NCBI RefSeq assembly: GCF_004028275.1
Contig: NZ_CP035033.1
Coordinates: 2,166,501-2,230,500, forward strand
Origin: Hydrogenovibrio thermophilus
GTDB lineage: Bacteria > Pseudomonadota > Gammaproteobacteria > Thiomicrospirales > Thiomicrospiraceae
Reading direction: 5' to 3'
DNA: 64,000 nucleotides
The translations under genes were made by a program, and so were the position numbers. Numbering within the stretch: position 1 is the stretch's first letter; each line of letters starts with the position of its first letter. Under the pieces are notes generated by a model. The model saw only the letters and a list, made by a program, of their open reading frames with translations, was not told the DNA's origin and ran no database searches. Of this stretch, positions 1-64,000 are shown piece after piece.

Positions 1-1454
1 GCATGCCGATTTTCCTCGGCATCATGTACTTGATTTTCGCCTTGTCGATTACCATCGGTAATGTCTTCATCGACTTTTTCGACATCGGCGCTCAAGCCTT
101 ATTCGTGGATGGCCCGGCTCAAGTGATGAACGCTCTGCACAGCCCCGAATGGCTGACAGTATTACTGACCCAGGGTGTCGGCGGCGGCTTGCAAGTCGTA
201 GCGACGTTCATCCCGGTCATCGGCGGCCTATTCCTACTCTTATCGATACTGGAAGAAACCGGTTACATGCAACGCGCGGCGTTTATCATGGACCGCTTCA
301 TGCGCCGCCTCGGTTTGTCCGGCCAAGCGTTCATTCCGCTGGTGGTCGGTTTCGGCTGTAACATTCCGGCCGTGCTCGCCAGCCGTACCTTGCCGGACGA
401 ACGGGTTCGCATTATGACGGTCATGATGACGCCATTTATGTCTTGCAGCGCCCGTTTGACGGTCTATGTGCTGTTTGCCACTGCCTTCTTCGCCGATAAC
501 GCCACACTGCTCGTGTTCTCGCTGTACCTCATCGGAATCTTAGCCGCGGTCGTCACCGCGCTTTTGCTGAAACACACTTTGCTGCAAGGCGAAACCGCTC
601 CGCTGCTGATGGAACTGCCGACTTACCACCGCCCGTCACTGATGAACATCGGGCTGAACACCTACAACAAAATGAAAGGCTTTATTTTCGGCGCGGGTAA
701 AATCATCGTTGTCATCGTTTTACTGATTAATGTCTTCAACAGCCTTGGCACGGACGGCTCGTTCGGCCATGAAAACCAGTCGGATTCGGTCTTGAGCAGC
801 ATTGCCAAAACCGCGACCCCCATCGTCGAACCGCTGGGCGTGAATGAGGACAACTGGCCGGCGACCGTCGGTTTATTGACCGGGATTCTCGCCAAAGAAG
901 TCGTGGTCGGTGCGCTGGATGCGCTGTATCAATCCATGGACGAAGTGCCGCAAGCGGAAACCACCGACGAATACGACTTCTGGGGTGAAATCGCCACCGC
1001 TTTCCAGACGATTCCGGAAAACCTGCAAAAATTCATCACCGACCTGACCGATCCACTTGGTTTGGAAGCCCTCACCAGCACCTCCGATTCCGAAAAAGCG
1101 GCCGAAGAACTGGACATCGCCGCCACGACATTGGATAAGATGGTCAAACACTTCAACGGTGAAGTCGCCGCTTATGCCTATTTGCTGTTGGTCTTGCTGT
1201 ACTTCCCGTGCGTGGCGACCTTCGCCGCCATCAAAAAAGAACTGGGCTGGCGCTGGGCCAGTTACAGCGGCGTTTGGAGCCTCTTCCTCGGTTACAGCGT
1301 GGCCGTAAGCTTCTATCAAATCATGACGTTCAATGCGCACCCGGTTACCAGCAGTGTTTGGCTGGGGATTTTCGCCGCCGGTTATCTATTGCTGTACGCC
1401 CTCTTGAAACGCATCGGCCAAAAGTCGTATCATTCGATTAATACCCAATTTTAA
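1..1454 (+). CDS. feoB: Ferrous iron transporter FeoB, C-terminal part (5' end outside window)
   Basis: This is the membrane half of FeoB, the inner-membrane Fe(II) transporter; the N-terminal GTPase domain lies outside the window, so the ATG at base 3 is internal. The visible 483 residues are strongly hydrophobic, with two Gate-type segments. The first contains GFGCNIPA, whose cysteine (about visible residue 119) lies in the conserved FeoB pore motif. The second contains GILAKEVVVGAL. The soluble insert between membrane segments near the C terminus is normal for gammaproteobacterial FeoB. The feoC-like gene starts 15 bp downstream, so the two are almost certainly co-transcribed. Identification is firm; only the length is unknown. 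Confidence 0.95.
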   Translation, partial: MPIFLGIMYLIFALSITIGNVFIDFFDIGAQALFVDGPAQVMNALHSPEWLTVLLTQGVGGGLQVVATFIPVIGGLFLLLSILEETGYMQRAAFIMDRFMRRLGLSGQAFIPLVVGFGCNIPAVLASRTLPDERVRIMTVMMTPFMSCSARLTVYVLFATAFFADNATLLVFSLYLIGILAAVVTALLLKHTLLQGETAPLLMELPTYHRPSLMNIGLNTYNKMKGFIFGAGKIIVVIVLLINVFNSLGTDGSFGHENQSDSVLSSIAKTATPIVEPLGVNEDNWPATVGLLTGILAKEVVVGALDALYQSMDEVPQAETTDEYDFWGEIATAFQTIPENLQKFITDLTDPLGLEALTSTSDSEKAAEELDIAATTLDKMVKHFNGEVAAYAYLLLVLLYFPCVATFAAIKKELGWRWASYSGVWSLFLGYSVAVSFYQIMTFNAHPVTSSVWLGIFAAGYLLLYALLKRIGQKSYHSINTQF

Positions 1455-1469
1455 CCACGGTGGGGTCCA

Positions 1470-1751
1470 ATGATTCTATTGGAGCTGAAACGTTACATCC
1501 GAACACACCAAAATGTCACAGAAGAAAACATTCTGAACCATTTTGACATCTCCCCCGATACGCTGGAAGGCTTGATTCGCCCCCTCATCGACCAAGGCCA
1601 CATCAAGGAGTCTTTCGCCCAGGCCAGTTGCGCCAGCGGACAATGCCAATCCGGCTGCGGACACAATGACGCCGACAAACACTACTTCTGGACCGACAAA
1701 CGCCACAAATCCCTGACGATTCCATTGGAAATCCAACCCGCCGCCCATTAA
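1470..1751 (+). CDS. feoC: FeoC-like winged-helix protein
   Basis: A 93-residue protein directly after feoB. Its first ~50 residues form a small winged-helix (LLELKRYIRTHQNVTEENIL start), and a cysteine cluster follows (CASGQCQSGCGH, about residues 54-66). FeoC proteins bind an Fe-S cluster through such cysteines and are thought to protect or regulate FeoB, possibly in response to oxygen or iron. The 15-bp gap after feoB and the GGTGGGG purine-rich stretch before the ATG support operon expression. Four cysteines are visible in the loop. The role is inferred from family and position; feoA is not in the window and presumably lies upstream of feoB. Confidence 0.88.
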   Translation: MILLELKRYIRTHQNVTEENILNHFDISPDTLEGLIRPLIDQGHIKESFAQASCASGQCQSGCGHNDADKHYFWTDKRHKSLTIPLEIQPAAH

Positions 1752-1813
1752 AAATTTTTTACCCCATTCCGGGAATTGGCATTGACTTTGCATGTAGGTT
1801 GGACAACTATAAT

Positions 1814-2076
1814 GGGCACCTCGATTAACCCCGAATAAAATTCTGCGGGACTTAAAGGTCACTTATTCTAGGCGCGACTCGCCGGTCTTAGTCATTCTAT
1901 GGCCAAGAGTCGTAACAACGAAGAAGTGGTCTTTAAGCCCCGCCCGAAGGGGCTTAGCCAAGTTCGCCAGTTCTACGTTGTGAACGTTTGCAAGGTCTAG
2001 ACATTCCTTCACGTTCACGCCTTGATCTGACAAACTTGGCGTTGCCAGAATTCATTGGGGGTTAATCGAGGTGCCC
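1814..2076. repeat. 263-bp structured element with perfect 19-bp inverted ends (MITE-like, or a structured RNA)
   Basis: The ends GGGCACCTCGATTAACCCC (1814-1832) and its exact complement (2058-2076) are 19-bp terminal inverted repeats, flanked on both sides by TAAT, which looks like a 4-bp target duplication. Inside lie two imperfect stem-loops: an ~18-bp helix pairing about 1845-1862 with about 1932-1949 (with G-T wobbles), and a second between about 1961-1974 and 2025-2038. No ORF of useful length exists. Inverted ends plus a direct repeat favour a miniature transposable element. The wobble-rich helices and a TATAAT just before base 1814 leave a structured non-coding RNA possible. It does not match the usual features of 6S RNA, tmRNA, RNase P RNA or 4.5S RNA as I know them. 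Confidence 0.6.
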
Positions 2077-2110
2077 TAATCCTACAACGAAACGAAGTAG
2101 CACCGCTCCC

Positions 2111-3055
2111 ATGAATAGATGGTTTCAAAAAGGCAATTCCAGACGGTTTTTCCGAATCGACATGCCGGTTCGGCTTTTCATCACCCCGTCGTCTCCGATT
2201 AAGGATCGGGAAATTTATGCCACCGGCGTCGATTATTTTCCGCCGATTGTCCAAAAGCTGATTGCCAAACAAAAAAGCGACACCTTGTATTGGTTGGGCC
2301 GCATCCAGGATCAAAAAGTCCTGGTGACCGAGCTGTTCAACGAGGTCATCGACTTTGTGGAGTTTTTCGGCGAGTGCGCCAAGTCGCTTTCCCAGGGCAT
2401 CAACCCCCGTCTGGACCCAAAGTACTGGGTGCAGATCAATCAGAAGAAACAAGGCTTCCAAAAGGTCGAGGCGCTTCACCAGTCGTCACCGAAGACCTAC
2501 CGTTATTTCAAGATGATTGAAGAGAAATACATGACGTTTCTGGAGTCGATGATTCACAGCATCACCCACTCCACGGCCAGCCAGTTCGAAGCGAACATCC
2601 AACTGCCCTACGCCTTTAAAATCGACGAAACCATCGAGCTGTTCAAAAACGAGAAATTCGCCAAAATTCCACTGGTGCAATCGATTTATTCGCTGTGCTC
2701 CCTGATGGATACCTATCTGGAAGCCTATCGCCAGATCAACGACGACAATGTGATGCGACAATATCCGCAGGAATGGCGGCTGCAACAAGCCAACGTCAGT
2801 GCCTCAGGCCTGGCGGTTTTACTGAATAAGCGTTTTCAGCCCTTCGAAAAAGTCGATGTGTTTTTCTATTTCCCGTCCCACGACAAAACCTTGCAGTTCA
2901 GCGGCAATATTGTCGATATCCGCACCATCGACGATGCCTACAAGGAACGGGTCGCCATCAACTTTGAATTTCCGGATGGCAAGAGTCAGGATTTCCTGCA
3001 AAATGAAATTCAGCGCTTCGAAATCGAAGAATGCATGCACTTTAACTTCGCTTAG
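2111..3055 (+). CDS. PilZ-like protein with a large internal insertion
   Basis: A 314-residue soluble protein. The two halves of the c-di-GMP-binding PilZ signature are present but far apart: RRFFR at residues 11-15 and NVSASG at 228-233, followed by a PilZ-like beta-rich tail. Ordinary PilZ domains have only about 20-40 residues between these motifs; here about 210 mostly helical residues intervene. The gene at 3543-4475 (minus) has the same layout, so they are divergent paralogues. A role as c-di-GMP effector, perhaps in motility or surface growth, is inferred from family only. The start follows the structured element by 34 bp, and the ribosome site is weak. The next gene follows 17 bp later and may be co-transcribed. 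Confidence 0.75.
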   Translation: MNRWFQKGNSRRFFRIDMPVRLFITPSSPIKDREIYATGVDYFPPIVQKLIAKQKSDTLYWLGRIQDQKVLVTELFNEVIDFVEFFGECAKSLSQGINPRLDPKYWVQINQKKQGFQKVEALHQSSPKTYRYFKMIEEKYMTFLESMIHSITHSTASQFEANIQLPYAFKIDETIELFKNEKFAKIPLVQSIYSLCSLMDTYLEAYRQINDDNVMRQYPQEWRLQQANVSASGLAVLLNKRFQPFEKVDVFFYFPSHDKTLQFSGNIVDIRTIDDAYKERVAINFEFPDGKSQDFLQNEIQRFEIEECMHFNFA

Positions 3056-3072
3056 AGGAATTTGATTACACT

Positions 3073-3498
3073 ATGCCAGGTCGCAATCACACAGTCGAAG
3101 CCGGATTTTTGGACGCCCTCCCCGCCTCCTATCGAGACGCGGCCGCCGACCTCCTGCATTTCTATCGTCTGAGTCAATTGCTGGACATGCGCCAGAACGG
3201 CGTTTACCCGGAAGTTCAGGATCGCTTCGACCTGAAACCGATACAGTGGTTTGAAATTCTGGACGCCGTCATCCTCACCAAAGTGAGCTATTTCGACGTC
3301 ACCACCCAAATGAGCCCCAAACACATCAACAAACTGTTGGAAATCACCGCGTTTGCGTTACACCATCCCGGCGCGCCCTTATCGGAAATCTACCAACTGG
3401 TGGAAAAGGATTATCATTTTTTCGCCGACTGGCTGAAACAAGTGCAGGAAGTCCGTATGGAGTTCGTCAAACACGCCAAAGCCAAAGGCCTGCTCTAG
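3073..3498 (+). CDS. Conserved-looking hypothetical protein between two PilZ genes
   Basis: A 141-residue soluble, mainly helical protein that I do not recognise. It has no signal peptide, membrane segment, cysteine pattern or nucleotide-binding motif. AGAGGA lies 13 bases before the ATG. It begins 17 bp after the first split PilZ gene on the same strand and converges with the second one (stop-to-stop gap 44 bp). The grouping suggests that it works with the PilZ proteins, for example as partner of their helical insertions, but this is context only. Confidence 0.65.
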   Translation: MPGRNHTVEAGFLDALPASYRDAAADLLHFYRLSQLLDMRQNGVYPEVQDRFDLKPIQWFEILDAVILTKVSYFDVTTQMSPKHINKLLEITAFALHHPGAPLSEIYQLVEKDYHFFADWLKQVQEVRMEFVKHAKAKGLL

Positions 3499-3542
3499 CA
3501 ACCTCTGATTCAATCAGTGGCTCCAACAATCAATAGAAAATG

Positions 3543-4475
3543 TCAGAACAGTGCCAAGCCGTTCTTTGACGCCAAAGACATGGCGTCCTGCAGTTCACGG
3601 TGCTGCTCGAACAGCGTGATGATTTCGGCGTGCTCACGGCTGAGAAACTCGAACTCCACCCCGATCTTATAGGCAAACTCGCTGTTTTTCAGCGCCTTAT
3701 TCAATACGATTTTGCCGCGGCACACCAAAATATTATCGTCCAATTGCATGAAAATATTCATGTGCGCGAACTTTTCGAAGGTCTCGTTGGTGTTGAAACT
3801 GAAACCGCCCGCACTGATATTAACCGGCATCACCGGCCAGGAACCCGGGTCGGAAATCGAATGGTAAGCCTCTTTCAAGCGGGCGAAAACGGTTTCGTAA
3901 AAATTGAGTTTTTGAATCAATAATTCCAGTGCTTTGGCGGGCAAAATGCCGCGTTCGCTTAATTCACCTAAATTGGATACGTAATCGGTCTCGTCGAAGT
4001 TCGGTTTGATTTTACGCGGAAACAGGAAAATTTTACCGTCGATGCTGTTCTGCACCGACTCAATCAACTCATGAAGGTGATCGCTGACCTGCAGGTAAAA
4101 GCCCTCGATCAACGGGCCGACCTTGGAAACGTTACTGACTTCCGGCGGAGTGATTTTGCGGTCTTCGCGTAACCGGAACTTATAGTCGTGGCGTAAACGC
4201 GGATCGTGCCCTTCGATGATGTCGTCCAGCAACCAGGCCATGTAATCGATGCGGTGATTCAGCATGTGGAAAATCCGTAACGCATCGGATGTCGGCGAAA
4301 AAGCCTCGCTCAACAACTCCCGAATGTCATGATCCAGTTCTTCAAGATGAAACGCTTCCTGACGTTTAATCAACTTATCGCGGTTCACGCGCAAATGACG
4401 GCCCTGCACATCCACTGTTTCAAAATACAGCGGAATCTCCACATCGTATCGAAAAAAACGTCTTACATTCGCCAC
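3543..4475 (-). CDS. PilZ-like protein with a large internal insertion (paralogue)
   Basis: A 310-residue soluble protein with RRFFR at residues 5-9 and NISAGG at 219-224, the two PilZ hallmark motifs, separated by about 210 residues of mostly helical sequence. The C-terminal ~90 residues (NIFMQLDDNILVCRGKIV and IGVEFEFL) look like the PilZ barrel. The arrangement copies that of the plus-strand gene at 2111-3055, though overall identity looks low. In PilZ domains the arginines and the N/D-x-S-x-x-G loop wrap c-di-GMP, so binding is plausible. Targets are unknown. A copy of the 10-bp palindrome sits in the gap upstream of this gene. Confidence 0.75.
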   Translation of the reverse strand: MANVRRFFRYDVEIPLYFETVDVQGRHLRVNRDKLIKRQEAFHLEELDHDIRELLSEAFSPTSDALRIFHMLNHRIDYMAWLLDDIIEGHDPRLRHDYKFRLREDRKITPPEVSNVSKVGPLIEGFYLQVSDHLHELIESVQNSIDGKIFLFPRKIKPNFDETDYVSNLGELSERGILPAKALELLIQKLNFYETVFARLKEAYHSISDPGSWPVMPVNISAGGFSFNTNETFEKFAHMNIFMQLDDNILVCRGKIVLNKALKNSEFAYKIGVEFEFLSREHAEIITLFEQHRELQDAMSLASKNGLALF

Positions 4476-4518
4476 TCTTGGGCCGTCCTTTATTATGCTT
4501 GCTTAATCGTGATTCTAG

Positions 4519-4528
4519 CCAGGCCTGG
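4519..4528. repeat. CCAGGCCTGG palindrome, intergenic
   Basis: Exact copy 23 bp after the stop of the esterase gene and upstream of the split-PilZ gene. The right flank is tcattttt. Confidence 0.9.
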
Positions 4529-4550
4529 TCATTTTTCGACCACTGTATTT

Positions 4551-5225
4551 TTATATCAGCAAATGGCGTTGAATGAAATGGGCAATATCACGGACTTCCT
4601 CGGCACACACCTGATGCGGCATCCCCGGATAGACGTGCCACTCCACCGCCCGCCCGAGCGTTTGCAAGGCGTCGCGTGACGACTCGGCCACGGTGAAAGG
4701 GCAAATCGGATCGGCCGTCCCATGCCCCAGAAAAATCGGGCAGGCATCCGGCTGGACATAAGCATCCGCCAGCGCATCCTGATGCGGAAAATAAGTCGAC
4801 AACCCCATGATACCGGCCAGCGGCGCTTCATAACGCAACCCGGCTTGCAGGACAATCACCCCGCCTTGCGAAAACCCAGCCAGCAGAATGCGCTCGCTTG
4901 GAATCCCTTTCGTCTGTTCCGCCCGAATCCAACCGTGTACTTGGGCCAGACTTTGCTCAATACCCGGCCAATCAACCTGTTCCGTTAGATGAATGGTCTT
5001 AATGTCATACCAGGCCGTCATGGGTTCCCCCAAATTCACGGTGACCGGCTGCACCGGAGCATTCGGAAACACAAAACGAATGCCATGGTCTTCCGGTAAC
5101 CCCAGATGCGGCAACAACCCTTCAAAGTCATGGCCGTCGGCTCCCAGACCATGCAGCCAAATCACGCTGGCGTTGGCGGTTCCTTGGCGGGGTTCAATGA
5201 TAATGGGCGGTTTTCCTTCCGGCAT
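4551..5225 (-). CDS. Alpha/beta hydrolase, carboxylesterase/phospholipase family
   Basis: A 224-residue cytoplasmic serine hydrolase of the carboxylesterase type (EstB/YpfH-like). It shows the early WLHGLGADGHDF oxyanion segment, the nucleophile elbow GFSQGG (about residue 115-120), an aspartate in GTADPICP and the catalytic histidine in GMPHQVC. These are the Ser-Asp-His triad positions expected for short acyl-ester or lysophospholipid hydrolases. Length matches the family. It lies alone between the PilZ gene and lptM, reading away from lptM-lysA, so context gives no substrate. Confidence 0.88.
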   Translation of the reverse strand: MPEGKPPIIIEPRQGTANASVIWLHGLGADGHDFEGLLPHLGLPEDHGIRFVFPNAPVQPVTVNLGEPMTAWYDIKTIHLTEQVDWPGIEQSLAQVHGWIRAEQTKGIPSERILLAGFSQGGVIVLQAGLRYEAPLAGIMGLSTYFPHQDALADAYVQPDACPIFLGHGTADPICPFTVAESSRDALQTLGRAVEWHVYPGMPHQVCAEEVRDIAHFIQRHLLI

Positions 5226-5382
5226 TCGAGTTCCTCATTCCCTGTTCACGTCCGTTGATTGTCGATATTTTACCCAAACCCGCGCCTGCTCCGCCAACTT
5301 TCCGGCGCAAGATGCAATGTTTTTCATTTGCGGTACGGATAGGCTAAAATAGCGCCTTTAATCACACCGGGGATGGCCGACC

Positions 5383-5649
5383 ATGTTTCGCTTCCAAAAT
5401 GCAGGTTCTCAACACATAACGCGCAGGGCAACGGCCGTCAAAGCGTTATTCGGTGTTCTATTGCTTGCCATTGGCAGCATCAGCCTTTCCGGCTGCGGAA
5501 AAAAAGGGCCGCTATACCTGCCTGAAAAACCGCAGGAAGTGACCGAGGAATCGTCCACAACCGAGACGGCCACCGACAACGCGGCAGCCCCAGCGCCCGA
5601 TACAGAACCGACCGAACAATCGACCGAACCCAAACAGGAAACACCATGA
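5383..5649 (+). CDS. lptM: Small lipoprotein LptM (YifL-like)
   Basis: An 88-residue protein with a lipoprotein signal: a hydrophobic stretch ending LSGC, the lipidated cysteine being residue 38. It is followed by the diagnostic CGKKGPLYLPEKP motif and an acidic, Thr/Glu/Pro-rich tail. In enterobacteria LptM (YifL) binds the outer-membrane LPS translocon LptDE and helps it mature, and its gene commonly sits just upstream of lysA/dapF. Here its stop overlaps the lysA start by 4 bp (ATGA), so the genes are translationally coupled. The N-terminal ~17 residues are longer than usual, and a later start is possible. Confidence 0.85.
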   Translation: MFRFQNAGSQHITRRATAVKALFGVLLLAIGSISLSGCGKKGPLYLPEKPQEVTEESSTTETATDNAAAPAPDTEPTEQSTEPKQETP

Positions 5650-6911
5650 GCCAAATCCCACAACCTTTCCATTATCAGAACGACACCCTTTATGCCGAAG
5701 GCTGCCCGCTGGAGAGTCTGGCTCAGCAATACGGGACCCCGCTGTACGTTTACTCGCGTGAAGCCTTTGAAGAACGCTGGCAAGCGTTCGACACCGCTTT
5801 CGGCGACCAACCGCATCTGGTCTGCTACGCGGTCAAGACCAACTCCAATCTGGCGATTTTGAACCTTCTGGCACGCCTGGGTTCCGGCTTCGACATCGTC
5901 TCGCAAGGCGAGTTGGAACGCGTCTTGAAAGCCGGCGGCGATCCGGCCAAAGTGGTGTTTTCCGGTGTGGCGAAAAAACCGGCTGAAATCGAACGCGCCT
6001 TGACTGTCGGCATCCGCTGCTTCAATATCGAATCCCACGCCGAGTTGGACCGCATTCAATCGGTCGCGCAGCGCCTCGACATCGTTGCGCCGATTTCGAT
6101 TCGCGTCAACCCGGATGTCGACGCCAAAACCCACCCCTATATTTCGACCGGCTTAAAAGACAACAAGTTCGGCGTGGACATCAACACCGCCCCGCAACTC
6201 TATGCCGATGCCCAAAAACTGTCTCATATCGATATCATCGGCATCGACTGCCACATCGGTTCGCAACTGACTGAAATCACCCCGTTTGTCGATGCGCTGG
6301 AACGGGTTTTGAAGCTGAAAACCGCTTTGGAAGCACAAGGCATTCACCTGCACCATCTGGACTTGGGCGGCGGCTTGGGCATCCAATACACCGACGAGCA
6401 GCCGCCGGCGGTGCGCGATTACATCCTGGCGATTCTCACCAAATTGAATGACCCGTCGATTGAAGTCATTATCGAGCCGGGCCGGGCCATTGCCGGAAAC
6501 GCCGGCGTTCTGCTGACGGAAGTCGAATACCTTAAACCGACCGAGCACAAGAATTTCGCCATTATCGATGCCGCCATGAATGACCTGATTCGCCCGGCAC
6601 TGTATCAGTCCTACCAGACCATTCAGCCGGTTACACAACGCAAAGACGGTGACGAGGCCGAATGGGATATCGTGGGGCCGGTATGCGAAACCGGCGACTT
6701 TTTAGGCAAAGACCGCCGCTTGAACTTGAAAGCCGGAGACATCTTGGCGGTCATGTCATCCGGCGCCTACGGTTTCACGATGAGTTCGAACTACAATACT
6801 CGCCCGCGCGCGGCCGAAGTGTTGGTGGACGGCGACCAGGCTTATGAAATCCGTCCGCGCGAAACCTACGACGATTTGATGGGATCGGAAAAATTATTAC
6901 CTACCGTCTAA
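5646..6911 (+). CDS. lysA: Diaminopimelate decarboxylase
   Basis: A 421-residue PLP enzyme for the last step of lysine synthesis, meso-diaminopimelate to L-lysine plus CO2. YAVKTNSN (about residue 59-66) contains the lysine that binds PLP, HIGSQ is the conserved barrel motif, GGGLG binds the phosphate and EPGR contributes to substrate binding. CETGDF near residue 347 carries the C-terminal active-site cysteine, and the length is typical. It overlaps lptM by 4 bp. It converges with the minus-strand gene at 6931, leaving only 19 bp between stops. Confidence 0.97.
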   Translation: MSQIPQPFHYQNDTLYAEGCPLESLAQQYGTPLYVYSREAFEERWQAFDTAFGDQPHLVCYAVKTNSNLAILNLLARLGSGFDIVSQGELERVLKAGGDPAKVVFSGVAKKPAEIERALTVGIRCFNIESHAELDRIQSVAQRLDIVAPISIRVNPDVDAKTHPYISTGLKDNKFGVDINTAPQLYADAQKLSHIDIIGIDCHIGSQLTEITPFVDALERVLKLKTALEAQGIHLHHLDLGGGLGIQYTDEQPPAVRDYILAILTKLNDPSIEVIIEPGRAIAGNAGVLLTEVEYLKPTEHKNFAIIDAAMNDLIRPALYQSYQTIQPVTQRKDGDEAEWDIVGPVCETGDFLGKDRRLNLKAGDILAVMSSGAYGFTMSSNYNTRPRAAEVLVDGDQAYEIRPRETYDDLMGSEKLLPTV

Positions 6912-6930
6912 AAGATAAGAAATTTCCGGG

Positions 6931-8094
6931 CTAGTTTTCCGGGATTTCATAACGCCCGGCCAACCAAAGATGAATGGCACTGAGTTGCTCGGACGTCGGC
7001 AGCTGGTTTTCTCCCTGACGCACCCGCGCCAGCTTGGGCATTTCTCCCGGCGCGTCTCCCTTCGACGCCGTTTCGGACAGGTGCAACAAAATGCCCACCA
7101 ATTCGCCATGCAACTGCCATACCCATAACGCGGCTTTACCGGCTTCGTAATCCGGCCAATCGGTCAACCAGTAGTGATTCTGCAAATGGCTCAAGGCCTC
7201 CCATTCGGCTTTTTGCGTCAAACGCACCGGATGACTGCACAAGTCCTCCGGCGGCAATGTGTGCGATGCGGATTCGGAAAACCACCAGGCCTGGTAGATT
7301 TTCTCCACATCCACCAGATAACGACAAGCACCGATGGCATCCAATTCGGACGCCGGTACGTGTAACCATTCGGCCGCGCGATAAACATCCTCCAACTGGG
7401 CAATCAAGCTTTGGCATTGCATCGGCCGACACGGCAATTGCGCCAGGGAACGATGCAAGCGGGAACCAATCAGTTGCGGAAAGCGTGCCGCCAAGGACAA
7501 GGCCATGGAATTCACCCTTGGCAAGGTTTGCAAGCCCTCCAAACGGTCTTCATCCATCACGCAGACTTCCACAAAATCGGAAATTTCTTCGGTCACATAC
7601 CGTAAGCGCAACTTGCGTAGAAACTGCACGGTTTCCTGCTTGCCCGGCCAGCCGATTTCCGCCACCATCTGAGTACGTTTATCGTTCAACAATGCAACGA
7701 TTTCCGCCTCCGGCAACCCGGAGGCAACCAGTCGCCACGCCAGCATCGGGGAATGGTCCAATAGCTCCAGCAATTGCGGATAGCGCCCCACATAATGCAA
7801 CAGCGCCAATTGATGGGTCGGGAACAAGGCACAACTGTCTTTGACCCAATTGGGAATCTGTTTTCGCCAAGCACCGAGTTGACCGTAATCCGGCCAACTC
7901 AAAACGGCCAAGTCGTCGGGATAAGCCGGTACCGGTTCGGAACCGACCATCATATTGTCCCAGCCGGGAATGCCTAAAACTCCCATTTTCGGCATCCACT
8001 GACGCCCATCCACCCAAAGCACTTGGGCATCGATATCCCAATAACAGTGTTTGGCCAACTGTTTCTGTTGAATGGACAAGGCGGGTTTCATCAT
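6931..8094 (-). CDS. Hypothetical protein, 387 residues
   Basis: I do not recognise this protein. It is soluble and rich in Trp, Leu and Gln, with no signal peptide, membrane segment or nucleotide motif. The N-terminal part has several WxxG-type segments (ILWVDGRQWMPKMGVLGI region), the middle is helical, and the C terminus contains a tryptophan-rich HYWLTDWPDYEAG stretch. The repeated Leu/Ala helices around residues 90-210 could be a helical-repeat scaffold. It starts 11 bp after the stop of rlmI on the same strand, so it is probably the second gene of that transcript. It contains one exact copy of the 10-bp palindrome in frame as Gln-Ala-Trp. Confidence 0.75.
   Translation of the reverse strand: MMKPALSIQQKQLAKHCYWDIDAQVLWVDGRQWMPKMGVLGIPGWDNMMVGSEPVPAYPDDLAVLSWPDYGQLGAWRKQIPNWVKDSCALFPTHQLALLHYVGRYPQLLELLDHSPMLAWRLVASGLPEAEIVALLNDKRTQMVAEIGWPGKQETVQFLRKLRLRYVTEEISDFVEVCVMDEDRLEGLQTLPRVNSMALSLAARFPQLIGSRLHRSLAQLPCRPMQCQSLIAQLEDVYRAAEWLHVPASELDAIGACRYLVDVEKIYQAWWFSESASHTLPPEDLCSHPVRLTQKAEWEALSHLQNHYWLTDWPDYEAGKAALWVWQLHGELVGILLHLSETASKGDAPGEMPKLARVRQGENQLPTSEQLSAIHLWLAGRYEIPEN
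7285..7294. repeat. CCAGGCCTGG palindrome, coding
   Basis: Within the unrecognised minus-strand gene, read as Q-A-W. The left flank is aaaacca and the right flank tagatttt. Confidence 0.9.
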
Positions 8095-8105
8095 AGGACT
8101 CCGTC

Positions 8106-9302
8106 TTACCAGCTTTTGCCGACTTTAAAGAAGAAGGACTTGAGGTATTCGGTTTCCGGAATCGCCGGATGCACCGGATGATCCGGCGCTTGATGACATT
8201 GGTCGAACAACTGGATTTGACGGTCGACATGACGACTGGCTTGCTGAATTTGATTCAGCAAAGCGTCACGACTCATATGATGCGAACAGGAAGCCGACAC
8301 CAGAATCCCATCGGTGTTCAATAAACGCATGGCCAATTCATTGATGCGGCGATAGCCTTCCGAACCGGCCTTGAAATCTTTCTTACGTTTGACGAACGCC
8401 GGAGGATCGACGATGACCACGTCGTATTTATGCGCTTCGGTCAACAAGGCTTTCAACACATCAAACGCATTGCCTTCGACGGTGATAACGCGATCAATCA
8501 CCTCGTTCAGCACGGCGTTTTGTTCCAAACCGTCCAATGCAAAGGCCGAAGCATCCACACAGGTGACTTCCGAAGCACCCGCCACGGCCGCTTCCACGCC
8601 CCAGCCGCCCAAATAACTGAACACGTCCAGCACCGTCTTGCCTTTCACCAATGACTGCAAGCGTGAACGCGCCGAACGGTGGTCGTAAAACCAGCCGGTC
8701 TTCTGACCGTCTTCGGCGGGAATCACAAAACGGGCGCCGTTTTCTTGCATCTGAATGGATTCCGGTAAGGTTCCGATGGCCACTTCCGTGTACAGCGGCA
8801 GCCCTTCCAGTTCACGACTGCCGGTATCGTTACGCAACACCAATGCCTGCGGGTGATACAGGTTCTCGATGGTTTGCACCAGTTCGTCTTTCATGGCTTC
8901 CATACCCGCCGTGGTGATTTGCGCCACGAAAACGTCGCCGAAACGGTCGATGACCAAGCCCGGCAAACCGTCGGATTCACCAAAGACCAAACGATAATAA
9001 GGCGCATCGTAATTCAGTTCACGCAGAGCTTGCGCGGCTTGAATGCGTTTTTTCAAAAACGCCTGATTGAAGGATACTTTCGGGTTACGGCTCAACAGAC
9101 GCCCGCAAATCAAGGTATTCGGATTGATGTAGGCCACACCGATGGCTTTTCCGTTGGCGGCTTCCACCGTCACCACCTGCCCGGGTTCGAAGTTTTTCAA
9201 CGGTGAGACCTGCGTATCGACCTCGTTACTGAAAATCCACAGATGGCCTTGTTTGAGACGTTTTTCTTCGTTCTTTTTCAGTCTTAAAACCGCTTCGGTC
9301 AT
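8106..9302 (-). CDS. rlmI: 23S rRNA (cytosine-5) methyltransferase RlmI family
   Basis: A 398-residue class I methyltransferase. The N terminus is a PUA-type RNA-binding domain (LKQGHLWIFSNEV...PGQVVTVEA). The central SAM site is VLDVFSYLGGWGVEA (about residues 223-237), with D-P-P-A-F in VIVDPPAFVKRKKDF as catalytic-region motif and SCSHH carrying the catalytic cysteine region. RlmI methylates C1962 of 23S rRNA in E. coli. Length and domain order fit. AAGGAA stands 5 bases before the ATG. The downstream hypothetical gene probably shares its transcript. Confidence 0.93.
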   Translation of the reverse strand: MTEAVLRLKKNEEKRLKQGHLWIFSNEVDTQVSPLKNFEPGQVVTVEAANGKAIGVAYINPNTLICGRLLSRNPKVSFNQAFLKKRIQAAQALRELNYDAPYYRLVFGESDGLPGLVIDRFGDVFVAQITTAGMEAMKDELVQTIENLYHPQALVLRNDTGSRELEGLPLYTEVAIGTLPESIQMQENGARFVIPAEDGQKTGWFYDHRSARSRLQSLVKGKTVLDVFSYLGGWGVEAAVAGASEVTCVDASAFALDGLEQNAVLNEVIDRVITVEGNAFDVLKALLTEAHKYDVVIVDPPAFVKRKKDFKAGSEGYRRINELAMRLLNTDGILVSASCSHHMSRDALLNQIQQASRHVDRQIQLFDQCHQAPDHPVHPAIPETEYLKSFFFKVGKSW

Positions 9303-9335
9303 AGTGTTTCCTTAAGTGAATTTGGTGCCCTAAAC

Positions 9336-9388
9336 AAAAAGGGCATCGAGCCCGCAGCGCAACGGCCGCGAGGCTTTATGCCCTTTTG
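9336..9388 (-). terminator. Intrinsic terminator of gcvH
   Basis: On the minus strand, just after the gcvH stop, AAAAGGGCAT pairs with ATGCCCTTTT, enclosing a GC-rich inner part, and a T-run follows. It separates gcvH from rlmI. Confidence 0.8.
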
Positions 9389-9410
9389 AAATAATGCGAC
9401 GAACGTCGGC

Positions 9411-9797
9411 TTACTGGTCGATCATCGCTTGATAGTCTTGGTCCGATAGAAGGTTGTCCAATTCGGACGCATCGTGCGGGGCGATTTTGAACAGCCAGCC
9501 GCCATCGTAAGGTTCGTCGTTGACCAGTTCCGGCTCGTCTTCCAATTCGGTATTCACCTCGACGATTTCACCGCTCAAAGGCGCAAAGATATCGGAAGCG
9601 GCCTTCACCGATTCCAACGACATGATTTCTTCGCCCTGGGAAATGTCGGTACCGACTTCCGGCAGGTGCGCCGCCATCAAATCGCCCAACGACTCCTGAG
9701 CGAAATCGGTGATACCGACAACGGCTTCACCGGATTCATTGATATACACCCATTCATGCGACTCCGCATACTTCAAATGATTTGGTAAAACGCTCAC
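9411..9797 (-). CDS. gcvH: Glycine cleavage system H protein
   Basis: A 128-residue lipoyl carrier protein. It has the SHEWV start region and SLESVKAASDIFAP (about residues 60-73), whose lysine is lipoylated and shuttles the aminomethyl group between P, T and L proteins. The start is GTG with GGAG 7 bases upstream. Length is typical. Unusually for this family, no gcvT, gcvP or lipoate gene is near, so it is either a lone gene of a dispersed system or serves another lipoyl-dependent function. It has its own terminator. Confidence 0.95.
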   Translation of the reverse strand: MSVLPNHLKYAESHEWVYINESGEAVVGITDFAQESLGDLMAAHLPEVGTDISQGEEIMSLESVKAASDIFAPLSGEIVEVNTELEDEPELVNDEPYDGGWLFKIAPHDASELDNLLSDQDYQAMIDQ

Positions 9798-9892
9798 GGC
9801 GATACTCCATACAATTAAATTCGAATCTGCCGCAAATCATACCAAAAAACGCGATAAAAAACCGATAAAGACCGGAAGCGGAATCCAGCGAA

Positions 9893-9916
9893 AAAACCAC
9901 CAGGCCTGGTGGTTTT
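9893..9916. terminator. 24-bp perfect palindrome with CCAGGCCTGG core
   Basis: The core at 9900-9909 is extended to 12-bp arms that begin aaaacca and end tggtttt. It lies 15 bp past the stop of the diguanylate cyclase gene (minus strand). The stem (loop GGCC) followed by T-residues could terminate transcription in either direction. Confidence 0.75.
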
Positions 9917-9931
9917 CGGACGAAAGGGAGG

Positions 9932-11779
9932 TTACAGGGTGCGGTCGATTTCCACCCGGTTACGGCCTTGCTGCTTGGCCAGGTACAGCGCTCGGTCGGC
10001 GCGTTTATAGAAGCTTTGCAGGCTGTCATCGGCTTGAAGCTGCACCACCCCGAGACTGATAGTGACCGAAAGCCGTCCTTTGTCGACCGCCAAATCCGCC
10101 ACGGCTTCACGATAGCGTTCCGCCAGAATCAAGGCGCTTTCCAACTGGGTGTCCGGCAGCATGACGGCGAATTCTTCGCCACCGACCCGGCAGACTTCGT
10201 CCCGGGCACGCAGCAGACTTTTCAGGGTTTGCGCCACTTCCACCAGCACCTTATCGCCCATATCGTGGCCGTGGGCATCGTTGACCTGTTTGAAGTGGTC
10301 GACATCTAGGAAAACCATACAGAAAGGGTTCGGACGTTCAGCCATGACCTTCTGAAGGTATTGATTGAAATAATGCCGATTGTGCACACCGGTCAATTCG
10401 TCGTGCACAATCAAGTGTTCCAAGCGGCTCTTATAATGTTCTTCTTCGGTGATGTCGGTCATCAGCACACTGACGTAATCGGTTCCGAAGTGCGACGAAA
10501 TATCGGTGGCTTTGACCAAAAAAATGTAATCCCGGTCGTGCCATCGAATCTTGGCGTAGTGCGATTTATCCTTGTTTTCCACCACATAATCAAACCAGTA
10601 GGTGCCGTCCATATAGCGCCGCAAATAGCCCTCTTCCGGCACGAACAGCTCGCAGATGCAATGATACGACTGATGAAATTCCTCGACGTTCTGAAAGGTA
10701 TCGAAGAATTCGAAAAACCGACGGTTGGCGAACAGAATGCGGCGATGGTTCGAAACATACACGATTTCCGTCGACGTATCGAACACCTCGAAGAAAAAGC
10801 GTTTTTCCAGCTCGGCCTGACGCTTGAAATACATCATCGCCAGCAGGAAAATCAGCAACAGCACGATGAACAGGGTCATAACGATGAACTGCTTCTGGGT
10901 ATCGTACACGTGGATGAATTCAAAGCTGTCCAACGGCTTCAAGGTGACCCAGGTCGCCATCGGTTGACCGCTGAGATCGGAAATATGACGAGTCACCACC
11001 AGGTAACCGTCAAACACCATATAACCGGAGTGCTTAAACGCACGTTCGACCCCGTAACGTTCAATCAACGCGACATCCGGTTCGGTGGCATCGATATTCG
11101 CCACATAATAATCATCGATGAATTTGCCCGTGAAGGCGTTGGTCAATTGCTTACGATAGCGTTTATCCACCAGCACCACCGAATGGACATGACTCATTTC
11201 CGACAAGGCCTGGTCGATGGAGTCGATTTGCGAAATCACATCCACCATCCCCAAAAACCGGTCGTTATCATCGAAAATCGGCACCATGGATTTAAACGTC
11301 AAAGCAAACTTTCCGACACTGAAGTTATTGATCCGGCGCGGGTTTTCAATCATGGAAGCGATATCTTTTCGCACCGGAGTCAGGTTGTCGCCTTTTTTAG
11401 TGGTCCAACTCCGCGCCAAACTCACACCGTTTTTGTCCACCAACTGAATCCACACCCCTTTGTATTTGGTCAGGGTCTTTAACTGATGGGTGTAATGAGC
11501 CAGTTTTTTCTGTAAATCTGGGTCACCGTTGAGCAAAGCATTTTTGAAATTCGGCGGCGAGGTCATCGCCACGGCCAACGCCTGGGTAGTGTTTTGCTTT
11601 TCTTTGATCAAGACATCGACTTTTTCAATCAGGGACGATTGATAGAATTGGAATTCCTGATTGCGCGCCTCGTCGACCTGCCATGCGTAGAGCATATAGA
11701 CTACCGGGGAAAGCAACAAAGTTCCCAATAGCATCAGCCAATACAAATGCTGGTTGATCAGGCGAAAAAAGTTCGGCAT
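9932..11779 (-). CDS. Membrane diguanylate cyclase with periplasmic sensor, PAS-like and GGDEF domains
   Basis: A 615-residue membrane protein that makes c-di-GMP from two GTP. I chose the ATG at 11779 rather than the TTG at 11923 because it is directly followed by the first membrane helix (about residues 13-31). A periplasmic Cache-like sensor follows, then a second helix (FIVMTLFIVLLLIFLLAMMYF, about 295-315), a PAS-like segment and the GGDEF domain. The active site is GGEEF at about residue 533, preceded at the correct spacing by the inhibitory I-site RARD, so an active, product-inhibited cyclase is expected. DELTGVHNRHYF is the conserved GGDEF entry. It is one of four c-di-GMP-related genes in the window. 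Confidence 0.93.
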   Translation of the reverse strand: MPNFFRLINQHLYWLMLLGTLLLSPVVYMLYAWQVDEARNQEFQFYQSSLIEKVDVLIKEKQNTTQALAVAMTSPPNFKNALLNGDPDLQKKLAHYTHQLKTLTKYKGVWIQLVDKNGVSLARSWTTKKGDNLTPVRKDIASMIENPRRINNFSVGKFALTFKSMVPIFDDNDRFLGMVDVISQIDSIDQALSEMSHVHSVVLVDKRYRKQLTNAFTGKFIDDYYVANIDATEPDVALIERYGVERAFKHSGYMVFDGYLVVTRHISDLSGQPMATWVTLKPLDSFEFIHVYDTQKQFIVMTLFIVLLLIFLLAMMYFKRQAELEKRFFFEVFDTSTEIVYVSNHRRILFANRRFFEFFDTFQNVEEFHQSYHCICELFVPEEGYLRRYMDGTYWFDYVVENKDKSHYAKIRWHDRDYIFLVKATDISSHFGTDYVSVLMTDITEEEHYKSRLEHLIVHDELTGVHNRHYFNQYLQKVMAERPNPFCMVFLDVDHFKQVNDAHGHDMGDKVLVEVAQTLKSLLRARDEVCRVGGEEFAVMLPDTQLESALILAERYREAVADLAVDKGRLSVTISLGVVQLQADDSLQSFYKRADRALYLAKQQGRNRVEIDRTL

Positions 11780-11946
11780 AGAATAGGCTTTAAAAAATAA
11801 AGGAAATTGTCCTGTTTTTCGGCTCCCGCGTCCAATAAAAGACTGAAGTACAAGAATAAAATAAACTAATTTTACTCCCTTGACCAGCTTCTTGAACCTG
11901 TCAGCCCCAAGCCTTATCGCCAAGTTCCTGAATCACCGAACGCAGT

Positions 11947-13518
11947 TCATAGCTGCAAGACATCCATATGGGTATGACTTTTGAACTGCTGAGATTCCAT
12001 TTTTTGCAATACATCACTCAATAACCGTACCGCCTCGGTAATGTACGGACCTTTATTCAACATCACGCATTCCGCACGTTGCGACATAGCGGCATCGGTG
12101 ATTTCCGGGCGCGAAATACGCCCGTCTTTGACAAAGGATTCCATCACTTGCGTGGCCCAAACAACAGGAATATGTGCCGCCTCACACACCCTTAGAATCT
12201 GGTCTTGCACTCCGGCCATGCGAACACTGCCTAACTCCACCGCCAAATCCCCCCGCGCCAACATCACGCCCAGTTCGATATTCCGCGCCAAGCCGACGGC
12301 CAAAATCGTCGGAAGCTGACGCACGGCTTTCGCCGTTTCGATTTTCGCCAGAATCGGCAAAGGTTCCACGCCTTTTTCACGCATCCGGTTATGTAACCGT
12401 AAAACATCTTCCGCGCATTCGGTAAACGACAGACCGACCATATCCGCATGCTGACAAACGAAATCGAGATCATGCTCATCTTTGTCGCTGAGTGTCGGTA
12501 ACGCCAAATCCGTATTCGGAAAGTTGAGGCCCTTTTCCGGTTTCAAACGGACGCCGCCCGGCCCCACCTGAGTCATATCAATCAGCAGGGCCTCATCCCG
12601 TTTAGCCATCACCTCACCGCCCATTTTGCCATCATCAAACCAGACGCTGTCACCGATGGACACCATCGCAATCACATCCGGGCAAGTGACTGTCACCATG
12701 GCATGCACCGACAGGCCAAAGACCGCTTCCATCTCGGGAAAACGCGCTTTATCACGGCACAGAAGCACTTTGTCATGTCGGTGAATTTTCGGGTAAACGC
12801 CTTTTTGGCCCTTTTGCCCGCTTGCGAATTTTTCACGTGTTTTTTGCGATGCCGCCTGGCCGACCTGAATCTCCCCGGTGCGGATTTTGTGCCCCGCCAA
12901 ATCCATCAAAATCGGACAGGTGACACCCAACGCCTCGGCCTCACCACGAATATGACGAACCATTTTTGACCAGGCCTGGTCATTATCATGTGCACAATTA
13001 ATACGGGCGCAATTCATGCCCGCCGCCAAGAGCGACTCCACCAAGGCCGGGTGATCGGCCGCTTCGGAAGGCAGGGTCACCAAAATGTATTCGCTCCGGT
13101 TTTCTGGCCGAGCACCGAACAAACGACTTGCCCGCTTTTGCAACGCATGATAACCGGCTTCATATCCCAAGCACCATTCGGCCTTTTCAGGGACATAAGC
13201 CATCCCCTCCACCGCAAGCGATAGAACATTTAACACCGCATCGATATTGGACAGCACATGCGGCTCCACTCGCCCCAAGGACGACAGCCCGGCCGCCGCT
13301 AATCCCGATTGCAGCGCATGAAGATTTTCCCGGCGCATGACCTGATAATTGAGCAGATTATGCAAACTGAACAGTCGTCCGTCGTCGTTTGTTTGCACAT
13401 CAATTGATTGCAACTCTGTTTGCGTCTCGCTCAGGATACGCGTTCTCAAAGCTTTCAAACGAACGAATAAACTTTCCAGGGAAACGGCTTCTCCCGGCTT
13501 CATTTCAAAATGCGTCAT
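11947..13518 (-). CDS. Atypical pyruvate-kinase-like protein
   Basis: A 523-residue protein; the ATG at 13518 has GAGGTGG just before it, unlike the longer frame start at 13617. The first ~130 residues are unrelated to pyruvate kinase. A barrel domain follows with KIRTGEI, LPTLSDKDEHDL, ILAKIE (catalytic lysine) and LARGDLAVELG, all close to pyruvate kinase motifs. The phosphate-binding region reads CARINCAHD rather than the usual ARLNFSHG. The C-terminal allosteric domain of classical enzymes is missing, and the protein ends soon after the barrel. It could be a distant pyruvate kinase or a related phosphoenolpyruvate enzyme; activity cannot be judged from sequence. Confidence 0.82.
   Translation of the reverse strand: MTHFEMKPGEAVSLESLFVRLKALRTRILSETQTELQSIDVQTNDDGRLFSLHNLLNYQVMRRENLHALQSGLAAAGLSSLGRVEPHVLSNIDAVLNVLSLAVEGMAYVPEKAEWCLGYEAGYHALQKRASRLFGARPENRSEYILVTLPSEAADHPALVESLLAAGMNCARINCAHDNDQAWSKMVRHIRGEAEALGVTCPILMDLAGHKIRTGEIQVGQAASQKTREKFASGQKGQKGVYPKIHRHDKVLLCRDKARFPEMEAVFGLSVHAMVTVTCPDVIAMVSIGDSVWFDDGKMGGEVMAKRDEALLIDMTQVGPGGVRLKPEKGLNFPNTDLALPTLSDKDEHDLDFVCQHADMVGLSFTECAEDVLRLHNRMREKGVEPLPILAKIETAKAVRQLPTILAVGLARNIELGVMLARGDLAVELGSVRMAGVQDQILRVCEAAHIPVVWATQVMESFVKDGRISRPEITDAAMSQRAECVMLNKGPYITEAVRLLSDVLQKMESQQFKSHTHMDVLQL
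12970..12979. repeat. CCAGGCCTGG palindrome, coding
   Basis: Inside the pyruvate-kinase-like gene, read as Q-A-W. It forms a 16-bp palindrome with its tga/tca flanks. Confidence 0.9.
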
Positions 13519-13652
13519 ACCCACCTCGCTTCCAAGCCAACATCGTTTCAGAATAGCCACCGAAATTGACAACCAAATGAAACCTATTGGATTTTCCCAG
13601 GCGTCACAACAACGCACTTAACAGCGGTTCTGTGCTTTTCGGCGGATTCTGC

Positions 13653-13681
13653 TGTTAATACGCCAGCGAAACCCTTATAAT
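13653..13681 (+). promoter_or_regulatory. Probable promoter of tRNA-Arg
   Basis: A perfect -10 box TATAAT at 13676-13681 lies 30 bp before the tRNA. The -35 region (TGTTAA at 13653, 17-bp spacing) is weak. The 13519-13710 gap holds nothing else that I can recognise. Confidence 0.5.
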
Positions 13682-13710
13682 GAGCGCGTTTCAAAAACAC
13701 TTCCCATAAC

Positions 13711-13787
13711 GCGCCCGTAGCTCAGCTGGATAGAGCGTTGCCCTCCGGAGGCAAAGGTCTGGGGTTCGAATCCCTTCGGGCGCGCCA
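13711..13787 (+). tRNA. tRNA-Arg (anticodon CCG)
   Basis: A 77-nt cloverleaf. The acceptor stem GCGCCCG pairs with CGGGCGC, the D-loop region is GCTCAGCTGGATAGAGC, the anticodon loop CTCCGGA gives anticodon CCG (reads CGG), and the T-arm contains GGTTCGAATCC. The 3' CCA is encoded. No other tRNA is adjacent. Confidence 0.97.
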
Positions 13788-13885
13788 TTACACAGCCTTT
13801 CTTATCCATCAATAACGCATTCGGCCATACTCTCCCCTAGCCGGGCTATAAAAAATTACTTAGTTTTTTAGTGGATTGGATTGGG

Positions 13886-13891
13886 TATAAT
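13886..13891 (+). promoter_or_regulatory. -10 box upstream of the XRE-cupin gene
   Basis: TATAAT at 13886-13891 implies a transcript start near 13898. This rules out translation from the longer in-frame start at 13871 and supports the ATG at 13925. No good -35 hexamer is seen at 17 bp. Confidence 0.55.
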
Positions 13892-13924
13892 ATTGTCATT
13901 ATCTCTAAGAAAAAGACTGATTCA

Positions 13925-14521
13925 ATGAGCGCAAAAGACAACCAATCCCTCGACCTCTACATCGGAAAAATCATCAATAATGTTCGGAAGAAACAAGGCC
14001 TGACCATCGCGGAAATTTCCGAACAGTCCGGTGTCAGCCGAGGGATGTTGAGCAAAATTGAAAACGGACAGGTGTCCCCAAGTCTGGACTCGTTGTTGAA
14101 AATCTCACGCGCGCTCGGCGTGCCGATTTCGGCGTTCTTCAAGGAATTCGATTCGGAAGAAGGCGGCGCTCAATTGGTCAAAGCGGAAGAAGCGCTTGAG
14201 GTGGTTCGTCGCGGCACCAAAGTCGGGCACACTTATCACCTGCTGGCTTACGACTCGGGCCCTCACAAAACCTTCGAGCCTTTCTTGATTTCCTTGGATA
14301 ACAAAAGCGAGATCTTCCCGACCTTTGCGCACGAAGGTTCGGTGTTCATGTATCTGTTGGAAGGTGAAATGATCTATCGTCATGGCAAACAGACCTATCA
14401 CATGAAGCCGGGCGACTCCTTGACCTACAACGCACAAATCTCCCACGGACCGGAAGAATTGCTGCAAGTGCCGATTAAATTTCTCAACATCATCTACTAC
14501 AACCAGAGTGCACCAGAATAA
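13925..14521 (+). CDS. XRE-family regulator with C-terminal cupin domain
   Basis: A 198-residue transcription factor. Residues ~12-66 form a helix-turn-helix of the Cro/cI type (LTIAEISEQSGVSRGMLSKIENG). A linker leads into a cupin barrel (about residues 105-190) with the usual FAHEGSVFMYLLEGEM and MKPGDSLTYNAQISHGP motifs for a small-molecule or metal ligand. Such proteins often control amine, amino-acid or other catabolic genes. It lies upstream of glnK-amtB and 14 kb from the methylamine operon, so a nitrogen-source regulator is a reasonable guess but not shown. The start codon was chosen from the promoter position. Confidence 0.88.
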   Translation: MSAKDNQSLDLYIGKIINNVRKKQGLTIAEISEQSGVSRGMLSKIENGQVSPSLDSLLKISRALGVPISAFFKEFDSEEGGAQLVKAEEALEVVRRGTKVGHTYHLLAYDSGPHKTFEPFLISLDNKSEIFPTFAHEGSVFMYLLEGEMIYRHGKQTYHMKPGDSLTYNAQISHGPEELLQVPIKFLNIIYYNQSAPE

Positions 14522-14599
14522 AAAACTCCGTTTCCAACCCGGTGCAACAACTTTCCGATTTCATCTCAAATTCCTTTCAGATTAAAACTAATACCTTGA

Positions 14600-14635
14600 A
14601 ATTAAATACAATTTAATTCTTGGTACTAAACTTCC
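14600..14635 (+). promoter_or_regulatory. Inverted repeat and sigma-54-like element upstream of glnK
   Basis: AATTAAAT-ACA-ATTTAATT (14600-14618) is a perfect 8-bp inverted repeat. Directly after it, TTGGTAC and TTCC carry GG and CC exactly 10 bp apart, close to the sigma-54 pattern (GG-N10-GC), but with C in place of the conserved G. It is a candidate only. Confidence 0.35.
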
Positions 14636-14676
14636 TTTCTTCCTCGCAGGTATTTGTTCCATACCTAAAAAAACTT

Positions 14677-14719
14677 AACCAAATTACCTTTGCTATCAAA
14701 GGTAATTTGGTTCTTTTTA
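14677..14719 (+). terminator. Strong terminator-like hairpin before glnK
   Basis: A perfect 16-bp stem (arms 14677-14692 and 14697-14712, 4-nt loop) is followed by CTTTTTAG. It stands only 25 bp before glnK and 155 bp after the XRE gene stop. It may end the XRE transcript or attenuate glnK. Confidence 0.8.
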
Positions 14720-14744
14720 GTTTCTCGTTCAGGGGAGGTCGCAT

Positions 14745-15083
14745 ATGAAGTTAGTGAAAGCGATCATTAATCCTTACAAGTTGAATGATGTCCGTGACGC
14801 GCTTTCCGATTTAGGAAGCTACGGACTGACCACAACGGAAGTGAAGGGTTATGGTCGTCAAAAAGGACAAAAGGAAATCTATCGCGGTGCAGAATACGAA
14901 ATCTCTTATGTACCCAAGATTATGATTGAATTGGCGATTTCGGACGATGCGCTCGACAGTGTCGTGGCTTGCATATCCGAAACAGCCAGAACCGGGAAAG
15001 TGGGAGATGGCAAAATTTTTGTCATGCCAATCGAAGAAGTCATCAGAGTTCGTACCGCTGAAACGGGAGATGACGCTTTATAA
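14745..15083 (+). CDS. glnK: Nitrogen regulatory PII protein
   Basis: A 112-residue PII signal protein. It shows KLVKAIINPYKLNDVRDAL, the T-loop GRQKGQKEIYRGAEYEISYVPK with Tyr51 (the uridylylation site), and the C-terminal signature GKVGDGKIFVMPIEEVIRVRT. PII trimers sense 2-oxoglutarate and ATP/ADP and block AmtB. The amtB gene begins 24 bp downstream, the classical glnK-amtB pair. GGGGAGG precedes the ATG. The leader holds a strong hairpin. Confidence 0.96.
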   Translation: MKLVKAIINPYKLNDVRDALSDLGSYGLTTTEVKGYGRQKGQKEIYRGAEYEISYVPKIMIELAISDDALDSVVACISETARTGKVGDGKIFVMPIEEVIRVRTAETGDDAL

Positions 15084-15107
15084 AAGAAGTGAACATGGAG
15101 TAATTTT

Positions 15108-16361
15108 ATGGAAGGAAATTTTTTACAACTATCCTATGCACTGGATACGTTTTACTTTTTGATGAGCGCCGTGCTCGTCATGTGGATGGCCGCCGGGTTT
15201 GCCATGCTGGAAGCCGGTCTGGTTCGCAGCAAGAACACGGTTGAAATCTTAACCAAAAACGCACTGCTTTACAGTGTTGCCTGTACTATGTACCTGATTG
15301 TCGGGTATAACTTCATGTACCCTGGCGACCCAATCAGCGCTTACCTACCTAACATCTCGTTCCTGTTGGGCGCGGACAATGCGGTTGACGCCGTAGTCGC
15401 TGGCGGAGACGGTGCACCTTACTACTCAGGTATGTCTGACTTCATCTTCCAGGCGGTTTTCGCGGCTGCGACGATGTCGATTGTTTCCGGTGCGATTGCT
15501 GAGCGAATGAAGCTTTGGCCTTTCTTGGTGTTCGCGGTTGTCATGACGGCGTTCATCTACCCTATGGAAGGTTACTGGAAATGGGGCGGCGGCTGGTTGG
15601 ATCAGCTAGGCTTCCAAGACTTCGCCGGTTCCGTTGTTGTTCACATGGCTGGTGCCGCTGCCGCTTTGGCTGCTGTAATCCTGGTCGGACCACGTCTTGG
15701 TAAATACGGTCCTAACGGTGAAGTCCGTGCGATTCCAGGTGCGAACCTTCCGATGGCAACCCTAGGTATGTTCATTCTTTGGATGGGCTGGTTCGGGTTC
15801 AACGGTGGTTCTGAGCTGATGATTTCCAATGTTGACGAAGCGAACGCCGTTGCTGCGATCTTCGTAAACACGAATGCGGCTGCTGCCGGTGGTATGATTG
15901 CCGCTGCATTGTTGGGACGCTTCATGTTCGGTAAGACCGACTTGACCATGGCGATCAACGGTGCCTTGGCCGGTCTGGTATCCATCACGGCTGAACCGCT
16001 AGCGCCAACACCTGGTTTGGCTCTGATCATCGGTATGGTCGGTGGTATCATCGTGGTACTTTCCGTCATCGGTATGGACAAAATGAAGCTTGACGATCCA
16101 GTCGGTGCGATCTCCGTTCACGGTACCGCCGGTATCTGGGGTATCTTCGCGGTATTGTTCAGCAACTCCGACGCGACTTTCATGGGTCAGTTGATCGGTA
16201 CGGTTGCAACATTCGCTTGGATGTTCATCGCTTCGTTCATTGTTCTTTACATCATCAAGAAAGCGGTTGGCCTACGCCCAACTGAAGAACAAGAACAAGA
16301 AGGCTTGGACGTTGAAGAATGTGGTATGGAAGCTTACCCAGAATTCAACCAGAAAAACTAA
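15108..16361 (+). CDS. amtB: Ammonium transporter AmtB
   Basis: A 417-residue inner-membrane channel with about 11 membrane helices. It has VVHMAGAAAALAA and ISVHGTAGIWG, which carry the two pore histidines, and the WMAAGFAMLEAGLVR Amt signature near the N terminus. It also conducts methylammonium in studied homologues. No cleavable signal is apparent; the first helix starts around residue 12. It is co-transcribed with glnK and closed by a terminator. Ammonium or methylammonium import fits the methylamine operon nearby. Confidence 0.97.
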   Translation: MEGNFLQLSYALDTFYFLMSAVLVMWMAAGFAMLEAGLVRSKNTVEILTKNALLYSVACTMYLIVGYNFMYPGDPISAYLPNISFLLGADNAVDAVVAGGDGAPYYSGMSDFIFQAVFAAATMSIVSGAIAERMKLWPFLVFAVVMTAFIYPMEGYWKWGGGWLDQLGFQDFAGSVVVHMAGAAAALAAVILVGPRLGKYGPNGEVRAIPGANLPMATLGMFILWMGWFGFNGGSELMISNVDEANAVAAIFVNTNAAAAGGMIAAALLGRFMFGKTDLTMAINGALAGLVSITAEPLAPTPGLALIIGMVGGIIVVLSVIGMDKMKLDDPVGAISVHGTAGIWGIFAVLFSNSDATFMGQLIGTVATFAWMFIASFIVLYIIKKAVGLRPTEEQEQEGLDVEECGMEAYPEFNQKN

Positions 16362-16385
16362 GTCCGACTTAGATGTAAAGAAACG

Positions 16386-16416
16386 AAAAACCGCCGTTCT
16401 CATACGGCGGTTTTTT
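16386..16416 (+). terminator. Terminator of glnK-amtB
   Basis: AACCGCCG-ttctcata-CGGCGGTT stem with flanking A-run and T-run, 25 bp after the amtB stop. Confidence 0.9.
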
Positions 16417-16483
16417 CATTTTTGAAAGCCCTTAATAAAAACGGGATTTTTTATTAAGTGTTTTTAAAAGGTAACTACAATAG

Positions 16484-16936
16484 ATGTCAACGCAGATCAG
16501 ACAAGCCTCTTTTCAGGACATTCCCGAAATGGTCGTCCTACTCAAATCCTTATTCGCGCTGGAAGCCGATTTCGATTTCGATATCGACAAGCAAGTCAAA
16601 GGCATCGGTTTCATCATCGAGAACAAGGATTGCTGTTATCTGGTGGCCGAATCGAATAACCACGTCATCGGTATCTGCAGTGCACAATGGGTGTATTCCA
16701 CTTCGGAAGGCGCCAAGTCCGCCTGGATCGAAGATCTGATCGTCCACCCGACCCATCAAGGCAAAGGGATCGGCAAACTGTTATTGAACGCGATACTGGA
16801 CTGGTGTGAACAGCAGGGCTGCACGAGAGCACAACTGGTGTATGACAAAGACAACATCAACGCCATTGCGTTTTATGAGAAAGCCGGCTGGCAAATGACG
16901 AATCTCGGCGTTTTGAAGATTCACCCGGCCGAGTAA
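16484..16936 (+). CDS. GNAT-family N-acetyltransferase
   Basis: A 150-residue acetyl-CoA-dependent transferase. The GNAT core motif A reads IEDLIVHPTHQGKGIGKLLL (about residues 86-105), where the H-x-G-K-G-I-G-K pyrophosphate loop binds CoA. Motif B (NAIAFYEKAGWQ) follows at the C-terminal end. The substrate (amine, amino acid or protein N terminus) cannot be told. It starts 68 bp after the amtB terminator, so it is likely transcribed on its own. The upstream gap is A/T-rich. Confidence 0.88.
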   Translation: MSTQIRQASFQDIPEMVVLLKSLFALEADFDFDIDKQVKGIGFIIENKDCCYLVAESNNHVIGICSAQWVYSTSEGAKSAWIEDLIVHPTHQGKGIGKLLLNAILDWCEQQGCTRAQLVYDKDNINAIAFYEKAGWQMTNLGVLKIHPAE

Positions 16937-17002
16937 CAAGAAACGCCCGAGGAATCTCGAGCGCCATGTATCATAAATTTAAAGAAGTTCCGACAGAACG
17001 CC

Positions 17003-17695
17003 TCAAGCGTCCCGAACCAGATAGTCCAGCAAATCGAACAATACCGGCCGCACCGTCAGCATTTTAACTTCCGGTTCGGCCAACATAACGCCGGGTTGCT
17101 GAACATAGTCCCCTTCCGTCATCTGCTCGCCGATTTCATCAACCCACTCTTGAATAATCGTTGGCGTCACTTCCGGATGACATTGCAAACCGATGATGCG
17201 TTCACCAAGCTGGAACCCTTGATTCGGACAGACTTTACTTTCAATCAGACGCTTGGCCCCTTCCGGCAACGCAAAGGTTTCACCGTGCCAATTGAAAATC
17301 TCCAACGCGTCCGGAAAACGGAAAACCGTCGCGTCGTCGCTCACATTCGAGACGGTATGCCAACCGATTTCCACTTCCGGGTTATCGGTGACTTTCGCAC
17401 CCAGTGCCGTGGCAATCAACTGCCCACCCAGGCAAATGCCCAATAACGGAATATCGGCTTCAATCACATCGCGAATATACTGCTTCTCCGCCACCAACCA
17501 AGGGTAATTGACCTCGTCATTCACACTCATCGGACCGCCTAATGCAATCACCAGGTCCGTGGATGCCAAATCAGGATAACGCACGTTGGGTTCATACAAA
17601 ACCACGGTTTCGACCGAGGCCGATTTCGCCTGCAACCATACCTCGATTTGCCCGAGCCGTTCAAACGGCGCGTGCTTTAACACCACCACATTCAT
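17003..17695 (-). CDS. Class I glutamine-amidotransferase-like protein
   Basis: A 230-residue soluble protein of the free-standing GMP-synthase-type amidotransferase family. GICLGGQLIA (about residues 81-90) contains the nucleophilic cysteine, NWHGETF follows, and QCHPEVTP holds the catalytic histidine-glutamate pair. Relatives hydrolyse gamma-glutamyl compounds or donate ammonia to unknown acceptors. It lies downstream of the methylamine operon on the same strand, but the folD terminator separates them. A function in gamma-glutamyl-methylamide or gamma-glutamyl-amine turnover would be attractive but is speculation. Confidence 0.85.
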   Translation of the reverse strand: MNVVVLKHAPFERLGQIEVWLQAKSASVETVVLYEPNVRYPDLASTDLVIALGGPMSVNDEVNYPWLVAEKQYIRDVIEADIPLLGICLGGQLIATALGAKVTDNPEVEIGWHTVSNVSDDATVFRFPDALEIFNWHGETFALPEGAKRLIESKVCPNQGFQLGERIIGLQCHPEVTPTIIQEWVDEIGEQMTEGDYVQQPGVMLAEPEVKMLTVRPVLFDLLDYLVRDA

Positions 17696-17765
17696 GCCCC
17701 ATCTCCTATCAAGTCATTGCCTGTTTATCAGACACATTTAATCAAAAAAGCCTAACCGCCTAAAA

Positions 17766-17809
17766 CAAAAAAAGCCGTGCGCCACACTCATGAAATGGCT
17801 AACACGGCA
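17766..17809 (-). terminator. Terminator at the end of the methylamine operon
   Basis: On the minus strand, GCCGTG pairs with CACGGC around a 23-nt loop, followed by TTTTTTGTTTT, 42 bp past the folD stop. Confidence 0.8.
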
Positions 17810-17850
17810 AACGAAACGAAAAATACAAACTTATGAAGAAACCATCATTT

Positions 17851-18705
17851 TTAAGACAGTTGATGTCGCTCGCAAGCGATCAAGGTGTTTTCCAGCAGGG
17901 TCGCAATGGTCATCGGCCCCACACCACCCGGTACTGGCGTGACATGGGCCGCCACGTCCATCGCCGCCTTATCGACATCGCCGGTCAGGGAACCGTCTTC
18001 CAAACGGTTGATACCCACATCGATGACGATGCAGCCCGGTTTCAACCAATCCGCCGGAATAAAGCCCGGCTTACCGACCGCCACCACCAGGATGTCGGCC
18101 ATGGCGACGTGGGTTTTCAAGTCCGCCGTGAAGCGGTGACAAACCGTGGTTGTCGCACCGGCCAACAACAGCTCCAGCGACATCGGGCGGCCCACGATAT
18201 TGGACGCGCCCACAATCACCGCATGCTTGCCTTTGGCGGACAAACCGTAATGGTTCAACAGCGTCATGCAACCGTATGGCGTACAGGGACGCAAGGTCGG
18301 CATCCGCACCGTCAAACGGCCGATGTTATACGGGTGGAAACCATCCACATCCTTATCGGGATGGATGTTCTCAATCACGGTTTCGGCATCGATGTGTTCC
18401 GGTAACGGCAACTGAACCAGAATCCCGTCAATCGAACTGTCGTCGTTCAATTGACGAATCAAATCCAATAGCTCGGTTTGCGTGGTCGAAGACGGCCAAT
18501 GCCAGGACTTGGACACGAAGCCCACTTCCTCACACGCCCGTTTCTTGTTGTTCACGTAAACCGACGACGCCGGATCGTCACCAATCAGAATAACGGCCAG
18601 GCCTGGCGCTCTCAGGCCCTGCGACAAACGCATATCGACCTGATCTTTGATTTTGTCGCGAACCGCTTTTGAGACGGCCTTACCGTCAATAATCTTTGCG
18701 CTCAT
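17851..18705 (-). CDS. folD: Methylene-THF dehydrogenase/cyclohydrolase
   Basis: A 284-residue bifunctional enzyme that converts 5,10-methylene-THF to 10-formyl-THF via methenyl-THF with NADP. It has the active-site region [13 protein letters not shown] (catalytic Lys), [10 protein letters not shown] and the dinucleotide fold [11 protein letters not shown]. It ends with [16 protein letters not shown]. It lies 10 bp after mgsC, the last gene of the methylamine operon, which fits processing of the methylene-THF made by the N-methylglutamate dehydrogenase. Length is typical. Confidence 0.96.
18597..18606. repeat. CCAGGCCTGG palindrome, coding
   Basis: Inside folD, read as P-G-L on the minus strand. 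Flanks are cg and cg. Confidence 0.9.
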
Positions 18706-18715
18706 GGCTCAACCT

Positions 18716-20038
18716 TTAATAGTTTGATTTACCCGGAATCCAGCCTGTTCCTGCCAAAGGCACACCGGCCATCGCCGCCGCTTCGACATTCAAAGCCACC
18801 AGATCTTCCGGTTCCAGGTTGTGCAAGTGGGACTTACCACAGGCACGCGCCAACGTTTGCGCTTCCATCGTCAGCACTTGCAGATAGTTGGCCAAACGCT
18901 TACCGGCTTCTTCCGGATTCAGACGCGCCGCCAATTCGGTGTCTTGCGTGGAAATCCCCGCTGGGCATTTACCTTCATGGTAATCGTCGTAGAAACCGGC
19001 CGCTGAACCGATTTTTTGGTACTCGGCATCCCATTTCGGGTGGTTACAGCCCAACGCCACCAATGCAGCCGTTCCGATGGCGACAGCGTCCGCGCCCAAC
19101 GCCATGGCTTTCGCCACATCGGCGCCACTGCGAATCCCGCCGGAAACAATCAACTGAACCTTACGGTGCATGTCCATTTCCTGCAAGGCGCGAACCGCCT
19201 GTGGAATCGCCGCCATGGTCGGAATCCCGACGTGCTCGATAAAGACGTCTTGCGTCGCCGCCGTACCGCCTTGCATACCATCGACAACGATGACATCCGC
19301 ACCGGCTTTCACCGCCAACTTCACATCATAGTAAGTACGCGTTGCACCCACTTTGATGTAAATCGGTACTTGCCAATCGGTGATTTCACGCAATTCCTGA
19401 ATCTTGATGGCCAAATCGTCCGGTCCTGTCCAGTCCGGGTGACGACAGGCACTGCGTTGGTCGATGCCTTTCGGCAGGTTACGCATCTGCGCGACACGGT
19501 CGGTGATTTTTTGCCCCAACAGCATCCCGCCGCCGCCCGGCTTGGCACCTTGCCCCAAAACCACTTCAATGGCGTCGGCCTTACGCAAATCATCCGGGTT
19601 CATCCCGTAACGAGACGGCAAGTATTGATAAACCAGCGTTTTGGACGTTTTACGCTCTTCCGGCGTCATCCCGCCGTCGCCGGTGGTGGTACTGGTGCCC
19701 ACCATGTTGGCACCGCGTCCCAGAGCTTCTTTGGCATTGGCGGACAAGGCACCGAAACTCATCCCGGCAATGGTCACCGGAATATCCAACTTAATCGGGT
19801 TCTTGGCGAAACGCGTGCCCAAGGTCACGTCGGTACCGCATTTCTCACGGTAGCCTTCCAACGGATAACGCGACATACTGGCGCCCAGGAACAATAAATC
19901 ATCGAAATGCGGGACCTTACGCTTCGCACCGAAACCGCGAATGTCGTAGATGCCCGTTTCCGCCGCACGTTGAATTTCATGAATCACGTCACGGCTAAAA
20001 GTTGCGGATTCGATTAATCCAGGTTGTTTCATCGTCAT
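18716..20038 (-). CDS. mgsC: N-methylglutamate synthase subunit C (FMN/glutamate-synthase-like)
   Basis: A 440-residue protein homologous to the FMN-binding central domain of glutamate synthase. Landmarks are TIAGMSFGALSANAKEAL, GDGGMTPEER, KPGGGGMLLGQKI (flavin loop), VDGMQGGTAATQ and SGGIRSGADVAKAMALGADAVAIG for phosphate binding. Cysteines near CNHPKWD and KCPAG resemble the 3Fe-4S ligands of glutamate synthase. With MgsA and MgsB it converts methylamine units on gamma-glutamylmethylamide to N-methylglutamate in methylotrophs. It lies 29 bp after mgsB. Confidence 0.9.
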   Translation of the reverse strand: MTMKQPGLIESATFSRDVIHEIQRAAETGIYDIRGFGAKRKVPHFDDLLFLGASMSRYPLEGYREKCGTDVTLGTRFAKNPIKLDIPVTIAGMSFGALSANAKEALGRGANMVGTSTTTGDGGMTPEERKTSKTLVYQYLPSRYGMNPDDLRKADAIEVVLGQGAKPGGGGMLLGQKITDRVAQMRNLPKGIDQRSACRHPDWTGPDDLAIKIQELREITDWQVPIYIKVGATRTYYDVKLAVKAGADVIVVDGMQGGTAATQDVFIEHVGIPTMAAIPQAVRALQEMDMHRKVQLIVSGGIRSGADVAKAMALGADAVAIGTAALVALGCNHPKWDAEYQKIGSAAGFYDDYHEGKCPAGISTQDTELAARLNPEEAGKRLANYLQVLTMEAQTLARACGKSHLHNLEPEDLVALNVEAAAMAGVPLAGTGWIPGKSNY

Positions 20039-20067
20039 ATCTGACTCCTTGCAATTAGGTTAATGCC

Positions 20068-20745
20068 TTAATACGCCGAGGCGTTATCGACTTTAAAGGT
20101 ATACAGCTGGCGGGCTGAACCGTAACGGGTAAAGCTATGCGGGTCCTCATCACTACCGGCTTCTTTCAACAATGCGGACAGTTCCTCGATGTGCTCCGGA
20201 CGCATTTCTTTCTGAATGCAATCCGCGCCCAGGGACTCGACCTTACCTTTGACATACAAATGGGCTTCGTACAAGGAATCCCCCAACGCCTCACCGGCGT
20301 CACCACAGACAACCAAACAACCCGACTGCCCCATAAAGGCACTCATGTGACCGACCGAGCCTTTCACAACGATGTTGACGCCTTTCATGGAAATACCGCA
20401 ACGGGCGGCGGCATCGCCATCCACCACCAACAGGCCGCCATGTGCCGTGGCTGCGGCCGACTGGCTGGCATTGCCTTTGACGTGCACCTTACCGGACATC
20501 ATATTTTCCGCCACGCCTTGACCGGCGTTACCGTTAACGATGATTTCCGCTTCTTTGTTCATGCCCGCGCAATAGTAACCGGCATGACCGTTCAAAGTAA
20601 TCTTCGCAGGCTGGTCCATCCCGACCGCCAGGTTGTGGTCACCACTGATGCCGTTCACCACCACTTCCGTGGTTTTGTCTTTCGGCAAATCATGCAAGGC
20701 TTGATTCACCTCTCTGACCGTTTGTGTTTTCAAATCAAATTCCAT
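20068..20745 (-). CDS. mgsB: N-methylglutamate synthase subunit B (GXGXG domain)
   Basis: A 225-residue protein built of repeated G-x-x-G beta-helix turns (NGHAGYYCAGMNKEA, NGNAGQGVAENM, DGDAAARCGISM, GDAGEALGDSLYE), the right-handed helix found at the C terminus of glutamate synthase. It has no catalytic site of its own and is a structural partner for MgsA and MgsC. The separated subunit organisation (A, B, C) is characteristic of N-methylglutamate synthase rather than ordinary GltB. It sits between mgsA and mgsC. Confidence 0.9.
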   Translation of the reverse strand: MEFDLKTQTVREVNQALHDLPKDKTTEVVVNGISGDHNLAVGMDQPAKITLNGHAGYYCAGMNKEAEIIVNGNAGQGVAENMMSGKVHVKGNASQSAAATAHGGLLVVDGDAAARCGISMKGVNIVVKGSVGHMSAFMGQSGCLVVCGDAGEALGDSLYEAHLYVKGKVESLGADCIQKEMRPEHIEELSALLKEAGSDEDPHSFTRYGSARQLYTFKVDNASAY

Positions 20746-20780
20746 GGCAATTCCTTTTTCTTATTCGTCTTGTTTCTCAA

Positions 20781-21680
20781 TCAGCCTTTACCCCAGAAAT
20801 ACACTTTTCCTGGATCGGGTTCCCACAATTTAGCGTTCTCGATGCCCGGCAAGGAGGACAACGCATGGTACTCAGACGCCATGGCCACGTAATCGTCCGT
20901 TTCCGCCATGACCGCCGGCTTACACGCGATTGGGTCACGCACCACCGCGAAGCCGTCTTTGGTTCCGACCGTAAAGGTGAAAAAACCGTCCAAATCTTCA
21001 ATGGCCCCTTCCAACGCTTCTTTTACGCTGGCGCCTTCACGCAAACGCCAGGTCAGGTAACCGGCCGCCACTTCGGAATCGTTTTCGGTTTCAAACTGGA
21101 TACCTTTGTGCTCCAGCTCTTCACGCAGGCGGTTATGGTTCGACAAGGAACCGTTGTGCACCAGGCACAAATCCATCCCGGTCGAAAACGGATGCGAACC
21201 TTCCATCGTCACGCCGCTTTCCGTCGCCATACGGGTATGACCCACAATATGCGACCCTTTCATGCCCGCTAGGTTGAAACGTTCAGCGATGTTTTCTGGC
21301 AGTCCGACTTCTTTCAGAATCTCGATGGAACGCCCCACGCTCATGATGCGGATAGTCGAATCGAATTCAGCGATGGTTTCACGTACCGGCGCTTCTTCGG
21401 CTTTCATTTTCAGCACCGCCGCATTGGCGTTGTGCATCACGGAAACCGGCGTGCTATAGGTTTCTTCAAGCGCTTCGGCCAACATATGCCAAGGATAATG
21501 CTCGTCTTCATGTTGCAGCGTCAGCTTAATCATATCGTCGGACACTTCGTCCCCGTAAATCGCAAACCCGGCACTGTCCGGTCCGCGCCCTGTCATGGCA
21601 ATCAGCATCGGCTCGAACAGCTTGCCGAGTTGACTCTCAAGTGCGCTGTTTTTCAAATATAACCCTACAATTCCACACAT
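20781..21680 (-). CDS. mgsA: N-methylglutamate synthase subunit A (class II amidotransferase)
   Basis: A 299-residue glutaminase-type domain starting MCGIVGLY, where Cys2 becomes the N-terminal nucleophile after Met removal. GHTRMATES and HPFSTGMDLCLVHNGSLSN are the conserved arginine and asparagine-glycine segments. In the pathway it releases methylamine from gamma-glutamylmethylamide for use by the synthase barrel. It begins 12 bp after gmaS. The length fits stand-alone MgsA. It could act on glutamine too, but the neighbours argue for methylamine metabolism. Confidence 0.9.
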   Translation of the reverse strand: MCGIVGLYLKNSALESQLGKLFEPMLIAMTGRGPDSAGFAIYGDEVSDDMIKLTLQHEDEHYPWHMLAEALEETYSTPVSVMHNANAAVLKMKAEEAPVRETIAEFDSTIRIMSVGRSIEILKEVGLPENIAERFNLAGMKGSHIVGHTRMATESGVTMEGSHPFSTGMDLCLVHNGSLSNHNRLREELEHKGIQFETENDSEVAAGYLTWRLREGASVKEALEGAIEDLDGFFTFTVGTKDGFAVVRDPIACKPAVMAETDDYVAMASEYHALSSLPGIENAKLWEPDPGKVYFWGKG

Positions 21681-21692
21681 GAGCCTTCTCCT

Positions 21693-23027
21693 TTAAAAAT
21701 ACTCTGCATAACGGTTTAACTCCCAATCGGACACATGGCGCTGGTATTCAACCCATTCCATGCGTTTGATATCAATAAATTCTTTCATGAAGTTCTCGCC
21801 GAACTGTTCGACGAACAACGAATCTTCTTCCAACTCGTCCAAGGCTTCCGACAAGGATTGCGGCAGGGTATCAATCCCTCTTGCCTTGATTTCATCCAAC
21901 GACAAGCCGTAGTGGTTGATATTTTGCGGCTCGCCCGGGTTCAATTTCTTCGCCACTCCGTCCAAGCCGGCGGCAATGATGGCGGCGGTCACCAGATACG
22001 GGTTGCACCCGGTATCCGGCAAACGGAACTCCAAACGCCCATAAGGCACGCGAACCATCGCCGAACGGTTGTTATCGCCGTAGCTGATAAACGCCGGCGC
22101 CCAGGTCGCGCCGGACAGAGAACGCCCGACGACCAGACGCTTATAGGAGTTCACCGTCGGCGCGGCAAACGCACATAACGCTTTCGCGTGATGCATCAAT
22201 CCGCCCAAGAAGTCATAAGCCAGTTCCGACAATCCCATGTTGTTTTTGTCGGAATCGTCTTTGAACAGGTTATTTCCCTGGTCATCGGTAATCGACAAGT
22301 GGAAATGGAACCCGTTCCCGGTGCGGTTGGCATTCGGCTTCGGCATAAAAGAGCAGATCATGCCCATTTCATTGGCGATTTCGCTGCCGGCCATGCGCAC
22401 AAAGGTGATGCGGTCTGCCGAAGTTTTCGCGTCGGAATAGGTGTAGTTGATTTCGAACTGACCGTTGGCGTCTTCGTGGTCAATCTGATAAACATCGAAT
22501 CCGACCTGCTGCAGGGAATCGACGAATTTTTCCAAAAATGCGCGGGAACGCGACAAGCCTTTATAGTCGTAACACGGTTTGTCCAAGGTATCGCTTTCGT
22601 CATACGGCATCAAATGCCCGTCTTCATTGCGTTTCAGCAAGCTGAATTCTGGCTCGATCCCGGTGTTCAAGGTCCAGCCTTTTTCGCTCAAACGCTCGAT
22701 TTGTTTCAACATGATGTGGCGCGTATCGTATTCATAAGGCTTATCATGCACGTGACCGGTACAGGCCACACGCGCATACCCCGGTTGCCAAGGGACGATA
22801 CTCAAAGTGCTTAAATCCGCTTTGGCCATATAATCGCCGTCGTGCGGTTCCATGCCCAAGCCCCAGACGGCGAACCCGGCAAACCCGGCACCGTCTTCCA
22901 CAATCGACTCCAGGCAACTGGCCGGAACCGACTTGGTTTTGGCGACACCGTGGATATCGACAAACTGGGCCAGAATGTATTTAATCTGGTTGTCTTCAAG
23001 GAATTTTTTGGCTTCTTCAATCGTCAT
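21693..23027 (-). CDS. gmaS: Gamma-glutamylmethylamide synthetase (type III glutamine-synthetase-like)
   Basis: A 444-residue ligase of the glutamine synthetase fold. [14 protein letters not shown] and [10 protein letters not shown] lie in the N-terminal beta-grasp. [23 protein letters not shown] and NGFHFHLSI carry the metal and glutamate ligands; [13 protein letters not shown] and EFRLPD close the ATP site. This form joins glutamate and methylamine with ATP to give gamma-glutamylmethylamide. The location between mgd and mgs genes sets it apart from a normal GlnA, and no adenylylation motif is evident. Its start overlaps the mgdD stop by 11 bp. Confidence 0.9.
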
Positions 23028-23505
23028 CTTGGCACTCCATTTTTAAAAAAGGGGATTTTTGTATTTGCTGGCTCAAGGTTTCCTGGAAGTAGTGTCCAAA
23101 AGTCGGATCACACCCAAGAATGAGCGGTGCATCGGCTTCTGGAACCAACAGCCAGGCCGAGACACCCGCAATCGAGACCATCAGGAAATCACCCGGCTGA
23201 CTTTGACGGAAGTCGTAAATACACACTTCCGACATCAAAGCTTTCCAGTTGCCCGACAGTTCAAAAATCGCATCCCCTCTTTGGAATGCATATTGGTTGT
23301 TTTCGGATACAGCTTCCAACGGTTGTTCAACGCAGACATAGAGTTCTTCTTCACCCAATTTGGCGACGAATTGGTCTTTCGCCACCGATTGATATTGAAA
23401 AACGTCCAGGCCTGACGCCCCGAAGGAAGCCAAAACATCATTAAGGCCTTCCCCGCGAAAATGCATTAGAGTCGGCATTGTCTTCGGTGTAATCTGTAAA
23501 CTCAT
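23017..23505 (-). CDS. mgdD: N-methylglutamate dehydrogenase subunit D (SoxG-like)
   Basis: A 162-residue protein resembling sarcosine oxidase gamma, the small subunit with an aminomethyltransferase-type fold. It overlaps mgdC by 4 bp and gmaS by 11 bp. Similarity to SoxG is modest: helical N terminus, then [16 protein letters not shown] and the [17 protein letters not shown] region. No catalytic residues can be assigned; it is thought to complete the heterotetramer. The identity rests partly on gene order, which is conserved in methylamine utilisers. Confidence 0.82.
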
Positions 23506-26387
23506 GCCGCGTCTCCTTCTGCCGTTTCGTCCGGTTTTTGCATTAACCCTTCCGGATCATAGAAAGGGGTTTTAACCACTTTTGCCTTCACAAATCGACC
23601 GTCGGTCAATTTGATGCTCAGCACATTATTCGCCATTGAATAATCGGTTGAAATCATCGCCAAACCGATGACCTTTTTCAGCGTGGCACTGCGACCGATA
23701 CTGGTCACACGCCCAATCATCTCGTCGGCTTCAATCACAAGATTCGACTCCAGCGGCTGGTCGCTCGGGTTGTCAGACAACAATTCGAACCCAACCAGGG
23801 TACGCATCTTGGTTTCTTTCAATCTCACCAAACTCGGTTTGCCGAGGAAATACGGTTTTTTGAAATGCACCGCCCATGGCATATTGGCCTCGAACGGGTT
23901 GGTCAAGCCATCGGTATCTTGGCCGACAATGATGTGGCCTTTCTCCAAACGAAGCAGTCGTTGGGCTTCCACACCGAACGGCTTGATACCATAGGCTTGA
24001 CCGGCACTCATCAGCGCCTTCCAAATGGTCAGTGCCGATTGCGAATCGGTATGGATTTCATACCCCAATTCGCCCACGAAACCGACCCGAATCAAGGTGA
24101 CATCCAACCCCAGCATTTTGCCTTGGCGCATCGCCAGATACGGGAAGGCTTCCGTCGATAAGTCAATATCACAAAGCTGTTCCAGAATCTTGCGGCTGTT
24201 CGGACCGGCCAGGTTCATGGCACCAATCTGCCCAGTGCGGTTCAGTACCGTGACCTTCAAGCCCCACTCGATGACTTTTTTCTGAATCAAGCGGTAGGCC
24301 GAATCCGAAGTCGATGTCGTGGTGGTCACATAAAAATGTTCGTCGGAATATCGAATCGCGACACCGTCGTCGATGACCACACCGGAATCGTCCACCATCA
24401 AGGCATAACGACTGGCGCCAATCGCCATATTAGACATGCGCATGGTGTACAGTCGGTCCATCAACTCCCCGGCATCCCGTCCGAAAACATCCAGCTTGCC
24501 CAGCGTCGAAACGTCAATCAACCCGACGTAATTTCGTACCGCTTGCACTTCAGCCTGAATCGAGGCTTCACGGGTCATTTCGGTTGGATAATATTCCGGT
24601 CTCAACCAGTTACCGGCTTCCATAAAACAGGCGTTTTCTTCTTCGTGAAACGGATGGATCGGCGTCAAACGCTCCGGACGGAAACGCATCCCACCCAAGT
24701 GCGAAACCGGTGTTGGGTGGAACATTGGTCTCGCGGTCGTGGAACCGGTTTGGTCGATGGTTTTCCCCGTCAGCTTCGCCAACATGCGGATGCCATTCAT
24801 ATTGCTGTGTTTGCCTTGGCTTGGCCCCATACCGATGGTTGAGAAACGTTTCATCAACTCGATATTGTCGAACCCTTGCGCAATCGCCCCTTTCAAATCC
24901 TTGATCTGAATATCTTCATCGAAGTCGACAAACTCTTTCCCTTTCGGATGCGCCCAAATCGGGTACGGATGCGAATGCGCTTCTGTGGCACGGTAATCTT
25001 CAACTTCCGGCAATGCCTGGCCTTTCATATATAAAGCCGCCGCCAGCCCGGCTTGTTCGCCGTCCTTAATCCGGTTTTCAATGTCGTAAACACCGTTGAT
25101 GCGGCCGCACGCGAACACACCTTCCGGCAAGGTCACCGGCAGCAACTGCTCCACGGTGGCGTTGTAACCGAATTTAGCGCCCGCCTGATACAAAGGTGCG
25201 CCGGCCGGTGCCCAGCCCACGCTCATCAACAAGCCGTCACACAACAAACGTTTTTCCATGCCGTTGGTTTTGAAAATCACGCCTTCCAGGTGTTTGCGCC
25301 CCAGCGCTTCGACCATTTCCGCGTTTTCATACACCACCATGCCGGCCTGTTTGGCTTGCTCGACCCACTCGCCTTCGGTGCGCCCGGTATCGATAATCGC
25401 CTTCACCACCAAACCGTTCTGATGCAAGTCGAGCGCCGCACGATAGCCTTCGGCATTAGCGGTCAGCACCACCGATTCGGCACAAGGGGCGACGGCATAA
25501 CGCGTCATCAAACGTTGCGCGGCGGAAGCATTCATCACCCCCGGTAAATCGTTGTTACGAAACACCGCCGGTTGCTCAAACACGCCGGTGGCGACCACCA
25601 CCGATTGCGCCGACAACTTGATCAATCCCTCTTCGGTATTGACCGACAGCCAGTGGTCGCCGTAATACCCGGCCACATAGGCGGATGTAATCACATGGAT
25701 ATTCGGTGTGGATTCGATGGTTTCTTTCAAGTAATGGCGGTTCAATGTCTGCGCACTTTCATTCACAAACTGATAATCCAACGAACCGCCGATGTGCGGA
25801 TTTTCGTCAATCAAACAGACATCCACGCCTTGCTTGGCCGCTTGAATGGCCGCCGCCATCCCCGAAGGCCCGGCGCCGATGACCGCGACATCACAATGAC
25901 GATAACGCTTTGGCTTACGTTCTTCAGTCCAACTTGTATCCACTTTGCCCAGGCCTGCCATCTCGCGAATCAATCGCTCCCATTTCGGGAACAGAAATTT
26001 CGGTGAATAAAAGGCTTTATAGTAGAAACCGACCGGCAGAAATTTTCCGATTAATTCCACCAAAGCGCCCTTGTCATTCGCCAGAGAGCCAAAGGTATTC
26101 ACGGCGGTCAGTGACATGCCGTTTTCCGGCGTCACCACATCGCCGCGGACATTCGGTCTGTCCTCGGCCTGAAACAAGGCATTCACATCGTGGTTGGCCA
26201 AACTCATCACACCGCGACGACGGTGATATTTAAAGCTGCGGCCCAGCACTTTGGTGCCTTCGGCCCACAAAGCGCTAGTGATGACATCACCTTTGAAACC
26301 CTTGACCGGCTGCCCTTCGAATTCGAAGGTCACCGCCGCTTTGCGATCAATCCATTCCAATGGCTGTGGCGCGAGTCTAAGCTTCAT
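23502..26387 (-). CDS. mgdC: N-methylglutamate dehydrogenase subunit C (SoxA-like)
   Basis: A 961-residue flavoprotein. The N-terminal ~110 residues are a ferredoxin-like (Fer2_4-type) domain without the Cys ligands, so no cluster is expected. A dinucleotide-binding module follows (VAVIGAGPSGMAAAIQAAK), then a C-terminal aminomethyltransferase (GcvT-like) domain from about residue 560, which should hand the oxidised methyl to tetrahydrofolate. The ATG at 26387 was preferred over the upstream codon; it overlaps mgdB by 11 bp. It is the large alpha subunit of the complex that oxidises N-methylglutamate. Confidence 0.93.
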   Translation of the reverse strand: MKLRLAPQPLEWIDRKAAVTFEFEGQPVKGFKGDVITSALWAEGTKVLGRSFKYHRRRGVMSLANHDVNALFQAEDRPNVRGDVVTPENGMSLTAVNTFGSLANDKGALVELIGKFLPVGFYYKAFYSPKFLFPKWERLIREMAGLGKVDTSWTEERKPKRYRHCDVAVIGAGPSGMAAAIQAAKQGVDVCLIDENPHIGGSLDYQFVNESAQTLNRHYLKETIESTPNIHVITSAYVAGYYGDHWLSVNTEEGLIKLSAQSVVVATGVFEQPAVFRNNDLPGVMNASAAQRLMTRYAVAPCAESVVLTANAEGYRAALDLHQNGLVVKAIIDTGRTEGEWVEQAKQAGMVVYENAEMVEALGRKHLEGVIFKTNGMEKRLLCDGLLMSVGWAPAGAPLYQAGAKFGYNATVEQLLPVTLPEGVFACGRINGVYDIENRIKDGEQAGLAAALYMKGQALPEVEDYRATEAHSHPYPIWAHPKGKEFVDFDEDIQIKDLKGAIAQGFDNIELMKRFSTIGMGPSQGKHSNMNGIRMLAKLTGKTIDQTGSTTARPMFHPTPVSHLGGMRFRPERLTPIHPFHEEENACFMEAGNWLRPEYYPTEMTREASIQAEVQAVRNYVGLIDVSTLGKLDVFGRDAGELMDRLYTMRMSNMAIGASRYALMVDDSGVVIDDGVAIRYSDEHFYVTTTTSTSDSAYRLIQKKVIEWGLKVTVLNRTGQIGAMNLAGPNSRKILEQLCDIDLSTEAFPYLAMRQGKMLGLDVTLIRVGFVGELGYEIHTDSQSALTIWKALMSAGQAYGIKPFGVEAQRLLRLEKGHIIVGQDTDGLTNPFEANMPWAVHFKKPYFLGKPSLVRLKETKMRTLVGFELLSDNPSDQPLESNLVIEADEMIGRVTSIGRSATLKKVIGLAMISTDYSMANNVLSIKLTDGRFVKAKVVKTPFYDPEGLMQKPDETAEGDAA

Positions 26388-26646
26388 GTGCAATTCCTTT
26401 ATTCGCAAACTCGACCTGAGTGATTCGATCGGTCAACGTATTTCGTTCAAATAAAAACCAGATTCCCGTCGGACGGTGATACCACCATTCGGTCTGGGTT
26501 TGCGGCGCGCCGTTATGGTAGAAAACATAATCCGCCCATTCTTTTTCTGACACCGTTTCCTGATCCGGTTCGCGCTCCAGCCGCCCACCGTAGGTGAACT
26601 CGCTCAACGCTCTTCTTCCCAAACTTGGACACGTAACAAATTTCAT
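26377..26646 (-). CDS. mgdB: N-methylglutamate dehydrogenase subunit B (SoxD-like)
   Basis: An 89-residue small subunit resembling sarcosine oxidase delta: SEFTYGGRLEREPD, EWADYVFYHNGAPQTQTEWWYHRPTGIWFLFERNTLTDRI. Classical SoxD has a zinc-binding CPYC near its start; here only CPSLG remains, so the zinc site is not complete. The change seems usual for the methylglutamate branch but I cannot confirm that here. Its gene ends 11 bp inside mgdC. Confidence 0.88.
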   Translation of the reverse strand: MKFVTCPSLGRRALSEFTYGGRLEREPDQETVSEKEWADYVFYHNGAPQTQTEWWYHRPTGIWFLFERNTLTDRITQVEFANKGIAHEA

Positions 26647-26655
26647 ACTGTCTCC

Positions 26656-27897
26656 TTAGTGACCGACCGACGCCGCGCCTTTCTCACCCACCAACTCAAA
26701 CTTGGCGTAGCGATCCAGACTGAACGGCTTGATCAATTCGTGTGTCGAATCGGTGGCCACGGTATGCGCCATGGTTTTTCCGCTGACCGGTGTCGCTTTA
26801 AAGCCCCAGGTGCCCCAACCGGCATCCAGATAAAACCCTTCCACATCGGTTTTACCCATAATCGGTGCGAAATCCGGAGTGATATCACTCATCCCGGCCC
26901 ACTGACGCATGATTTTCAAGCGACTGGTGAACGGGAACAAATCCATCATCTGGTCGGTCAAACCTTCCACAAAATCCAGCGTCGACCGAGTTGAATGCAA
27001 TTCCGCCGGATCCACCGACGCCCCCATGACCAACTCACCACGCGACGACTGACTGACGTAAACGTGCAAACTGCCGGATACCACAATCGTGTCCATAAAC
27101 GGTTTCACCGGTTCGGTCACGCAAGCCTGCAACGGGAAAATCTCAATCGGGGTTTTAATGTCCAGCATTTCGGTGATGCGTGGCGTAGAGCCTGCCACCA
27201 TCGAAATCACTTTCTTGGCTTCGACAAACCCTTTGTCCGTTTCCACGCCGACAACCTTGCCGCCTTTGGTTTTAATATCCGTCACCTGGGTTTTCTGATG
27301 AATTTCCACCCCACGCATTTGCGCGCCTCGGGCATACCCCCAAGCCACCGCATCATGACGCGCCACCGAACCCGGTGCATGGTACAAAGCGCCCATCACC
27401 GGATGCTGACCGTTACAGGACATGTCCATGTAAGGCACTTCTTTTTTGATGGTGTCCACATCGACGACTTCACTGTCGATGCCGTGATGTTTATTCACCT
27501 CTGCACGCCATCTCATGGTGCGCATCGCACTATCGGTGTGCGCCAACGTAAAATGGCCTCGCGTCGAATAGAAGATGTTCAAATCGAAATCGTCGCTCAA
27601 ATCCTCGAACAATTTCAGGCTCTCGTCGTAGAACTTAACCCCTTCAGACGTCAGGTAATTCGAGCGTACGATGGTGGTATTACGGCCGGTGTTTCCGCCG
27701 CCGATATACCCCTGCTCCAAAACCGCCACATTGGTGATACCGTGTTCTTTAGCCAGGTAATAAGCACAGGCCATTCCATGACCGCCGCCGCCGATAATCA
27801 CGACGTCATAAGCCTTTTTCAGCGGCTTTTCTTCCGGGAAAAAACGCGGTTCGTCTTCCGATTTTTTCCAGGCGTATTTCAGTAATCTGAGTGGCAT
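26656..27897 (-). CDS. mgdA: N-methylglutamate dehydrogenase subunit A (SoxB-like)
   Basis: A 413-residue FAD-dependent amine-oxidising subunit. The Rossmann motif VVIIGGGGHGMACAYYLA (about residues 32-49) starts the FAD domain, and GYIGGGNTGRN and GWGTWGFKATPVSG near the C terminus are typical of sarcosine oxidase beta. It oxidises N-methylglutamate to glutamate with transfer of the methyl to folate by the other subunits. It lies 9 bp after purU and before mgdB. The protein is cytoplasmic with no signal peptide. Confidence 0.93.
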   Translation of the reverse strand: MPLRLLKYAWKKSEDEPRFFPEEKPLKKAYDVVIIGGGGHGMACAYYLAKEHGITNVAVLEQGYIGGGNTGRNTTIVRSNYLTSEGVKFYDESLKLFEDLSDDFDLNIFYSTRGHFTLAHTDSAMRTMRWRAEVNKHHGIDSEVVDVDTIKKEVPYMDMSCNGQHPVMGALYHAPGSVARHDAVAWGYARGAQMRGVEIHQKTQVTDIKTKGGKVVGVETDKGFVEAKKVISMVAGSTPRITEMLDIKTPIEIFPLQACVTEPVKPFMDTIVVSGSLHVYVSQSSRGELVMGASVDPAELHSTRSTLDFVEGLTDQMMDLFPFTSRLKIMRQWAGMSDITPDFAPIMGKTDVEGFYLDAGWGTWGFKATPVSGKTMAHTVATDSTHELIKPFSLDRYAKFELVGEKGAASVGH

Positions 27898-27906
27898 TCA
27901 AGTCTC

Positions 27907-28758
27907 CTAAGCGAACACAACGGTTTTATTGCCGTAAACCAACACTCGGTCTTGCAAGTGGTACTTCAAGCCGCGTGCCAATACATTCTTTTCAACATCT
28001 TTCCCGAGCACCACCATCTCTTCGGCGGACTCGCTGTGCGACACGCGCGCCACGTCCTGCTCGATAATCGGTCCGGCATCCAGATCTTCGGTGACATAAT
28101 GACAAGTCGCCCCAATCAGCTTCACCCCGCGCTCGTACGCTTGATGATAAGGCTTGGCCCCGATAAACGACGGCAGGAAACTGTGGTGGATATTGATAAT
28201 CTGGCCTGGGTATTTTTGGCATAACGCCGGCGGAATGATTTGCATGTAACGCGCCAACACGATGGTATCCGCTTGATAGTGATCCACCCAGTTAACGACC
28301 TCGTCAAACACCTGCGGCTTATTCTCAGGCGTTACCGGAATATGCAGATACGGAATGCCGTACCATTCGACCAAGCCTTTCATATCCAAATGGTTGGAAA
28401 TCACGCACGGAATCTCGCAGTCGATTTCGCCACTGCTCCAGCGATACAACAAATCCGCCAGACAGTGATCCTGCTTACTCACCATAATCAACACTCGTTT
28501 TTTAAGGCTTGAGGCCGTCAACTGCCACTTCATGTCGAATTCGTCGGCGATTTTGGAAAAGGCTTCGCGAAACGCCGTTTCATCCATTTGGATGTCGGTG
28601 ATTTCGTTACGCATAAAAAACTGACCGGTGTGTCTATCCGCGTGATGATTCGCCTCGGCGATCATGCAATCGTTTTCCGCCAAAAAAGTCGACACTTTGG
28701 CGACGATTCCCACACGATCCGGGCATGAGATGGTTAAAACATATGAATTTTGCTGCAT
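27907..28758 (-). CDS. purU: Formyltetrahydrofolate deformylase
   Basis: A 283-residue enzyme that hydrolyses 10-formyl-THF to formate and THF. Residues ~1-85 form an ACT-type domain (YVLTISCPDRVGIVAKVS). A formyltransferase fold follows with VISNHLD, INIHHSFLPSF and GATCHYVTEDLDAGPIIEQ, containing the Asn-His-Asp catalytic set. As first gene of the methylamine operon it would recycle THF and excrete the methyl carbon as formate. This suits methylamine used mainly as nitrogen source. AGGGG precedes the ATG. Confidence 0.95.
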   Translation of the reverse strand: MQQNSYVLTISCPDRVGIVAKVSTFLAENDCMIAEANHHADRHTGQFFMRNEITDIQMDETAFREAFSKIADEFDMKWQLTASSLKKRVLIMVSKQDHCLADLLYRWSSGEIDCEIPCVISNHLDMKGLVEWYGIPYLHIPVTPENKPQVFDEVVNWVDHYQADTIVLARYMQIIPPALCQKYPGQIINIHHSFLPSFIGAKPYHQAYERGVKLIGATCHYVTEDLDAGPIIEQDVARVSHSESAEEMVVLGKDVEKNVLARGLKYHLQDRVLVYGNKTVVFA

Positions 28759-29199
28759 TATTTTCCCCTCGAGAAACTTTGATTCATATATTAAGACTTC
28801 TTCATTTTCATTTCAAGAACTTTTTGTTCATTTTATGAAAATATTTTTAACGTAACGAAATGCCGGACTGAACCCAAGATTAAGGAGAAGGAAATGAATA
28901 GCGAGACAGCCCGGTTAGACAGGACTTGAAAGAAAAAGCGTCTAAAAAACCAAATGATGATGGCTTATATAAGATCGGTTAAAACGAAAATGAAACACCC
29001 AAAAAGGTATACCGACCGTTTGACGATCAAAATATCGACAGTCTCGTTATATAGACAGTTATATAAATGTATAAGAAAGTGGATATAAAAGGGTGGCGCT
29101 TTATAGAAAGGCCCTTAGCAGACTGTACGTCTTCTTTATAAAAGGACAATAAAATGCTTTTGAAAAATGAATCCGGGCTGGACGCTGAAATGCGGGCAC
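28759..29199. other. A/T-rich intergenic stretch, about 440 bp
   Basis: Between purU and the cold-shock terminator I see only the purU promoter and very short frames. A ribosome-site-like AAGGAGAAGGA at 28880-28892 stands before an 11-codon frame starting at 28893. No RNA gene is recognised. Confidence 0.5.
28788..28816 (-). promoter_or_regulatory. Promoter of the purU-mgd-gmaS-mgs-folD operon
   Basis: On the minus strand, TTGAAA (28816-28811) and TAATAT (28793-28788) are separated by 17 bp, giving a sigma-70-type promoter with a leader of about 20-25 nt before purU. No sigma-54 motif is visible. Confidence 0.65.
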
Positions 29200-29233
29200 A
29201 AAAAAACCCTCGTATTGAGAACCAATAAAAGGG
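29200..29233 (-). terminator. Terminator of the cold-shock gene
   Basis: On the minus strand after the stop, CCCT and AGGG flank an inner ATTG/CAAT hairpin, followed by seven T residues. Confidence 0.7.
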
Positions 29234-29254
29234 CTTAAGAATGTAAAACAGAGA

Positions 29255-29464
29255 TTATACGGCGGTAACGTTCTCTGCTTGTGGCCCTTTCTGACCTTGC
29301 GTCACTTCCATGGTAACCGATTGACCTTCGGCCAATGTCTTGCGGCCGGTTCCGTTAATGGCTGAGAAGTGAACGAACACATCCTTTCCGCCCTCTTGCT
29401 CGATGAAGCCGAAGCCTTTCTCATCGTTGAACCACTTAACTTTGCCTGTAACTAAATCTGACAT
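29255..29464 (-). CDS. Cold-shock-like nucleic-acid-binding protein
   Basis: A 69-residue CspA-family protein with the RNA-binding motifs KGFGFIEQ (RNP1) and VFVHFSAI (RNP2), the five-stranded cold-shock barrel. It is likely an RNA chaperone; which member of the csp set it is cannot be told. A long A/T-rich upstream region (29465-29659) may include the extended 5' leader typical of cold-shock genes. GGAAAAAGC precedes the ATG. Confidence 0.93.
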
Positions 29465-29659
29465 GCTTTTTCCTTTCTAACAAATAAAACAACTCCCAAA
29501 CCCTGACTGAAATTTAAAAAATTTAAACTTGTCAAAAACTTAGGAAATTTCATTATAAGGAAAATCCATAGAAATTCTTATTAATTTTTCGTATTTCCGA
29601 AAAAAGTCAAAAGTGTCGTAAAAAAGCCACAGAACAACAGCTTAACCGCTGAATCCCCT

Positions 29660-30667
29660 CTAACGATAAGCAGTGATTTCGGACCGCAAAGCCAACTCCG
29701 CCGGATAAGGGTGGAAAAACACCTGTGTTTCCAGGTAGTCGGAACCATAATGACTCAAGAACTGCTGCAACACCTTAATCACCGCAATCAACGGCACAAT
29801 ACCATTGCGGAACTCCTCAACCGTTTCCCGATAATGTGTCTTTTCCTGTTCGGTCAGCTGTTTTTTGAAGTAGCCGTAAAGATGGTCCAGCACATTAATC
29901 ACACTGCCGCGCTTGGAGCGGTGTGCCAATAACGCATGCAATTTGGTTTCATACGCTTTCAAACAATCCGCCAGATTTTCCTGAGTGGTCTCCGCCACAA
30001 TCGGCCCCATCTCCCGATAAATCGATTCAGACTTCGACAACAGCAGATATTTATGATCACGATGAAAGGCCTGAAAGGCTGCCACCGACGGATGCCCCGA
30101 CATGAACTCACGCCAGCGCGCGGTGGTGAACACCCGCATCATAAAGTTTTCCCGCAACCAGGCATCCTGCAAACGGCCTTCTTCCTCCACCGCCAATTCA
30201 GGTGCCTGATGTTGCAATTCCGCGGTAAACAATCCCTGGCCCATTTTATCTTGCGAACCGAACCATTCCCCGCTCGGACGATAAATCTTGATGCGTTCCA
30301 GCCCGCAAGTGGGTGAACGCGACTTCACCACGGCGCCGTCAACCCCCTGCTGCAACAGCTTCGGCACCATTTTGTCGTTATAACGTTGAATGCCCTCGGT
30401 CACATCCTGCTCGGTGCGCGTGCCGCGCACACGAATCGTACCGTCGACATTCACCAGCCGAATGGTCTCTCTTGGCGTTCCCAGCACCGGCGCTTCCGGG
30501 CAGAACGGCAAAAAATCGGCGTATTTCGCCAAAGCTTGATTGATAAAGTCGTCCTGAGCATGACCACCGTTATAACGGCATTCCGTTCCCCGCAAGCAGT
30601 CGGACACGGCAATTTTCAATCTCGGAAAGTGTTCCCCGGAAGCGGGCAATGACGTCGACGTCGGCAT
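29660..30667 (-). CDS. TudS-like (DUF523) protein fused to DUF1722 (YbgA-like)
   Basis: A 335-residue protein; the ATG at 30667 is preceded by AAGGAGCC, so the extra N-terminal frame is not used. The first ~155 residues are a DUF523 domain with SDCLRGTECRYNGG, FCPEAPVLGTPRE and KSRSPTCGLERIK. Its three cysteines are those that bind an Fe-S cluster in thiouracil desulfidase TudS. The rest is DUF1722, found in E. coli YbgA next to the photolyase gene. The role of the fusion is unknown; desulfuration of a thio-nucleobase is an inference. It is divergent from hemH, with overlapping promoters. Confidence 0.85.
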   Translation of the reverse strand: MPTSTSLPASGEHFPRLKIAVSDCLRGTECRYNGGHAQDDFINQALAKYADFLPFCPEAPVLGTPRETIRLVNVDGTIRVRGTRTEQDVTEGIQRYNDKMVPKLLQQGVDGAVVKSRSPTCGLERIKIYRPSGEWFGSQDKMGQGLFTAELQHQAPELAVEEEGRLQDAWLRENFMMRVFTTARWREFMSGHPSVAAFQAFHRDHKYLLLSKSESIYREMGPIVAETTQENLADCLKAYETKLHALLAHRSKRGSVINVLDHLYGYFKKQLTEQEKTHYRETVEEFRNGIVPLIAVIKVLQQFLSHYGSDYLETQVFFHPYPAELALRSEITAYR

Positions 30668-30711
30668 AATCGGCTCCTTACAATATGACAAAATCATTCC
30701 AGGAATGATAT

Positions 30712-30762
30712 GTTATACAAAACATATACAATATTGTACAACCACTACAATTCAATTATACT
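30712..30762. promoter_or_regulatory. Overlapping divergent promoters on a TACAATATTGTA dyad
   Basis: Plus strand: -35 TTGTAC (30734-30739), 17-bp spacer and -10 TATACT (30757-30762) for hemH. Minus strand: -35 TTGTAC (30741-30736), 18-bp spacer, -10 TATAAC (30717-30712) for the TudS-like gene. Both -35 boxes overlap the dyad at 30727-30738. A second dyad ATCATTCC-A-GGAATGAT lies at 30693-30709. Confidence 0.65.
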
Positions 30763-30880
30763 CTTTTCTCATCGACTGACATCCTTCCCAAGCGAAAGGA
30801 AACCGTCGCGCCGTTTACCTGACGGTAAAATCGGTCTAAAATGGCGCAAGCCCTTATCCGGAACCAGTACAGGAACCCTT

Positions 30881-31999
30881 ATGGAATACAAAAACTACAC
30901 CGCTTACCAACACGGTTCGGAACCCGCTGTCGGCGTTCTGATCACCAACCTGGGCACACCCGACGCCCCCACCAAAGAAGCGCTGAAACCCTATTTGAAA
31001 GAATTCCTGATGGATCCCCGCGTCGTGGAACCGCCACCGGCGCGCTGGTTATGGAAATTGATTCTGAACCTCATCATTCTGAACACCCGCCCGGCGAAAT
31101 CGGCGGAAGCCTATGAAGAAGTTTGGGGACATTACGGCGAAGGTTCGCCTTTATTGGACATCAGCAACCGCCAGTTGGCCGACATCGAAGAAAAGGTGCG
31201 CGGCCATTTCAGCGGTCGCGTTGAATTTGCGCTGGGCATGCGTTACGGCAACCCGTCGATTGCCGATGCACTCAAATCCTTGCAGGAACGCAATGTACAA
31301 CGCCTGATTGTTTTACCGTTGTATCCGCAATACGCCGGTGCCACCACCGCCTCCACCTTCGATGCCGTCACCGCGGAACTGCAAACCTGGCGCTGGATTC
31401 CGGAACTGCGCTTCGTGCGCAATTACCATAAACACCCCGGCTACATCAAAGCGCTGGCGAATAGCATCCGCGAACACCAGGAAAAACACGGCAAACCGGA
31501 TTTACTGGTGATGTCATACCACGGCATCCCGAAACGTTATTTCGATAACGGCGACCCTTACCCATGCGAATGCCGCGCCACCTCACGACTGGTGGCCGAA
31601 GAACTCGGTATTGGCCCGGACGATTACATGGTCACCTTCCAGTCGCTGTTCGGGAAAGAGGAATGGGTCAAGCCTTACACCGACGCCACCTTGAAAGGCT
31701 TACCGTCCAAAGGCGTCAAACACCTGCAAGTCATCTGCCCGGGCTTCTCCGCCGATTGCTTGGAAACCATCGAAGAAATCGACCAGGAAAACCGCGAGTA
31801 TTTCGAAGAAGCCGGTGGCGAAACCTTCAGTTACATCCCGGCGCTGAACGACCGCGACGATCACACCAACGCGTTAATGGAAGTGATTTTGCAACAGACC
31901 AAAGGCTGGCCGGAAAGAGACGGTTTTGATGAATCGGCCGCGCAAGCCGAACGGGAATTGCAAGCCAAGCTGGCGCGTGCGCAAGGCGCGAAGCATTAA
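30881..31999 (+). CDS. hemH: Ferrochelatase
   Basis: A 372-residue enzyme that inserts Fe(II) into protoporphyrin IX in the last haem step. The frame extends back to 30710 but the ATG at 30881 gives the normal start GVLITNLGTPDAPT. VLPLYPQYAGATTAS, SYHGIPKRY (catalytic histidine) and CPGFSADCLETIEEI are diagnostic. The leader of about 110 nt runs from the shared promoter. The C terminus is slightly long and ends in a Lys/Ala-rich tail. It is divergent from the TudS-like gene. Confidence 0.96.
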   Translation: MEYKNYTAYQHGSEPAVGVLITNLGTPDAPTKEALKPYLKEFLMDPRVVEPPPARWLWKLILNLIILNTRPAKSAEAYEEVWGHYGEGSPLLDISNRQLADIEEKVRGHFSGRVEFALGMRYGNPSIADALKSLQERNVQRLIVLPLYPQYAGATTASTFDAVTAELQTWRWIPELRFVRNYHKHPGYIKALANSIREHQEKHGKPDLLVMSYHGIPKRYFDNGDPYPCECRATSRLVAEELGIGPDDYMVTFQSLFGKEEWVKPYTDATLKGLPSKGVKHLQVICPGFSADCLETIEEIDQENREYFEEAGGETFSYIPALNDRDDHTNALMEVILQQTKGWPERDGFDESAAQAERELQAKLARAQGAKH

Positions 32000-32044
32000 A
32001 AGGCATTCCACCGACGTTCGACAAGCGCGTTAAACGAAACGGCG

Positions 32045-32761
32045 TTACGCTTTTTTCTGCCCGAGTGACACGGTCGAGCCCGTAGCATTCGGGCTGTCCA
32101 TCAGAAAGCGCACCGCTTGCCAAATCGATGCCTCGCCCGGTTCCACCGGAATGGCGCTTTCCGCCAAACGCTTCTGGCGATACGCGTCGGAATCTTCAGG
32201 ATGAAAAATCACCAGGCCTGGTGCAATGTTATTGACTTTAATGTGCGGCGCAAACGCTTGGGCAAACGATTGGGTCAAGGAGGCCAAGCCCGCCTTCGAC
32301 GCCAGATAAGCCGCATAATCGGCATGGCCGTCCGCCACTTTCACATCCGTCAAGGCCACAATATCCGCGGTGGTGGCCGACGTCTTTTCCAGTAACGGAC
32401 GGCAGGCCTGGTTAATTCGATACGGCGCGTCCACATGCACCGCCAACAGGTCGGCCAGCAAACCCGGTTGTGCATTCACTTGCGCATCGGTCGCCCAGAG
32501 CGAGGCGTTGTGAACAACCGCACGCAAGCTCGCGACCCGTTGCGGCAAACGCTGTAAGAAGGTGTTCAAAGAAGCGGAATCGGTGAAATCCACTTGAAAC
32601 CCTAAAGCGCCCTGCGCTTTCAGCTCATCCACCGCCGGACGTTCGGTGCGGTACGTAAAGACCACCACTTGGCCTTGCGCCAAAAATTGTTTCGCCAGAT
32701 ACAAGCCGATGCGCTGCCCGGCTCCGGTAATCAAAACGGCGTCTTTTAGCATGGCAGTCAA
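32045..32761 (-). CDS. folM: Dihydromonapterin reductase FolM-like SDR
   Basis: A 238-residue short-chain dehydrogenase. The Rossmann motif ITGAGQRIGLYLA (GxGxRIG, FolM type) is at about residues 11-23, FTYRTE, VHNASLW and YAAYLASKAGL hold the catalytic Tyr-Lys pair, and NNIAPGLVIFHPED is close to FolM. FolM reduces dihydromonapterin or dihydrofolate with NADPH. The TTG at 32761 is well placed (AGGAG 8 bases upstream); an ATG three codons later is the alternative. It converges with hemH. It includes an exact copy of the palindrome and one near-copy. Confidence 0.88.
   Translation of the reverse strand: MTAMLKDAVLITGAGQRIGLYLAKQFLAQGQVVVFTYRTERPAVDELKAQGALGFQVDFTDSASLNTFLQRLPQRVASLRAVVHNASLWATDAQVNAQPGLLADLLAVHVDAPYRINQACRPLLEKTSATTADIVALTDVKVADGHADYAAYLASKAGLASLTQSFAQAFAPHIKVNNIAPGLVIFHPEDSDAYRQKRLAESAIPVEPGEASIWQAVRFLMDSPNATGSTVSLGQKKA
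32212..32221. repeat. CCAGGCCTGG palindrome, coding
   Basis: Inside the folM-like gene, read as P-G-L. A near-copy (9/10) lies 181 bp away at 32402. Confidence 0.9.
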
Positions 32762-32818
32762 TGCGACAACTCCTTATTTCCAGGCCATTTTCCAGCCAAG
32801 GCCGTTTAAGCATTTTCG

Positions 32819-32828
32819 CCAGGCCTGG
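32819..32828. repeat. CCAGGCCTGG palindrome, intergenic
   Basis: Between the folM-like gene and arsJ, 43 bp past the arsJ stop. The right flank is gcaaagt. Confidence 0.9.
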
Positions 32829-32871
32829 GCAAAGTTCATATTGCCCTATTCTAACGACTTTATGCGCCCTT

Positions 32872-34086
32872 TTATGCGGTTTTTGGCATCGGCTGCGCTT
32901 TCAGCACCAACAGCCCGGCCGACAACACCATCAACGCCGACAACCATAACGTCATTTCCATACCCGACACCTGATACACCCAGCCGGATAATACCGTGCC
33001 AGCCAGCCGCCCGGCGGCATTGGCCATATAGTAGAAACCGACGTCTTTAGAAGTGCCGTCCGCATCGGCATACGACACGATCAAATACGAATGCACCGCC
33101 GAGTTCAAGGCAAACACCACCCCGAACACCAGTAAACCGCCCACCAAAATCACTTGCGGAGAATAGGACAAGGTCGCCGCCATCAGCGCGGGCACAACCG
33201 CCAAGGCCAAGGCCAGTTTCATCGCCGTGGTGCGCGTCGGGTTGTGTTCTTGATCGGCGTCGCGCCCCTTTTTCAACCCGGTCCATTTCGGTGTGGTCGC
33301 CTGCACCACGCCATAACCGATAATCCACAGCGCCATAAAGGTGCCCACTTCGGTGTGCGACCATTGCAACACGCCTTGCAGATACACCGGCAAAGCCACC
33401 ACAAACCATACGTCGCGTGCGCCGAACAAAAAGAAGCGCGCGCCGGACAACCAGTTAATGGCCGGCGACTTGGAAAACATTTCCTGGAATTTCGGCTTGT
33501 TTTGCGCCTTGCCCAATTGCCCGTCCAGATAAATAATCGAAAAGAACAGCGGCACCAGAATCAACATCACCAACACGAACAACGCATACTGAAAGCCCAC
33601 CGCGCCCAGCAGCACCGCACCGACAAAAAATCCAACCCCTTTCAAGGCGTTTTTCGAACCGGTCAGCACCGATACCCAGCGATACAATTGCCCGTCCGTA
33701 TCCGATGCCAAGCTTTTAATCGCGCTTTTCGCCGACATTTTATTGAGGTCTTTGGCAATACCGGACAAGGCCTGCGCCGCCATCACATAGGCCACGGTTA
33801 GCCACTCCGGCGACACCACCAACATCATCAAGGCAATGACCTGCAAACCCAGACCGATGTTCATGGTCACGTTCAGCCCCAGACGAGCGCCCAACCAACC
33901 GCCAAACAAGTTGGTGACGATGCCGAAAAACTCATAGAACAAAAACAGCATGGCAATTTCCAGCGGACTGTATCCCAACTGATAGAAAAACAACAATACC
34001 AACATGCGTAAAGCGCCGTCGGTGATGGTAAAGGCCCAATAATTCGCGGTAATCAAGCCGTATTGTTGTTTCAAAGACATCGCCAT
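32872..34086 (-). CDS. arsJ: Organoarsenical efflux MFS transporter ArsJ
   Basis: A 404-residue, 12-helix major facilitator. ArsJ exports 1-arseno-3-phosphoglycerate made by the partner GAPDH, which then decays to arsenate outside. The QYGLITANYWAFTITDGALRML start and the QALSGIAKDLNKMSAKSAIK segment are characteristic of ArsJ rather than sugar transporters. It starts 5 bp after the GAPDH stop, the usual arsenic pair. Two methionines (1 and 3) could start the protein. Confidence 0.92.
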   Translation of the reverse strand: MAMSLKQQYGLITANYWAFTITDGALRMLVLLFFYQLGYSPLEIAMLFLFYEFFGIVTNLFGGWLGARLGLNVTMNIGLGLQVIALMMLVVSPEWLTVAYVMAAQALSGIAKDLNKMSAKSAIKSLASDTDGQLYRWVSVLTGSKNALKGVGFFVGAVLLGAVGFQYALFVLVMLILVPLFFSIIYLDGQLGKAQNKPKFQEMFSKSPAINWLSGARFFLFGARDVWFVVALPVYLQGVLQWSHTEVGTFMALWIIGYGVVQATTPKWTGLKKGRDADQEHNPTRTTAMKLALALAVVPALMAATLSYSPQVILVGGLLVFGVVFALNSAVHSYLIVSYADADGTSKDVGFYYMANAAGRLAGTVLSGWVYQVSGMEMTLWLSALMVLSAGLLVLKAQPMPKTA

Positions 34087-34091
34087 CCGTC

Positions 34092-35123
34092 TTACTCCTG
34101 AGCTGCCGCCCGCTGATTCAGATCGCCGACCTTCACCGCCAGTTCCATCATGCGGGTGACATAGCCGATCTCATTGTCGTACCAGGCCAGCAATTTCACT
34201 TGCGTGCCATTCACCACCATCGTCGAAGGTGCATCAATCACCGAGGAACAGGTTTCGCCCTCATAATCCACCGACACCAACGGACGCTCTTCATAGCCAA
34301 GAATGCCGTCCAGATAGGTTTCCGAGGCTTCTTTCAGTAGACGGTTCACTTCGTCCACCGAGGTTTCCCGTTGCATTTCCAACACCAAGTCCGTCAGAGA
34401 CGCATTCATAAACGGCACCCGCACCGCTAGGCCATTCAGCTTACCGTTAAGTTCCGGGAAAATGGTACCAATGGCCTTGGCTGAACCGGTGGTGGTGGGA
34501 ATCAGCGATTCAAATGAAGCCCGCGCACGGCGCAAGTCTTTATGACCGTGATCCACCACCTTCTGAGTGTTGGTGCGGTCGTGCATGGTGGTGATACTGC
34601 CATGCTGGATGCCGATTTTTTCGTGCATCACTTTTATCACCGGCGCAATGCAATTGGTGGTGCAGGACGCCGCTGTGACAATCGGGTCCAGGCCTGGCGA
34701 AAACACCGTATCATTGATGCCCATCACAATGTTCTTAATCTCTTCCTTCATCGGTGCGGCGACAATCACTTGCTTGACGCCCTGATCCAGATACGGCTGC
34801 AAAGCGGCACGAGTGCGAAATTCACCGGTGGCTTCAATCACCACATCCACGTCCAAGTCGCCCCAAGGCGTGTCGGCAATCGCCTCATTCGAGGAGTAAC
34901 CGATCAGACAATCTTCGACCCGAATGCCGCCGTCTTCCACCTCGGCTTCATGCCACCAGCGTCCGTGCGCCGAGTCAAAATGCAGCAAATGCGCCGAGCC
35001 TTCAGCATCAGTCGCCGTCTCATTGATGTGTACAAATGCCACATCCGGCCAGTCGTAGGCCTCACGCAAGGCCAAGCGGCCCATGCGTCCGAATCCATTA
35101 ATCGCCACTCGTAATTTTTTCAT
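34092..35123 (-). CDS. Arsenic-associated glyceraldehyde-3-phosphate dehydrogenase
   Basis: A 343-residue GAPDH with [14 protein letters not shown] (NAD fold) and [10 protein letters not shown], the catalytic cysteine motif at about residues 150-159. The ATG at 35123 has AAGGAAG before it; the longer frame to 35156 overlaps arsC and is not used. In arsenic clusters such a GAPDH uses arsenate in place of phosphate to make 1-arseno-3-phosphoglycerate for ArsJ. It sits between arsC and arsJ with 13- and 5-bp gaps. A glycolytic enzyme would be expected elsewhere in the genome. Confidence 0.92.
34688..34697. repeat. CCAGGCCTGG palindrome, coding
   Basis: Inside the arsenic GAPDH gene, read as P-G-L. 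Right flank cgaaaac. Confidence 0.9.
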
Positions 35124-35136
35124 GCTCACTTCCTTA

Positions 35137-35631
35137 TTATTCAGCTTCATCACCACGTTCTAGACCAATCTCATCCAGCTTCTGCTTCAACTTTAATCTT
35201 TCCAGTTTTTCAAAGGGCAAAATAGTAAACAACTTAATTCGGGTATCCAGAACCCGCAACACCTCTTTATACTGTTTCAAAGGGTTATCCCCTTCCACTC
35301 TTTGCGGGTCTTCCACGCCCCAATGCGCGGTCATCGGTTGACCCGGCCACACTGGACAAACTTCCCCTTTGGCTTTATCACACACGGTAATCACAAAATC
35401 CATTACAGGCGCACCCGGCTGAGCGAATTCATCCCAGCTTTTGGTGCGTGGAGGCTCCATTCGAATTTTTGAATGTTGTAACACCGTTAAGGCATCCTCA
35501 TTGACCGAATCCTTAGGATGACTGCCCGCACTGTAAGCTTTAAACCGACCCTTGCCCCAATGATTCAATAAGGCCTCGGCCATCACACTGCGTTTGGAAT
35601 TGCCGGTACATAAAAATAAAACATTAAACAT
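35137..35631 (-). CDS. arsC: Arsenate reductase, low-molecular-weight phosphatase type
   Basis: A 164-residue arsenate reductase with the phosphatase loop [18 protein letters not shown] (nucleophile Cys8) and the pair [15 protein letters not shown], whose two cysteines relay the disulfide. This form is usually reduced by thioredoxin. Asparagine in the loop is normal for this class; lysine replaces the more usual alanine after it. It ends 13 bp before the GAPDH start. The start ATG opens the frame [12 protein letters not shown]. Confidence 0.93.
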
Positions 35632-35718
35632 TTAAAACTCCTAAAAAACACATAGTCTAAAAATACGTTTATTTCAACAAGCCAGTTCACCGGGTTCCAT
35701 GACGCTTTTTTGAGGGTT

Positions 35719-36345
35719 TTATGACAACCAGGCTTTTATCTGTTCACGAGACGGAATACCGCCGGAATGCACCACGGCTTCATCGATCACCACACCGGGT
35801 GTACTCATGACCCCATAAGCCGCGATTTCCGCAAAATCCTCAACCTTTTCCAATTCAATCGCCACCTTCAACTCTTCGGCCACGCTTTCAATGAGCTTGG
35901 CCGTACTTTGACAATTGGCGCAGCCGCTGCCCAACACTTTCACGACCTTGGCATCTATTGCATTGTCACCACAGCAGGAAGTTTTTTCTGGTGCTGATTC
36001 TGCACCTTCACAAAATCCATTAGACGCCGATTGTTGAGACGAACTTTCCCCACAACAGCCGCCTTTTTCCGATGACTTGTCACCTGCCCCAGCCGGGGTC
36101 GGTGTTACCGGAGCCGAAGTCCCGCAAGTGCCGCCAGGACAACATTCGCCAGTTTTTGACAATTTACCCAGCATTTGCGACGGACACCAGCCAGTAAAAG
36201 TCGCCTGCAAGCCCATGCCGGCGGCAAACACCGCTAACCACAGCCAATTCCAGCCTGCCAAATCAGTTTGCCCGGTGGCGTGCGCCAACGCAATCGCCAA
36301 CAACACCATCAGCGTCATCATCCGCACCATTAAGTTCCCTTTCAT
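35719..36345 (-). CDS. Membrane DUF2892-like segment, Cys-rich linker and thioredoxin-like domain fusion
   Basis: A 208-residue protein. Residues ~8-50 hold two membrane helices of a DUF2892-like kind (GTGATFTGWCPSQMLG-type end). A linker (about 60-128) has seven cysteines in CC/CxxxxC pairs (ECCPGGTC, GGCCGES, SCCGDN) plus single ones. The final 75 residues are a thioredoxin-like fold with CANC (142-145) and cis-proline P183, as in redox-active disulfide proteins of arsenic operons. It may receive or pass electrons or As(III) to ArsC or the permease. The fusion and its linker are the unusual points. Confidence 0.75.
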   Translation of the reverse strand: MKGNLMVRMMTLMVLLAIALAHATGQTDLAGWNWLWLAVFAAGMGLQATFTGWCPSQMLGKLSKTGECCPGGTCGTSAPVTPTPAGAGDKSSEKGGCCGESSSQQSASNGFCEGAESAPEKTSCCGDNAIDAKVVKVLGSGCANCQSTAKLIESVAEELKVAIELEKVEDFAEIAAYGVMSTPGVVIDEAVVHSGGIPSREQIKAWLS

Positions 36346-36384
36346 TGTTTCACTCTCCTAATCATTCAACACTCTCTAAATCGC

Positions 36385-36394
36385 CCAGGCCTGG
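36385..36394. repeat. CCAGGCCTGG palindrome, intergenic
   Basis: Between the permease stop (22 bp away) and the DUF2892-thioredoxin start. Right flank ctaaaat. Confidence 0.9.
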
Positions 36395-36415
36395 CTAAAA
36401 TCAACCAAACTTCGG

Positions 36416-37381
36416 TCACACCGCAAAAGCGGCATTAAAACCATAACCCACCAACACAAACGCCACGCACAAAACCCCAACAAACACCGCCAAGGCCGGC
36501 CAACGAATCACTTTTCGTAAAATCAGCAATTCCGGCAGCGACAAAGCCGCAATACTCATCATCAGTGCCAGACTGGTGCCAATGGGCACGCCTTTATTCA
36601 ACATGGCCTCGATAATCGGAATCACTCCGGTCGCATTGGAATACAGCGGCACACCGACCAGCACGGCCGCGGGCACACTCCACCAGTTGCCCGCATCAGC
36701 CAAAGTGGATTCGATCCAGGCCTGCGGCACATAACCATGGAAAGCCGCTCCAACACCGATGCCCGCCAGTACCCAAACCCAAATGCGTTTAACAATAATT
36801 TTTACCTCATTCCAGGCAAAGGCATGACGACTGACCAAACCGCCGCTTTGTGCCTGAGCTTCCTGTGCCTGACGCATTTTGATGTCCCACACATAAGCTT
36901 CCACCCAGCGTTCCGGTTTAAACCATTCCATCACCATCGAGCCGATATAAGCCACCACCACACCGGCCAACACATACAGCAAAGCCACTTCCCAGCCGAG
37001 AATGCCGATCAGCAGCACCACTGCCACCTCGTTAATCATCGGGCTGGCAATCAAAAACGCGAAGGTGATGCCCAACGGAATACGCGCTTCCACAAAGCCG
37101 ATGAACAACGGCACCGAGGAACAGGAACAAAACGGTGTCACGCCGCCCAAACCAATCGCCAACGAACGGCCCAGCCACTTCGGCTTACCGGCCACCACGT
37201 CGCGCACCTTTTCAGTCGACACAAAGGCCCGCAACAATCCCATCAAATAAATAATCACCACCAGCATGACAAAAATTTTCAGGGTATCCATCACAAAAAA
37301 CTGAACGGCACTGCCCAGAGCGGACTCTTTCCCAAGCCCCAGCCATTCGAACGCAACCTGGTTTCCGATCATGTCAAACAT
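36416..37381 (-). CDS. arsP: ArsP-like permease (DUF318 family)
   Basis: A 321-residue permease with about 8 membrane helices. The motif GGVTPFCSCSSVPLFIGFVE (about residues 80-99) is the family signature with cysteines implicated in ligand or metal binding, and LVGVPLYSNATGVIPIIEAML is the second conserved loop. ArsP homologues export trivalent methyl- or aromatic arsenicals; related permeases are proposed for copper or zinc. The arsenic cluster favours arsenic. It is the first gene after the divergent promoter. Confidence 0.78.
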   Translation of the reverse strand: MFDMIGNQVAFEWLGLGKESALGSAVQFFVMDTLKIFVMLVVIIYLMGLLRAFVSTEKVRDVVAGKPKWLGRSLAIGLGGVTPFCSCSSVPLFIGFVEARIPLGITFAFLIASPMINEVAVVLLIGILGWEVALLYVLAGVVVAYIGSMVMEWFKPERWVEAYVWDIKMRQAQEAQAQSGGLVSRHAFAWNEVKIIVKRIWVWVLAGIGVGAAFHGYVPQAWIESTLADAGNWWSVPAAVLVGVPLYSNATGVIPIIEAMLNKGVPIGTSLALMMSIAALSLPELLILRKVIRWPALAVFVGVLCVAFVLVGYGFNAAFAV

Positions 37382-37453
37382 TTCATTTCTCCATAAGCAC
37401 GCCGCACAAATCAGAAAGCGCTTTTAAACAACACTAAATATGCATAAACAGAT

Positions 37454-37585
37454 ATATTAAAACCTCTTGACGGAAAATACAATCAAATCAATCACAAAAT
37501 TGATACAATAACGTAACAATTAATACTGTTTTGCCGAGCCAGACCTGTGGGTATATTTGCTCAAATGGCTATCCGGCGCTATGAT
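37454..37585. promoter_or_regulatory. Divergent ars promoters
   Basis: Plus: TTGCTC (37557-37562), 17-bp spacer, TATGAT (37580-37585), toward arsR. Minus: TTGTAT (37482-37477), 17-bp spacer, TAATAT (37459-37454), toward the permease. An ArsR operator is expected between but I cannot point to one. Confidence 0.6.
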
Positions 37586-37615
37586 AAACGCTAGCACAAC
37601 ATAGGAATTCCACCC

Positions 37616-37969
37616 GTGACCTTAGACCGCACTGCACAGATTTTTAAAGCTCTCTCCGAACCGCTGCGTTTGCGTATTCTGCACTTGCTGTTGCTCCGGG
37701 ATTCTCTGTGCGTTTGTGACTTGGTTACCGTTTTAGAACAAGGGCAAAGCACCATTTCGCGCCACCTCACGTATCTGAAAAACGCAGGCCTGGTGAAATC
37801 ATGGCGAGAAGGCACCTGGATGCATTACGAACTGGTCAATAACACCCCGGCTCCGCTGTCCTTCGAAACCCTGAAAAACCACCTGACCCAGTTGCCGGAA
37901 TGCGAAACCGACTTCGCCGCTTTGCAAGAATACGAAAAAAACCAACCGCGTTGCTGCCAGATCGACTGA
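37616..37969 (+). CDS. arsR: ArsR-type arsenic-responsive repressor
   Basis: A 117-residue winged-helix repressor. It begins at GTG with AGGAAT 7 bases upstream. The metal motif LCVCDL (Cys32, Cys34) is the As(III) site of ArsR, and DLVTVLEQGQSTISRHLTYLKNAG is the recognition helix region. A C-terminal CC pair (residues 113-114) could be a third ligand site. It is divergent from the arsP operon. It contains a near-copy of the palindrome. Confidence 0.93.
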   Translation: MTLDRTAQIFKALSEPLRLRILHLLLLRDSLCVCDLVTVLEQGQSTISRHLTYLKNAGLVKSWREGTWMHYELVNNTPAPLSFETLKNHLTQLPECETDFAALQEYEKNQPRCCQID

Positions 37970-38088
37970 AGGCCATCACGACATTCAATTCAACAACCTC
38001 CAAAAATTCCCATTAATCGCAATTAGTCAAACCCTAAAGAATTTTATATAATACTTGGCTCCCTGAATTCGAATGGATTGAAACTCCT

Positions 38089-39429
38089 ATGCAAAATCGT
38101 ACATTTGATGTCGTGATCGTCGGCGGTGGTATCACCGGAACCGCGCTCGCCTATACACTGGCTAAATACACCGACATCAAGTCCATCGCCATCCTGGAAA
38201 AATACGGCTCTTTATCCCCGTTGAACTCCAATGCGCGCAGCAACAGCCAAACGTTGCACTGCGGCGACATCGAAACCAACTACACTTTGGAAAAAGCCAT
38301 TTCCGTCAAGCGTACCGCCAATATGCTGGTGAAGTACGCCGAACAGGTCGATAAAAACGATTTCCTGTATAAGTTCCCGAAAATGATTCTAGCCGTCGGC
38401 GACGACGAATGCGAGCGTCTGGAAAAACGCCATGAAGAATTCAAGGAAGGCTTCCCTTACATGGAACTGTGGGACGCCGAAAAAATTGCCGAAGTCGAAC
38501 CCAAGGTTGCGCTGAAAGACGGCAAACCACGCCCGGAACGCATTTTAGCCAGCGGTTGTACCGACGAATATTCCGCCGTCAACTACGGCAACCTGTCGAA
38601 ATCCTTTATCGACAGCGCCCGTAAAACCGGCAAGGATATCCGGGTTTCCCTCAGCTCCAAAGTGGACCGCATCATCGAACTGGAAGACCACTACGAACTG
38701 CAAACCGCGCACGGCACTTATGTCGGCCGTTTTGTCGTGGTGTCCGCCGGGGCGCACAGTTTGTTACTGGCCAACCAACTCGGCCACGGCATGAACCTGT
38801 CCACCCTGCCGATGGCCGGCAGCTTCTATTTCGCGCCGAAAGTGCTGAACGGCAAAGTCTACACCATGCAAAACGACAAACTGCCGTTCGCCGCACTGCA
38901 TGGCGACCCCGACTTAACCGAGCCGGACAAAACCCGCCTAGGGCCAACCGCCCTGGTTCTGCCGAAACTGGAACGCTACACCGGCGGCACCTATATGGAC
39001 TTCTGGCGCTCGCTGAAACTGGACACAAAAGTCCTGCGCGTGTTTTGGGATTTAATGAAAGACAGCACCATCCGTAATTACATTTTCCGCAACTTCCTGT
39101 TTGAAGTGCCGTGGTTGAACAAAAAGCTGTTCGTCAAAGACGCCCGCAAAATCCTACCGGATTTAACCACCAAAGACCTCACCTACGCGGAAGGTTACGG
39201 CGGCGTCCGCCCGCAGGTCATCGACAAGACCACCAAAGAACTCAAATTGGGCGAAGCCAGCATCGTGCCCGAGCACGACAACATCATCTTTAATATGACA
39301 CCGTCGCCGGGTGCCACGACGTGTCTAGGCAACGCCTATCGCGATGCGAAAATCATCTGCGAACGTCTTGGCGTCAACCTGAAGCACGACGAACTCGTCA
39401 ACGACTTGCTGGATGGCAAAGATCTCTGA
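38089..39429 (+). CDS. FAD-dependent malate:quinone-oxidoreductase-like enzyme
   Basis: A 446-residue FAD protein with VVIVGGGITGTALAYTLA at the N terminus, SNSQTLHCGDIETNY for substrate handling and PSPGATTCLGNAYRD near the C terminus. It resembles the Mqo/L-2-hydroxyglutarate oxidase group, which passes electrons from malate or hydroxy acids to quinone at the inner membrane. Malate is the best guess for this sequence type; hydroxyglutarate is the alternative. It overlaps the following GTPase gene by 17 bp, which is odd for unrelated functions. Confidence 0.75.
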   Translation: MQNRTFDVVIVGGGITGTALAYTLAKYTDIKSIAILEKYGSLSPLNSNARSNSQTLHCGDIETNYTLEKAISVKRTANMLVKYAEQVDKNDFLYKFPKMILAVGDDECERLEKRHEEFKEGFPYMELWDAEKIAEVEPKVALKDGKPRPERILASGCTDEYSAVNYGNLSKSFIDSARKTGKDIRVSLSSKVDRIIELEDHYELQTAHGTYVGRFVVVSAGAHSLLLANQLGHGMNLSTLPMAGSFYFAPKVLNGKVYTMQNDKLPFAALHGDPDLTEPDKTRLGPTALVLPKLERYTGGTYMDFWRSLKLDTKVLRVFWDLMKDSTIRNYIFRNFLFEVPWLNKKLFVKDARKILPDLTTKDLTYAEGYGGVRPQVIDKTTKELKLGEASIVPEHDNIIFNMTPSPGATTCLGNAYRDAKIICERLGVNLKHDELVNDLLDGKDL

Positions 39430-40435
39430 CACCCCAACTCCCGTTACCCTGGTAACGGGACTGCTCGGCAGCGGCAAAACCACCGCCATTCACCGACTGT
39501 TACAGCAACGCCCCGCCGGCGAAAACTGGGGCCTGCTCATCAATGAATTCGGCGAAATCGGCATTGACGCCGCTACCCTCGATGCCGACAGCCCATGGAT
39601 TGAAGACGTCACCGGCGGTTGCATCTGCTGCAGCGCCCAATTCGGTTATCGCCAAGCTTTGCAAAAGCTGTTACAGCATCCATTGGACCGCATTTTGGTC
39701 GAACCCACCGGGCTCGGCCATCCGGCACAGGTCATCGACACCTTAAAACAATTCCAACCCCATATCCGAATCGCCGGTGTGTTGCTGGTCATCACCCCAC
39801 AACAACTGACGCCGGAACGCTGGGCCAAATCGGCGGTGATGCGCGACCTGGTCAACCTCGCCGATACGGTTCTGCTCAATAAAACCGACCTCGCCAGCGA
39901 CGACGACATCCGCCAGGCCAAACAACTGTTACAACAAACTTACCCGCCGAAAGAAGCGATTCTGCACACCCATTTGAATGCCGAATGCAACTTTCCGCCA
40001 GGCCTGGTGGATTTTAAACAAACCCAACCGGCCTTTACCCTGCTCAGCGGCCTGCATGAACACCAGCAACAAACGGATACCTGCACTCTACCGGGCGAAT
40101 CCAAACTACCGCATTGCCTGCAACGCCAAGTCCAAACCGGCCACACCACCAGCGTCGGTTGGCAATTCGATGCCAATATTCAATTCAACCGTGTCGCCCT
40201 GAAAGCGTTTATTGAAGAGCAATCTCACCTGATTCGCGCCAAAGGCGTGCTGCGTACCGGCAACGAATGGCAATTACTGAACGTCGTCGACGGTCAAATC
40301 CAATGGCAGGACATGGCCTGGCGTCAAGACAGTCGGCTGGAATTATTATTCGAAACCGCCTCAGATAATGCCTCGAACACCTTTATCGACCAGTTGGAAA
40401 CCGCCCTCAACACCTGCCTGATCGACCGCTCTTAA
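39413..40435 (+). CDS. COG0523-family metal-handling GTPase
   Basis: A 340-residue P-loop GTPase of the CobW/ZigA/YeiR family. It has GLLGSGKTTAIHRLL (Walker A), NEFGEIGIDAA (switch), GGCICCS metal-binding CxCC motif (about residues 65-71), VEPTGLGHP and LNKTDLAS (guanine specificity). These proteins deliver metal, usually Zn, to target enzymes. Its stop is 167 bp before folE2, a zinc-free cyclohydrolase; both are commonly under Zur. The start ATG overlaps the previous gene by 17 bp. It contains one exact palindrome copy. Confidence 0.87.
   Translation: MAKISDTPTPVTLVTGLLGSGKTTAIHRLLQQRPAGENWGLLINEFGEIGIDAATLDADSPWIEDVTGGCICCSAQFGYRQALQKLLQHPLDRILVEPTGLGHPAQVIDTLKQFQPHIRIAGVLLVITPQQLTPERWAKSAVMRDLVNLADTVLLNKTDLASDDDIRQAKQLLQQTYPPKEAILHTHLNAECNFPPGLVDFKQTQPAFTLLSGLHEHQQQTDTCTLPGESKLPHCLQRQVQTGHTTSVGWQFDANIQFNRVALKAFIEEQSHLIRAKGVLRTGNEWQLLNVVDGQIQWQDMAWRQDSRLELLFETASDNASNTFIDQLETALNTCLIDRS
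39998..40007. repeat. CCAGGCCTGG palindrome, coding
   Basis: Inside the COG0523 GTPase gene, read as P-G-L. Right flank tggatttt. Confidence 0.9.
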
Positions 40436-40602
40436 AATTACTTATGAGAAATTTTATTTATTATCATGAATTATTTTCACAGTAAATGATACCCATTCCC
40501 ACAAGATATGGTATACTTCTCCTCTTTTTTAAAATATGAGCCCAACTTTGTTTTATCCGGGCGGACCGAACAAAGACCTCAATCAAAGCCGAAGGAAATT
40601 GC

Positions 40603-41553
40603 ATGACGAAGCACATGCCCGATATCGCTTGCCAACCCCACCAAGACCCACAGGGAAAACTCAACTGGGTCGGAATGAGTGGCATTGAACTGCCAATCCA
40701 GCTACAACAAGATTCGCAAAACACCCTAACCCTATCCTCGCAGGTACAAGCCTACGTCAGCCTGGACGATCCTTTAAGCAAAGGGATCCACATGTCGCGC
40801 CTGTATCTGATTCTAGATGAAACCGGCTCGAAAGCGCCGTTAACACCGGCCAGCATCCAAAATATGCTGCAGGCCTTTATCGAATCGCACCAAGGGCTCA
40901 GCCAAAACGCCTTTGTCGAATTCCGTTTCGATTATTATGAAAGACGCCGCTCCCTGAAATCCGATAACTCCGGCTGGAAACACTATCCGTGTACGATGCG
41001 CGGTGAAATGCGAGACGGACAATACGAATGCGAAGTCAGCATCAGCGTGCCCTATTCCTCCACTTGCCCCTGTTCCGCAGCCCTGTCTCGCCAATTGATT
41101 CAGGAAGCCTTCGAACAGCAATTCAACGGTCAAGCGCTGGACTACAACCAGGTGCTGGAATGGCTCGGCACGCCGGAAGGCATCTGCGCCACGCCGCACA
41201 GCCAGCGCTCTTATGCGCAGATCAAACTGAAAGTGGATGCGTCGCACGACTTAAACCTCTCCACCGTCATCAACCAGATTGAAGACGCGGTGAAAACGCC
41301 GGTGCAATCCACCGTCAAGCGCGAAGACGAGCAGGAATTCGCCCGTCTGAACGCCACCAACCTGATGTTCTGTGAAGACGCCGCGCGTCGCATGCAAGCC
41401 AAACTGGAAAGCTGCACCGAATATCAAGACTATTGGGTGCGCGTCAACCACTTGGAAAGCCTGCACCCGCACGATGCGGTGGCGATTGTCACCAAAAACG
41501 TACCGGGCGGTTACAGCGACGAACCTAACTTTATGGATCGTTTCGAGCACTAA
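40603..41553 (+). CDS. folE2: GTP cyclohydrolase IB (FolE2)
   Basis: A 316-residue FolE2-type cyclohydrolase that makes dihydroneopterin triphosphate from GTP, the first step for folate and other pterins. PYSSTCPCSAALSRQL holds the active-site cysteine, and LNATNLMFCEDAARR and VNHLESLHPHDAVAIV are family marks. This type accepts several metals and stands in for the zinc enzyme FolE. The upstream gap has A/T-rich half-sites but no clear Zur box. A terminator follows. Confidence 0.95.
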   Translation: MTKHMPDIACQPHQDPQGKLNWVGMSGIELPIQLQQDSQNTLTLSSQVQAYVSLDDPLSKGIHMSRLYLILDETGSKAPLTPASIQNMLQAFIESHQGLSQNAFVEFRFDYYERRRSLKSDNSGWKHYPCTMRGEMRDGQYECEVSISVPYSSTCPCSAALSRQLIQEAFEQQFNGQALDYNQVLEWLGTPEGICATPHSQRSYAQIKLKVDASHDLNLSTVINQIEDAVKTPVQSTVKREDEQEFARLNATNLMFCEDAARRMQAKLESCTEYQDYWVRVNHLESLHPHDAVAIVTKNVPGGYSDEPNFMDRFEH

Positions 41554-41578
41554 ACGCACGACACTTGTGCCACCCATC

Positions 41579-41607
41579 AAAAAAGCCGCTTTTCAGCGGC
41601 TTTTTTA
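41579..41607 (+). terminator. Terminator of folE2
   Basis: AAAAAGCCGCT-ttt-AGCGGCTTTTTT stem, 25 bp after the folE2 stop, effective on either strand. Confidence 0.93.
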
Positions 41608-41633
41608 TAATCGTCAAACAGATTCAAAAACGC

Positions 41634-41643
41634 CCAGGCCTGG
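41634..41643. repeat. CCAGGCCTGG palindrome, intergenic
   Basis: Extended to CCCAGGCCTGGG with T-runs on both sides (tattttt right, gtttttg on the other strand). It lies 29 bp after the Lrp-type gene stop, a convergent gap. Confidence 0.9.
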
Positions 41644-41672
41644 GTATTTTTCAGATTCGGTTCAAACACGAC

Positions 41673-42155
41673 TCAAGCAATCGGCAACGCCGTTTTATCC
41701 ACCACTTTACGCAAGACAAAACTGGTGTGCACCCCGCTGACACCTTCGATTTGAGTAATGTGATTGAGCAGTAAATCCTGATAGGCCTCCAAATCCTTCA
41801 CCACCACTTTCAACTGGTAATCGGCGGTTTGGCCCGTGAGCAGCAGACATTCCACCACATTCGGCAAGGCCTGTATCGCGTCGTCAAACGCTTCAAACCG
41901 TTCATGCGTGTGCTTGTCCATGGAAATGTGCACCAACGCCATTAAATCCAACCCCAATGAACGCGCGTCCAACAGCGCGCGGTAGCCGAGAATCACCCCG
42001 GCGGCTTCCAAAGCTTTAAAACGGCGCAGACACGCCGACGGCGACAAACCGATTTGATCGGCCAATTCCTGGTTGCTCAAACGGCCGTTATTTTGCAACG
42101 CATTGAGAATGGCTTTGTCGTATTTATCCAGTTTATTGAGCATATTCTTAACCAT
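41673..42155 (-). CDS. Lrp/AsnC-family regulator
   Basis: A 160-residue regulator. LDKYDKAILNALQNNGRLSNQELADQIGLSPSACLRRFKALEAAG is the Lrp helix-turn-helix; the RAM ligand-binding domain (residues ~75-150) carries VVECLLLTGQTADYQLKVVV and TSFVLRKVVDKTALPI. The C terminus is close to that of Lrp of E. coli. It is divergent from leuA, suggesting control of leucine synthesis. The ligand is unknown, amino acid most likely. Confidence 0.9.
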   Translation of the reverse strand: MVKNMLNKLDKYDKAILNALQNNGRLSNQELADQIGLSPSACLRRFKALEAAGVILGYRALLDARSLGLDLMALVHISMDKHTHERFEAFDDAIQALPNVVECLLLTGQTADYQLKVVVKDLEAYQDLLLNHITQIEGVSGVHTSFVLRKVVDKTALPIA

Positions 42156-42352
42156 TTATTTAACGTTTATTTTTATCCTGGAAATAAAATATCAAATAAA
42201 CAGATAAAATTGAAATTAAATTGCTAAAAATGTGCTTTTTAATCACGTTTTCACAATTTAATCGCTTCAAGATGTTGTTACAATTTTTGCCAGAGAGCAA
42301 AGAACTTGCACACTCTACGAGAACTCCAATTTTAAAACCGACAGGAAAACCG

Positions 42353-43984
42353 ATGAACAGCATGAGACCTGAAAAATATCGCCCAACGGCCACCCCGGAT
42401 TTACCCAATCGTCAGTGGCCGGACCGTCGCCTTACCCAGGCGCCGATTTGGGTGAGTGTCGACTTACGAGACGGCAACCAAGCTTTGGCCAACCCGATGA
42501 CCGTCGAGCAAAAGCTGAAGCTGTGGGATCAGTTGGTTGCGATTGGCTTCAAAACCATTGAAATCGGCTTTCCGTCGGCCAGCCAATTGGAGTTTGACTT
42601 TACCCGCCGTTTGATTGAGGAAAATCGCATCCCCGAAGACGTGACCGTTCAGGTTCTGGTCCAGGCCAGGGAGCATTTGATCAAACGCACCTATGAAGCG
42701 CTGCAAGGCGTGAAACAAGCGGTGGTGCATGTTTACAACACCACTTCTACCGTACAACGCGAAAAAGTTTTCTGTAAATCGAAAGCGGATATCAAAACCA
42801 TGGCGATTCAGGGCGCGCAATGGGTGAAAACCTATGCCGAACAATACCCGGAAACCCAATGGACCTTTGAATACTCCCCGGAAAGCTTTTCCCAAACCGA
42901 AACCGATTACGCCGTGGAGGTCTGCCAGGCGGTCATGGACGTTTGGCAACCGACAGTGCACAACCGTTGCATTTTGAACCTGCCATCCACCGTGGAAAGC
43001 ACCTCGCCCAACCGTTATGCCGACCAGATCGAGTATTTCGTGACCCATTTGAAAAACCGCGATGCGGCGATTATTTCGGTCCACACCCATAACGACCGCG
43101 GCTGTGCCGTGGCGGCGGCCGAACTGGCGATGCTGGCCGGAGCCGAACGCGTGGAAGGCACCTTACTGGGCAACGGCGAACGCACCGGTAATATGGACAT
43201 CGTCACGCTGGCGATGAACCTTTACAGCGAAGGCATCGACCCGCAATTGGATTTATCCCGCCCCGACGATTGGATTCCGGTGTTGGAAGAAGTCACCCGC
43301 ATCGACACCCATATCCGTCATCCGTGGGTCGGCGAAGCGGTTTACACCGCCTATTCCGGCAGCCACCAGGACGCCATCCGAAAATGCCTGATGCGCCAAC
43401 AGGACGACGAGCCTTGGGATGTGGCCTATTTACCGATCGACCCGATGGACATCCATCGCAGTTACGAAGCGATTATCCGCGTCAACAGCCAATCCGGCAA
43501 AGCCGGTGCCGCCTTTGTACTGACGCAGGAATATGGATTGAATCTGCCGAAATGGGTTCAGCAGGATTTCGCCCCCGTCGCACAATCGGTGGCGGAAGAC
43601 GCCGGCGGCATTGTCAGTCATCAAACGCTGTTCGAGGCCTTCAACCGTCATTACGGCATCAACCAGCCGCAAGCCACCTTGAACAATTACCAACTGTCCC
43701 GAAAAGACGGCAAAGAACATTTGAGCGTGGAGGTCAACGGCGAAACCTGGCAAGGACAAGGCAACGGCACTTTGAGCGCGCTGTGTGATGCCTGGCAAAG
43801 ACGCACCGGCAAGCAAGTGGACGTGTTGGACTACAGCGAACATGCCATGCAGCAAGGCAAGGAAGCGAAAGCCATCGCCTATGTGTATGTGAAACAAAAA
43901 TCGCAAAACACCATCGGCATCGCCACGGCGGACGACACGGTTTCCGCCATGATTCAAGCGTTATTGTCCACCATCAAGCCCTAA
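42353..43984 (+). CDS. leuA: 2-isopropylmalate synthase (long type)
   Basis: A 543-residue enzyme joining 2-ketoisovalerate and acetyl-CoA, first step of leucine synthesis. [10 protein letters not shown] is the metal/substrate motif, [17 protein letters not shown] gives the two metal histidines, and [16 protein letters not shown] follows. A C-terminal LeuA-dimer allosteric domain is present, as in the fungal/actinobacterial long type. I chose the ATG at 42353 (AGGAAA before it) over the extended frame. It is divergent from the Lrp-type gene. Confidence 0.95.
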
Positions 43985-44007
43985 GTCCAACGCCATTCGT
44001 CCCCGAC

Positions 44008-44031
44008 AAAACCGCCAGGCCTGGCGGTTTT
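44008..44031. terminator. 24-bp perfect palindrome after leuA
   Basis: CCAGGCCTGG core at 44015-44024 with symmetric arms from aaaaccg to cggtttt, 23 bp after the leuA stop. It looks like a bidirectional terminator. Confidence 0.8.
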
Positions 44032-44129
44032 CGGGCTTTCACATTCCTTTCATAAATGCCCCCGTATTTTTGCTAAGATGAGCGTTCAACCGCTCAATCT
44101 TTTCGTTTTTTCATCAAGAGGAAATCACC

Positions 44130-45017
44130 ATGTTATTGAAAAAACACCCTCTCGCCTGGGCGCTGGCCGCCTTATTGCCAACCCTCCCGTTCACGACCAC
44201 TTTGGCCGATAACGCCCACTTGAAAGGTGTCGGGTTCGCCACACCGGAAGCCATGGAATACGAAGCCGACAGCGACACTTATCTGGTCGCCAACATCAAC
44301 GGCAGCCCGTTTGAAAAAGACGACAACGGCTTTATTTCCAAGTTGTCACCGGACGGCGAAGTGATTGAATTGAAATGGTTGGATGGCGCCAGCGACGACA
44401 TCGCACTCAACGCGCCGAAAGGCATGGTGACGCAAGACGGTAAACTCTATGTGGCCGACATTGACCGTCTGCGCGTGTTCGATTTGAGCAGCAAAAAACA
44501 ATTGGACGACATCGTTTTTCCCGGCAGCAGCTTCATTAACGGCGTCAGCCCGGCACCGGACGGCGGCCTGTACGTCACCGACAGCGGCATGGCACCCGGC
44601 TTCAAACCGTCCGGCACCGAAGCGATTTACAAAGTCGATGCCGGAGGAAAAGTCATTAAACTGAAAAGCGGAAAACTCGGCCATCCGAACGGCGTTTACG
44701 CCAAAGGCGACACACTCTGGATGGTCACGCTTGGTTCCGGCCAGCTTCGCACCATGACACTGGACGGCACGGAAACCTCGCGCATGACCTTGCCGTTCAA
44801 TCGTCTGGACGGCTTGATTGTGACCAATGACAACCGCCTCATCACCTCCAGCTGGAAAGCCAAAGGGGTTTACGAAATTACCCCTGACGACCATTTGGAA
44901 TTGATTGTCGGCGACCTGGAATCTCCGGCGGACTTGGGCTACGACAGCAAACGCAACCGCTTGTTGATTCCGTTGTTCCTGAAGGACGAAGTGGTCATTT
45001 ACTCATTGGAAGACTGA
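44130..45017 (+). CDS. Periplasmic beta-propeller protein (SMP-30/gluconolactonase-like)
   Basis: A 295-residue protein with a signal peptide (hydrophobic stretch to about residue 26). The remainder has repeated propeller blades, with N-G-V motifs such as LGHPNGVYA and FINGVSPAPDGGLYVTDSG resembling SMP-30/strictosidine-like lactonases. Acidic residues expected for calcium occur (YVADIDRL, LYVTDSG). The substrate is unknown; periplasmic lactonase or binding protein is the most that can be said. A terminator follows 24 bp after the stop. Confidence 0.8.
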   Translation: MLLKKHPLAWALAALLPTLPFTTTLADNAHLKGVGFATPEAMEYEADSDTYLVANINGSPFEKDDNGFISKLSPDGEVIELKWLDGASDDIALNAPKGMVTQDGKLYVADIDRLRVFDLSSKKQLDDIVFPGSSFINGVSPAPDGGLYVTDSGMAPGFKPSGTEAIYKVDAGGKVIKLKSGKLGHPNGVYAKGDTLWMVTLGSGQLRTMTLDGTETSRMTLPFNRLDGLIVTNDNRLITSSWKAKGVYEITPDDHLELIVGDLESPADLGYDSKRNRLLIPLFLKDEVVIYSLED

Positions 45018-45041
45018 GTCTCTGACAACCAAACAGACAAT

Positions 45042-45068
45042 AAAAAAGGGCCTTTCGGCCCTTTTTTA
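45042..45068 (+). terminator. Terminator of the beta-propeller gene
   Basis: AAAAAAGGGCC-tttc-GGCCCTTTTTT stem, also usable by the convergent hydrolase gene at 45094. Confidence 0.93.
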
Positions 45069-45093
45069 TTCGTATCGAATTCAAAGCATTGAC

Positions 45094-46191
45094 TTAAAAA
45101 TCGCCGCCGGTGATTTCATTGTAAATGCGTCGGGCGTTGTTTTTCGCCGCTTGGTCAAAGACCGGACGATCTTTATACATCGATTGGTCGATGTTTTCAG
45201 CATCTTCCTGGTTACCACCGTTATCCACGACTTTCTGCACTTCTTTCTGCACATACTTGAAGTAGTCATAGGTTTGCTTCTTCACCGTGGCCATATCGGT
45301 CGGCGTTCCGTGCCCCGGAATCACATGCACGTCGGACGGAATTTGCGACATCATGTTTTCGAAAGACGCCACCCACTCCATGCTGTTGGTGTAAGCAAAC
45401 ATCACCGGCATCCGCTCGTTGAAGCCCAAATCACCGGTCATCAACACCTTACGGGTCGGAATGTACACGCTGGTAGACGCCGGCGTATGCCCTGGCCCAA
45501 AATCCATCAAAATGAACTTTTCACCGCCGCCGACATCGACGCTCAATTTATTATTGAAGGTGGTGAATTTGTCGGACACGTTGCGCGCCATATTGGTGAT
45601 GGAATTGCCGACTCGCAAGGCCCATTCGGCCTTAATTGCATCAAACGACTGGTCAAACTGCATATTGGCCAATTCGCTGGAATACAGGTGCTTCACGCCG
45701 ACATCCCACCAATAACTGGCCCCCAGATAGGCGTGGCCCTGGTTGTTTTCGACCGCGACCCACTTAACCGGTTTATTGGTGATGCGCTTGATTTGCTGAT
45801 GCACGCTGTAGGCAATCGCCGGATTGGCCCCAGCGTTAAAAACAAACACACCATCCTTGAAAAGGACAAAGGAAATATTATTGTTCAGTCCAAAGTTGGA
45901 CGGATTATGCCAGATTTGACTGCCGACAATGGTGTACACACCGTCGGTCACCTTCACCGCTTTCGGCAACGGCAGTTCGTCGCCAATGTAACCGGCTTTC
46001 TTCATGGTCGATTTGACTTCATTCACATAGGTATTGGCCGCGCTGGCGGCTACGTTACCATTCCCCATCTCTTTGGCCCAGGCTTCAAACCCGGCGGTAT
46101 AAGGGTCTTCCGTATCGGCCGAAAACGTCTGCGGACTGACCAGAGCACTGCTGATCAGAATGATCGTACCTAACTTGGAAATGACTTTCAT
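45094..46191 (-). CDS. Exported metallo-beta-lactamase-fold protein with degenerate metal site
   Basis: A 365-residue protein; the ATG at 46191 with GGAGGAAAG is the clear start and opens a signal peptide (cleavage near residue 24). The fold motifs GPGHTP (H235), TGDLGF (D254) and VIPGHG (H294) are intact. Where HxHxDH is expected, the sequence is ENNQGHAYLG, keeping only one histidine (H153) and lacking the aspartate. It resembles exported hydrolases of the quinoprotein-relay or SoxH type, but may bind a single metal or none. Function unknown. It is convergent with the propeller gene. Confidence 0.82.
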   Translation of the reverse strand: MKVISKLGTIILISSALVSPQTFSADTEDPYTAGFEAWAKEMGNGNVAASAANTYVNEVKSTMKKAGYIGDELPLPKAVKVTDGVYTIVGSQIWHNPSNFGLNNNISFVLFKDGVFVFNAGANPAIAYSVHQQIKRITNKPVKWVAVENNQGHAYLGASYWWDVGVKHLYSSELANMQFDQSFDAIKAEWALRVGNSITNMARNVSDKFTTFNNKLSVDVGGGEKFILMDFGPGHTPASTSVYIPTRKVLMTGDLGFNERMPVMFAYTNSMEWVASFENMMSQIPSDVHVIPGHGTPTDMATVKKQTYDYFKYVQKEVQKVVDNGGNQEDAENIDQSMYKDRPVFDQAAKNNARRIYNEITGGDF

Positions 46192-46357
46192 CTTTCCTCC
46201 ATCTATTATCTTTTGTGTGTGGTTCACATCTTTACCTAGGGGCTGAAACAGGTTCAGTTACAGGCATCATAACATTCGTAATGCCTTATCCCCATTGATG
46301 TTTTTAATCGCTGACAAAAGTTTTCGATGAGTAAAAACCCTTAAAACGGATTTTCTT

Positions 46358-47461
46358 TTAGGTTCGGTCGAGTAAATCGGAATTTTTATGGGCGTAGACA
46401 TCAAAGATGGTGATGGCCATGGCGGCGATGACCGGCCCGAAAAACAAACCGATCATACCGAAATGAATCAACCCGGCGAAGGTGGACAGCACCGTAATCA
46501 AGGTATGATTGGCCACCGCCAAATCATCCGTGCCACTGCCGATGGAGCGGGCGATTTTCTGAATCAGCATCGGGCGCACGATATTATCGATAACAAAACC
46601 GTTTACGAAAGCCCCGAAGAACACCACCACCCCGGCGCCGACATAATTACCCTGCGCCAGCAGCACCAACGTCAGCGGAATCCAAACCAACGCCGCGCCG
46701 ACAATCGGAATAAACGACGTGATTGCAATCGCCATCCCGATAAACAAGCCAGGCAAGCCGAGTCCCCAGGAAACAAACGCAAACACCAGACCTTGCATAA
46801 ACGCGATGCCCAGCACCGACAACAGCAAGATGCTCGATAGGTTGGAAAAACGATTCATGATCATGGTGTCGTAATAGTTTTCCAACGGCGATAAGACTTT
46901 CAGGTGATGCGCGATGCGGTGGCCGTCACGGTAGAAAAAGAATAACGCAAACACCGCCAGCAGAATAAAGGTCAAAAACGATGTGGTACTGCCGAAAACC
47001 CCGCTGACCAGAAACACGATGGTATCCTGCGCAAACTTGATGATTTTGCCGGAGTTCTCGCGCAATTGTTCAATCAATTGCGCTTGGGTTTCTTCCGGAA
47101 TGGGGATGATCTTGACCAGGTTTTGGTTTAATTGCGCGAAACTGTCCGGCGTCTGCTGCGACAACCATTGCTGCGCCTGACCGAAAATATGCCCCACCTG
47201 CAAGCCCACTTCCAGCAGCAAATAGGTGACCGGTACAATCACCGTCAAAAACACCACCGTGCTCATGATCGCCGACGCATACGTTTCCGAGCGGTTGACT
47301 TTGGGTAGAATCTTCAAATACATTGTATAGGTCGCGGTCGCCAGAATCATGGCGAACAACAACGCTTCCAGAAACGGCGAGAAGAGCCACAGCAATCCAA
47401 TGATGGCTGTCAGCAACAAAAGGATCAAAAAACCTTCTTCGTAGGGTGCGTTTGAGCGCAT
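46358..47461 (-). CDS. AI-2E family permease
   Basis: A 367-residue membrane protein of the PF01594 type (YdiK/TqsA-like) with about 8 helices. It ends with the VLSTFAGLIHFGMIGLFFGPVIAAM motif, the best mark of the family. Members export or exchange small molecules, AI-2 in some cases, ions in others. The substrate is not predictable. It is divergent from ppnN with 38 bp between starts, so the promoters are probably compact. Confidence 0.88.
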   Translation of the reverse strand: MRSNAPYEEGFLILLLLTAIIGLLWLFSPFLEALLFAMILATATYTMYLKILPKVNRSETYASAIMSTVVFLTVIVPVTYLLLEVGLQVGHIFGQAQQWLSQQTPDSFAQLNQNLVKIIPIPEETQAQLIEQLRENSGKIIKFAQDTIVFLVSGVFGSTTSFLTFILLAVFALFFFYRDGHRIAHHLKVLSPLENYYDTMIMNRFSNLSSILLLSVLGIAFMQGLVFAFVSWGLGLPGLFIGMAIAITSFIPIVGAALVWIPLTLVLLAQGNYVGAGVVVFFGAFVNGFVIDNIVRPMLIQKIARSIGSGTDDLAVANHTLITVLSTFAGLIHFGMIGLFFGPVIAAMAITIFDVYAHKNSDLLDRT

Positions 47462-47499
47462 AATATCAACCTGTCAGAGAAAACAAGCACTAATCTATC

Positions 47500-48876
47500 A
47501 TGAACAGCATCATCAAAAAAGTTTTAATTCGCCCGGCCGGCGCCCTGCAAATCCTCTCCTACAAAGAAGCCCAACAGCTTTGTGACCAGACCGAAACAGG
47601 CTTGAACGAAGTCTTCCGTCGTTGCAGTTTGGCGGTTCTCAACACCGGCACCAAAGACGACAACGGCATGGCGCTTTTGGAAGCGCATCCGGACTTTCAG
47701 ATTCAGGTGCACATTAAAGGCCGCGGCTTGCAGATTGAAATCGACAACGCGCCGGAGAATGCCTTCGTCAACGGCGAGATGATTGAAGGTCTGCAAGAAC
47801 ATTTAACCGCTGTGATTCGTGATTTGATTTACGCTCAGAACGAAATCATCGACAGCCAGGAATTCAACCTGGAAACCCCATTCGGGCTGACCAATGCCAT
47901 TTTCCACATTGCCCGTAACGCCTGCTTGATGAAGCCCGACGTCGACCCGAACATCGTCACCTGTTGGGGCGGCCATTCCATTCCGTTGGAAGAATACAAA
48001 TACACCAAGCAGATCGGCTACCATCTTGGCCTACGTCGCTTGGACATCTGCACCGGCTGCGGACCGGGCGCCATGAAAGGCCCGATGAAAGGCGCCGTGC
48101 TTGGCCATGGCAAACAGCGCTACAAACACGCCCGCTTCATCGGCCTGACCGAACCGGGCATAATTGCCGCCGAAGCGCCGAATGCCATCGTCACCGAGCT
48201 GGCGATTTTCCCGGACATCGAAAAACGCCTCGAAGCCTTTATGCGCTTAGGGCACGGCATTATTATTTTCCCGGGCGGCGCCGGCACCATGGAAGAAATT
48301 CTCTACTTGCTGAGCGTGTTGCTGCACCCGCAAAACAACAACATCCCTTTCCCGGTGGTCTTGACCGCGCCCGAATCCGGACAGGCCTACTTCGATGCCG
48401 TGCTGGAATTCATCGAACACGCACTCGGCAAGGAAGCGGTGCGCAAACTGACCGTCCTCATTGATCGCCCGGAAGAAGTCGCCGACTTCATCGAAGAAGG
48501 CATCCAAGACGTCAAGGCCTTCCGTAAAGCTACCAGTGATGCTTACTACTACAACTGGAACCTGCACATTCCTTACGAACTGCAACAACCTTTCGTGCCG
48601 ACACATGACAGCGTGGCCGCGCTGGAGCTGCATAAAGACCAACCGACTTACCATTTGGCGGGCCAGTTGCGCAATGTGTTCTCCGCCATCGTGGCCGGTA
48701 ACGTCAAAAGCGAAGGCATCGCGCAGATCAATGAACGGGGTCCGTTTGAAATCAATGGCGACCCGGAAATCATGAAACGCATGGACAATCTGCTCAAGTC
48801 GTTCGTCGCTCAACGCCGCATGAAATTAGGCACGGAGCATTACGAGCCCTGCTATAATATCGCCACGGGCGAATAG
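47500..48876 (+). CDS. ppnN: Nucleotide 5'-monophosphate nucleosidase PpnN
   Basis: A 458-residue enzyme of the LOG/YgdH family that splits purine and pyrimidine nucleoside monophosphates into base and ribose-5-phosphate. TGCGPGAMKGPMKGA and IIFPGGAGTMEEI (PGGxGTxxE) are the active-site motifs. Long N- and C-terminal extensions mark PpnN rather than a short LOG protein. In E. coli it binds (p)ppGpp and is activated by it. The helicase gene follows on the same strand. Confidence 0.95.
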   Translation: MNSIIKKVLIRPAGALQILSYKEAQQLCDQTETGLNEVFRRCSLAVLNTGTKDDNGMALLEAHPDFQIQVHIKGRGLQIEIDNAPENAFVNGEMIEGLQEHLTAVIRDLIYAQNEIIDSQEFNLETPFGLTNAIFHIARNACLMKPDVDPNIVTCWGGHSIPLEEYKYTKQIGYHLGLRRLDICTGCGPGAMKGPMKGAVLGHGKQRYKHARFIGLTEPGIIAAEAPNAIVTELAIFPDIEKRLEAFMRLGHGIIIFPGGAGTMEEILYLLSVLLHPQNNNIPFPVVLTAPESGQAYFDAVLEFIEHALGKEAVRKLTVLIDRPEEVADFIEEGIQDVKAFRKATSDAYYYNWNLHIPYELQQPFVPTHDSVAALELHKDQPTYHLAGQLRNVFSAIVAGNVKSEGIAQINERGPFEINGDPEIMKRMDNLLKSFVAQRRMKLGTEHYEPCYNIATGE

Positions 48877-48944
48877 CAAGCAAAACGCTTTCATTGTGTG
48901 AGTCCGACCGATCAACCGTGCTCAAGCCATCACGTGAGTCCAGC

Positions 48945-50153
48945 ATGACATTTGAAGAATTAGACCTTGACCCGGTGCTGCTGAGCGCCATCGAAGAACA
49001 GCATTTCCACAAACCGACCCCGATTCAAGCGGAAGCGATTCCCGAAATGCTGCTCAGCAAGGACGTACTGGCTGGTGCCGCCACCGGCACGGGTAAAACC
49101 GCCGCCTTCGTGCTACCGGCCCTGCAATTCTTGCTGGATGTTCCCAAACCCAGCCGCCACCCTCGCGTGCTGATTCTGGCCCCGACGCGAGAGCTCGCAT
49201 TTCAAATCCATAAGGTCGTCAAACAACTCGGCACCCACTGTCCTTTCCGTTCCAATATCGTCACCGGCGGTTTCGCCTCCGACAAGCAATTGGAAATTCT
49301 GAAAGCCGACATGGACATACTGGTCGCCACGCCGGGCCGTTTGCTGAACATCATGACCAAGGAATTCATCGACTTGTCCGATGTGGAACTTCTCATCATC
49401 GACGAAGCCGACCGCATGCTCGATATGGGGCAAGGGCCGGACGTTCTGGCGTTGATTGAAGCCATTCCCGGCGATTTTCAAGCCGCCTGCTTTTCCGCCA
49501 CCCTCGGCGGGTCAGGACTGGCGAAATTCGCCGAAGAGATTCTGGATGAACCCAGCGTCATTCAAGTGGATGCGCCGAACCAACAATCCGACCAAATCCA
49601 ACAATTCGCCTATCTGGCCAACGACAAGACCCATAAACAAGCGTTATTGAAATCGATTCTGGAAGACGACACCTGCCAAAGCGCGATTGTTTTCTGCAAC
49701 AAAAAAGACCGCGCCATCGAACTGGCTGATTGGTTACAGGCCGAAGGCGTGTCCAGCACCGTATTGCACGGCGACTTTATTCAAGCCAAGCGTCTGGAAA
49801 AGACCAATAAATTCAAACAAGGTAAAATCAAGGTACTGGTTGCCACCGACGTCGCCGCTCGCGGTTTGGACATTCTCAATGTCACCCACGTCATCAACTA
49901 CGACGTACCTTTCCGTGGAGATACTTATATCCACCGCATCGGTCGAACCGGCCGCGCACAACAAGTCGGCATTGCCATCAACCTAGTGGAACGCCATGAC
50001 CTATCCAACCTGCAACGCATCGAATATCACCTCAAACAGCGCATTCCGCTGGCCAAAATTCCGGGGTTGGAGCCCAACTTCAAGCTCAAAGACACCCTGA
50101 AAAAACCGAAGAAGAAAAAGAAAAAAGACACCAAAGCGAAGAAAAAACGCTAA
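48945..50153 (+). CDS. DEAD-box RNA helicase, SrmB-like
   Basis: A 402-residue RNA helicase. It opens with FEELDLDPVLLSAIEEQHFHKPTPIQ (Q motif), then AATGTGKT (motif I), PTRELA, TPGR, DEAD (LIIDEADRMLDM), SAT, and HRIGRTGRA (motif VI). A lysine-rich tail closes the protein. The N-terminal wording is closest to SrmB, which aids assembly of the 50S subunit; RhlE is the alternative. The start ATG at 48945 was preferred over the longer frame. It is 68 bp after ppnN. Confidence 0.9.
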   Translation: MTFEELDLDPVLLSAIEEQHFHKPTPIQAEAIPEMLLSKDVLAGAATGTGKTAAFVLPALQFLLDVPKPSRHPRVLILAPTRELAFQIHKVVKQLGTHCPFRSNIVTGGFASDKQLEILKADMDILVATPGRLLNIMTKEFIDLSDVELLIIDEADRMLDMGQGPDVLALIEAIPGDFQAACFSATLGGSGLAKFAEEILDEPSVIQVDAPNQQSDQIQQFAYLANDKTHKQALLKSILEDDTCQSAIVFCNKKDRAIELADWLQAEGVSSTVLHGDFIQAKRLEKTNKFKQGKIKVLVATDVAARGLDILNVTHVINYDVPFRGDTYIHRIGRTGRAQQVGIAINLVERHDLSNLQRIEYHLKQRIPLAKIPGLEPNFKLKDTLKKPKKKKKKDTKAKKKR

Positions 50154-50207
50154 AACCCCTCCCACTTTTCCCTGCACATTTCTTTCACACTTTTCAGCTG
50201 GAAAAAT

Positions 50208-50234
50208 TTAACTAAATAGTTAAACTATATAGTT
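50208..50234. promoter_or_regulatory. Twin palindromic operator upstream of the TetR gene
   Basis: TTAACTAAATAGTTAA (50208-50223) and AACTATATAGTT (50223-50234) are near-perfect dyads 13 bp centre to centre, ending 28 bp before the start codon. An autoregulatory TetR site is likely. Confidence 0.65.
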
Positions 50235-50262
50235 AATTATTATGCATTTCTGAAGAAGCACT

Positions 50263-50889
50263 ATGAAACCAAACACCCGAAAACCGAACGCAACCGCCCT
50301 GAAAATCCAGCTTTGTGCGACCGAAATGTTTGCTGAAAAAGGATATGAAGGCACCATCATGGATGAGTTGACGGAGCGAACCGGAGTCAACAAGGCCAGT
50401 ATTTACTACCATTTCCGCGACAAAGCCACGCTCTATGAACATTGCCTGACCCAACTGTTCGCCAGCGTAGCCGCCCCGGTTGCCGATGCCGTCGACCAGG
50501 CTTCGACACCTCACGAAAAGCTTGCAATCTTCATTCAAAGCTTTGCCGAACAAGCCCGTGAAAAACCCGCCATGCCGTCGATACTGATGCGCGAAATCGC
50601 TTCCGGAGGCCAACACATGCCCGATACCGCGCGTCAACAAATGCAGCGTTTGCTATCGACCTTGAAAAACCTATTAAACCAGGGACAACAAGAAGGCATA
50701 TTCGAGTCATTCAATGCTTTGACACCGCATTTCATGGTCATTGGCAGTCTGTGCTTTTTCCTCACCAGCCAACCCATGCGCGATCGCATCGACAGCCCGG
50801 AAAAGATCGACCCGGAACTGAACGAATTTACGCACCAACTGATTCGAATTCTACAATCAGGCCTGGCCAAAACCACCAAAGGAGCATGA
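50263..50889 (+). CDS. TetR-family regulator
   Basis: A 208-residue regulator. Residues ~14-60 form the TetR helix-turn-helix (FAEKGYEGTIMDELTERTGVNKASIYYHFRDKATLYEHCL). A helical ligand domain follows with no recognised pocket. Its stop is 1 bp before the cytochrome gene, so both are one transcript, and the twin dyads in front suggest self-control. The inducer is unknown. A near-copy of the palindrome lies near its 3' end. Confidence 0.92.
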   Translation: MKPNTRKPNATALKIQLCATEMFAEKGYEGTIMDELTERTGVNKASIYYHFRDKATLYEHCLTQLFASVAAPVADAVDQASTPHEKLAIFIQSFAEQAREKPAMPSILMREIASGGQHMPDTARQQMQRLLSTLKNLLNQGQQEGIFESFNALTPHFMVIGSLCFFLTSQPMRDRIDSPEKIDPELNEFTHQLIRILQSGLAKTTKGA

Positions 50890-50890
50890 C

Positions 50891-51340
50891 ATGAAAACCG
50901 TATTACAACGCCTCGCATTAAGCACCCTGTTCACTCTAATCTCACTTCCTGCATTCTCAGCCGATAACCGAACCGTCGTCTGGCTCAACGAAGAAGAACA
51001 AGCCATGTTGCTCAGCGAAATGCGCCAGTTTTTGGTTGCCAGCCAAAAAATTCTAGCGGCCAGCTTGAAAAATGACATGGAAACGGTTGAAGCAACCGCT
51101 CGTAACGTCGGCATTCAGCAAATGCGCTCGACACCGCCCAGCTTGAGAGCCAAACTGCCAAAAGGCTTTAAAGCTTTAGGACCACAAGTACATCGAGGTT
51201 TTGAAGACATCGCCAACGAGGCGGGAACTCTTGGAGATTCAACGGTGATATTGAAACGCCTCGCGCAACTGCAAAAAAACTGCATCGCCTGCCACGCGGC
51301 GTATCGAGTAAAAGCCACGGCAACCTTGACTGAAAAGTGA
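50891..51340 (+). CDS. Exported c-type cytochrome (cytochrome c'/c556-like)
   Basis: A 149-residue periplasmic haem protein. A signal peptide ends near residue 23. The haem motif CIACH (residues 131-135) is close to the C terminus, which is typical of four-helix cytochromes c' and c556 rather than class I. Some cytochromes c' bind NO or CO. Its place behind a TetR gene suggests an inducible detoxification or electron-carrier role, inferred only. The palindrome starts directly after its stop. Confidence 0.87.
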   Translation: MKTVLQRLALSTLFTLISLPAFSADNRTVVWLNEEEQAMLLSEMRQFLVASQKILAASLKNDMETVEATARNVGIQQMRSTPPSLRAKLPKGFKALGPQVHRGFEDIANEAGTLGDSTVILKRLAQLQKNCIACHAAYRVKATATLTEK

Positions 51341-51350
51341 CCAGGCCTGG
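51341..51350. repeat. CCAGGCCTGG palindrome, intergenic
   Basis: Begins at the base after the cytochrome stop codon; with its tga/tca flanks it forms a 16-bp palindrome. Confidence 0.9.
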
Positions 51351-51359
51351 TCAGAATTG

Positions 51360-51422
51360 CCATTTCAACGCCCAACTTCATCGGACGTTGAAATGGTGAA
51401 TCGGTTCACGAAACGAACCGGA
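51360..51422. terminator. Two hairpins between convergent genes
   Basis: CCATTTCAACG pairs with CGTTGAAATGG (51360-51396), then CGGTTC with GAACCG further on (51402-51422). No long T-run follows, so the terminator role is uncertain. Confidence 0.45.
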
Positions 51423-51435
51423 AAACGATGAGTCG

Positions 51436-52218
51436 TTAATCGATAATGGTATCCGCGTCACTTTTCGACCCAGGTTCCAATGACAGCTGGTCGAAGTAAT
51501 AATGCGACAAGGCGATGACCGCCAGTACCGGTGCGAAAAAGCTGATAATCGGGAACACACTCAAAGCATACAGCACCCCGACGGCGAAAGTCGGCGGCCA
51601 GTTCGTCAGCGGCTTCAAGCGGCTGAACAAGGCTTCCGGCAGAATCACCTGCCCCACATCCAGCACCACCGCATAACGGAAAAACAAGAACCCGATCAAC
51701 CAAAACCACACCACATTGATGAGCGGCACAAACAGCAGCGGGAAAGTCACAATCAACAGCAGCAAAATCAACAACCCGAATTTCACCAGTTTCCAAATCA
51801 TGCCCAACATCGAGCCGTGACCGTGGTATTCGGTGTGCGGATAATGTTTGTCATGCACCGCTTTCACCAGCGAATCGGTCATAAAGCCGGTCACGATCAT
51901 TGCGAACAACAGCACCAGATAACTGCCGAGCACGATGCCCAGCAACCCGGCAATCACCGCGACAGTAAAGCCCAAAAACCAGAGCACCAATCCGCCCACC
52001 AACGGAATCGCGCCGATGGTGTTCTCGGCTTGAAGCTTCCAACTTTCAAAGTCCTGTACAAACGCACTCTGCGTAATGAAGTCGCTCGTCAACAACAGGC
52101 CGAATACGCCATACCCCATCAACGAAACCAAAACCAGGCCAACGGCGAACGGAATAAACAGCCGAATCAGAATGGCCGGTTCTTTCAAATCGACCAGGGT
52201 TTTCCAGAGCAATGTCAT
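51436..52218 (-). CDS. EI24-family membrane protein
   Basis: A 260-residue membrane protein with about 5-6 helices, similar in build to EI24/CysZ-type proteins: a paired long helix region (VWFWLIGFLFFRYAVVLDVGQVI), then a cytoplasmic loop (YHGHGSMLGMIWKLVKFGL). E. coli CysZ is a sulfate permease of this group; here the substrate is unknown. Its start overlaps the aldehyde dehydrogenase stop by 1 bp, so both are likely co-transcribed from the minus strand. Confidence 0.78.
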   Translation of the reverse strand: MTLLWKTLVDLKEPAILIRLFIPFAVGLVLVSLMGYGVFGLLLTSDFITQSAFVQDFESWKLQAENTIGAIPLVGGLVLWFLGFTVAVIAGLLGIVLGSYLVLLFAMIVTGFMTDSLVKAVHDKHYPHTEYHGHGSMLGMIWKLVKFGLLILLLLIVTFPLLFVPLINVVWFWLIGFLFFRYAVVLDVGQVILPEALFSRLKPLTNWPPTFAVGVLYALSVFPIISFFAPVLAVIALSHYYFDQLSLEPGSKSDADTIID

Positions 52219-53585
52219 TATTTAATCCAAATGCTTTTAATATTAGTGAATTCGCGAATGCCTTGTCCCGACAGTTCACGCCCGTAACCGGAATGCTTAA
52301 TTCCTCCGAACGGCATGCGCGGATCGGAAAAGGTAATGCTGTTAACAAAGGTCGCGCCCGATTCCATGCCACGTGCCATGGTTTCCGCCGTGGCCGAATC
52401 ATTCGACCAGATGGAACCGCCCAAACCGAAGTCGGTGGCATTGGCCAGCCCGAGTGCATGCGCCGGCTCGGTGGCTTTCAATACAATGGCGACCGGCCCG
52501 AAAAACTCCTCGCTGAACGCCGGCATATTGCTGGTCACATCCGTCAGAATGGTGGGCGCATAATAACACCCCGGGCGATCCAACTGATAACCGCCGGTGA
52601 CGATTTTCGCCCCCATTTCAACCGACTTGGTGACTTGTTGATGCAACTCGTCGAGCAAATCCTGACGCGCCATCGGCGCCAAGGTCGCATCCGATTCCAT
52701 CGGATCACCCGCTTCGAACTGTGACTCCACCGCCGTTTTAAAGCGCTCGATAAAGTCATCGATAATCCCCGCGTCCACGATAAAGCGCTTGGAAGCGATA
52801 CAACTTTGCCCCATATTCATGAAACGCCCTTTCACCGCATTTTCCACCGCTGTCTGAATATCGGCGTTATCCAGCACGATAAAGGCATCGGAACCGCCCA
52901 ATTCCAGCACGGATTTTTTCAACTCTTCCCCGGCGACACTGGCCACTTTACGACCGGCCGGTTCACTGCCGGTCAAAGACACGGCTTTGACCGCCGGATG
53001 GCGAATCACCGACTCCACCTTATCGGAACCGATCATCAAGGTCGTGAAGACCCCGTCCGGGTATCCGGCCTTACGGAACACTTCTTCAATCGCCAAAGCA
53101 CACTGCGGCACGTTGGAAGCGTGTTTCAACAAACCGATGTTACCGGCGGTAACGGTCGGTACCGCAAACCGCAATGCCTGCCAGAACGGGAAATTCCACG
53201 GCATTACGCCCAGCACCACGCCCAGCGGCAAATAGGCCACATAGCTTTTGCTGGCATCGGTTTCAATCATTTCATCGGCCAGAAACCGCTCTGCATTTTC
53301 GGCATAGTAATCGCACAACCAGGCGCACTTTTCGATTTCGGCCACCGCTTCAGCGTAACGCTTGCCCATTTCCAGCGTAATCAACTCCGCCAAGACTTCC
53401 TTGTCGTCCAACAACACATCGCCCAGGCGATTCAACAATGCGATACGGTCGGACAGCGGCGTCAGTTTCGACCAGTCGGCAAAGCCGTAACCGGCTTGCG
53501 TGACCATCTCGTCGAGCGTGGCTTGATCCCAGGTATCGAATTCGGCTAACAGTTCATTGGTTGCGGGATTGATTGATTGCATCAT
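52218..53585 (-). CDS. NAD(P)-dependent succinate-semialdehyde-type dehydrogenase
   Basis: A 455-residue aldehyde dehydrogenase. Cys262 in MGQSCIAS is the nucleophile, Glu228 in LELGGSD is the general base, and the cofactor fold is VVLGVMPWNFPFWQALR. The short length and opening SINPATNEL are like the Sad/YneI succinate-semialdehyde dehydrogenases. Substrate assignment is by family resemblance. Two methionines start the frame; the first has AGAAGGA at good distance. It shares a transcript with the EI24 gene. Confidence 0.88.
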   Translation of the reverse strand: MMQSINPATNELLAEFDTWDQATLDEMVTQAGYGFADWSKLTPLSDRIALLNRLGDVLLDDKEVLAELITLEMGKRYAEAVAEIEKCAWLCDYYAENAERFLADEMIETDASKSYVAYLPLGVVLGVMPWNFPFWQALRFAVPTVTAGNIGLLKHASNVPQCALAIEEVFRKAGYPDGVFTTLMIGSDKVESVIRHPAVKAVSLTGSEPAGRKVASVAGEELKKSVLELGGSDAFIVLDNADIQTAVENAVKGRFMNMGQSCIASKRFIVDAGIIDDFIERFKTAVESQFEAGDPMESDATLAPMARQDLLDELHQQVTKSVEMGAKIVTGGYQLDRPGCYYAPTILTDVTSNMPAFSEEFFGPVAIVLKATEPAHALGLANATDFGLGGSIWSNDSATAETMARGMESGATFVNSITFSDPRMPFGGIKHSGYGRELSGQGIREFTNIKSIWIK

Positions 53586-53659
53586 AGTCGTTCCTTCTTT
53601 GGTTACGGCTGAACGTAAACACGGTCCATTCTAGAATGGCGGCCTCGCCGCCGAAAAGG

Positions 53660-54862
53660 TTAAGGGTTATCCATGGCCTGTTGCGCCCAAGCCGAGGCTG
53701 ACAGCAGCAAATTGGCCAAATCGGAAATGCCGACTTCGCCATAACGAAGATTGGCGACGGTTTCTCCGGCACTTTCCAATTGTTTCAAGCACGACAGCGC
53801 TTCCCCCATCGGGCCACGATAATGAATCAAGGCCTCTTTCACTTCATCGGACAAAGGCATTTCGTCGAGAATTTCGGCAATCGGGGCGCGGAAAAACGCG
53901 CCCAGATTTGAGAAAAGGCCGACCAAAAAGAAAGTGTCGCGTTCACGGGCATGACCGGTTTTTTCAGCCAACTTTTCACAGAAATTAGCGCGCATCAGCG
54001 AGGTGGTCAAGAGTTCTTTCGGCGCATCTTCCAAATCGCCCAGCATCATCATATTGACCCAGAACTTCAAACGCTTCAGCCCCATGTATTTCAAGGCATC
54101 GGAAACCGACTCGACCTTGATGGGAATCATGGTCGCCGGATTGTTCACCGCCACCAATAACTTGTGCGTCAAGGCGACATCCTGGCTCAAAATGCCGGAC
54201 AGTTCTTCGAATTTGGTTTTGGGGTCGTTGATTTTGGACATCAACTGCAACAAGGTCAGCTTGTTGCCGGTCAATTTCTGACCGTTCATCACCACTGGAT
54301 TGGTGAAAAAGTAGCCCTGAAAATAATCGAAACCGATGCGTTTGAGATAATTGAACATCTCTTCGGTTTCCACCCGTTCCGCAATCACCTTGACGCCTTT
54401 TTCATGCAAATCCTGCAACATGGACTTCATTTTGACTTCGGAGTGAGCTTCGTTATCGATTTTGACGAAATCGCTAATCGAGGCCAACTTAACGCTGGAT
54501 TCATCATCGATAAAGTTATCCAGCGCAATGGCGGAACCTTCCAGCTTCAAGGCCTTCAAGCTTTTGAGAATCTCGACGTCCTTATTCACGTCGTTGGGGA
54601 TTTCCAACACGATGTTATGGTTCTGGTCGAAACTCGGCCATTTCGCTTTGGCAATCAACTCGCGCGGCAACTGCATCACCGCCGCATGAGAACCGACAAT
54701 CGACTGAAACCCGATTTCGGATTCGGTCTTTTCCAACAATTGTTCAGTGGCTTCAATGGTGGTTTGGTTGGGGTTCAGTCCTTGATGAAATTCCAGCTCA
54801 TACGCAAAGACTTTCATATTACGATCAAGAATCGGTTGGCGGCCAATAAAAACTTCTGACAT
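53660..54862 (-). CDS. HDOD protein with degenerate EAL domain (YuxH-like)
   Basis: A 400-residue signalling protein. The N-terminal EAL-type domain (FIGRQPILDRNMKVFAYEL) has AYELEF where catalytic EAL is expected, and the metal-binding residues seem incomplete, so phosphodiesterase activity is unlikely. The C-terminal half is an HDOD domain (ELSGILSQDVALTHKLLVAVNNP; FFLVGLFSNLGAFF). Such proteins relay signals without c-di-GMP hydrolysis. It is the fourth c-di-GMP-linked gene in the window, but is not near the others. Confidence 0.88.
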   Translation of the reverse strand: MSEVFIGRQPILDRNMKVFAYELEFHQGLNPNQTTIEATEQLLEKTESEIGFQSIVGSHAAVMQLPRELIAKAKWPSFDQNHNIVLEIPNDVNKDVEILKSLKALKLEGSAIALDNFIDDESSVKLASISDFVKIDNEAHSEVKMKSMLQDLHEKGVKVIAERVETEEMFNYLKRIGFDYFQGYFFTNPVVMNGQKLTGNKLTLLQLMSKINDPKTKFEELSGILSQDVALTHKLLVAVNNPATMIPIKVESVSDALKYMGLKRLKFWVNMMMLGDLEDAPKELLTTSLMRANFCEKLAEKTGHARERDTFFLVGLFSNLGAFFRAPIAEILDEMPLSDEVKEALIHYRGPMGEALSCLKQLESAGETVANLRYGEVGISDLANLLLSASAWAQQAMDNP

Positions 54863-55416
54863 GATTCATTCCTATTGCACTCAGAGTGACGCTTTCGTCG
54901 ACGACGATTGTTATGTTTGATACGTTTTCACGCGTACCTCAAACTTTAACGCCGAGCCAGAACGAACGCAAGCAAAAATGGTTGGGCCAATCCGAAAGTT
55001 GGGCCAAATCATCTGACTTTCCGCCAGGCCTGGTGGTTTCGGGAATGTGATCGGCAGATGAACATCTCGCCGCCGACATGGCCTTACAATGGCATTTGAA
55101 ATACATGCTTCCAAATACATTGGGCGTCGCCGCCCTGTCACAACGATTTACTGAAACCTAAGCGATGACCGTTAGAAATTCAATTTATAAAAATTTATTT
55201 CTGTATTCGCTAAAATTATAAAAACCGAATTGACGAAAAAGAGACCGACTATGGCATTTTCTTAAGGCATTTAGCGAACCTAAACAGACCCAGTGTCGGT
55301 CGACAGCCGGGCTGTCACCACTTATTTTGAACACACAACTTTTGAACCATATAACGGAAGCGCCTACTTCACGATCATACGGCGAACCCCATCTCTCTGA
55401 TCTTGGGCCATTGATT
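54863..55416. other. Intergenic region of about 550 bp
   Basis: Holds the palindrome at 55024, and an open frame of 36 codons (55051-55161) that resembles the end of a protein but lacks a recognised start. No RNA is identified. The remainder is A/T-richer toward the lipoprotein gene. Confidence 0.5.
55024..55033. repeat. CCAGGCCTGG palindrome, intergenic
   Basis: In the divergent gap, the only intergenic copy not near a stop codon. Flanks tttccg and tggtttc. Confidence 0.9.
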
Positions 55417-57048
55417 ATGACCGACATTCTAAAAATTAGCTTGCTGGGGGTTTTGTTATTCACCCTGACGTCTTGTGCAATCGCTCCCAAGCAAGCAACC
55501 GAAAGCAATGTCCAACTGGAACAGGAATTTAGGCCGTTATTTTTAAATTCCTCTCTCAAACACCCAATCCAAGCGGGGAAAGGCTTTTCCTATTATTTTT
55601 CCGAGAAAACATTAAACTCGCCAGAAAGCAGTGGATTTTTACCGTTAAGCGACCCGATGGATGCGTTTTCGGCCAGATTGTTTCTCATTGATAACGCCCG
55701 CGAGACAATCGATATTCAATATTATCTTTTTCACAATGGTGACACCACATCGATTCTGATTGATCACATTTTGCAGGCGGCGAACCGGGGCGTGAAAGTC
55801 CGAATATTGCTGGATGATTTGGACATCGCCAGCAAAGACAAAATCTTGTCGATGACCAATCTTCACCCCAATATTGAAATCAAACTGTTTAATCCAATTT
55901 ATTTTCGAAAAGTCCTGCGAAACTGGTCCCTGGTTTTTAATATGGATACGTTGGGGCGGCGCATGCATAACAAATCTCTGACCGCAGATGGTTTGGCGAC
56001 CATTATTGGCGGGCGCAATATTGGAGATGAATACTATGCCGCCGATGATGGTCGCTTGTTTCTAGACTTTGATTTGATGAGCGTCGGCCCTTTTGCGAAA
56101 GAGGTGGAATATCAATTTGATGTCTACTGGCAAAGTGATTGGGCGGTTGCCATTGATCAACTGGCCAAATATAAATTTGAAAGAGAAGACTTTAAAGAAA
56201 GTTTAGAGGCTTATGATTCATTATTGGAATCAAAAAACGTCCTCGAAACCAGACAAAAGCTGGCAAAGACTCCCTTTTCAAAACGCTTTCAGAAAACCGA
56301 AGGTTCCCATTATTTAGACGTCTTCTATGCTCGACCGAAATTTTACTTTGACCCGCCGAAAAAAGTCAGCGCGCAGATGGATCACAACAAAACCATCAGT
56401 GGTCAAATAGGTTCATCGATAAACGTTGAAAAAGAAATCATGATCGTTTCGCCTTACTTCATTCCTTCGCCTCAAACCATCAAGGATTTCGAACAGTGGA
56501 TCCGTCAAGGCATCAAAGTCACGGTCATTACCAATTCAATGGCTTCCACCGATGTCGCCGTGGTCTACAGCGGTTATCGTGAGTACAGAGATGCATTATT
56601 ACAAATGGGCGTTCATCTTTATGAGTTACGCCCTAGAGTCATTATCAATGAATACCCTCATTCGGTGAACCCTCGCGAACAGCATTTGTCTTTGCATACC
56701 AAATTAATGTTGATTGACGGGCGCTATCTCGTGGCCGGTTCGGCCAATATGGATCCAAGATCGAAACAGCTAAATACCGAATTGGTGGCCATCCTCGATC
56801 AGCCGGTACTGGCCCAACAAACCCAAACTCAAATAGAGAAAGTGCTCAATGGTCATTATGTTTACAAACTGGCTTGGGACCCGATTCCGGAAAGTGAAAA
56901 AGCCAATGCTTACGAAGACTATGGCGTAGCTTGGCATTATCTGGAGGATGGAAAACCCAAGGTGGCTTACCATTCCCCGGAAACCAGCCTCTGGCGCAAA
57001 TTCTCCGTCGGCTTTATGTCTTTGTTTCCAATAGAAGGCTTGTTATAA
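55417..57048 (+). CDS. Phospholipase-D/cardiolipin-synthase-like lipoprotein
   Basis: A 543-residue protein. The ATG at 55417 opens a lipoprotein signal peptide ending LTSC (lipid Cys at about residue 20), and the frame back to 55327 begins at TTG. Two HKD motifs are complete: MHNKSLTAD (about residues 217-225) and LHTKLMLID, each with a GGRN or GSAN-type follow-up. This matches the ClsC-like group, which builds cardiolipin or transfers phosphatidyl groups. The lipid anchor puts it in the envelope. Base composition is more A/T-rich than its neighbours, which suggests transfer. Confidence 0.88.
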   Translation: MTDILKISLLGVLLFTLTSCAIAPKQATESNVQLEQEFRPLFLNSSLKHPIQAGKGFSYYFSEKTLNSPESSGFLPLSDPMDAFSARLFLIDNARETIDIQYYLFHNGDTTSILIDHILQAANRGVKVRILLDDLDIASKDKILSMTNLHPNIEIKLFNPIYFRKVLRNWSLVFNMDTLGRRMHNKSLTADGLATIIGGRNIGDEYYAADDGRLFLDFDLMSVGPFAKEVEYQFDVYWQSDWAVAIDQLAKYKFEREDFKESLEAYDSLLESKNVLETRQKLAKTPFSKRFQKTEGSHYLDVFYARPKFYFDPPKKVSAQMDHNKTISGQIGSSINVEKEIMIVSPYFIPSPQTIKDFEQWIRQGIKVTVITNSMASTDVAVVYSGYREYRDALLQMGVHLYELRPRVIINEYPHSVNPREQHLSLHTKLMLIDGRYLVAGSANMDPRSKQLNTELVAILDQPVLAQQTQTQIEKVLNGHYVYKLAWDPIPESEKANAYEDYGVAWHYLEDGKPKVAYHSPETSLWRKFSVGFMSLFPIEGLL

Positions 57049-57156
57049 ACGCCTGAAAAGTCAAAAATTTTACCGTTCTGGCCACTCTGTCCACGACAGC
57101 ACACGGAGTCTAATGCGCCTCATCGGCTTCATGCGTTCCATCGGTCACCGTTTTAG

Positions 57157-57166
57157 CCAGGCCTGG
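57157..57166. repeat. CCAGGCCTGG palindrome, intergenic
   Basis: In the convergent gap, 18 bp after the dihydroorotase stop. Flanks ttttag and tgaaaat. Confidence 0.9.
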
Positions 57167-57184
57167 TGAAAATGCGGATTCCGC

Positions 57185-58519
57185 TTAACGGGTAAATGTC
57201 AGGCGTTGTCCTGGCGTAAACTCGGCGAATTTGCCTTGGTGGTATTTCAGTTCGCCATTAACGATGGTGCTCATCACCGACGATTTGAAGGTGTGGCCTT
57301 CCCAAGGCGACCAACCGCATTGGTAGAGATTATTTTCTCGGGTGTCGGTATGCGGACGGTTCATGTCCACCAACACCAAATCGGCGGCATACCCTTCACG
57401 GATAAAGCCGCGCTTTTCAATCTGGTAACGGATGGCGACGTTGTGCGAGGTTTTCTGCACCACGGTTTCCAAATCGAACACCCCGTCATGCACCATATCC
57501 AGTAACGCCGTCAGCGATTGCTGCACCTGTGGCAAACCGGCCGGCGTGCCGAAGTAGGAGTCACTTTGTTTTTCTTCCCAGGTGTGCGGCGCATGGTCGG
57601 TGGCAATGATGTCGATCCGCCCTTCTTTCACCGCTTGGCGAATGGCATCACGATCGGACTGTTGTTTGATGGCCGGGTTACATTTGATCAAACCGCCTTT
57701 TTCCGCGTAATCGTCGGCGGTAAACCACAAATGATGCACACAGGCTTCGGCGGTGATTTTTTTGCCTTCGACTGGCCCCGGGGCAAACAACGCCATTTCT
57801 TCGGCGGTGGTCAAATGCAGAATGTGCAAATCGGCCCCGGTTTTCTTCGCCAAATCCACCGCAAAAGACGACGACTTATAGCACGCCTCCCGACAGCGAA
57901 TATCCGGATGGTATTGCATCGGAATCGCATCACCGTATTTTTCGCGATACAGGGCTTCCTGTTCTTTAATCATCGGCGTGTCTTCGCAATGTGTGGTAAT
58001 CAAGGTCGGGCTGTGGGTGAAAATATCGGTCAACGCCTGCTCACGATCCACCAGCATGTTCCCGGTGGACGCTCCCATGAAAATCTTCACCCCGCAGGTC
58101 GCGTTCGGATCCAGTGCTTTGACTTCTTCGATGTTGTCGTTGGTGGCGCCCAGATAAAACGAGTGATTGGCCCAAGCGGTTTTGGCGGCCAGTTCATACT
58201 TGGCTTCCAAATTTTCCAACGTGGTGGTGGTCGGTTTCACGTTCGGCATGTCCATAAAGGTCGTTGTACCGCCCGCGATCGCCGCTTTCGATTCAGTCGC
58301 AATACTGCCTTTGGCCGGGAACCCAGGGTCGCGAAAATGCACTTGGTCATCGATAAACCCAGGCAATAAATGTTGGCCGGCCGCGTCGATGGTCACGTCC
58401 GCCGCCACCGACAACTGCGGTGCGATTTGCGCAATCACGCCATCTTGAATAAACACATCGGCTTCAAAAATTCGGCCTTCGTTAACGATTTTGGCTTGGG
58501 TAATCAATAAACTTTTCAT
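57185..58519 (-). CDS. pyrC: Dihydroorotase, long type
   Basis: A 444-residue amidohydrolase for dihydroorotate formation. LLPGFIDDQVHFRDPG begins the metal site; the usual first His of HxH is Gln59, with His61 retained. CGVKIFMGASTGN holds Lys145, the expected carboxylated lysine. TTHCEDTP, HILHLTTAEE and IATDHAPHTWEEK supply the other ligands. This DQVHF version occurs in a known subgroup, so it is likely active, but a hydantoinase-like role is possible. It lies alone, convergent with the lipoprotein gene. Confidence 0.88.
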   Translation of the reverse strand: MKSLLITQAKIVNEGRIFEADVFIQDGVIAQIAPQLSVAADVTIDAAGQHLLPGFIDDQVHFRDPGFPAKGSIATESKAAIAGGTTTFMDMPNVKPTTTTLENLEAKYELAAKTAWANHSFYLGATNDNIEEVKALDPNATCGVKIFMGASTGNMLVDREQALTDIFTHSPTLITTHCEDTPMIKEQEALYREKYGDAIPMQYHPDIRCREACYKSSSFAVDLAKKTGADLHILHLTTAEEMALFAPGPVEGKKITAEACVHHLWFTADDYAEKGGLIKCNPAIKQQSDRDAIRQAVKEGRIDIIATDHAPHTWEEKQSDSYFGTPAGLPQVQQSLTALLDMVHDGVFDLETVVQKTSHNVAIRYQIEKRGFIREGYAADLVLVDMNRPHTDTRENNLYQCGWSPWEGHTFKSSVMSTIVNGELKYHQGKFAEFTPGQRLTFTR

Positions 58520-58687
58520 AAAACGGACTCTTGTATTGCAATGCGAATAACATCATTTTAAACCCTTGAACCGATTTGCACAGCGAAAACCCATGAAATT
58601 TTCATATCCTGACAAAATCATCTTCACGCAACCGTGAATGTGATAAAGTAACACTTTCTATTTTCAACCGAGAAAACCGCTTCCGTC

Positions 58688-58996
58688 ATGAACCCGTTCA
58701 AATGGCTTGTCATTCTGCCGATTCGCTTTTACCAGCTATTCATCAGTCCATTACTGGGGCCACGCTGTCGCTTTTATCCGAGCTGTTCCCACTACACCAT
58801 TGAAGCGATACAACAACACGGTGTCTTGTGTGGATTATGGCTGGGCGTCAAACGGGTCTCCAAATGCCATCCCGGCAACCCTGGCGGTGTTGACCCGGTG
58901 CCGGAATGCGGTTGCTCGCATCATGACAAGAAGGCTTCGACCGCCGACAAGCCCCCGACTTCCGTATCTGAGTCCGAAGACCGTTCGAAAGACTGA
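58688..58996 (+). CDS. yidD: Membrane protein insertion factor YidD
   Basis: A 102-residue protein. The signature [29 protein letters not shown] and [15 protein letters not shown] is that of YidD, which helps YidC insert membrane proteins. The C-terminal ~30 residues are a variable tail. Usually the gene sits between rnpA and yidC; here it is isolated upstream of ppk. Confidence 0.95.
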
Positions 58997-59109
58997 GCGC
59001 AAATTTCATTTTATCGTCATCTAGCGGCTCTATACTGCCTGTCACGAACGGCTGTCTTTGCAACGCCACACCGAATCCCTCTTGTAAATCGGCCTAGAAA
59101 GAGGAAAAT

Positions 59110-61281
59110 ATGAAGGTTGGCACTCGGCCAGCTGCACAGTCGACCATAACAACAATATCAGAGGACGCCATGGAAACCGAAACGACGATTGACACCCCCT
59201 ACATCAACCAAGAACGAAGCTTACTCGAGTTTAACCGTCGCGTTTTGGCCCAAGCGAAAAACCCCGACATTCCATTGTTGGAACGCTTGAAATTTCTATG
59301 TATTTCCAGCAGCAACATGGATGAATTCTTTGAGGTGCGCCTAGCCAGTCTGTATGAGTTGTGCAAAGATCCGTCCGCACGCACCCAACCCGACAACCTG
59401 ACGCCGCACGACGCCATTGAGGTGTTGTCGGACGTGGCCCACGAATTGGTGGACGACCAATACCACACCCTTAATAACATTCTGATTCCCGAACTGGAAA
59501 AAGAAGGGGTTCGTTTTCTGCGCCGCAACCACTGGACCGACCAACAAAAAGAATGGATCCGTAACTATTTCATCAAATCCTTACAGCCGGTGATGAGTCC
59601 GATGGGGTTAGATCCGTCACACCCTTTCCCGAGACTGCTGAACAAGAGTTTGAACTTCATCGTCTCGTTGGAAGGCAAAGACGCTTTCGGACGCTCCAAC
59701 GGTTTAGCCATCGTACAGGTACCGCGTTCCTTGCCGCGCATCATCAAACTGCCGCCGGAAGCCACCGACGGTTCGAACGATTTCGTTTTCCTATCATCCG
59801 TGTTGCACTCCAACGTCTCCAACCTCTTTCCGGGTATGACCGTGACCGGCTGTCACCAATTTCGTATCACCCGTAACACCAATTTGTTCATCGACGAAGA
59901 GGAAGTGGACGACATTATGAGCGCACTGGAAGGCGAACTGAGCAGCCGTCAATACGGCGGCGCCATTCGTCTGGAGGTCTCCGACAAGTGTCCGAAAAAC
60001 ATGTACGAATACCTGATGGACCGCTTCAACCTGAACGAAGAACAACTCTATCAGGTCAACGGTCCGGTGAACCTGCACCGCCTCAACGCCGTGCCGGATT
60101 TGGCCAAACGACCAGACCTGCTGTTCGAACCTTATTCACCGAGACAGTTGACGGTCAAGGAAGCCAAACAAGGCGCGTTCAAACTCTTTACCCGCAACAA
60201 GGCGCCGCAAACCCTGTTTGACCAAATTCAACAGCGCGACATCCTGTTGCACCACCCGTACGATTCTTTCACGCCGGTCATCGAGTTCCTGCAACAGGCC
60301 GCCAAGGACCCGAACGTACTAGCGATTCGCATGACCCTTTACCGAACCGGTGAAAAATCGGCGATTATCGACGCCTTGGAAAAAGCCGCCAAAAACGGCA
60401 AGGAAGTCACCGCCGTGGTAGAACTGCGTGCCCGCTTCGACGAGGACAACAACATCATCCAGGCCAACCGCCTGCAGGATGCCGGGGTCAATGTGGTTTA
60501 CGGCGTGGTCGGTTACAAGACCCACGCCAAGATGATTCTGGTGGTGCGCCGCGAAGGCGAGCATTTACGCCATTACGTCCATCTCGGCACCGGTAACTAT
60601 CACCACATCACCACACGTTTCTACACCGATTTCGGATTGTTTTCCGCCCACCCGGAAATGGGACGTGATGTCTCAAAAATCTTCCAACAACTGACCAGTT
60701 TGGGCGACACCAAAAACTTGCAGGTGCTGTTGCAGTCCCCGTTCACCTTACAGAGCGGCATGGTTGAACGCATTCAACGCGAAGCGGAAAACGCCCGGCA
60801 GGGCAAACCGGCGCGCATCATTGCCAAAATGAACGGTTTGCAGGAACAAGGCATGATTGACGCTCTCTACGAAGCGTCTCAGGCCGGCGTGGAAATCGAC
60901 TTAATCGTGCGCGGCATTTGCAGCTTACGCCCCGGCGTGCCGGGCTTATCGGAAAACGTTCGGGTCACCAGCATCATCGGTCGTTTCCTGGAACACCACC
61001 GCGTCTATTACTTCGAAAACAGCCAGGGCGAGCCGGAACTTTTCTGTTCCAGTGCCGATTGGATGCGCCGCAACCTCTTCTCGCGCGTGGAAACCTGCTT
61101 CCCGATTCTGGACAAAAAACACTTCCAGCAAGTCTATACCGAAGGGTTGGCCATTTACCTAAACGACAACACCGGCGCTTGGCAACTGCAAGCCGATGGC
61201 TCCTACACTCAAAAAGCCCCGGCCGACGGCGAAGAACCCTTCAACGCCCAGCGCTGGCTGATTGAAAAATATTCCAGCTAA
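59110..61281 (+). CDS. ppk1: Polyphosphate kinase
   Basis: A 723-residue enzyme that extends polyphosphate from ATP. YINQERSLLEFNRRVLAQA and SSSNMDEFFEVR are the N-terminal marks, YKTHAKMILV includes the phosphorylated histidine, and VHLGTGNYH and CSADWMRRNLFSRVE lie in the two C-terminal domains. The start is at 59110 (AGAGGAAAA) or at 59170 (AGAGGACG); both have ribosome sites. The exopolyphosphatase gene follows 175 bp later. Confidence 0.96.
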   Translation: MKVGTRPAAQSTITTISEDAMETETTIDTPYINQERSLLEFNRRVLAQAKNPDIPLLERLKFLCISSSNMDEFFEVRLASLYELCKDPSARTQPDNLTPHDAIEVLSDVAHELVDDQYHTLNNILIPELEKEGVRFLRRNHWTDQQKEWIRNYFIKSLQPVMSPMGLDPSHPFPRLLNKSLNFIVSLEGKDAFGRSNGLAIVQVPRSLPRIIKLPPEATDGSNDFVFLSSVLHSNVSNLFPGMTVTGCHQFRITRNTNLFIDEEEVDDIMSALEGELSSRQYGGAIRLEVSDKCPKNMYEYLMDRFNLNEEQLYQVNGPVNLHRLNAVPDLAKRPDLLFEPYSPRQLTVKEAKQGAFKLFTRNKAPQTLFDQIQQRDILLHHPYDSFTPVIEFLQQAAKDPNVLAIRMTLYRTGEKSAIIDALEKAAKNGKEVTAVVELRARFDEDNNIIQANRLQDAGVNVVYGVVGYKTHAKMILVVRREGEHLRHYVHLGTGNYHHITTRFYTDFGLFSAHPEMGRDVSKIFQQLTSLGDTKNLQVLLQSPFTLQSGMVERIQREAENARQGKPARIIAKMNGLQEQGMIDALYEASQAGVEIDLIVRGICSLRPGVPGLSENVRVTSIIGRFLEHHRVYYFENSQGEPELFCSSADWMRRNLFSRVETCFPILDKKHFQQVYTEGLAIYLNDNTGAWQLQADGSYTQKAPADGEEPFNAQRWLIEKYSS

Positions 61282-61456
61282 AACGATTGCCCGACCATTA
61301 ACCGACTAAGCGCCGATGGTCAGTCGGCGTGGTTCATCGTTTGCGAATCATCCATTTTCACAGTAAGCTGTAACAGACAGGTCAGGGACGGCCGATTTTC
61401 ATTTTCGCCAAAAGCGAGTAAACTATGCCCCTTTTTCGCCAACTCAGTAGCTTAAA

Positions 61457-62971
61457 ATGACAGAAACGACCGCCGAACCGAATCAAAATATCTACGCCGC
61501 CATCGACCTCGGCTCCAACAGTTTCCACATGGTCATCGCTCGCGAAGTCCACGGTCAGCTACAGATCATCGACAAGCATAAAGAGATGATTCGGTTGCGG
61601 TCAGGCCTGGACAAAAAAGGTTATTTGACCCCACAAGCCTTTCAAAACGGCATCGAATGTCTGGAACGTTTCGGCCAGTTGATTAAAAACATTCCGTCCC
61701 ACCAAGTCCGCGCCGTCGGCACCAATACCCTGCGCAACGCCAAGAACAGCCATGAGTTTCTCAGCCAGGCACGACAAGCCCTTGGCCACAGCATCCAAAT
61801 CATCGCCGGACAGGAAGAGGCCCGCCTGATTTACCTCGGCGTGGCGCACGGTCTGCCGCAAAACGACGAGCAACGCCTGGTGATGGACATCGGCGGCGGC
61901 AGTACCGAATACATCATTGGTCAGAACTTCACCTACAGTCACCTCACCAGCACCGAAATGGGCTGCGTCAGCATCACCCAAAAGTTCTTTTCCAAGGAAG
62001 ACATTACGGAAAAACGCATGAACAAAGCGATTTCCGCCTGCCGTCAAATCATCCGCCCGCACCTGTTGAAACTGACACGCCTTGGCTGGGACTGCGCTCT
62101 GGGCGCTTCCGGCACCATCAAGGCCATCGGCACCATCCTGAAAGACAATGACTGGAGCCCTTCCGGTATCACCTTAGACGGCATGTACCAGTTGCGGGAC
62201 GCGATGATTGCCTCGGATTCGCTGGCCACTTCCGGCATTCAAGGCTTGAAAGACGAACGGGTGCCAGTGTTGCCGGGCGGCTTGGCGATTCTCATCGCCA
62301 CCTTTGAGGAACTGAAAATCGATCAGATGCAGGTGTCTTCCAACGCCTTGCGCGAAGGCCTGATATTCGACACCCTTGGCCGCCTGTTCGCGGAAGACGT
62401 GCGCGAAACCAGTGTCGCCGCCGCCCAGGCCTGGTTAAAAATCGACTTACAACAGGCCAACGCCATCGCCCGTACCAGCGAGATGCTGTACAAACAGGCC
62501 CACAACAGTTGGCAATTGCACGACGGCGATTACAGTTATGAAAAGTTATTGAACTGGGCGGCGCGCCTGCACGAAGCCGGCATGGCGCTGAGCTACAAGC
62601 GTTACCGTCATCACAGTGCCTATTTGATTGAAAATTCCGAATTGGCGGGTTTCACCCAGGAAGAAAAGCAGATGCTGTCGGCCATGTTATTGAACCATCG
62701 CGGCAAGTTCGTGCCGGATGTCTACGACAAGTTCGATGCGCCACACAACAACAAACTCAAATACCTGACCGTCTTGCTGCGCTTGGCGGTGCGTATTCAC
62801 CGCGGGCGTGAAACCGACATTCCGGACATTCTGCTCTACATTGAAGACGAGCGCAGCATTCGCCTGCAATTCGAAAACGACTGGCTGCCGGAACACCCAC
62901 TCACCCAGCTTGACTTGGATGTCGAAGCCGGGCGTTTGGCCGCCGCCGGTTTTGAACTGACGTATCAGTAG
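61457..62971 (+). CDS. ppx: Exopolyphosphatase / pppGpp phosphatase family
   Basis: A 504-residue Ppx/GppA protein. AAIDLGSNSFHMVIA and VMDIGGGSTEYIIG are the two phosphate-binding loops of the actin-like fold, GCVSITQKFF and LGASGTIKAIG follow, and a C-terminal HD-like helical domain (LNWAARLHEAGMALS) completes it. It should hydrolyse the ends of polyphosphate or pppGpp. It pairs with ppk1 upstream. It converges with the next gene with 8 bp between stops. Confidence 0.94.
   Translation: MTETTAEPNQNIYAAIDLGSNSFHMVIAREVHGQLQIIDKHKEMIRLRSGLDKKGYLTPQAFQNGIECLERFGQLIKNIPSHQVRAVGTNTLRNAKNSHEFLSQARQALGHSIQIIAGQEEARLIYLGVAHGLPQNDEQRLVMDIGGGSTEYIIGQNFTYSHLTSTEMGCVSITQKFFSKEDITEKRMNKAISACRQIIRPHLLKLTRLGWDCALGASGTIKAIGTILKDNDWSPSGITLDGMYQLRDAMIASDSLATSGIQGLKDERVPVLPGGLAILIATFEELKIDQMQVSSNALREGLIFDTLGRLFAEDVRETSVAAAQAWLKIDLQQANAIARTSEMLYKQAHNSWQLHDGDYSYEKLLNWAARLHEAGMALSYKRYRHHSAYLIENSELAGFTQEEKQMLSAMLLNHRGKFVPDVYDKFDAPHNNKLKYLTVLLRLAVRIHRGRETDIPDILLYIEDERSIRLQFENDWLPEHPLTQLDLDVEAGRLAAAGFELTYQ
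62425..62434. repeat. CCAGGCCTGG palindrome, coding
   Basis: Inside ppx, read as Q-A-W. Right flank ttaaaaat. Confidence 0.9.
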
Positions 62972-62979
62972 AATCGCAA

Positions 62980-64000
62980 TCAGTAAACGTCGAACTGCAC
63001 CCGTCGGCTCTTTTTCCAGTCGTGCCACAGTGCTTCGGCAGCCGCTTCGTCCAACCCGCCCTCGGTTTGCAATATCTTCAGCAACACGCTTTCCACGCCC
63101 ACTTTGAGCTGGTTTTTGTCGCCGCACAAATAAAAGAACGCTCCGTCCGACAATAATTTCCAAACCGCAGCACGGTCTTCCCAAAGTCGATCCTGCACAT
63201 ACACTTTATGCGCCTGGTCGCGGGAAAAGGCGGTGCGTAAATGCAAGCCTTGGGTTTCCCACTCCGCCAGAGTGGTCTCGAACAGATGACTTTTATCTCG
63301 ATGGGTTTCCCCGAAAAACAACCAGGCCTGGTGATTTTGCACACAACGCTCTTCCAGAAACCACTCCTGCAAAAAACCGATAAACGGCGCAATACCGGTA
63401 CCCGCACCCACCATAATGATCGGCGCCGGTTCACACAACGCATCTTCCAAAGCATGCGGCAATTTGAAGTTACGGTTTTTGCTCAAGGCGACATCAATGA
63501 CGTCACCCGACTGCAACGCACTCAACGCCGTGGTGACCAGCCCTTTACGCTCCCGCTCGGCACGCTCGAACGCCACCTTGCGATACACCAAATCCACGCG
63601 TTTGTCGCCCACCGCCTTCGGGGCGGAAGCGATGGAATAATATCGCGGCGCCAAGGGCGCCAACAGTTCACAAAAGGACAGGCCTTTGAATTGTGGATAC
63701 GCCTCCAGCAGATCGACGATGTCGCGCCCTTCGGCGTACGCCATCATCTCCGCACGGTCGGCCCAATCGTCCAATCCTTCCTGACGTTTGAGCTTGTTCA
63801 GAATCGCCGGACTCAGCTGCGTCAGTTCCAGATGATAATGCAAGGCTTCGCGCACCGGCATTTCACCCAACCGCCGTAGCTCAATCCGTTCGTCGCCGGA
63901 CAGTTCCAGTTTCTGCAACACCAACTCGACCAGCTCGGGGGAATTTTCGGCCGACACCATCAACCAGTCTCCTGGCAGGTAATCGAGCGCGTCTTCGGTT
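62980..64000 (-). CDS. Sulfite-reductase-type flavoprotein reductase, C-terminal part (5' end outside window)
   Basis: The visible 340 residues are a ferredoxin-NADP-reductase-type module: APRYYSIASAPKAVG (FAD), RKGLVTTALSAL, MVGAGTGIAPFIGF (NADPH) and FYLCGDKNQL, ending in VQFDVY. This matches CysJ or a related P450-reductase-type flavoprotein. The frame runs to base 64000 with TEDALDYLPGDWL upstream of the first internal Met, so the flavodoxin domain is probably beyond the window. CysJ for sulfite reduction is likely; nitric-oxide- or nitrate-linked reductases are possible. Confidence 0.85.
   Translation of the reverse strand, partial: TEDALDYLPGDWLMVSAENSPELVELVLQKLELSGDERIELRRLGEMPVREALHYHLELTQLSPAILNKLKRQEGLDDWADRAEMMAYAEGRDIVDLLEAYPQFKGLSFCELLAPLAPRYYSIASAPKAVGDKRVDLVYRKVAFERAERERKGLVTTALSALQSGDVIDVALSKNRNFKLPHALEDALCEPAPIIMVGAGTGIAPFIGFLQEWFLEERCVQNHQAWLFFGETHRDKSHLFETTLAEWETQGLHLRTAFSRDQAHKVYVQDRLWEDRAAVWKLLSDGAFFYLCGDKNQLKVGVESVLLKILQTEGGLDEAAAEALWHDWKKSRRVQFDVY
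63322..63331. repeat. CCAGGCCTGG palindrome, coding
   Basis: Inside the flavoprotein gene, read as Q-A-W. Flanks aaacaa and tgatttt. Confidence 0.9.

Follow-up and report, generated by a model that had tools for sequence, protein, structure and literature searches.

The ten-gene run purU-mgdABCD-gmaS-mgsABC-folD of Hydrogenovibrio thermophilus most likely constitutes a standard N-methylglutamate (NMG) pathway that this sulphur-oxidising autotroph uses chiefly to obtain nitrogen. In the window, i.e. the whole stretch of 64,000 nucleotides that was analysed, the ORF list places ten minus-strand ORFs at 17851-28758 (Table 1). From purU to folD, successive genes are spaced by 9, 9, -32, -4, -11, 12, 35, 29 and 10 bp, with negative values for overlaps and a largest gap of 35 bp between mgsA and mgsB. 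In agreement with the preliminary description, which had claimed a complete NMG pathway with purU and folD at its ends and no gap above 35 bp, nine of the ten proteins are supported by Pfam or NCBIfam profiles and the tight packing is confirmed. The gene order is kept in relatives and is therefore not due to chance; Thiomicrorhabdus chilensis DSM 12352 (L008) is among the strains that carry the operon.

Table 1. Features of the NMG operon and of the genes linked to it, with positions in the window.
Feature	Position	Strand	Evidence
XRE-cupin (PuuR-like) regulator	13871..14521	+	HTH_3 and Cupin_2
glnK, PII protein	14745..15083	+	PF00543, 101 bits
amtB, ammonium transporter 'marine subtype'	15108..16361	+	TIGR03644, 662 bits (cut-off 514)
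Class I glutamine amidotransferase-like gene	17003..17695	-	PF00117
folD, methylene-THF dehydrogenase/cyclohydrolase, last operon gene	17851..18705	-	NF008058, 470 bits (cut-off 355)
mgsC, glutamate synthase domain	18716..20038	-	PF01645, 326 bits
mgsB, GXGXG domain	20068..20745	-	PF01493
mgsA, glutamine amidotransferase class II domain	20781..21680	-	GATase_6/GATase_7
gmaS, gamma-glutamylmethylamide synthetase	21693..23027	-	TIGR03105, 691 bits (cut-off 470)
mgdD (SoxG position)	23017..23505	-	Position; orthologues in the equivalent slot of relatives
mgdC, SoxA-type subunit with folate-binding GCV_T domain	23502..26408	-	SO_alpha_A3, Fer2_4, GCV_T, GCV_T_C
mgdB, SoxD-type subunit	26377..26646	-	PF04267, 78 bits, above cut-off
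mgdA, SoxB-type FAD subunit of N-methylglutamate dehydrogenase	26656..27897	-	DAO PF01266; TIGR01373
purU, 10-formyl-THF deformylase, first operon gene	27907..28758	-	TIGR00655, 373 bits (cut-off 286)
Conserved predicted promoter TTGAAA-17-TAATAT (28816-28788)	28771..28826	-	Promoter match; conservation upstream of purU

The operon holds a GmaS-type synthetase, a three-part N-methylglutamate synthase (GATase, GXGXG and Glu_synthase domains) and a four-subunit dehydrogenase of the sarcosine oxidase type with a folate domain. Three of these subunits, MgdA, MgdB and MgdC, were recognised by Pfam, while mgdD, for which the profile searches gave no Pfam or NCBIfam match, was assigned by position. 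MgdC matched a solved sarcosine oxidase alpha structure with 369 bits. Against the NCBIfam models of SoxA, SoxB and SoxD the Mgd subunits MgdA, MgdB and MgdC scored below the sarcosine oxidase cut-offs (497 bits for MgdA against TIGR01373, cut-off 529), as would be expected for paralogues. The likelier start of mgdC is the in-frame ATG at 26387 rather than the TTG at 26408, which would reduce its overlap with mgdB to 11 bp.

The best PDB match of GmaS is the glutamate-methylamine ligase 9qur (680 bits), and an alignment that assumes a 20-residue tag offset shows that it keeps the residues Tyr147, Gln175, Asp177, Glu179, Glu186, Asn188, Lys30', Trp300 and Ala48' of the published RhGmaS description. 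Both GlnT-type synthetases of the host fall into one NCBIfam family, so that the specificity of GmaS is a prediction. The second of the two, at 2085610 of the host genome (G000), is 43% identical and deviates at the positions of Gln175 and Asn188. It was considered as part of a second methylamine operon and rejected, as no mgd or mgs gene lies within its 20-kb stretch; it adjoins creatininase-like, polyamine-transport, aminotransferase and kinase-like genes and was set aside as probably serving a different amine route.

Both end genes of the operon have a second copy in the host, purU at 2434904 (62% identical) and folD at 880674 (57% identical). Within genomes, operon and housekeeping copies share 58-64% identity for PurU (16 genomes) and 55-60% for FolD (13 genomes), and each of the 15 family genomes with an operon gmaS carries an operon purU as well as a separate housekeeping purU. 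In the tree, housekeeping copies group together (100/99) with operon copies outside. The operon copies of FolD form a single group (100/99). Those of PurU require 2 changes, and other NMG copies and housekeeping copies branch from among them; the PurU tree was flagged by the program for long branches that meet. Identity and trees thus support the view that the purU and folD of the operon are dedicated paralogues for the methyl carbon, the role which the preliminary description had given them. Some genome pairs suggest a transfer of the operon between genera and others do not: between G013 and G042 the operon copies of PurU are 90% identical and the housekeeping copies 78%, while G009 and G023 show the opposite direction, with 71% for the operon copy and 79% for the housekeeping copy.

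The proximity of glnK and amtB to the operon, which had been noted at the outset, is conserved, both genes being linked to it in 14 of the 16 family genomes with the window counted. An XRE-cupin homologue lies inside the gmaS locus in 70 of 80 loci, and the class I GATase-like gene, 155 bp past folD, is frequently linked in relatives. Judged by gene neighbourhood, the XRE-cupin regulator, PII and Amt belong to the module as conserved members; we propose the linked AmtB as a candidate (methyl)ammonium permease and the XRE-cupin protein as a candidate regulator of the pathway. A divergent Amt was found in 7 of the 16 genomes; by direct comparison, the Amt of G041 is another kind. As an alternative for this side module, compatible with the main explanation, the linked Amt and PII could serve ordinary ammonium scavenging and the linkage could reflect shared nitrogen control only. 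Amt proteins carry ammonium generally, and the host has four further Amt genes, one of them 69% identical. However, Amt proteins of unlike kinds occur inside the gmaS locus in 46 of the 80 loci, and in G013 the divergent Amt is found on the opposite side of the operon, which makes this alternative rather unlikely.

A promoter scan of 13500-29700 yielded 8 sites, fewer than in shuffles (mean 15.0), so that it is the conservation of the region that argues for the predicted purU promoter. This region contains a pair of AAAGTT(T)CTT-like repeats with a spacing of about 42 bp, which represent a candidate operator; in a stricter search of 17 sequences the paired repeats were found only at purU, in the window and in L105. 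The loose sigma-54 pattern GG-N10-GC matched three times in the 500 bp before purU, twice near the regulator and not before glnK, while the stricter pattern had no match before any of the four genes examined (purU, glnK, the regulator gene and the GATase gene).

The host genome consists of one contig of 2.61 Mb and has its kin among Hydrogenovibrio and Thiomicrorhabdus, which are sulphur-oxidising autotrophs. Profile searches gave three matches to the RuBisCO large subunit (467, 461 and 409 bits), and RuBisCO is present in 59 of 62 genomes. Kinship and RuBisCO support the assignment of the host as a Calvin-cycle autotroph, which the preliminary description had considered; its relatives are described in print as obligate chemolithoautotrophs.

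The genome search for methanol, methylamine and formate dehydrogenases, which the preliminary description had recommended, covered 62 genomes and 14 control genomes and found none of these enzymes in the host. MauB was not found in the host and was positive in one of the 62 genomes and none of the 14 controls. No full-length PQQ methanol dehydrogenase exceeded the cut-off of 480 in the 62 genomes, nor did any of the 14 controls; the only match of the host is partial, with 46 bits. Fae, of H4MPT-dependent formaldehyde oxidation, was found in none of the 62 genomes, host included, and in two of the 14 controls. For NAD-formate dehydrogenase, nothing in the host lay above the cut-off and none of the 14 controls was positive. 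Likewise, no Fdh-alpha exceeded the cut-off in the 62 genomes, where matches of 450-540 bits outside the host were judged by the cut-off only. Three Fdh-alpha matches in the host were considered and rejected: one of 509 bits has nirB, cysG and nitrate transport genes as neighbours and is assigned to an assimilatory nitrate reductase, and the other two are two pieces of NuoG. Formate-THF ligase (Fhs) gave no match in the host in profile searches. Among the family, 11 of 16 operon genomes carry Fhs, compared to 13 of 46 genomes without the operon (p 0.007), so formate is no strict dead end across the family.

These results bear on the use of methylamine also as an energy or carbon source, with the methyl group fully oxidised to CO2 and refixed by RuBisCO. 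Autotrophic methylotrophy is known in some Paracoccus, the host has RuBisCO, and the Mgd and FolD steps give reducing equivalents that might contribute energy. We nevertheless consider such a use improbable, given the results for formate dehydrogenase above and the published description of a related strain in which no tested organic compound, formate included, served for carbon or energy. That the operon mainly provides one-carbon units (methylene-THF for serine, thymidylate and methionine), with PurU as an overflow, would agree with the folate-binding domain of MgdC and with the lack of an Fhs match in the host, which would otherwise have to draw its C1 units from serine or glycine, but is very improbable, as the dedicated deformylase at the head of the operon and the linkage to Amt and PII point to nitrogen and carbon disposal. 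Since purU and folD appear dedicated and the searches of the host for MauB, full-length PQQ methanol dehydrogenase, Fae, formate dehydrogenase and Fhs found none of them, the preliminary reading of methylamine as chiefly a nitrogen source is well supported from sequence.

For the supply of methylamine, the host encodes Tmm (trimethylamine monooxygenase; 851 bits, above the cut-off of 675), Tdm (TMAO demethylase; 1061 bits, just below the cut-off of 1100) and dimethylamine monooxygenase genes for DmmA, a DmmB-like Fer2 reductase and an HODM/DmmC-like protein (HODM_asu-like), i.e. the aerobic TMA-TMAO-DMA route (Tmm, Tdm, DmmABC). This suggests that the genome encodes a full route from TMA to ammonium.

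In the proposed nitrogen route, TMA and DMA probably enter via Tmm, Tdm and Dmm, and methylammonium would be imported by Amt. GmaS would couple methylamine to glutamate, MgsABC would form N-methylglutamate, and MgdABCD would transfer the methyl carbon to THF, giving methylene-THF, and keep the nitrogen as glutamate or ammonium; the GmaS, Mgs and Mgd steps follow known chemistry. FolD would convert methylene-THF to 10-formyl-THF, from which PurU would release formate and free THF, while part of the methylene-THF can enter biosynthesis. As searches of the host gave neither a formate dehydrogenase nor Fhs, formate in excess probably leaves the cell. Control of the operon probably lies with the linked XRE-cupin protein, acting via the conserved paired repeats at the purU promoter.

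More tentatively, sulphur-oxidising chemolithoautotrophs might take nitrogen from TMA, DMA and methylamine through a dedicated, PII-gated Amt under an XRE-cupin repressor and excrete the last methyl group as formate that they could not oxidise, a proposal that is somewhat less likely than not. If true, they would supply formate to neighbouring organisms in sulphidic sediments and at vents, and the primary producers of sulphidic marine habitats would join the cycle of methylated amines, which have been studied mostly as food of heterotrophs and methylotrophs. Because the host would draw its carbon from CO2 and its energy from sulphur, the nitrogen and carbon roles of methylamine are cleanly separable, with growth on methylamine as the only nitrogen source and the release of formate both open to direct measurement; the conserved genes for XRE-cupin, PII and Amt offer a testable module for uptake and control.

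The preliminary claim that methylamine use is newly extended beyond methylotrophs does not stand, as it has already been published that non-methylotrophs can take their nitrogen from methylamine; a literature search found no report of the NMG pathway in chemolithoautotrophs. Nor is the arrangement of the operon new. Six Marinobacterium loci (L010, L013, L014, L016, L019, L020) have the identical gene order, with proteins that are 31-89% identical and with amtB after folD in two of the six (L013 and L016); to our knowledge, these hosts are not known as autotrophs. In the published clusters of marine Rhodobacteraceae, gmaS, mgsABC and mgdABCD likewise adjoin folD and purU, with amt and XRE genes repeatedly nearby (PMC7574528). 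The clusters described there include TMA and DMA genes and belong to heterotrophs, whereas the host is a sulphur-oxidising autotroph with a ten-gene run, no formate dehydrogenase found, and its TMA genes elsewhere in the genome. For Ruegeria pomeroyi, gmaS-mgs and mgd are described as separate operons (PMC13390433). In SAR11, the pathway is drawn from glnT, glxBCD and soxBDAG and C1 compounds are similarly used without net assimilation, but this heterotroph is described as having formate dehydrogenase and Fhs (PMC3160333). At the folD-purU loci of Paracoccus aminophilus, FolD and PurU were proposed to convert methylene-THF to formate, as suggested here, in a methylotroph that, unlike the host, is described with formate dehydrogenases and the serine cycle (PMC4543880).

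Open reading frames and matches to Pfam and NCBIfam profiles show that ten minus-strand genes fill the operon stretch, with intergenic gaps of -32 to 35 bp, so that the coordinates, gene names and tight packing of the preliminary description stand. The profiles name nine of the ten genes (purU, mgdA, mgdB, mgdC, gmaS, mgsA, mgsB, mgsC and folD), with mgdA of the SoxB type, mgdB of the SoxD type and mgdC of the SoxA type with a folate-binding GCV_T domain; mgdD has no match to Pfam or NCBIfam profiles and takes its identity from gene position. Near its N-terminal start MgdB carries CPSLG, at what we take to be the site of the second zinc-binding cysteine of sarcosine oxidase delta, and judging from the sequence, zinc may have been lost from MgdB. 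The host genome is a single contig of 2,612,894 bases. In a search of genome contigs, the closest relatives of the window GmaS were found in Thiomicrorhabdus, Hydrogenovibrio and Thiomicrospira (L001-L008, 83-93%). RuBisCO has three matches in the host and is present in 59 of the 62 family genomes. The literature consulted reports obligate chemolithoautotrophy for a related Thiomicrorhabdus, and T. chilensis is termed the same in the title of a paper cited there.

Coordinates of the operon and related features (G, genomes, G000 being the host; L, fetched loci)
Feature	Locus	Genome position or remark
Window		G000:C1:2166501-2230500
purU-mgdABCD-gmaS-mgsABC-folD	window 17851-28758	minus strand
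mgdB	window 26377-26646	CPSLG near N-terminal start
Class I glutamine amidotransferase-like gene	window 17003-17695	after folD
Divergent Amt		G000 1966623
TMA/TMAO/DMA cluster with divergent Amt	L107:7558-16655 and L118:559-3138	G000 1966-1978 kb; RuBisCO-bearing host
Gamma-glutamyltranspeptidase and DUF815 ATPase genes	L107:4425-7141	beside divergent Amt
HMG-CoA reductase, FMN_dh-family protein and HMG-CoA synthase genes	L118:4051-7358	adjoining dmm
Second GlnT-type gene and neighbours	L081:4335-15865	G000 2077-2089 kb
tdm, tmm and dmmA homologues of G050	L109:1-7366	several pieces, different frames
MauB-like match	G046 C22:45221-46105	89.5 bits, cut-off 21

All of the 16 operon genomes, window included, have the run purU-mgdABCD-gmaS-mgsABC complete, except for G041, in which purU, mgdA and mgdB stand at the end of a contig. 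The terminal folD is present in 13 of the 15 whole operons and missing from G046 and G047. The identical ten-gene order recurs in six Marinobacterium loci among the 80 gmaS loci compared, of which 51 contain purU, 45 folD and 44 both, some loci ending at contig ends. The arrangement is thus ordinary for the N-methylglutamate pathway. The host has two purU (TIGR00655) and two folD (PF02882) genes. The operon copy and the housekeeping copy within a genome share 58-64% identity in PurU (16 genomes compared) and 55-60% in FolD (13 compared); copies of one kind share a mean of 81-86%. The housekeeping copies also group together (100/99 support), to the exclusion of the operon copies, in trees built from 49 PurU and 42 FolD rows, with a program warning of long branches that meet in the PurU tree. 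By these comparisons the operon copies look like genes kept for the N-methylglutamate pathway.

Among solved structures the window GmaS matches 9qur best (680 bits), an entry named glutamate-methylamine ligase; next comes 7cql (328 bits), a sequence from the RhGmaS study. Residues named for the methylamine pocket and catalysis in the part of that study consulted are identical in the aligned window protein, with 7cql numbering read at a 20-residue tag offset inferred from agreement of residue names, and the window GmaS keeps alanine at the position of Asp50 of glutamine synthetases. TIGR03105 gave 31 matches over cut-off, spread over 21 of the 62 family genomes: 15 in operons and 16, each in a different genome, of a second GlnT type, which is commoner with the operon (11/16) than without it (5/46). 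The host's second protein is 43% identical to the window GmaS and aligns Ser and Asp with GmaS Gln175 and Asn188. No mgd or mgs genes were found at the eight second-type loci fetched of the 16. In the host the gene adjoins creatininase-like, polyamine ABC transport, class III aminotransferase and kinase-like genes; the locus probably represents a gamma-glutamyl route for another amine.

The fate of the methyl carbon was followed across the 62 family genomes, 12 of them less than 90% complete or more than 5% contaminated. Fae had no match in any of the 62, two archaeal controls being positive. MauB had no match in the host and one in the family, in G046, which also carries the operon. PQQ alcohol dehydrogenase (partial weak matches) and NAD-type formate dehydrogenase had none over cut-off among the 62. 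Formate dehydrogenase alpha was likewise without a match over cut-off (0/62), with 5 of 14 controls over it; long matches of 450-540 bits in other family genomes were judged by cut-off alone. Three host matches were rejected, one as a nitrate reductase adjoining nirB, cysG and nitrate transport genes and two as pieces of NuoG. The genome search for methylamine, methanol and formate dehydrogenases named in the preliminary description found none in the host, the MauB, PQQ and NAD-type parts having no positive among the 14 control genomes. Formate-THF ligase (Fhs) was not found in the host either, and with it and formate dehydrogenase missing from the matches, no onward route from formate was found there. 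Across the family, Fhs is over cut-off in 24 of 62 genomes and is commoner with the operon (11/16, all but G000, G009, G010, G026 and G028) than without it (13/46, p 0.007), which counts against formate as a strict dead end. The proposal that methylamine serves mainly as a nitrogen source is strengthened by the whole-genome evidence and is the best reading of the operon.

Around the operon the recurrent family order is an XRE-cupin regulator gene, glnK, amtB, GNAT and GATase genes, then the operon. glnK and amtB are linked in 14 of the 16 operon genomes, window included (exceptions G013 and G041), and the regulator also in 14 (exceptions G026, whose stretch ends early, and G041, a fragment); the GATase gene is absent in G009 and G046. 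The G013 locus yielded no glnK; before purU it has the gene of a divergent Amt together with tdm. Among the 80 gmaS loci an XRE-cupin homologue occurs in 70, in 54 of them divergent and at most 700 bp upstream of gmaS, Amt of varied kinds in 46 and PII in 13. The GATase-like gene after folD has an apparent Cys-His-Glu set and is kept in most family loci and in two others of the 80 (L027, L047); its product might act on gamma-glutamyl amides.

Upstream of purU, a promoter-pattern match, TTGAAA-17-TAATAT, falls on a stretch that can be recognised in each of the 15 upstream regions of sufficient length among the 16 operon genomes, that of G024 ending at a contig end. A first repeat, AAAGTTCTT-like, lies at the -35 element (TTCTT invariant in 15/15; altered in G023, G028 and G047) and a second, AAAGTTTCTT-like, lies 3' of the -10 element (altered in G031, G041, G047 and G049), 41-43 bp apart in the 11 regions measured by script. 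A promoter flanked by two operator-like sites at a distance of about four helical turns suggests a repressor, and we infer that the XRE-cupin protein would bind these sites.

A divergent Amt is encoded in 7 of the 16 operon genomes (G000, G010, G013, G024, G026, G049 and G050; 82-100% identical) and in none of the 46 without the operon among the matches listed (p 2.3e-5), which reach to about 1e-25, far weaker than the score of the divergent Amt. Tdm lies beside it in all seven and Tmm in six, being absent from the G013 stretch. Near it in the host are Tdm (1061 bits, under the cut-off of 1100), Tmm (851 bits, cut-off 675), a sensor kinase, a NarL-type regulator and a PAS protein; the cluster also has DmmA, a Fer2-bearing DmmB-like protein and a HODM_asu-like protein, the full Dmm set being read in the host alone. 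tdm and tmm are in pieces in G050, whose cluster may be decaying or its sequence faulty. From this distribution some operon genomes, fewer than half, can probably start from TMA. The gamma-glutamyltranspeptidase and DUF815 pair lies beside the divergent Amt of the host and of G010 and was absent from the other loci compared. Adjoining dmm in the host are mevalonate-type genes, which are unusual for a gammaproteobacterium, the FMN_dh-family protein being perhaps type 2 IPP isomerase.

In the literature examined, the group's comparative genome paper (10.1111/1462-2920.14090) lying outside the search, no report of the pathway in these sulphur-oxidising autotrophs was found. amt and XRE genes are already marked beside N-methylglutamate clusters in Rhodobacteraceae in the part of PMC7574528 consulted; linkage to PII was not found in the literature examined. 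The host context, the lack of a formate outlet found there and the TMA genes make a clean test case for a pathway that, with its companion genes, is already of a known kind.
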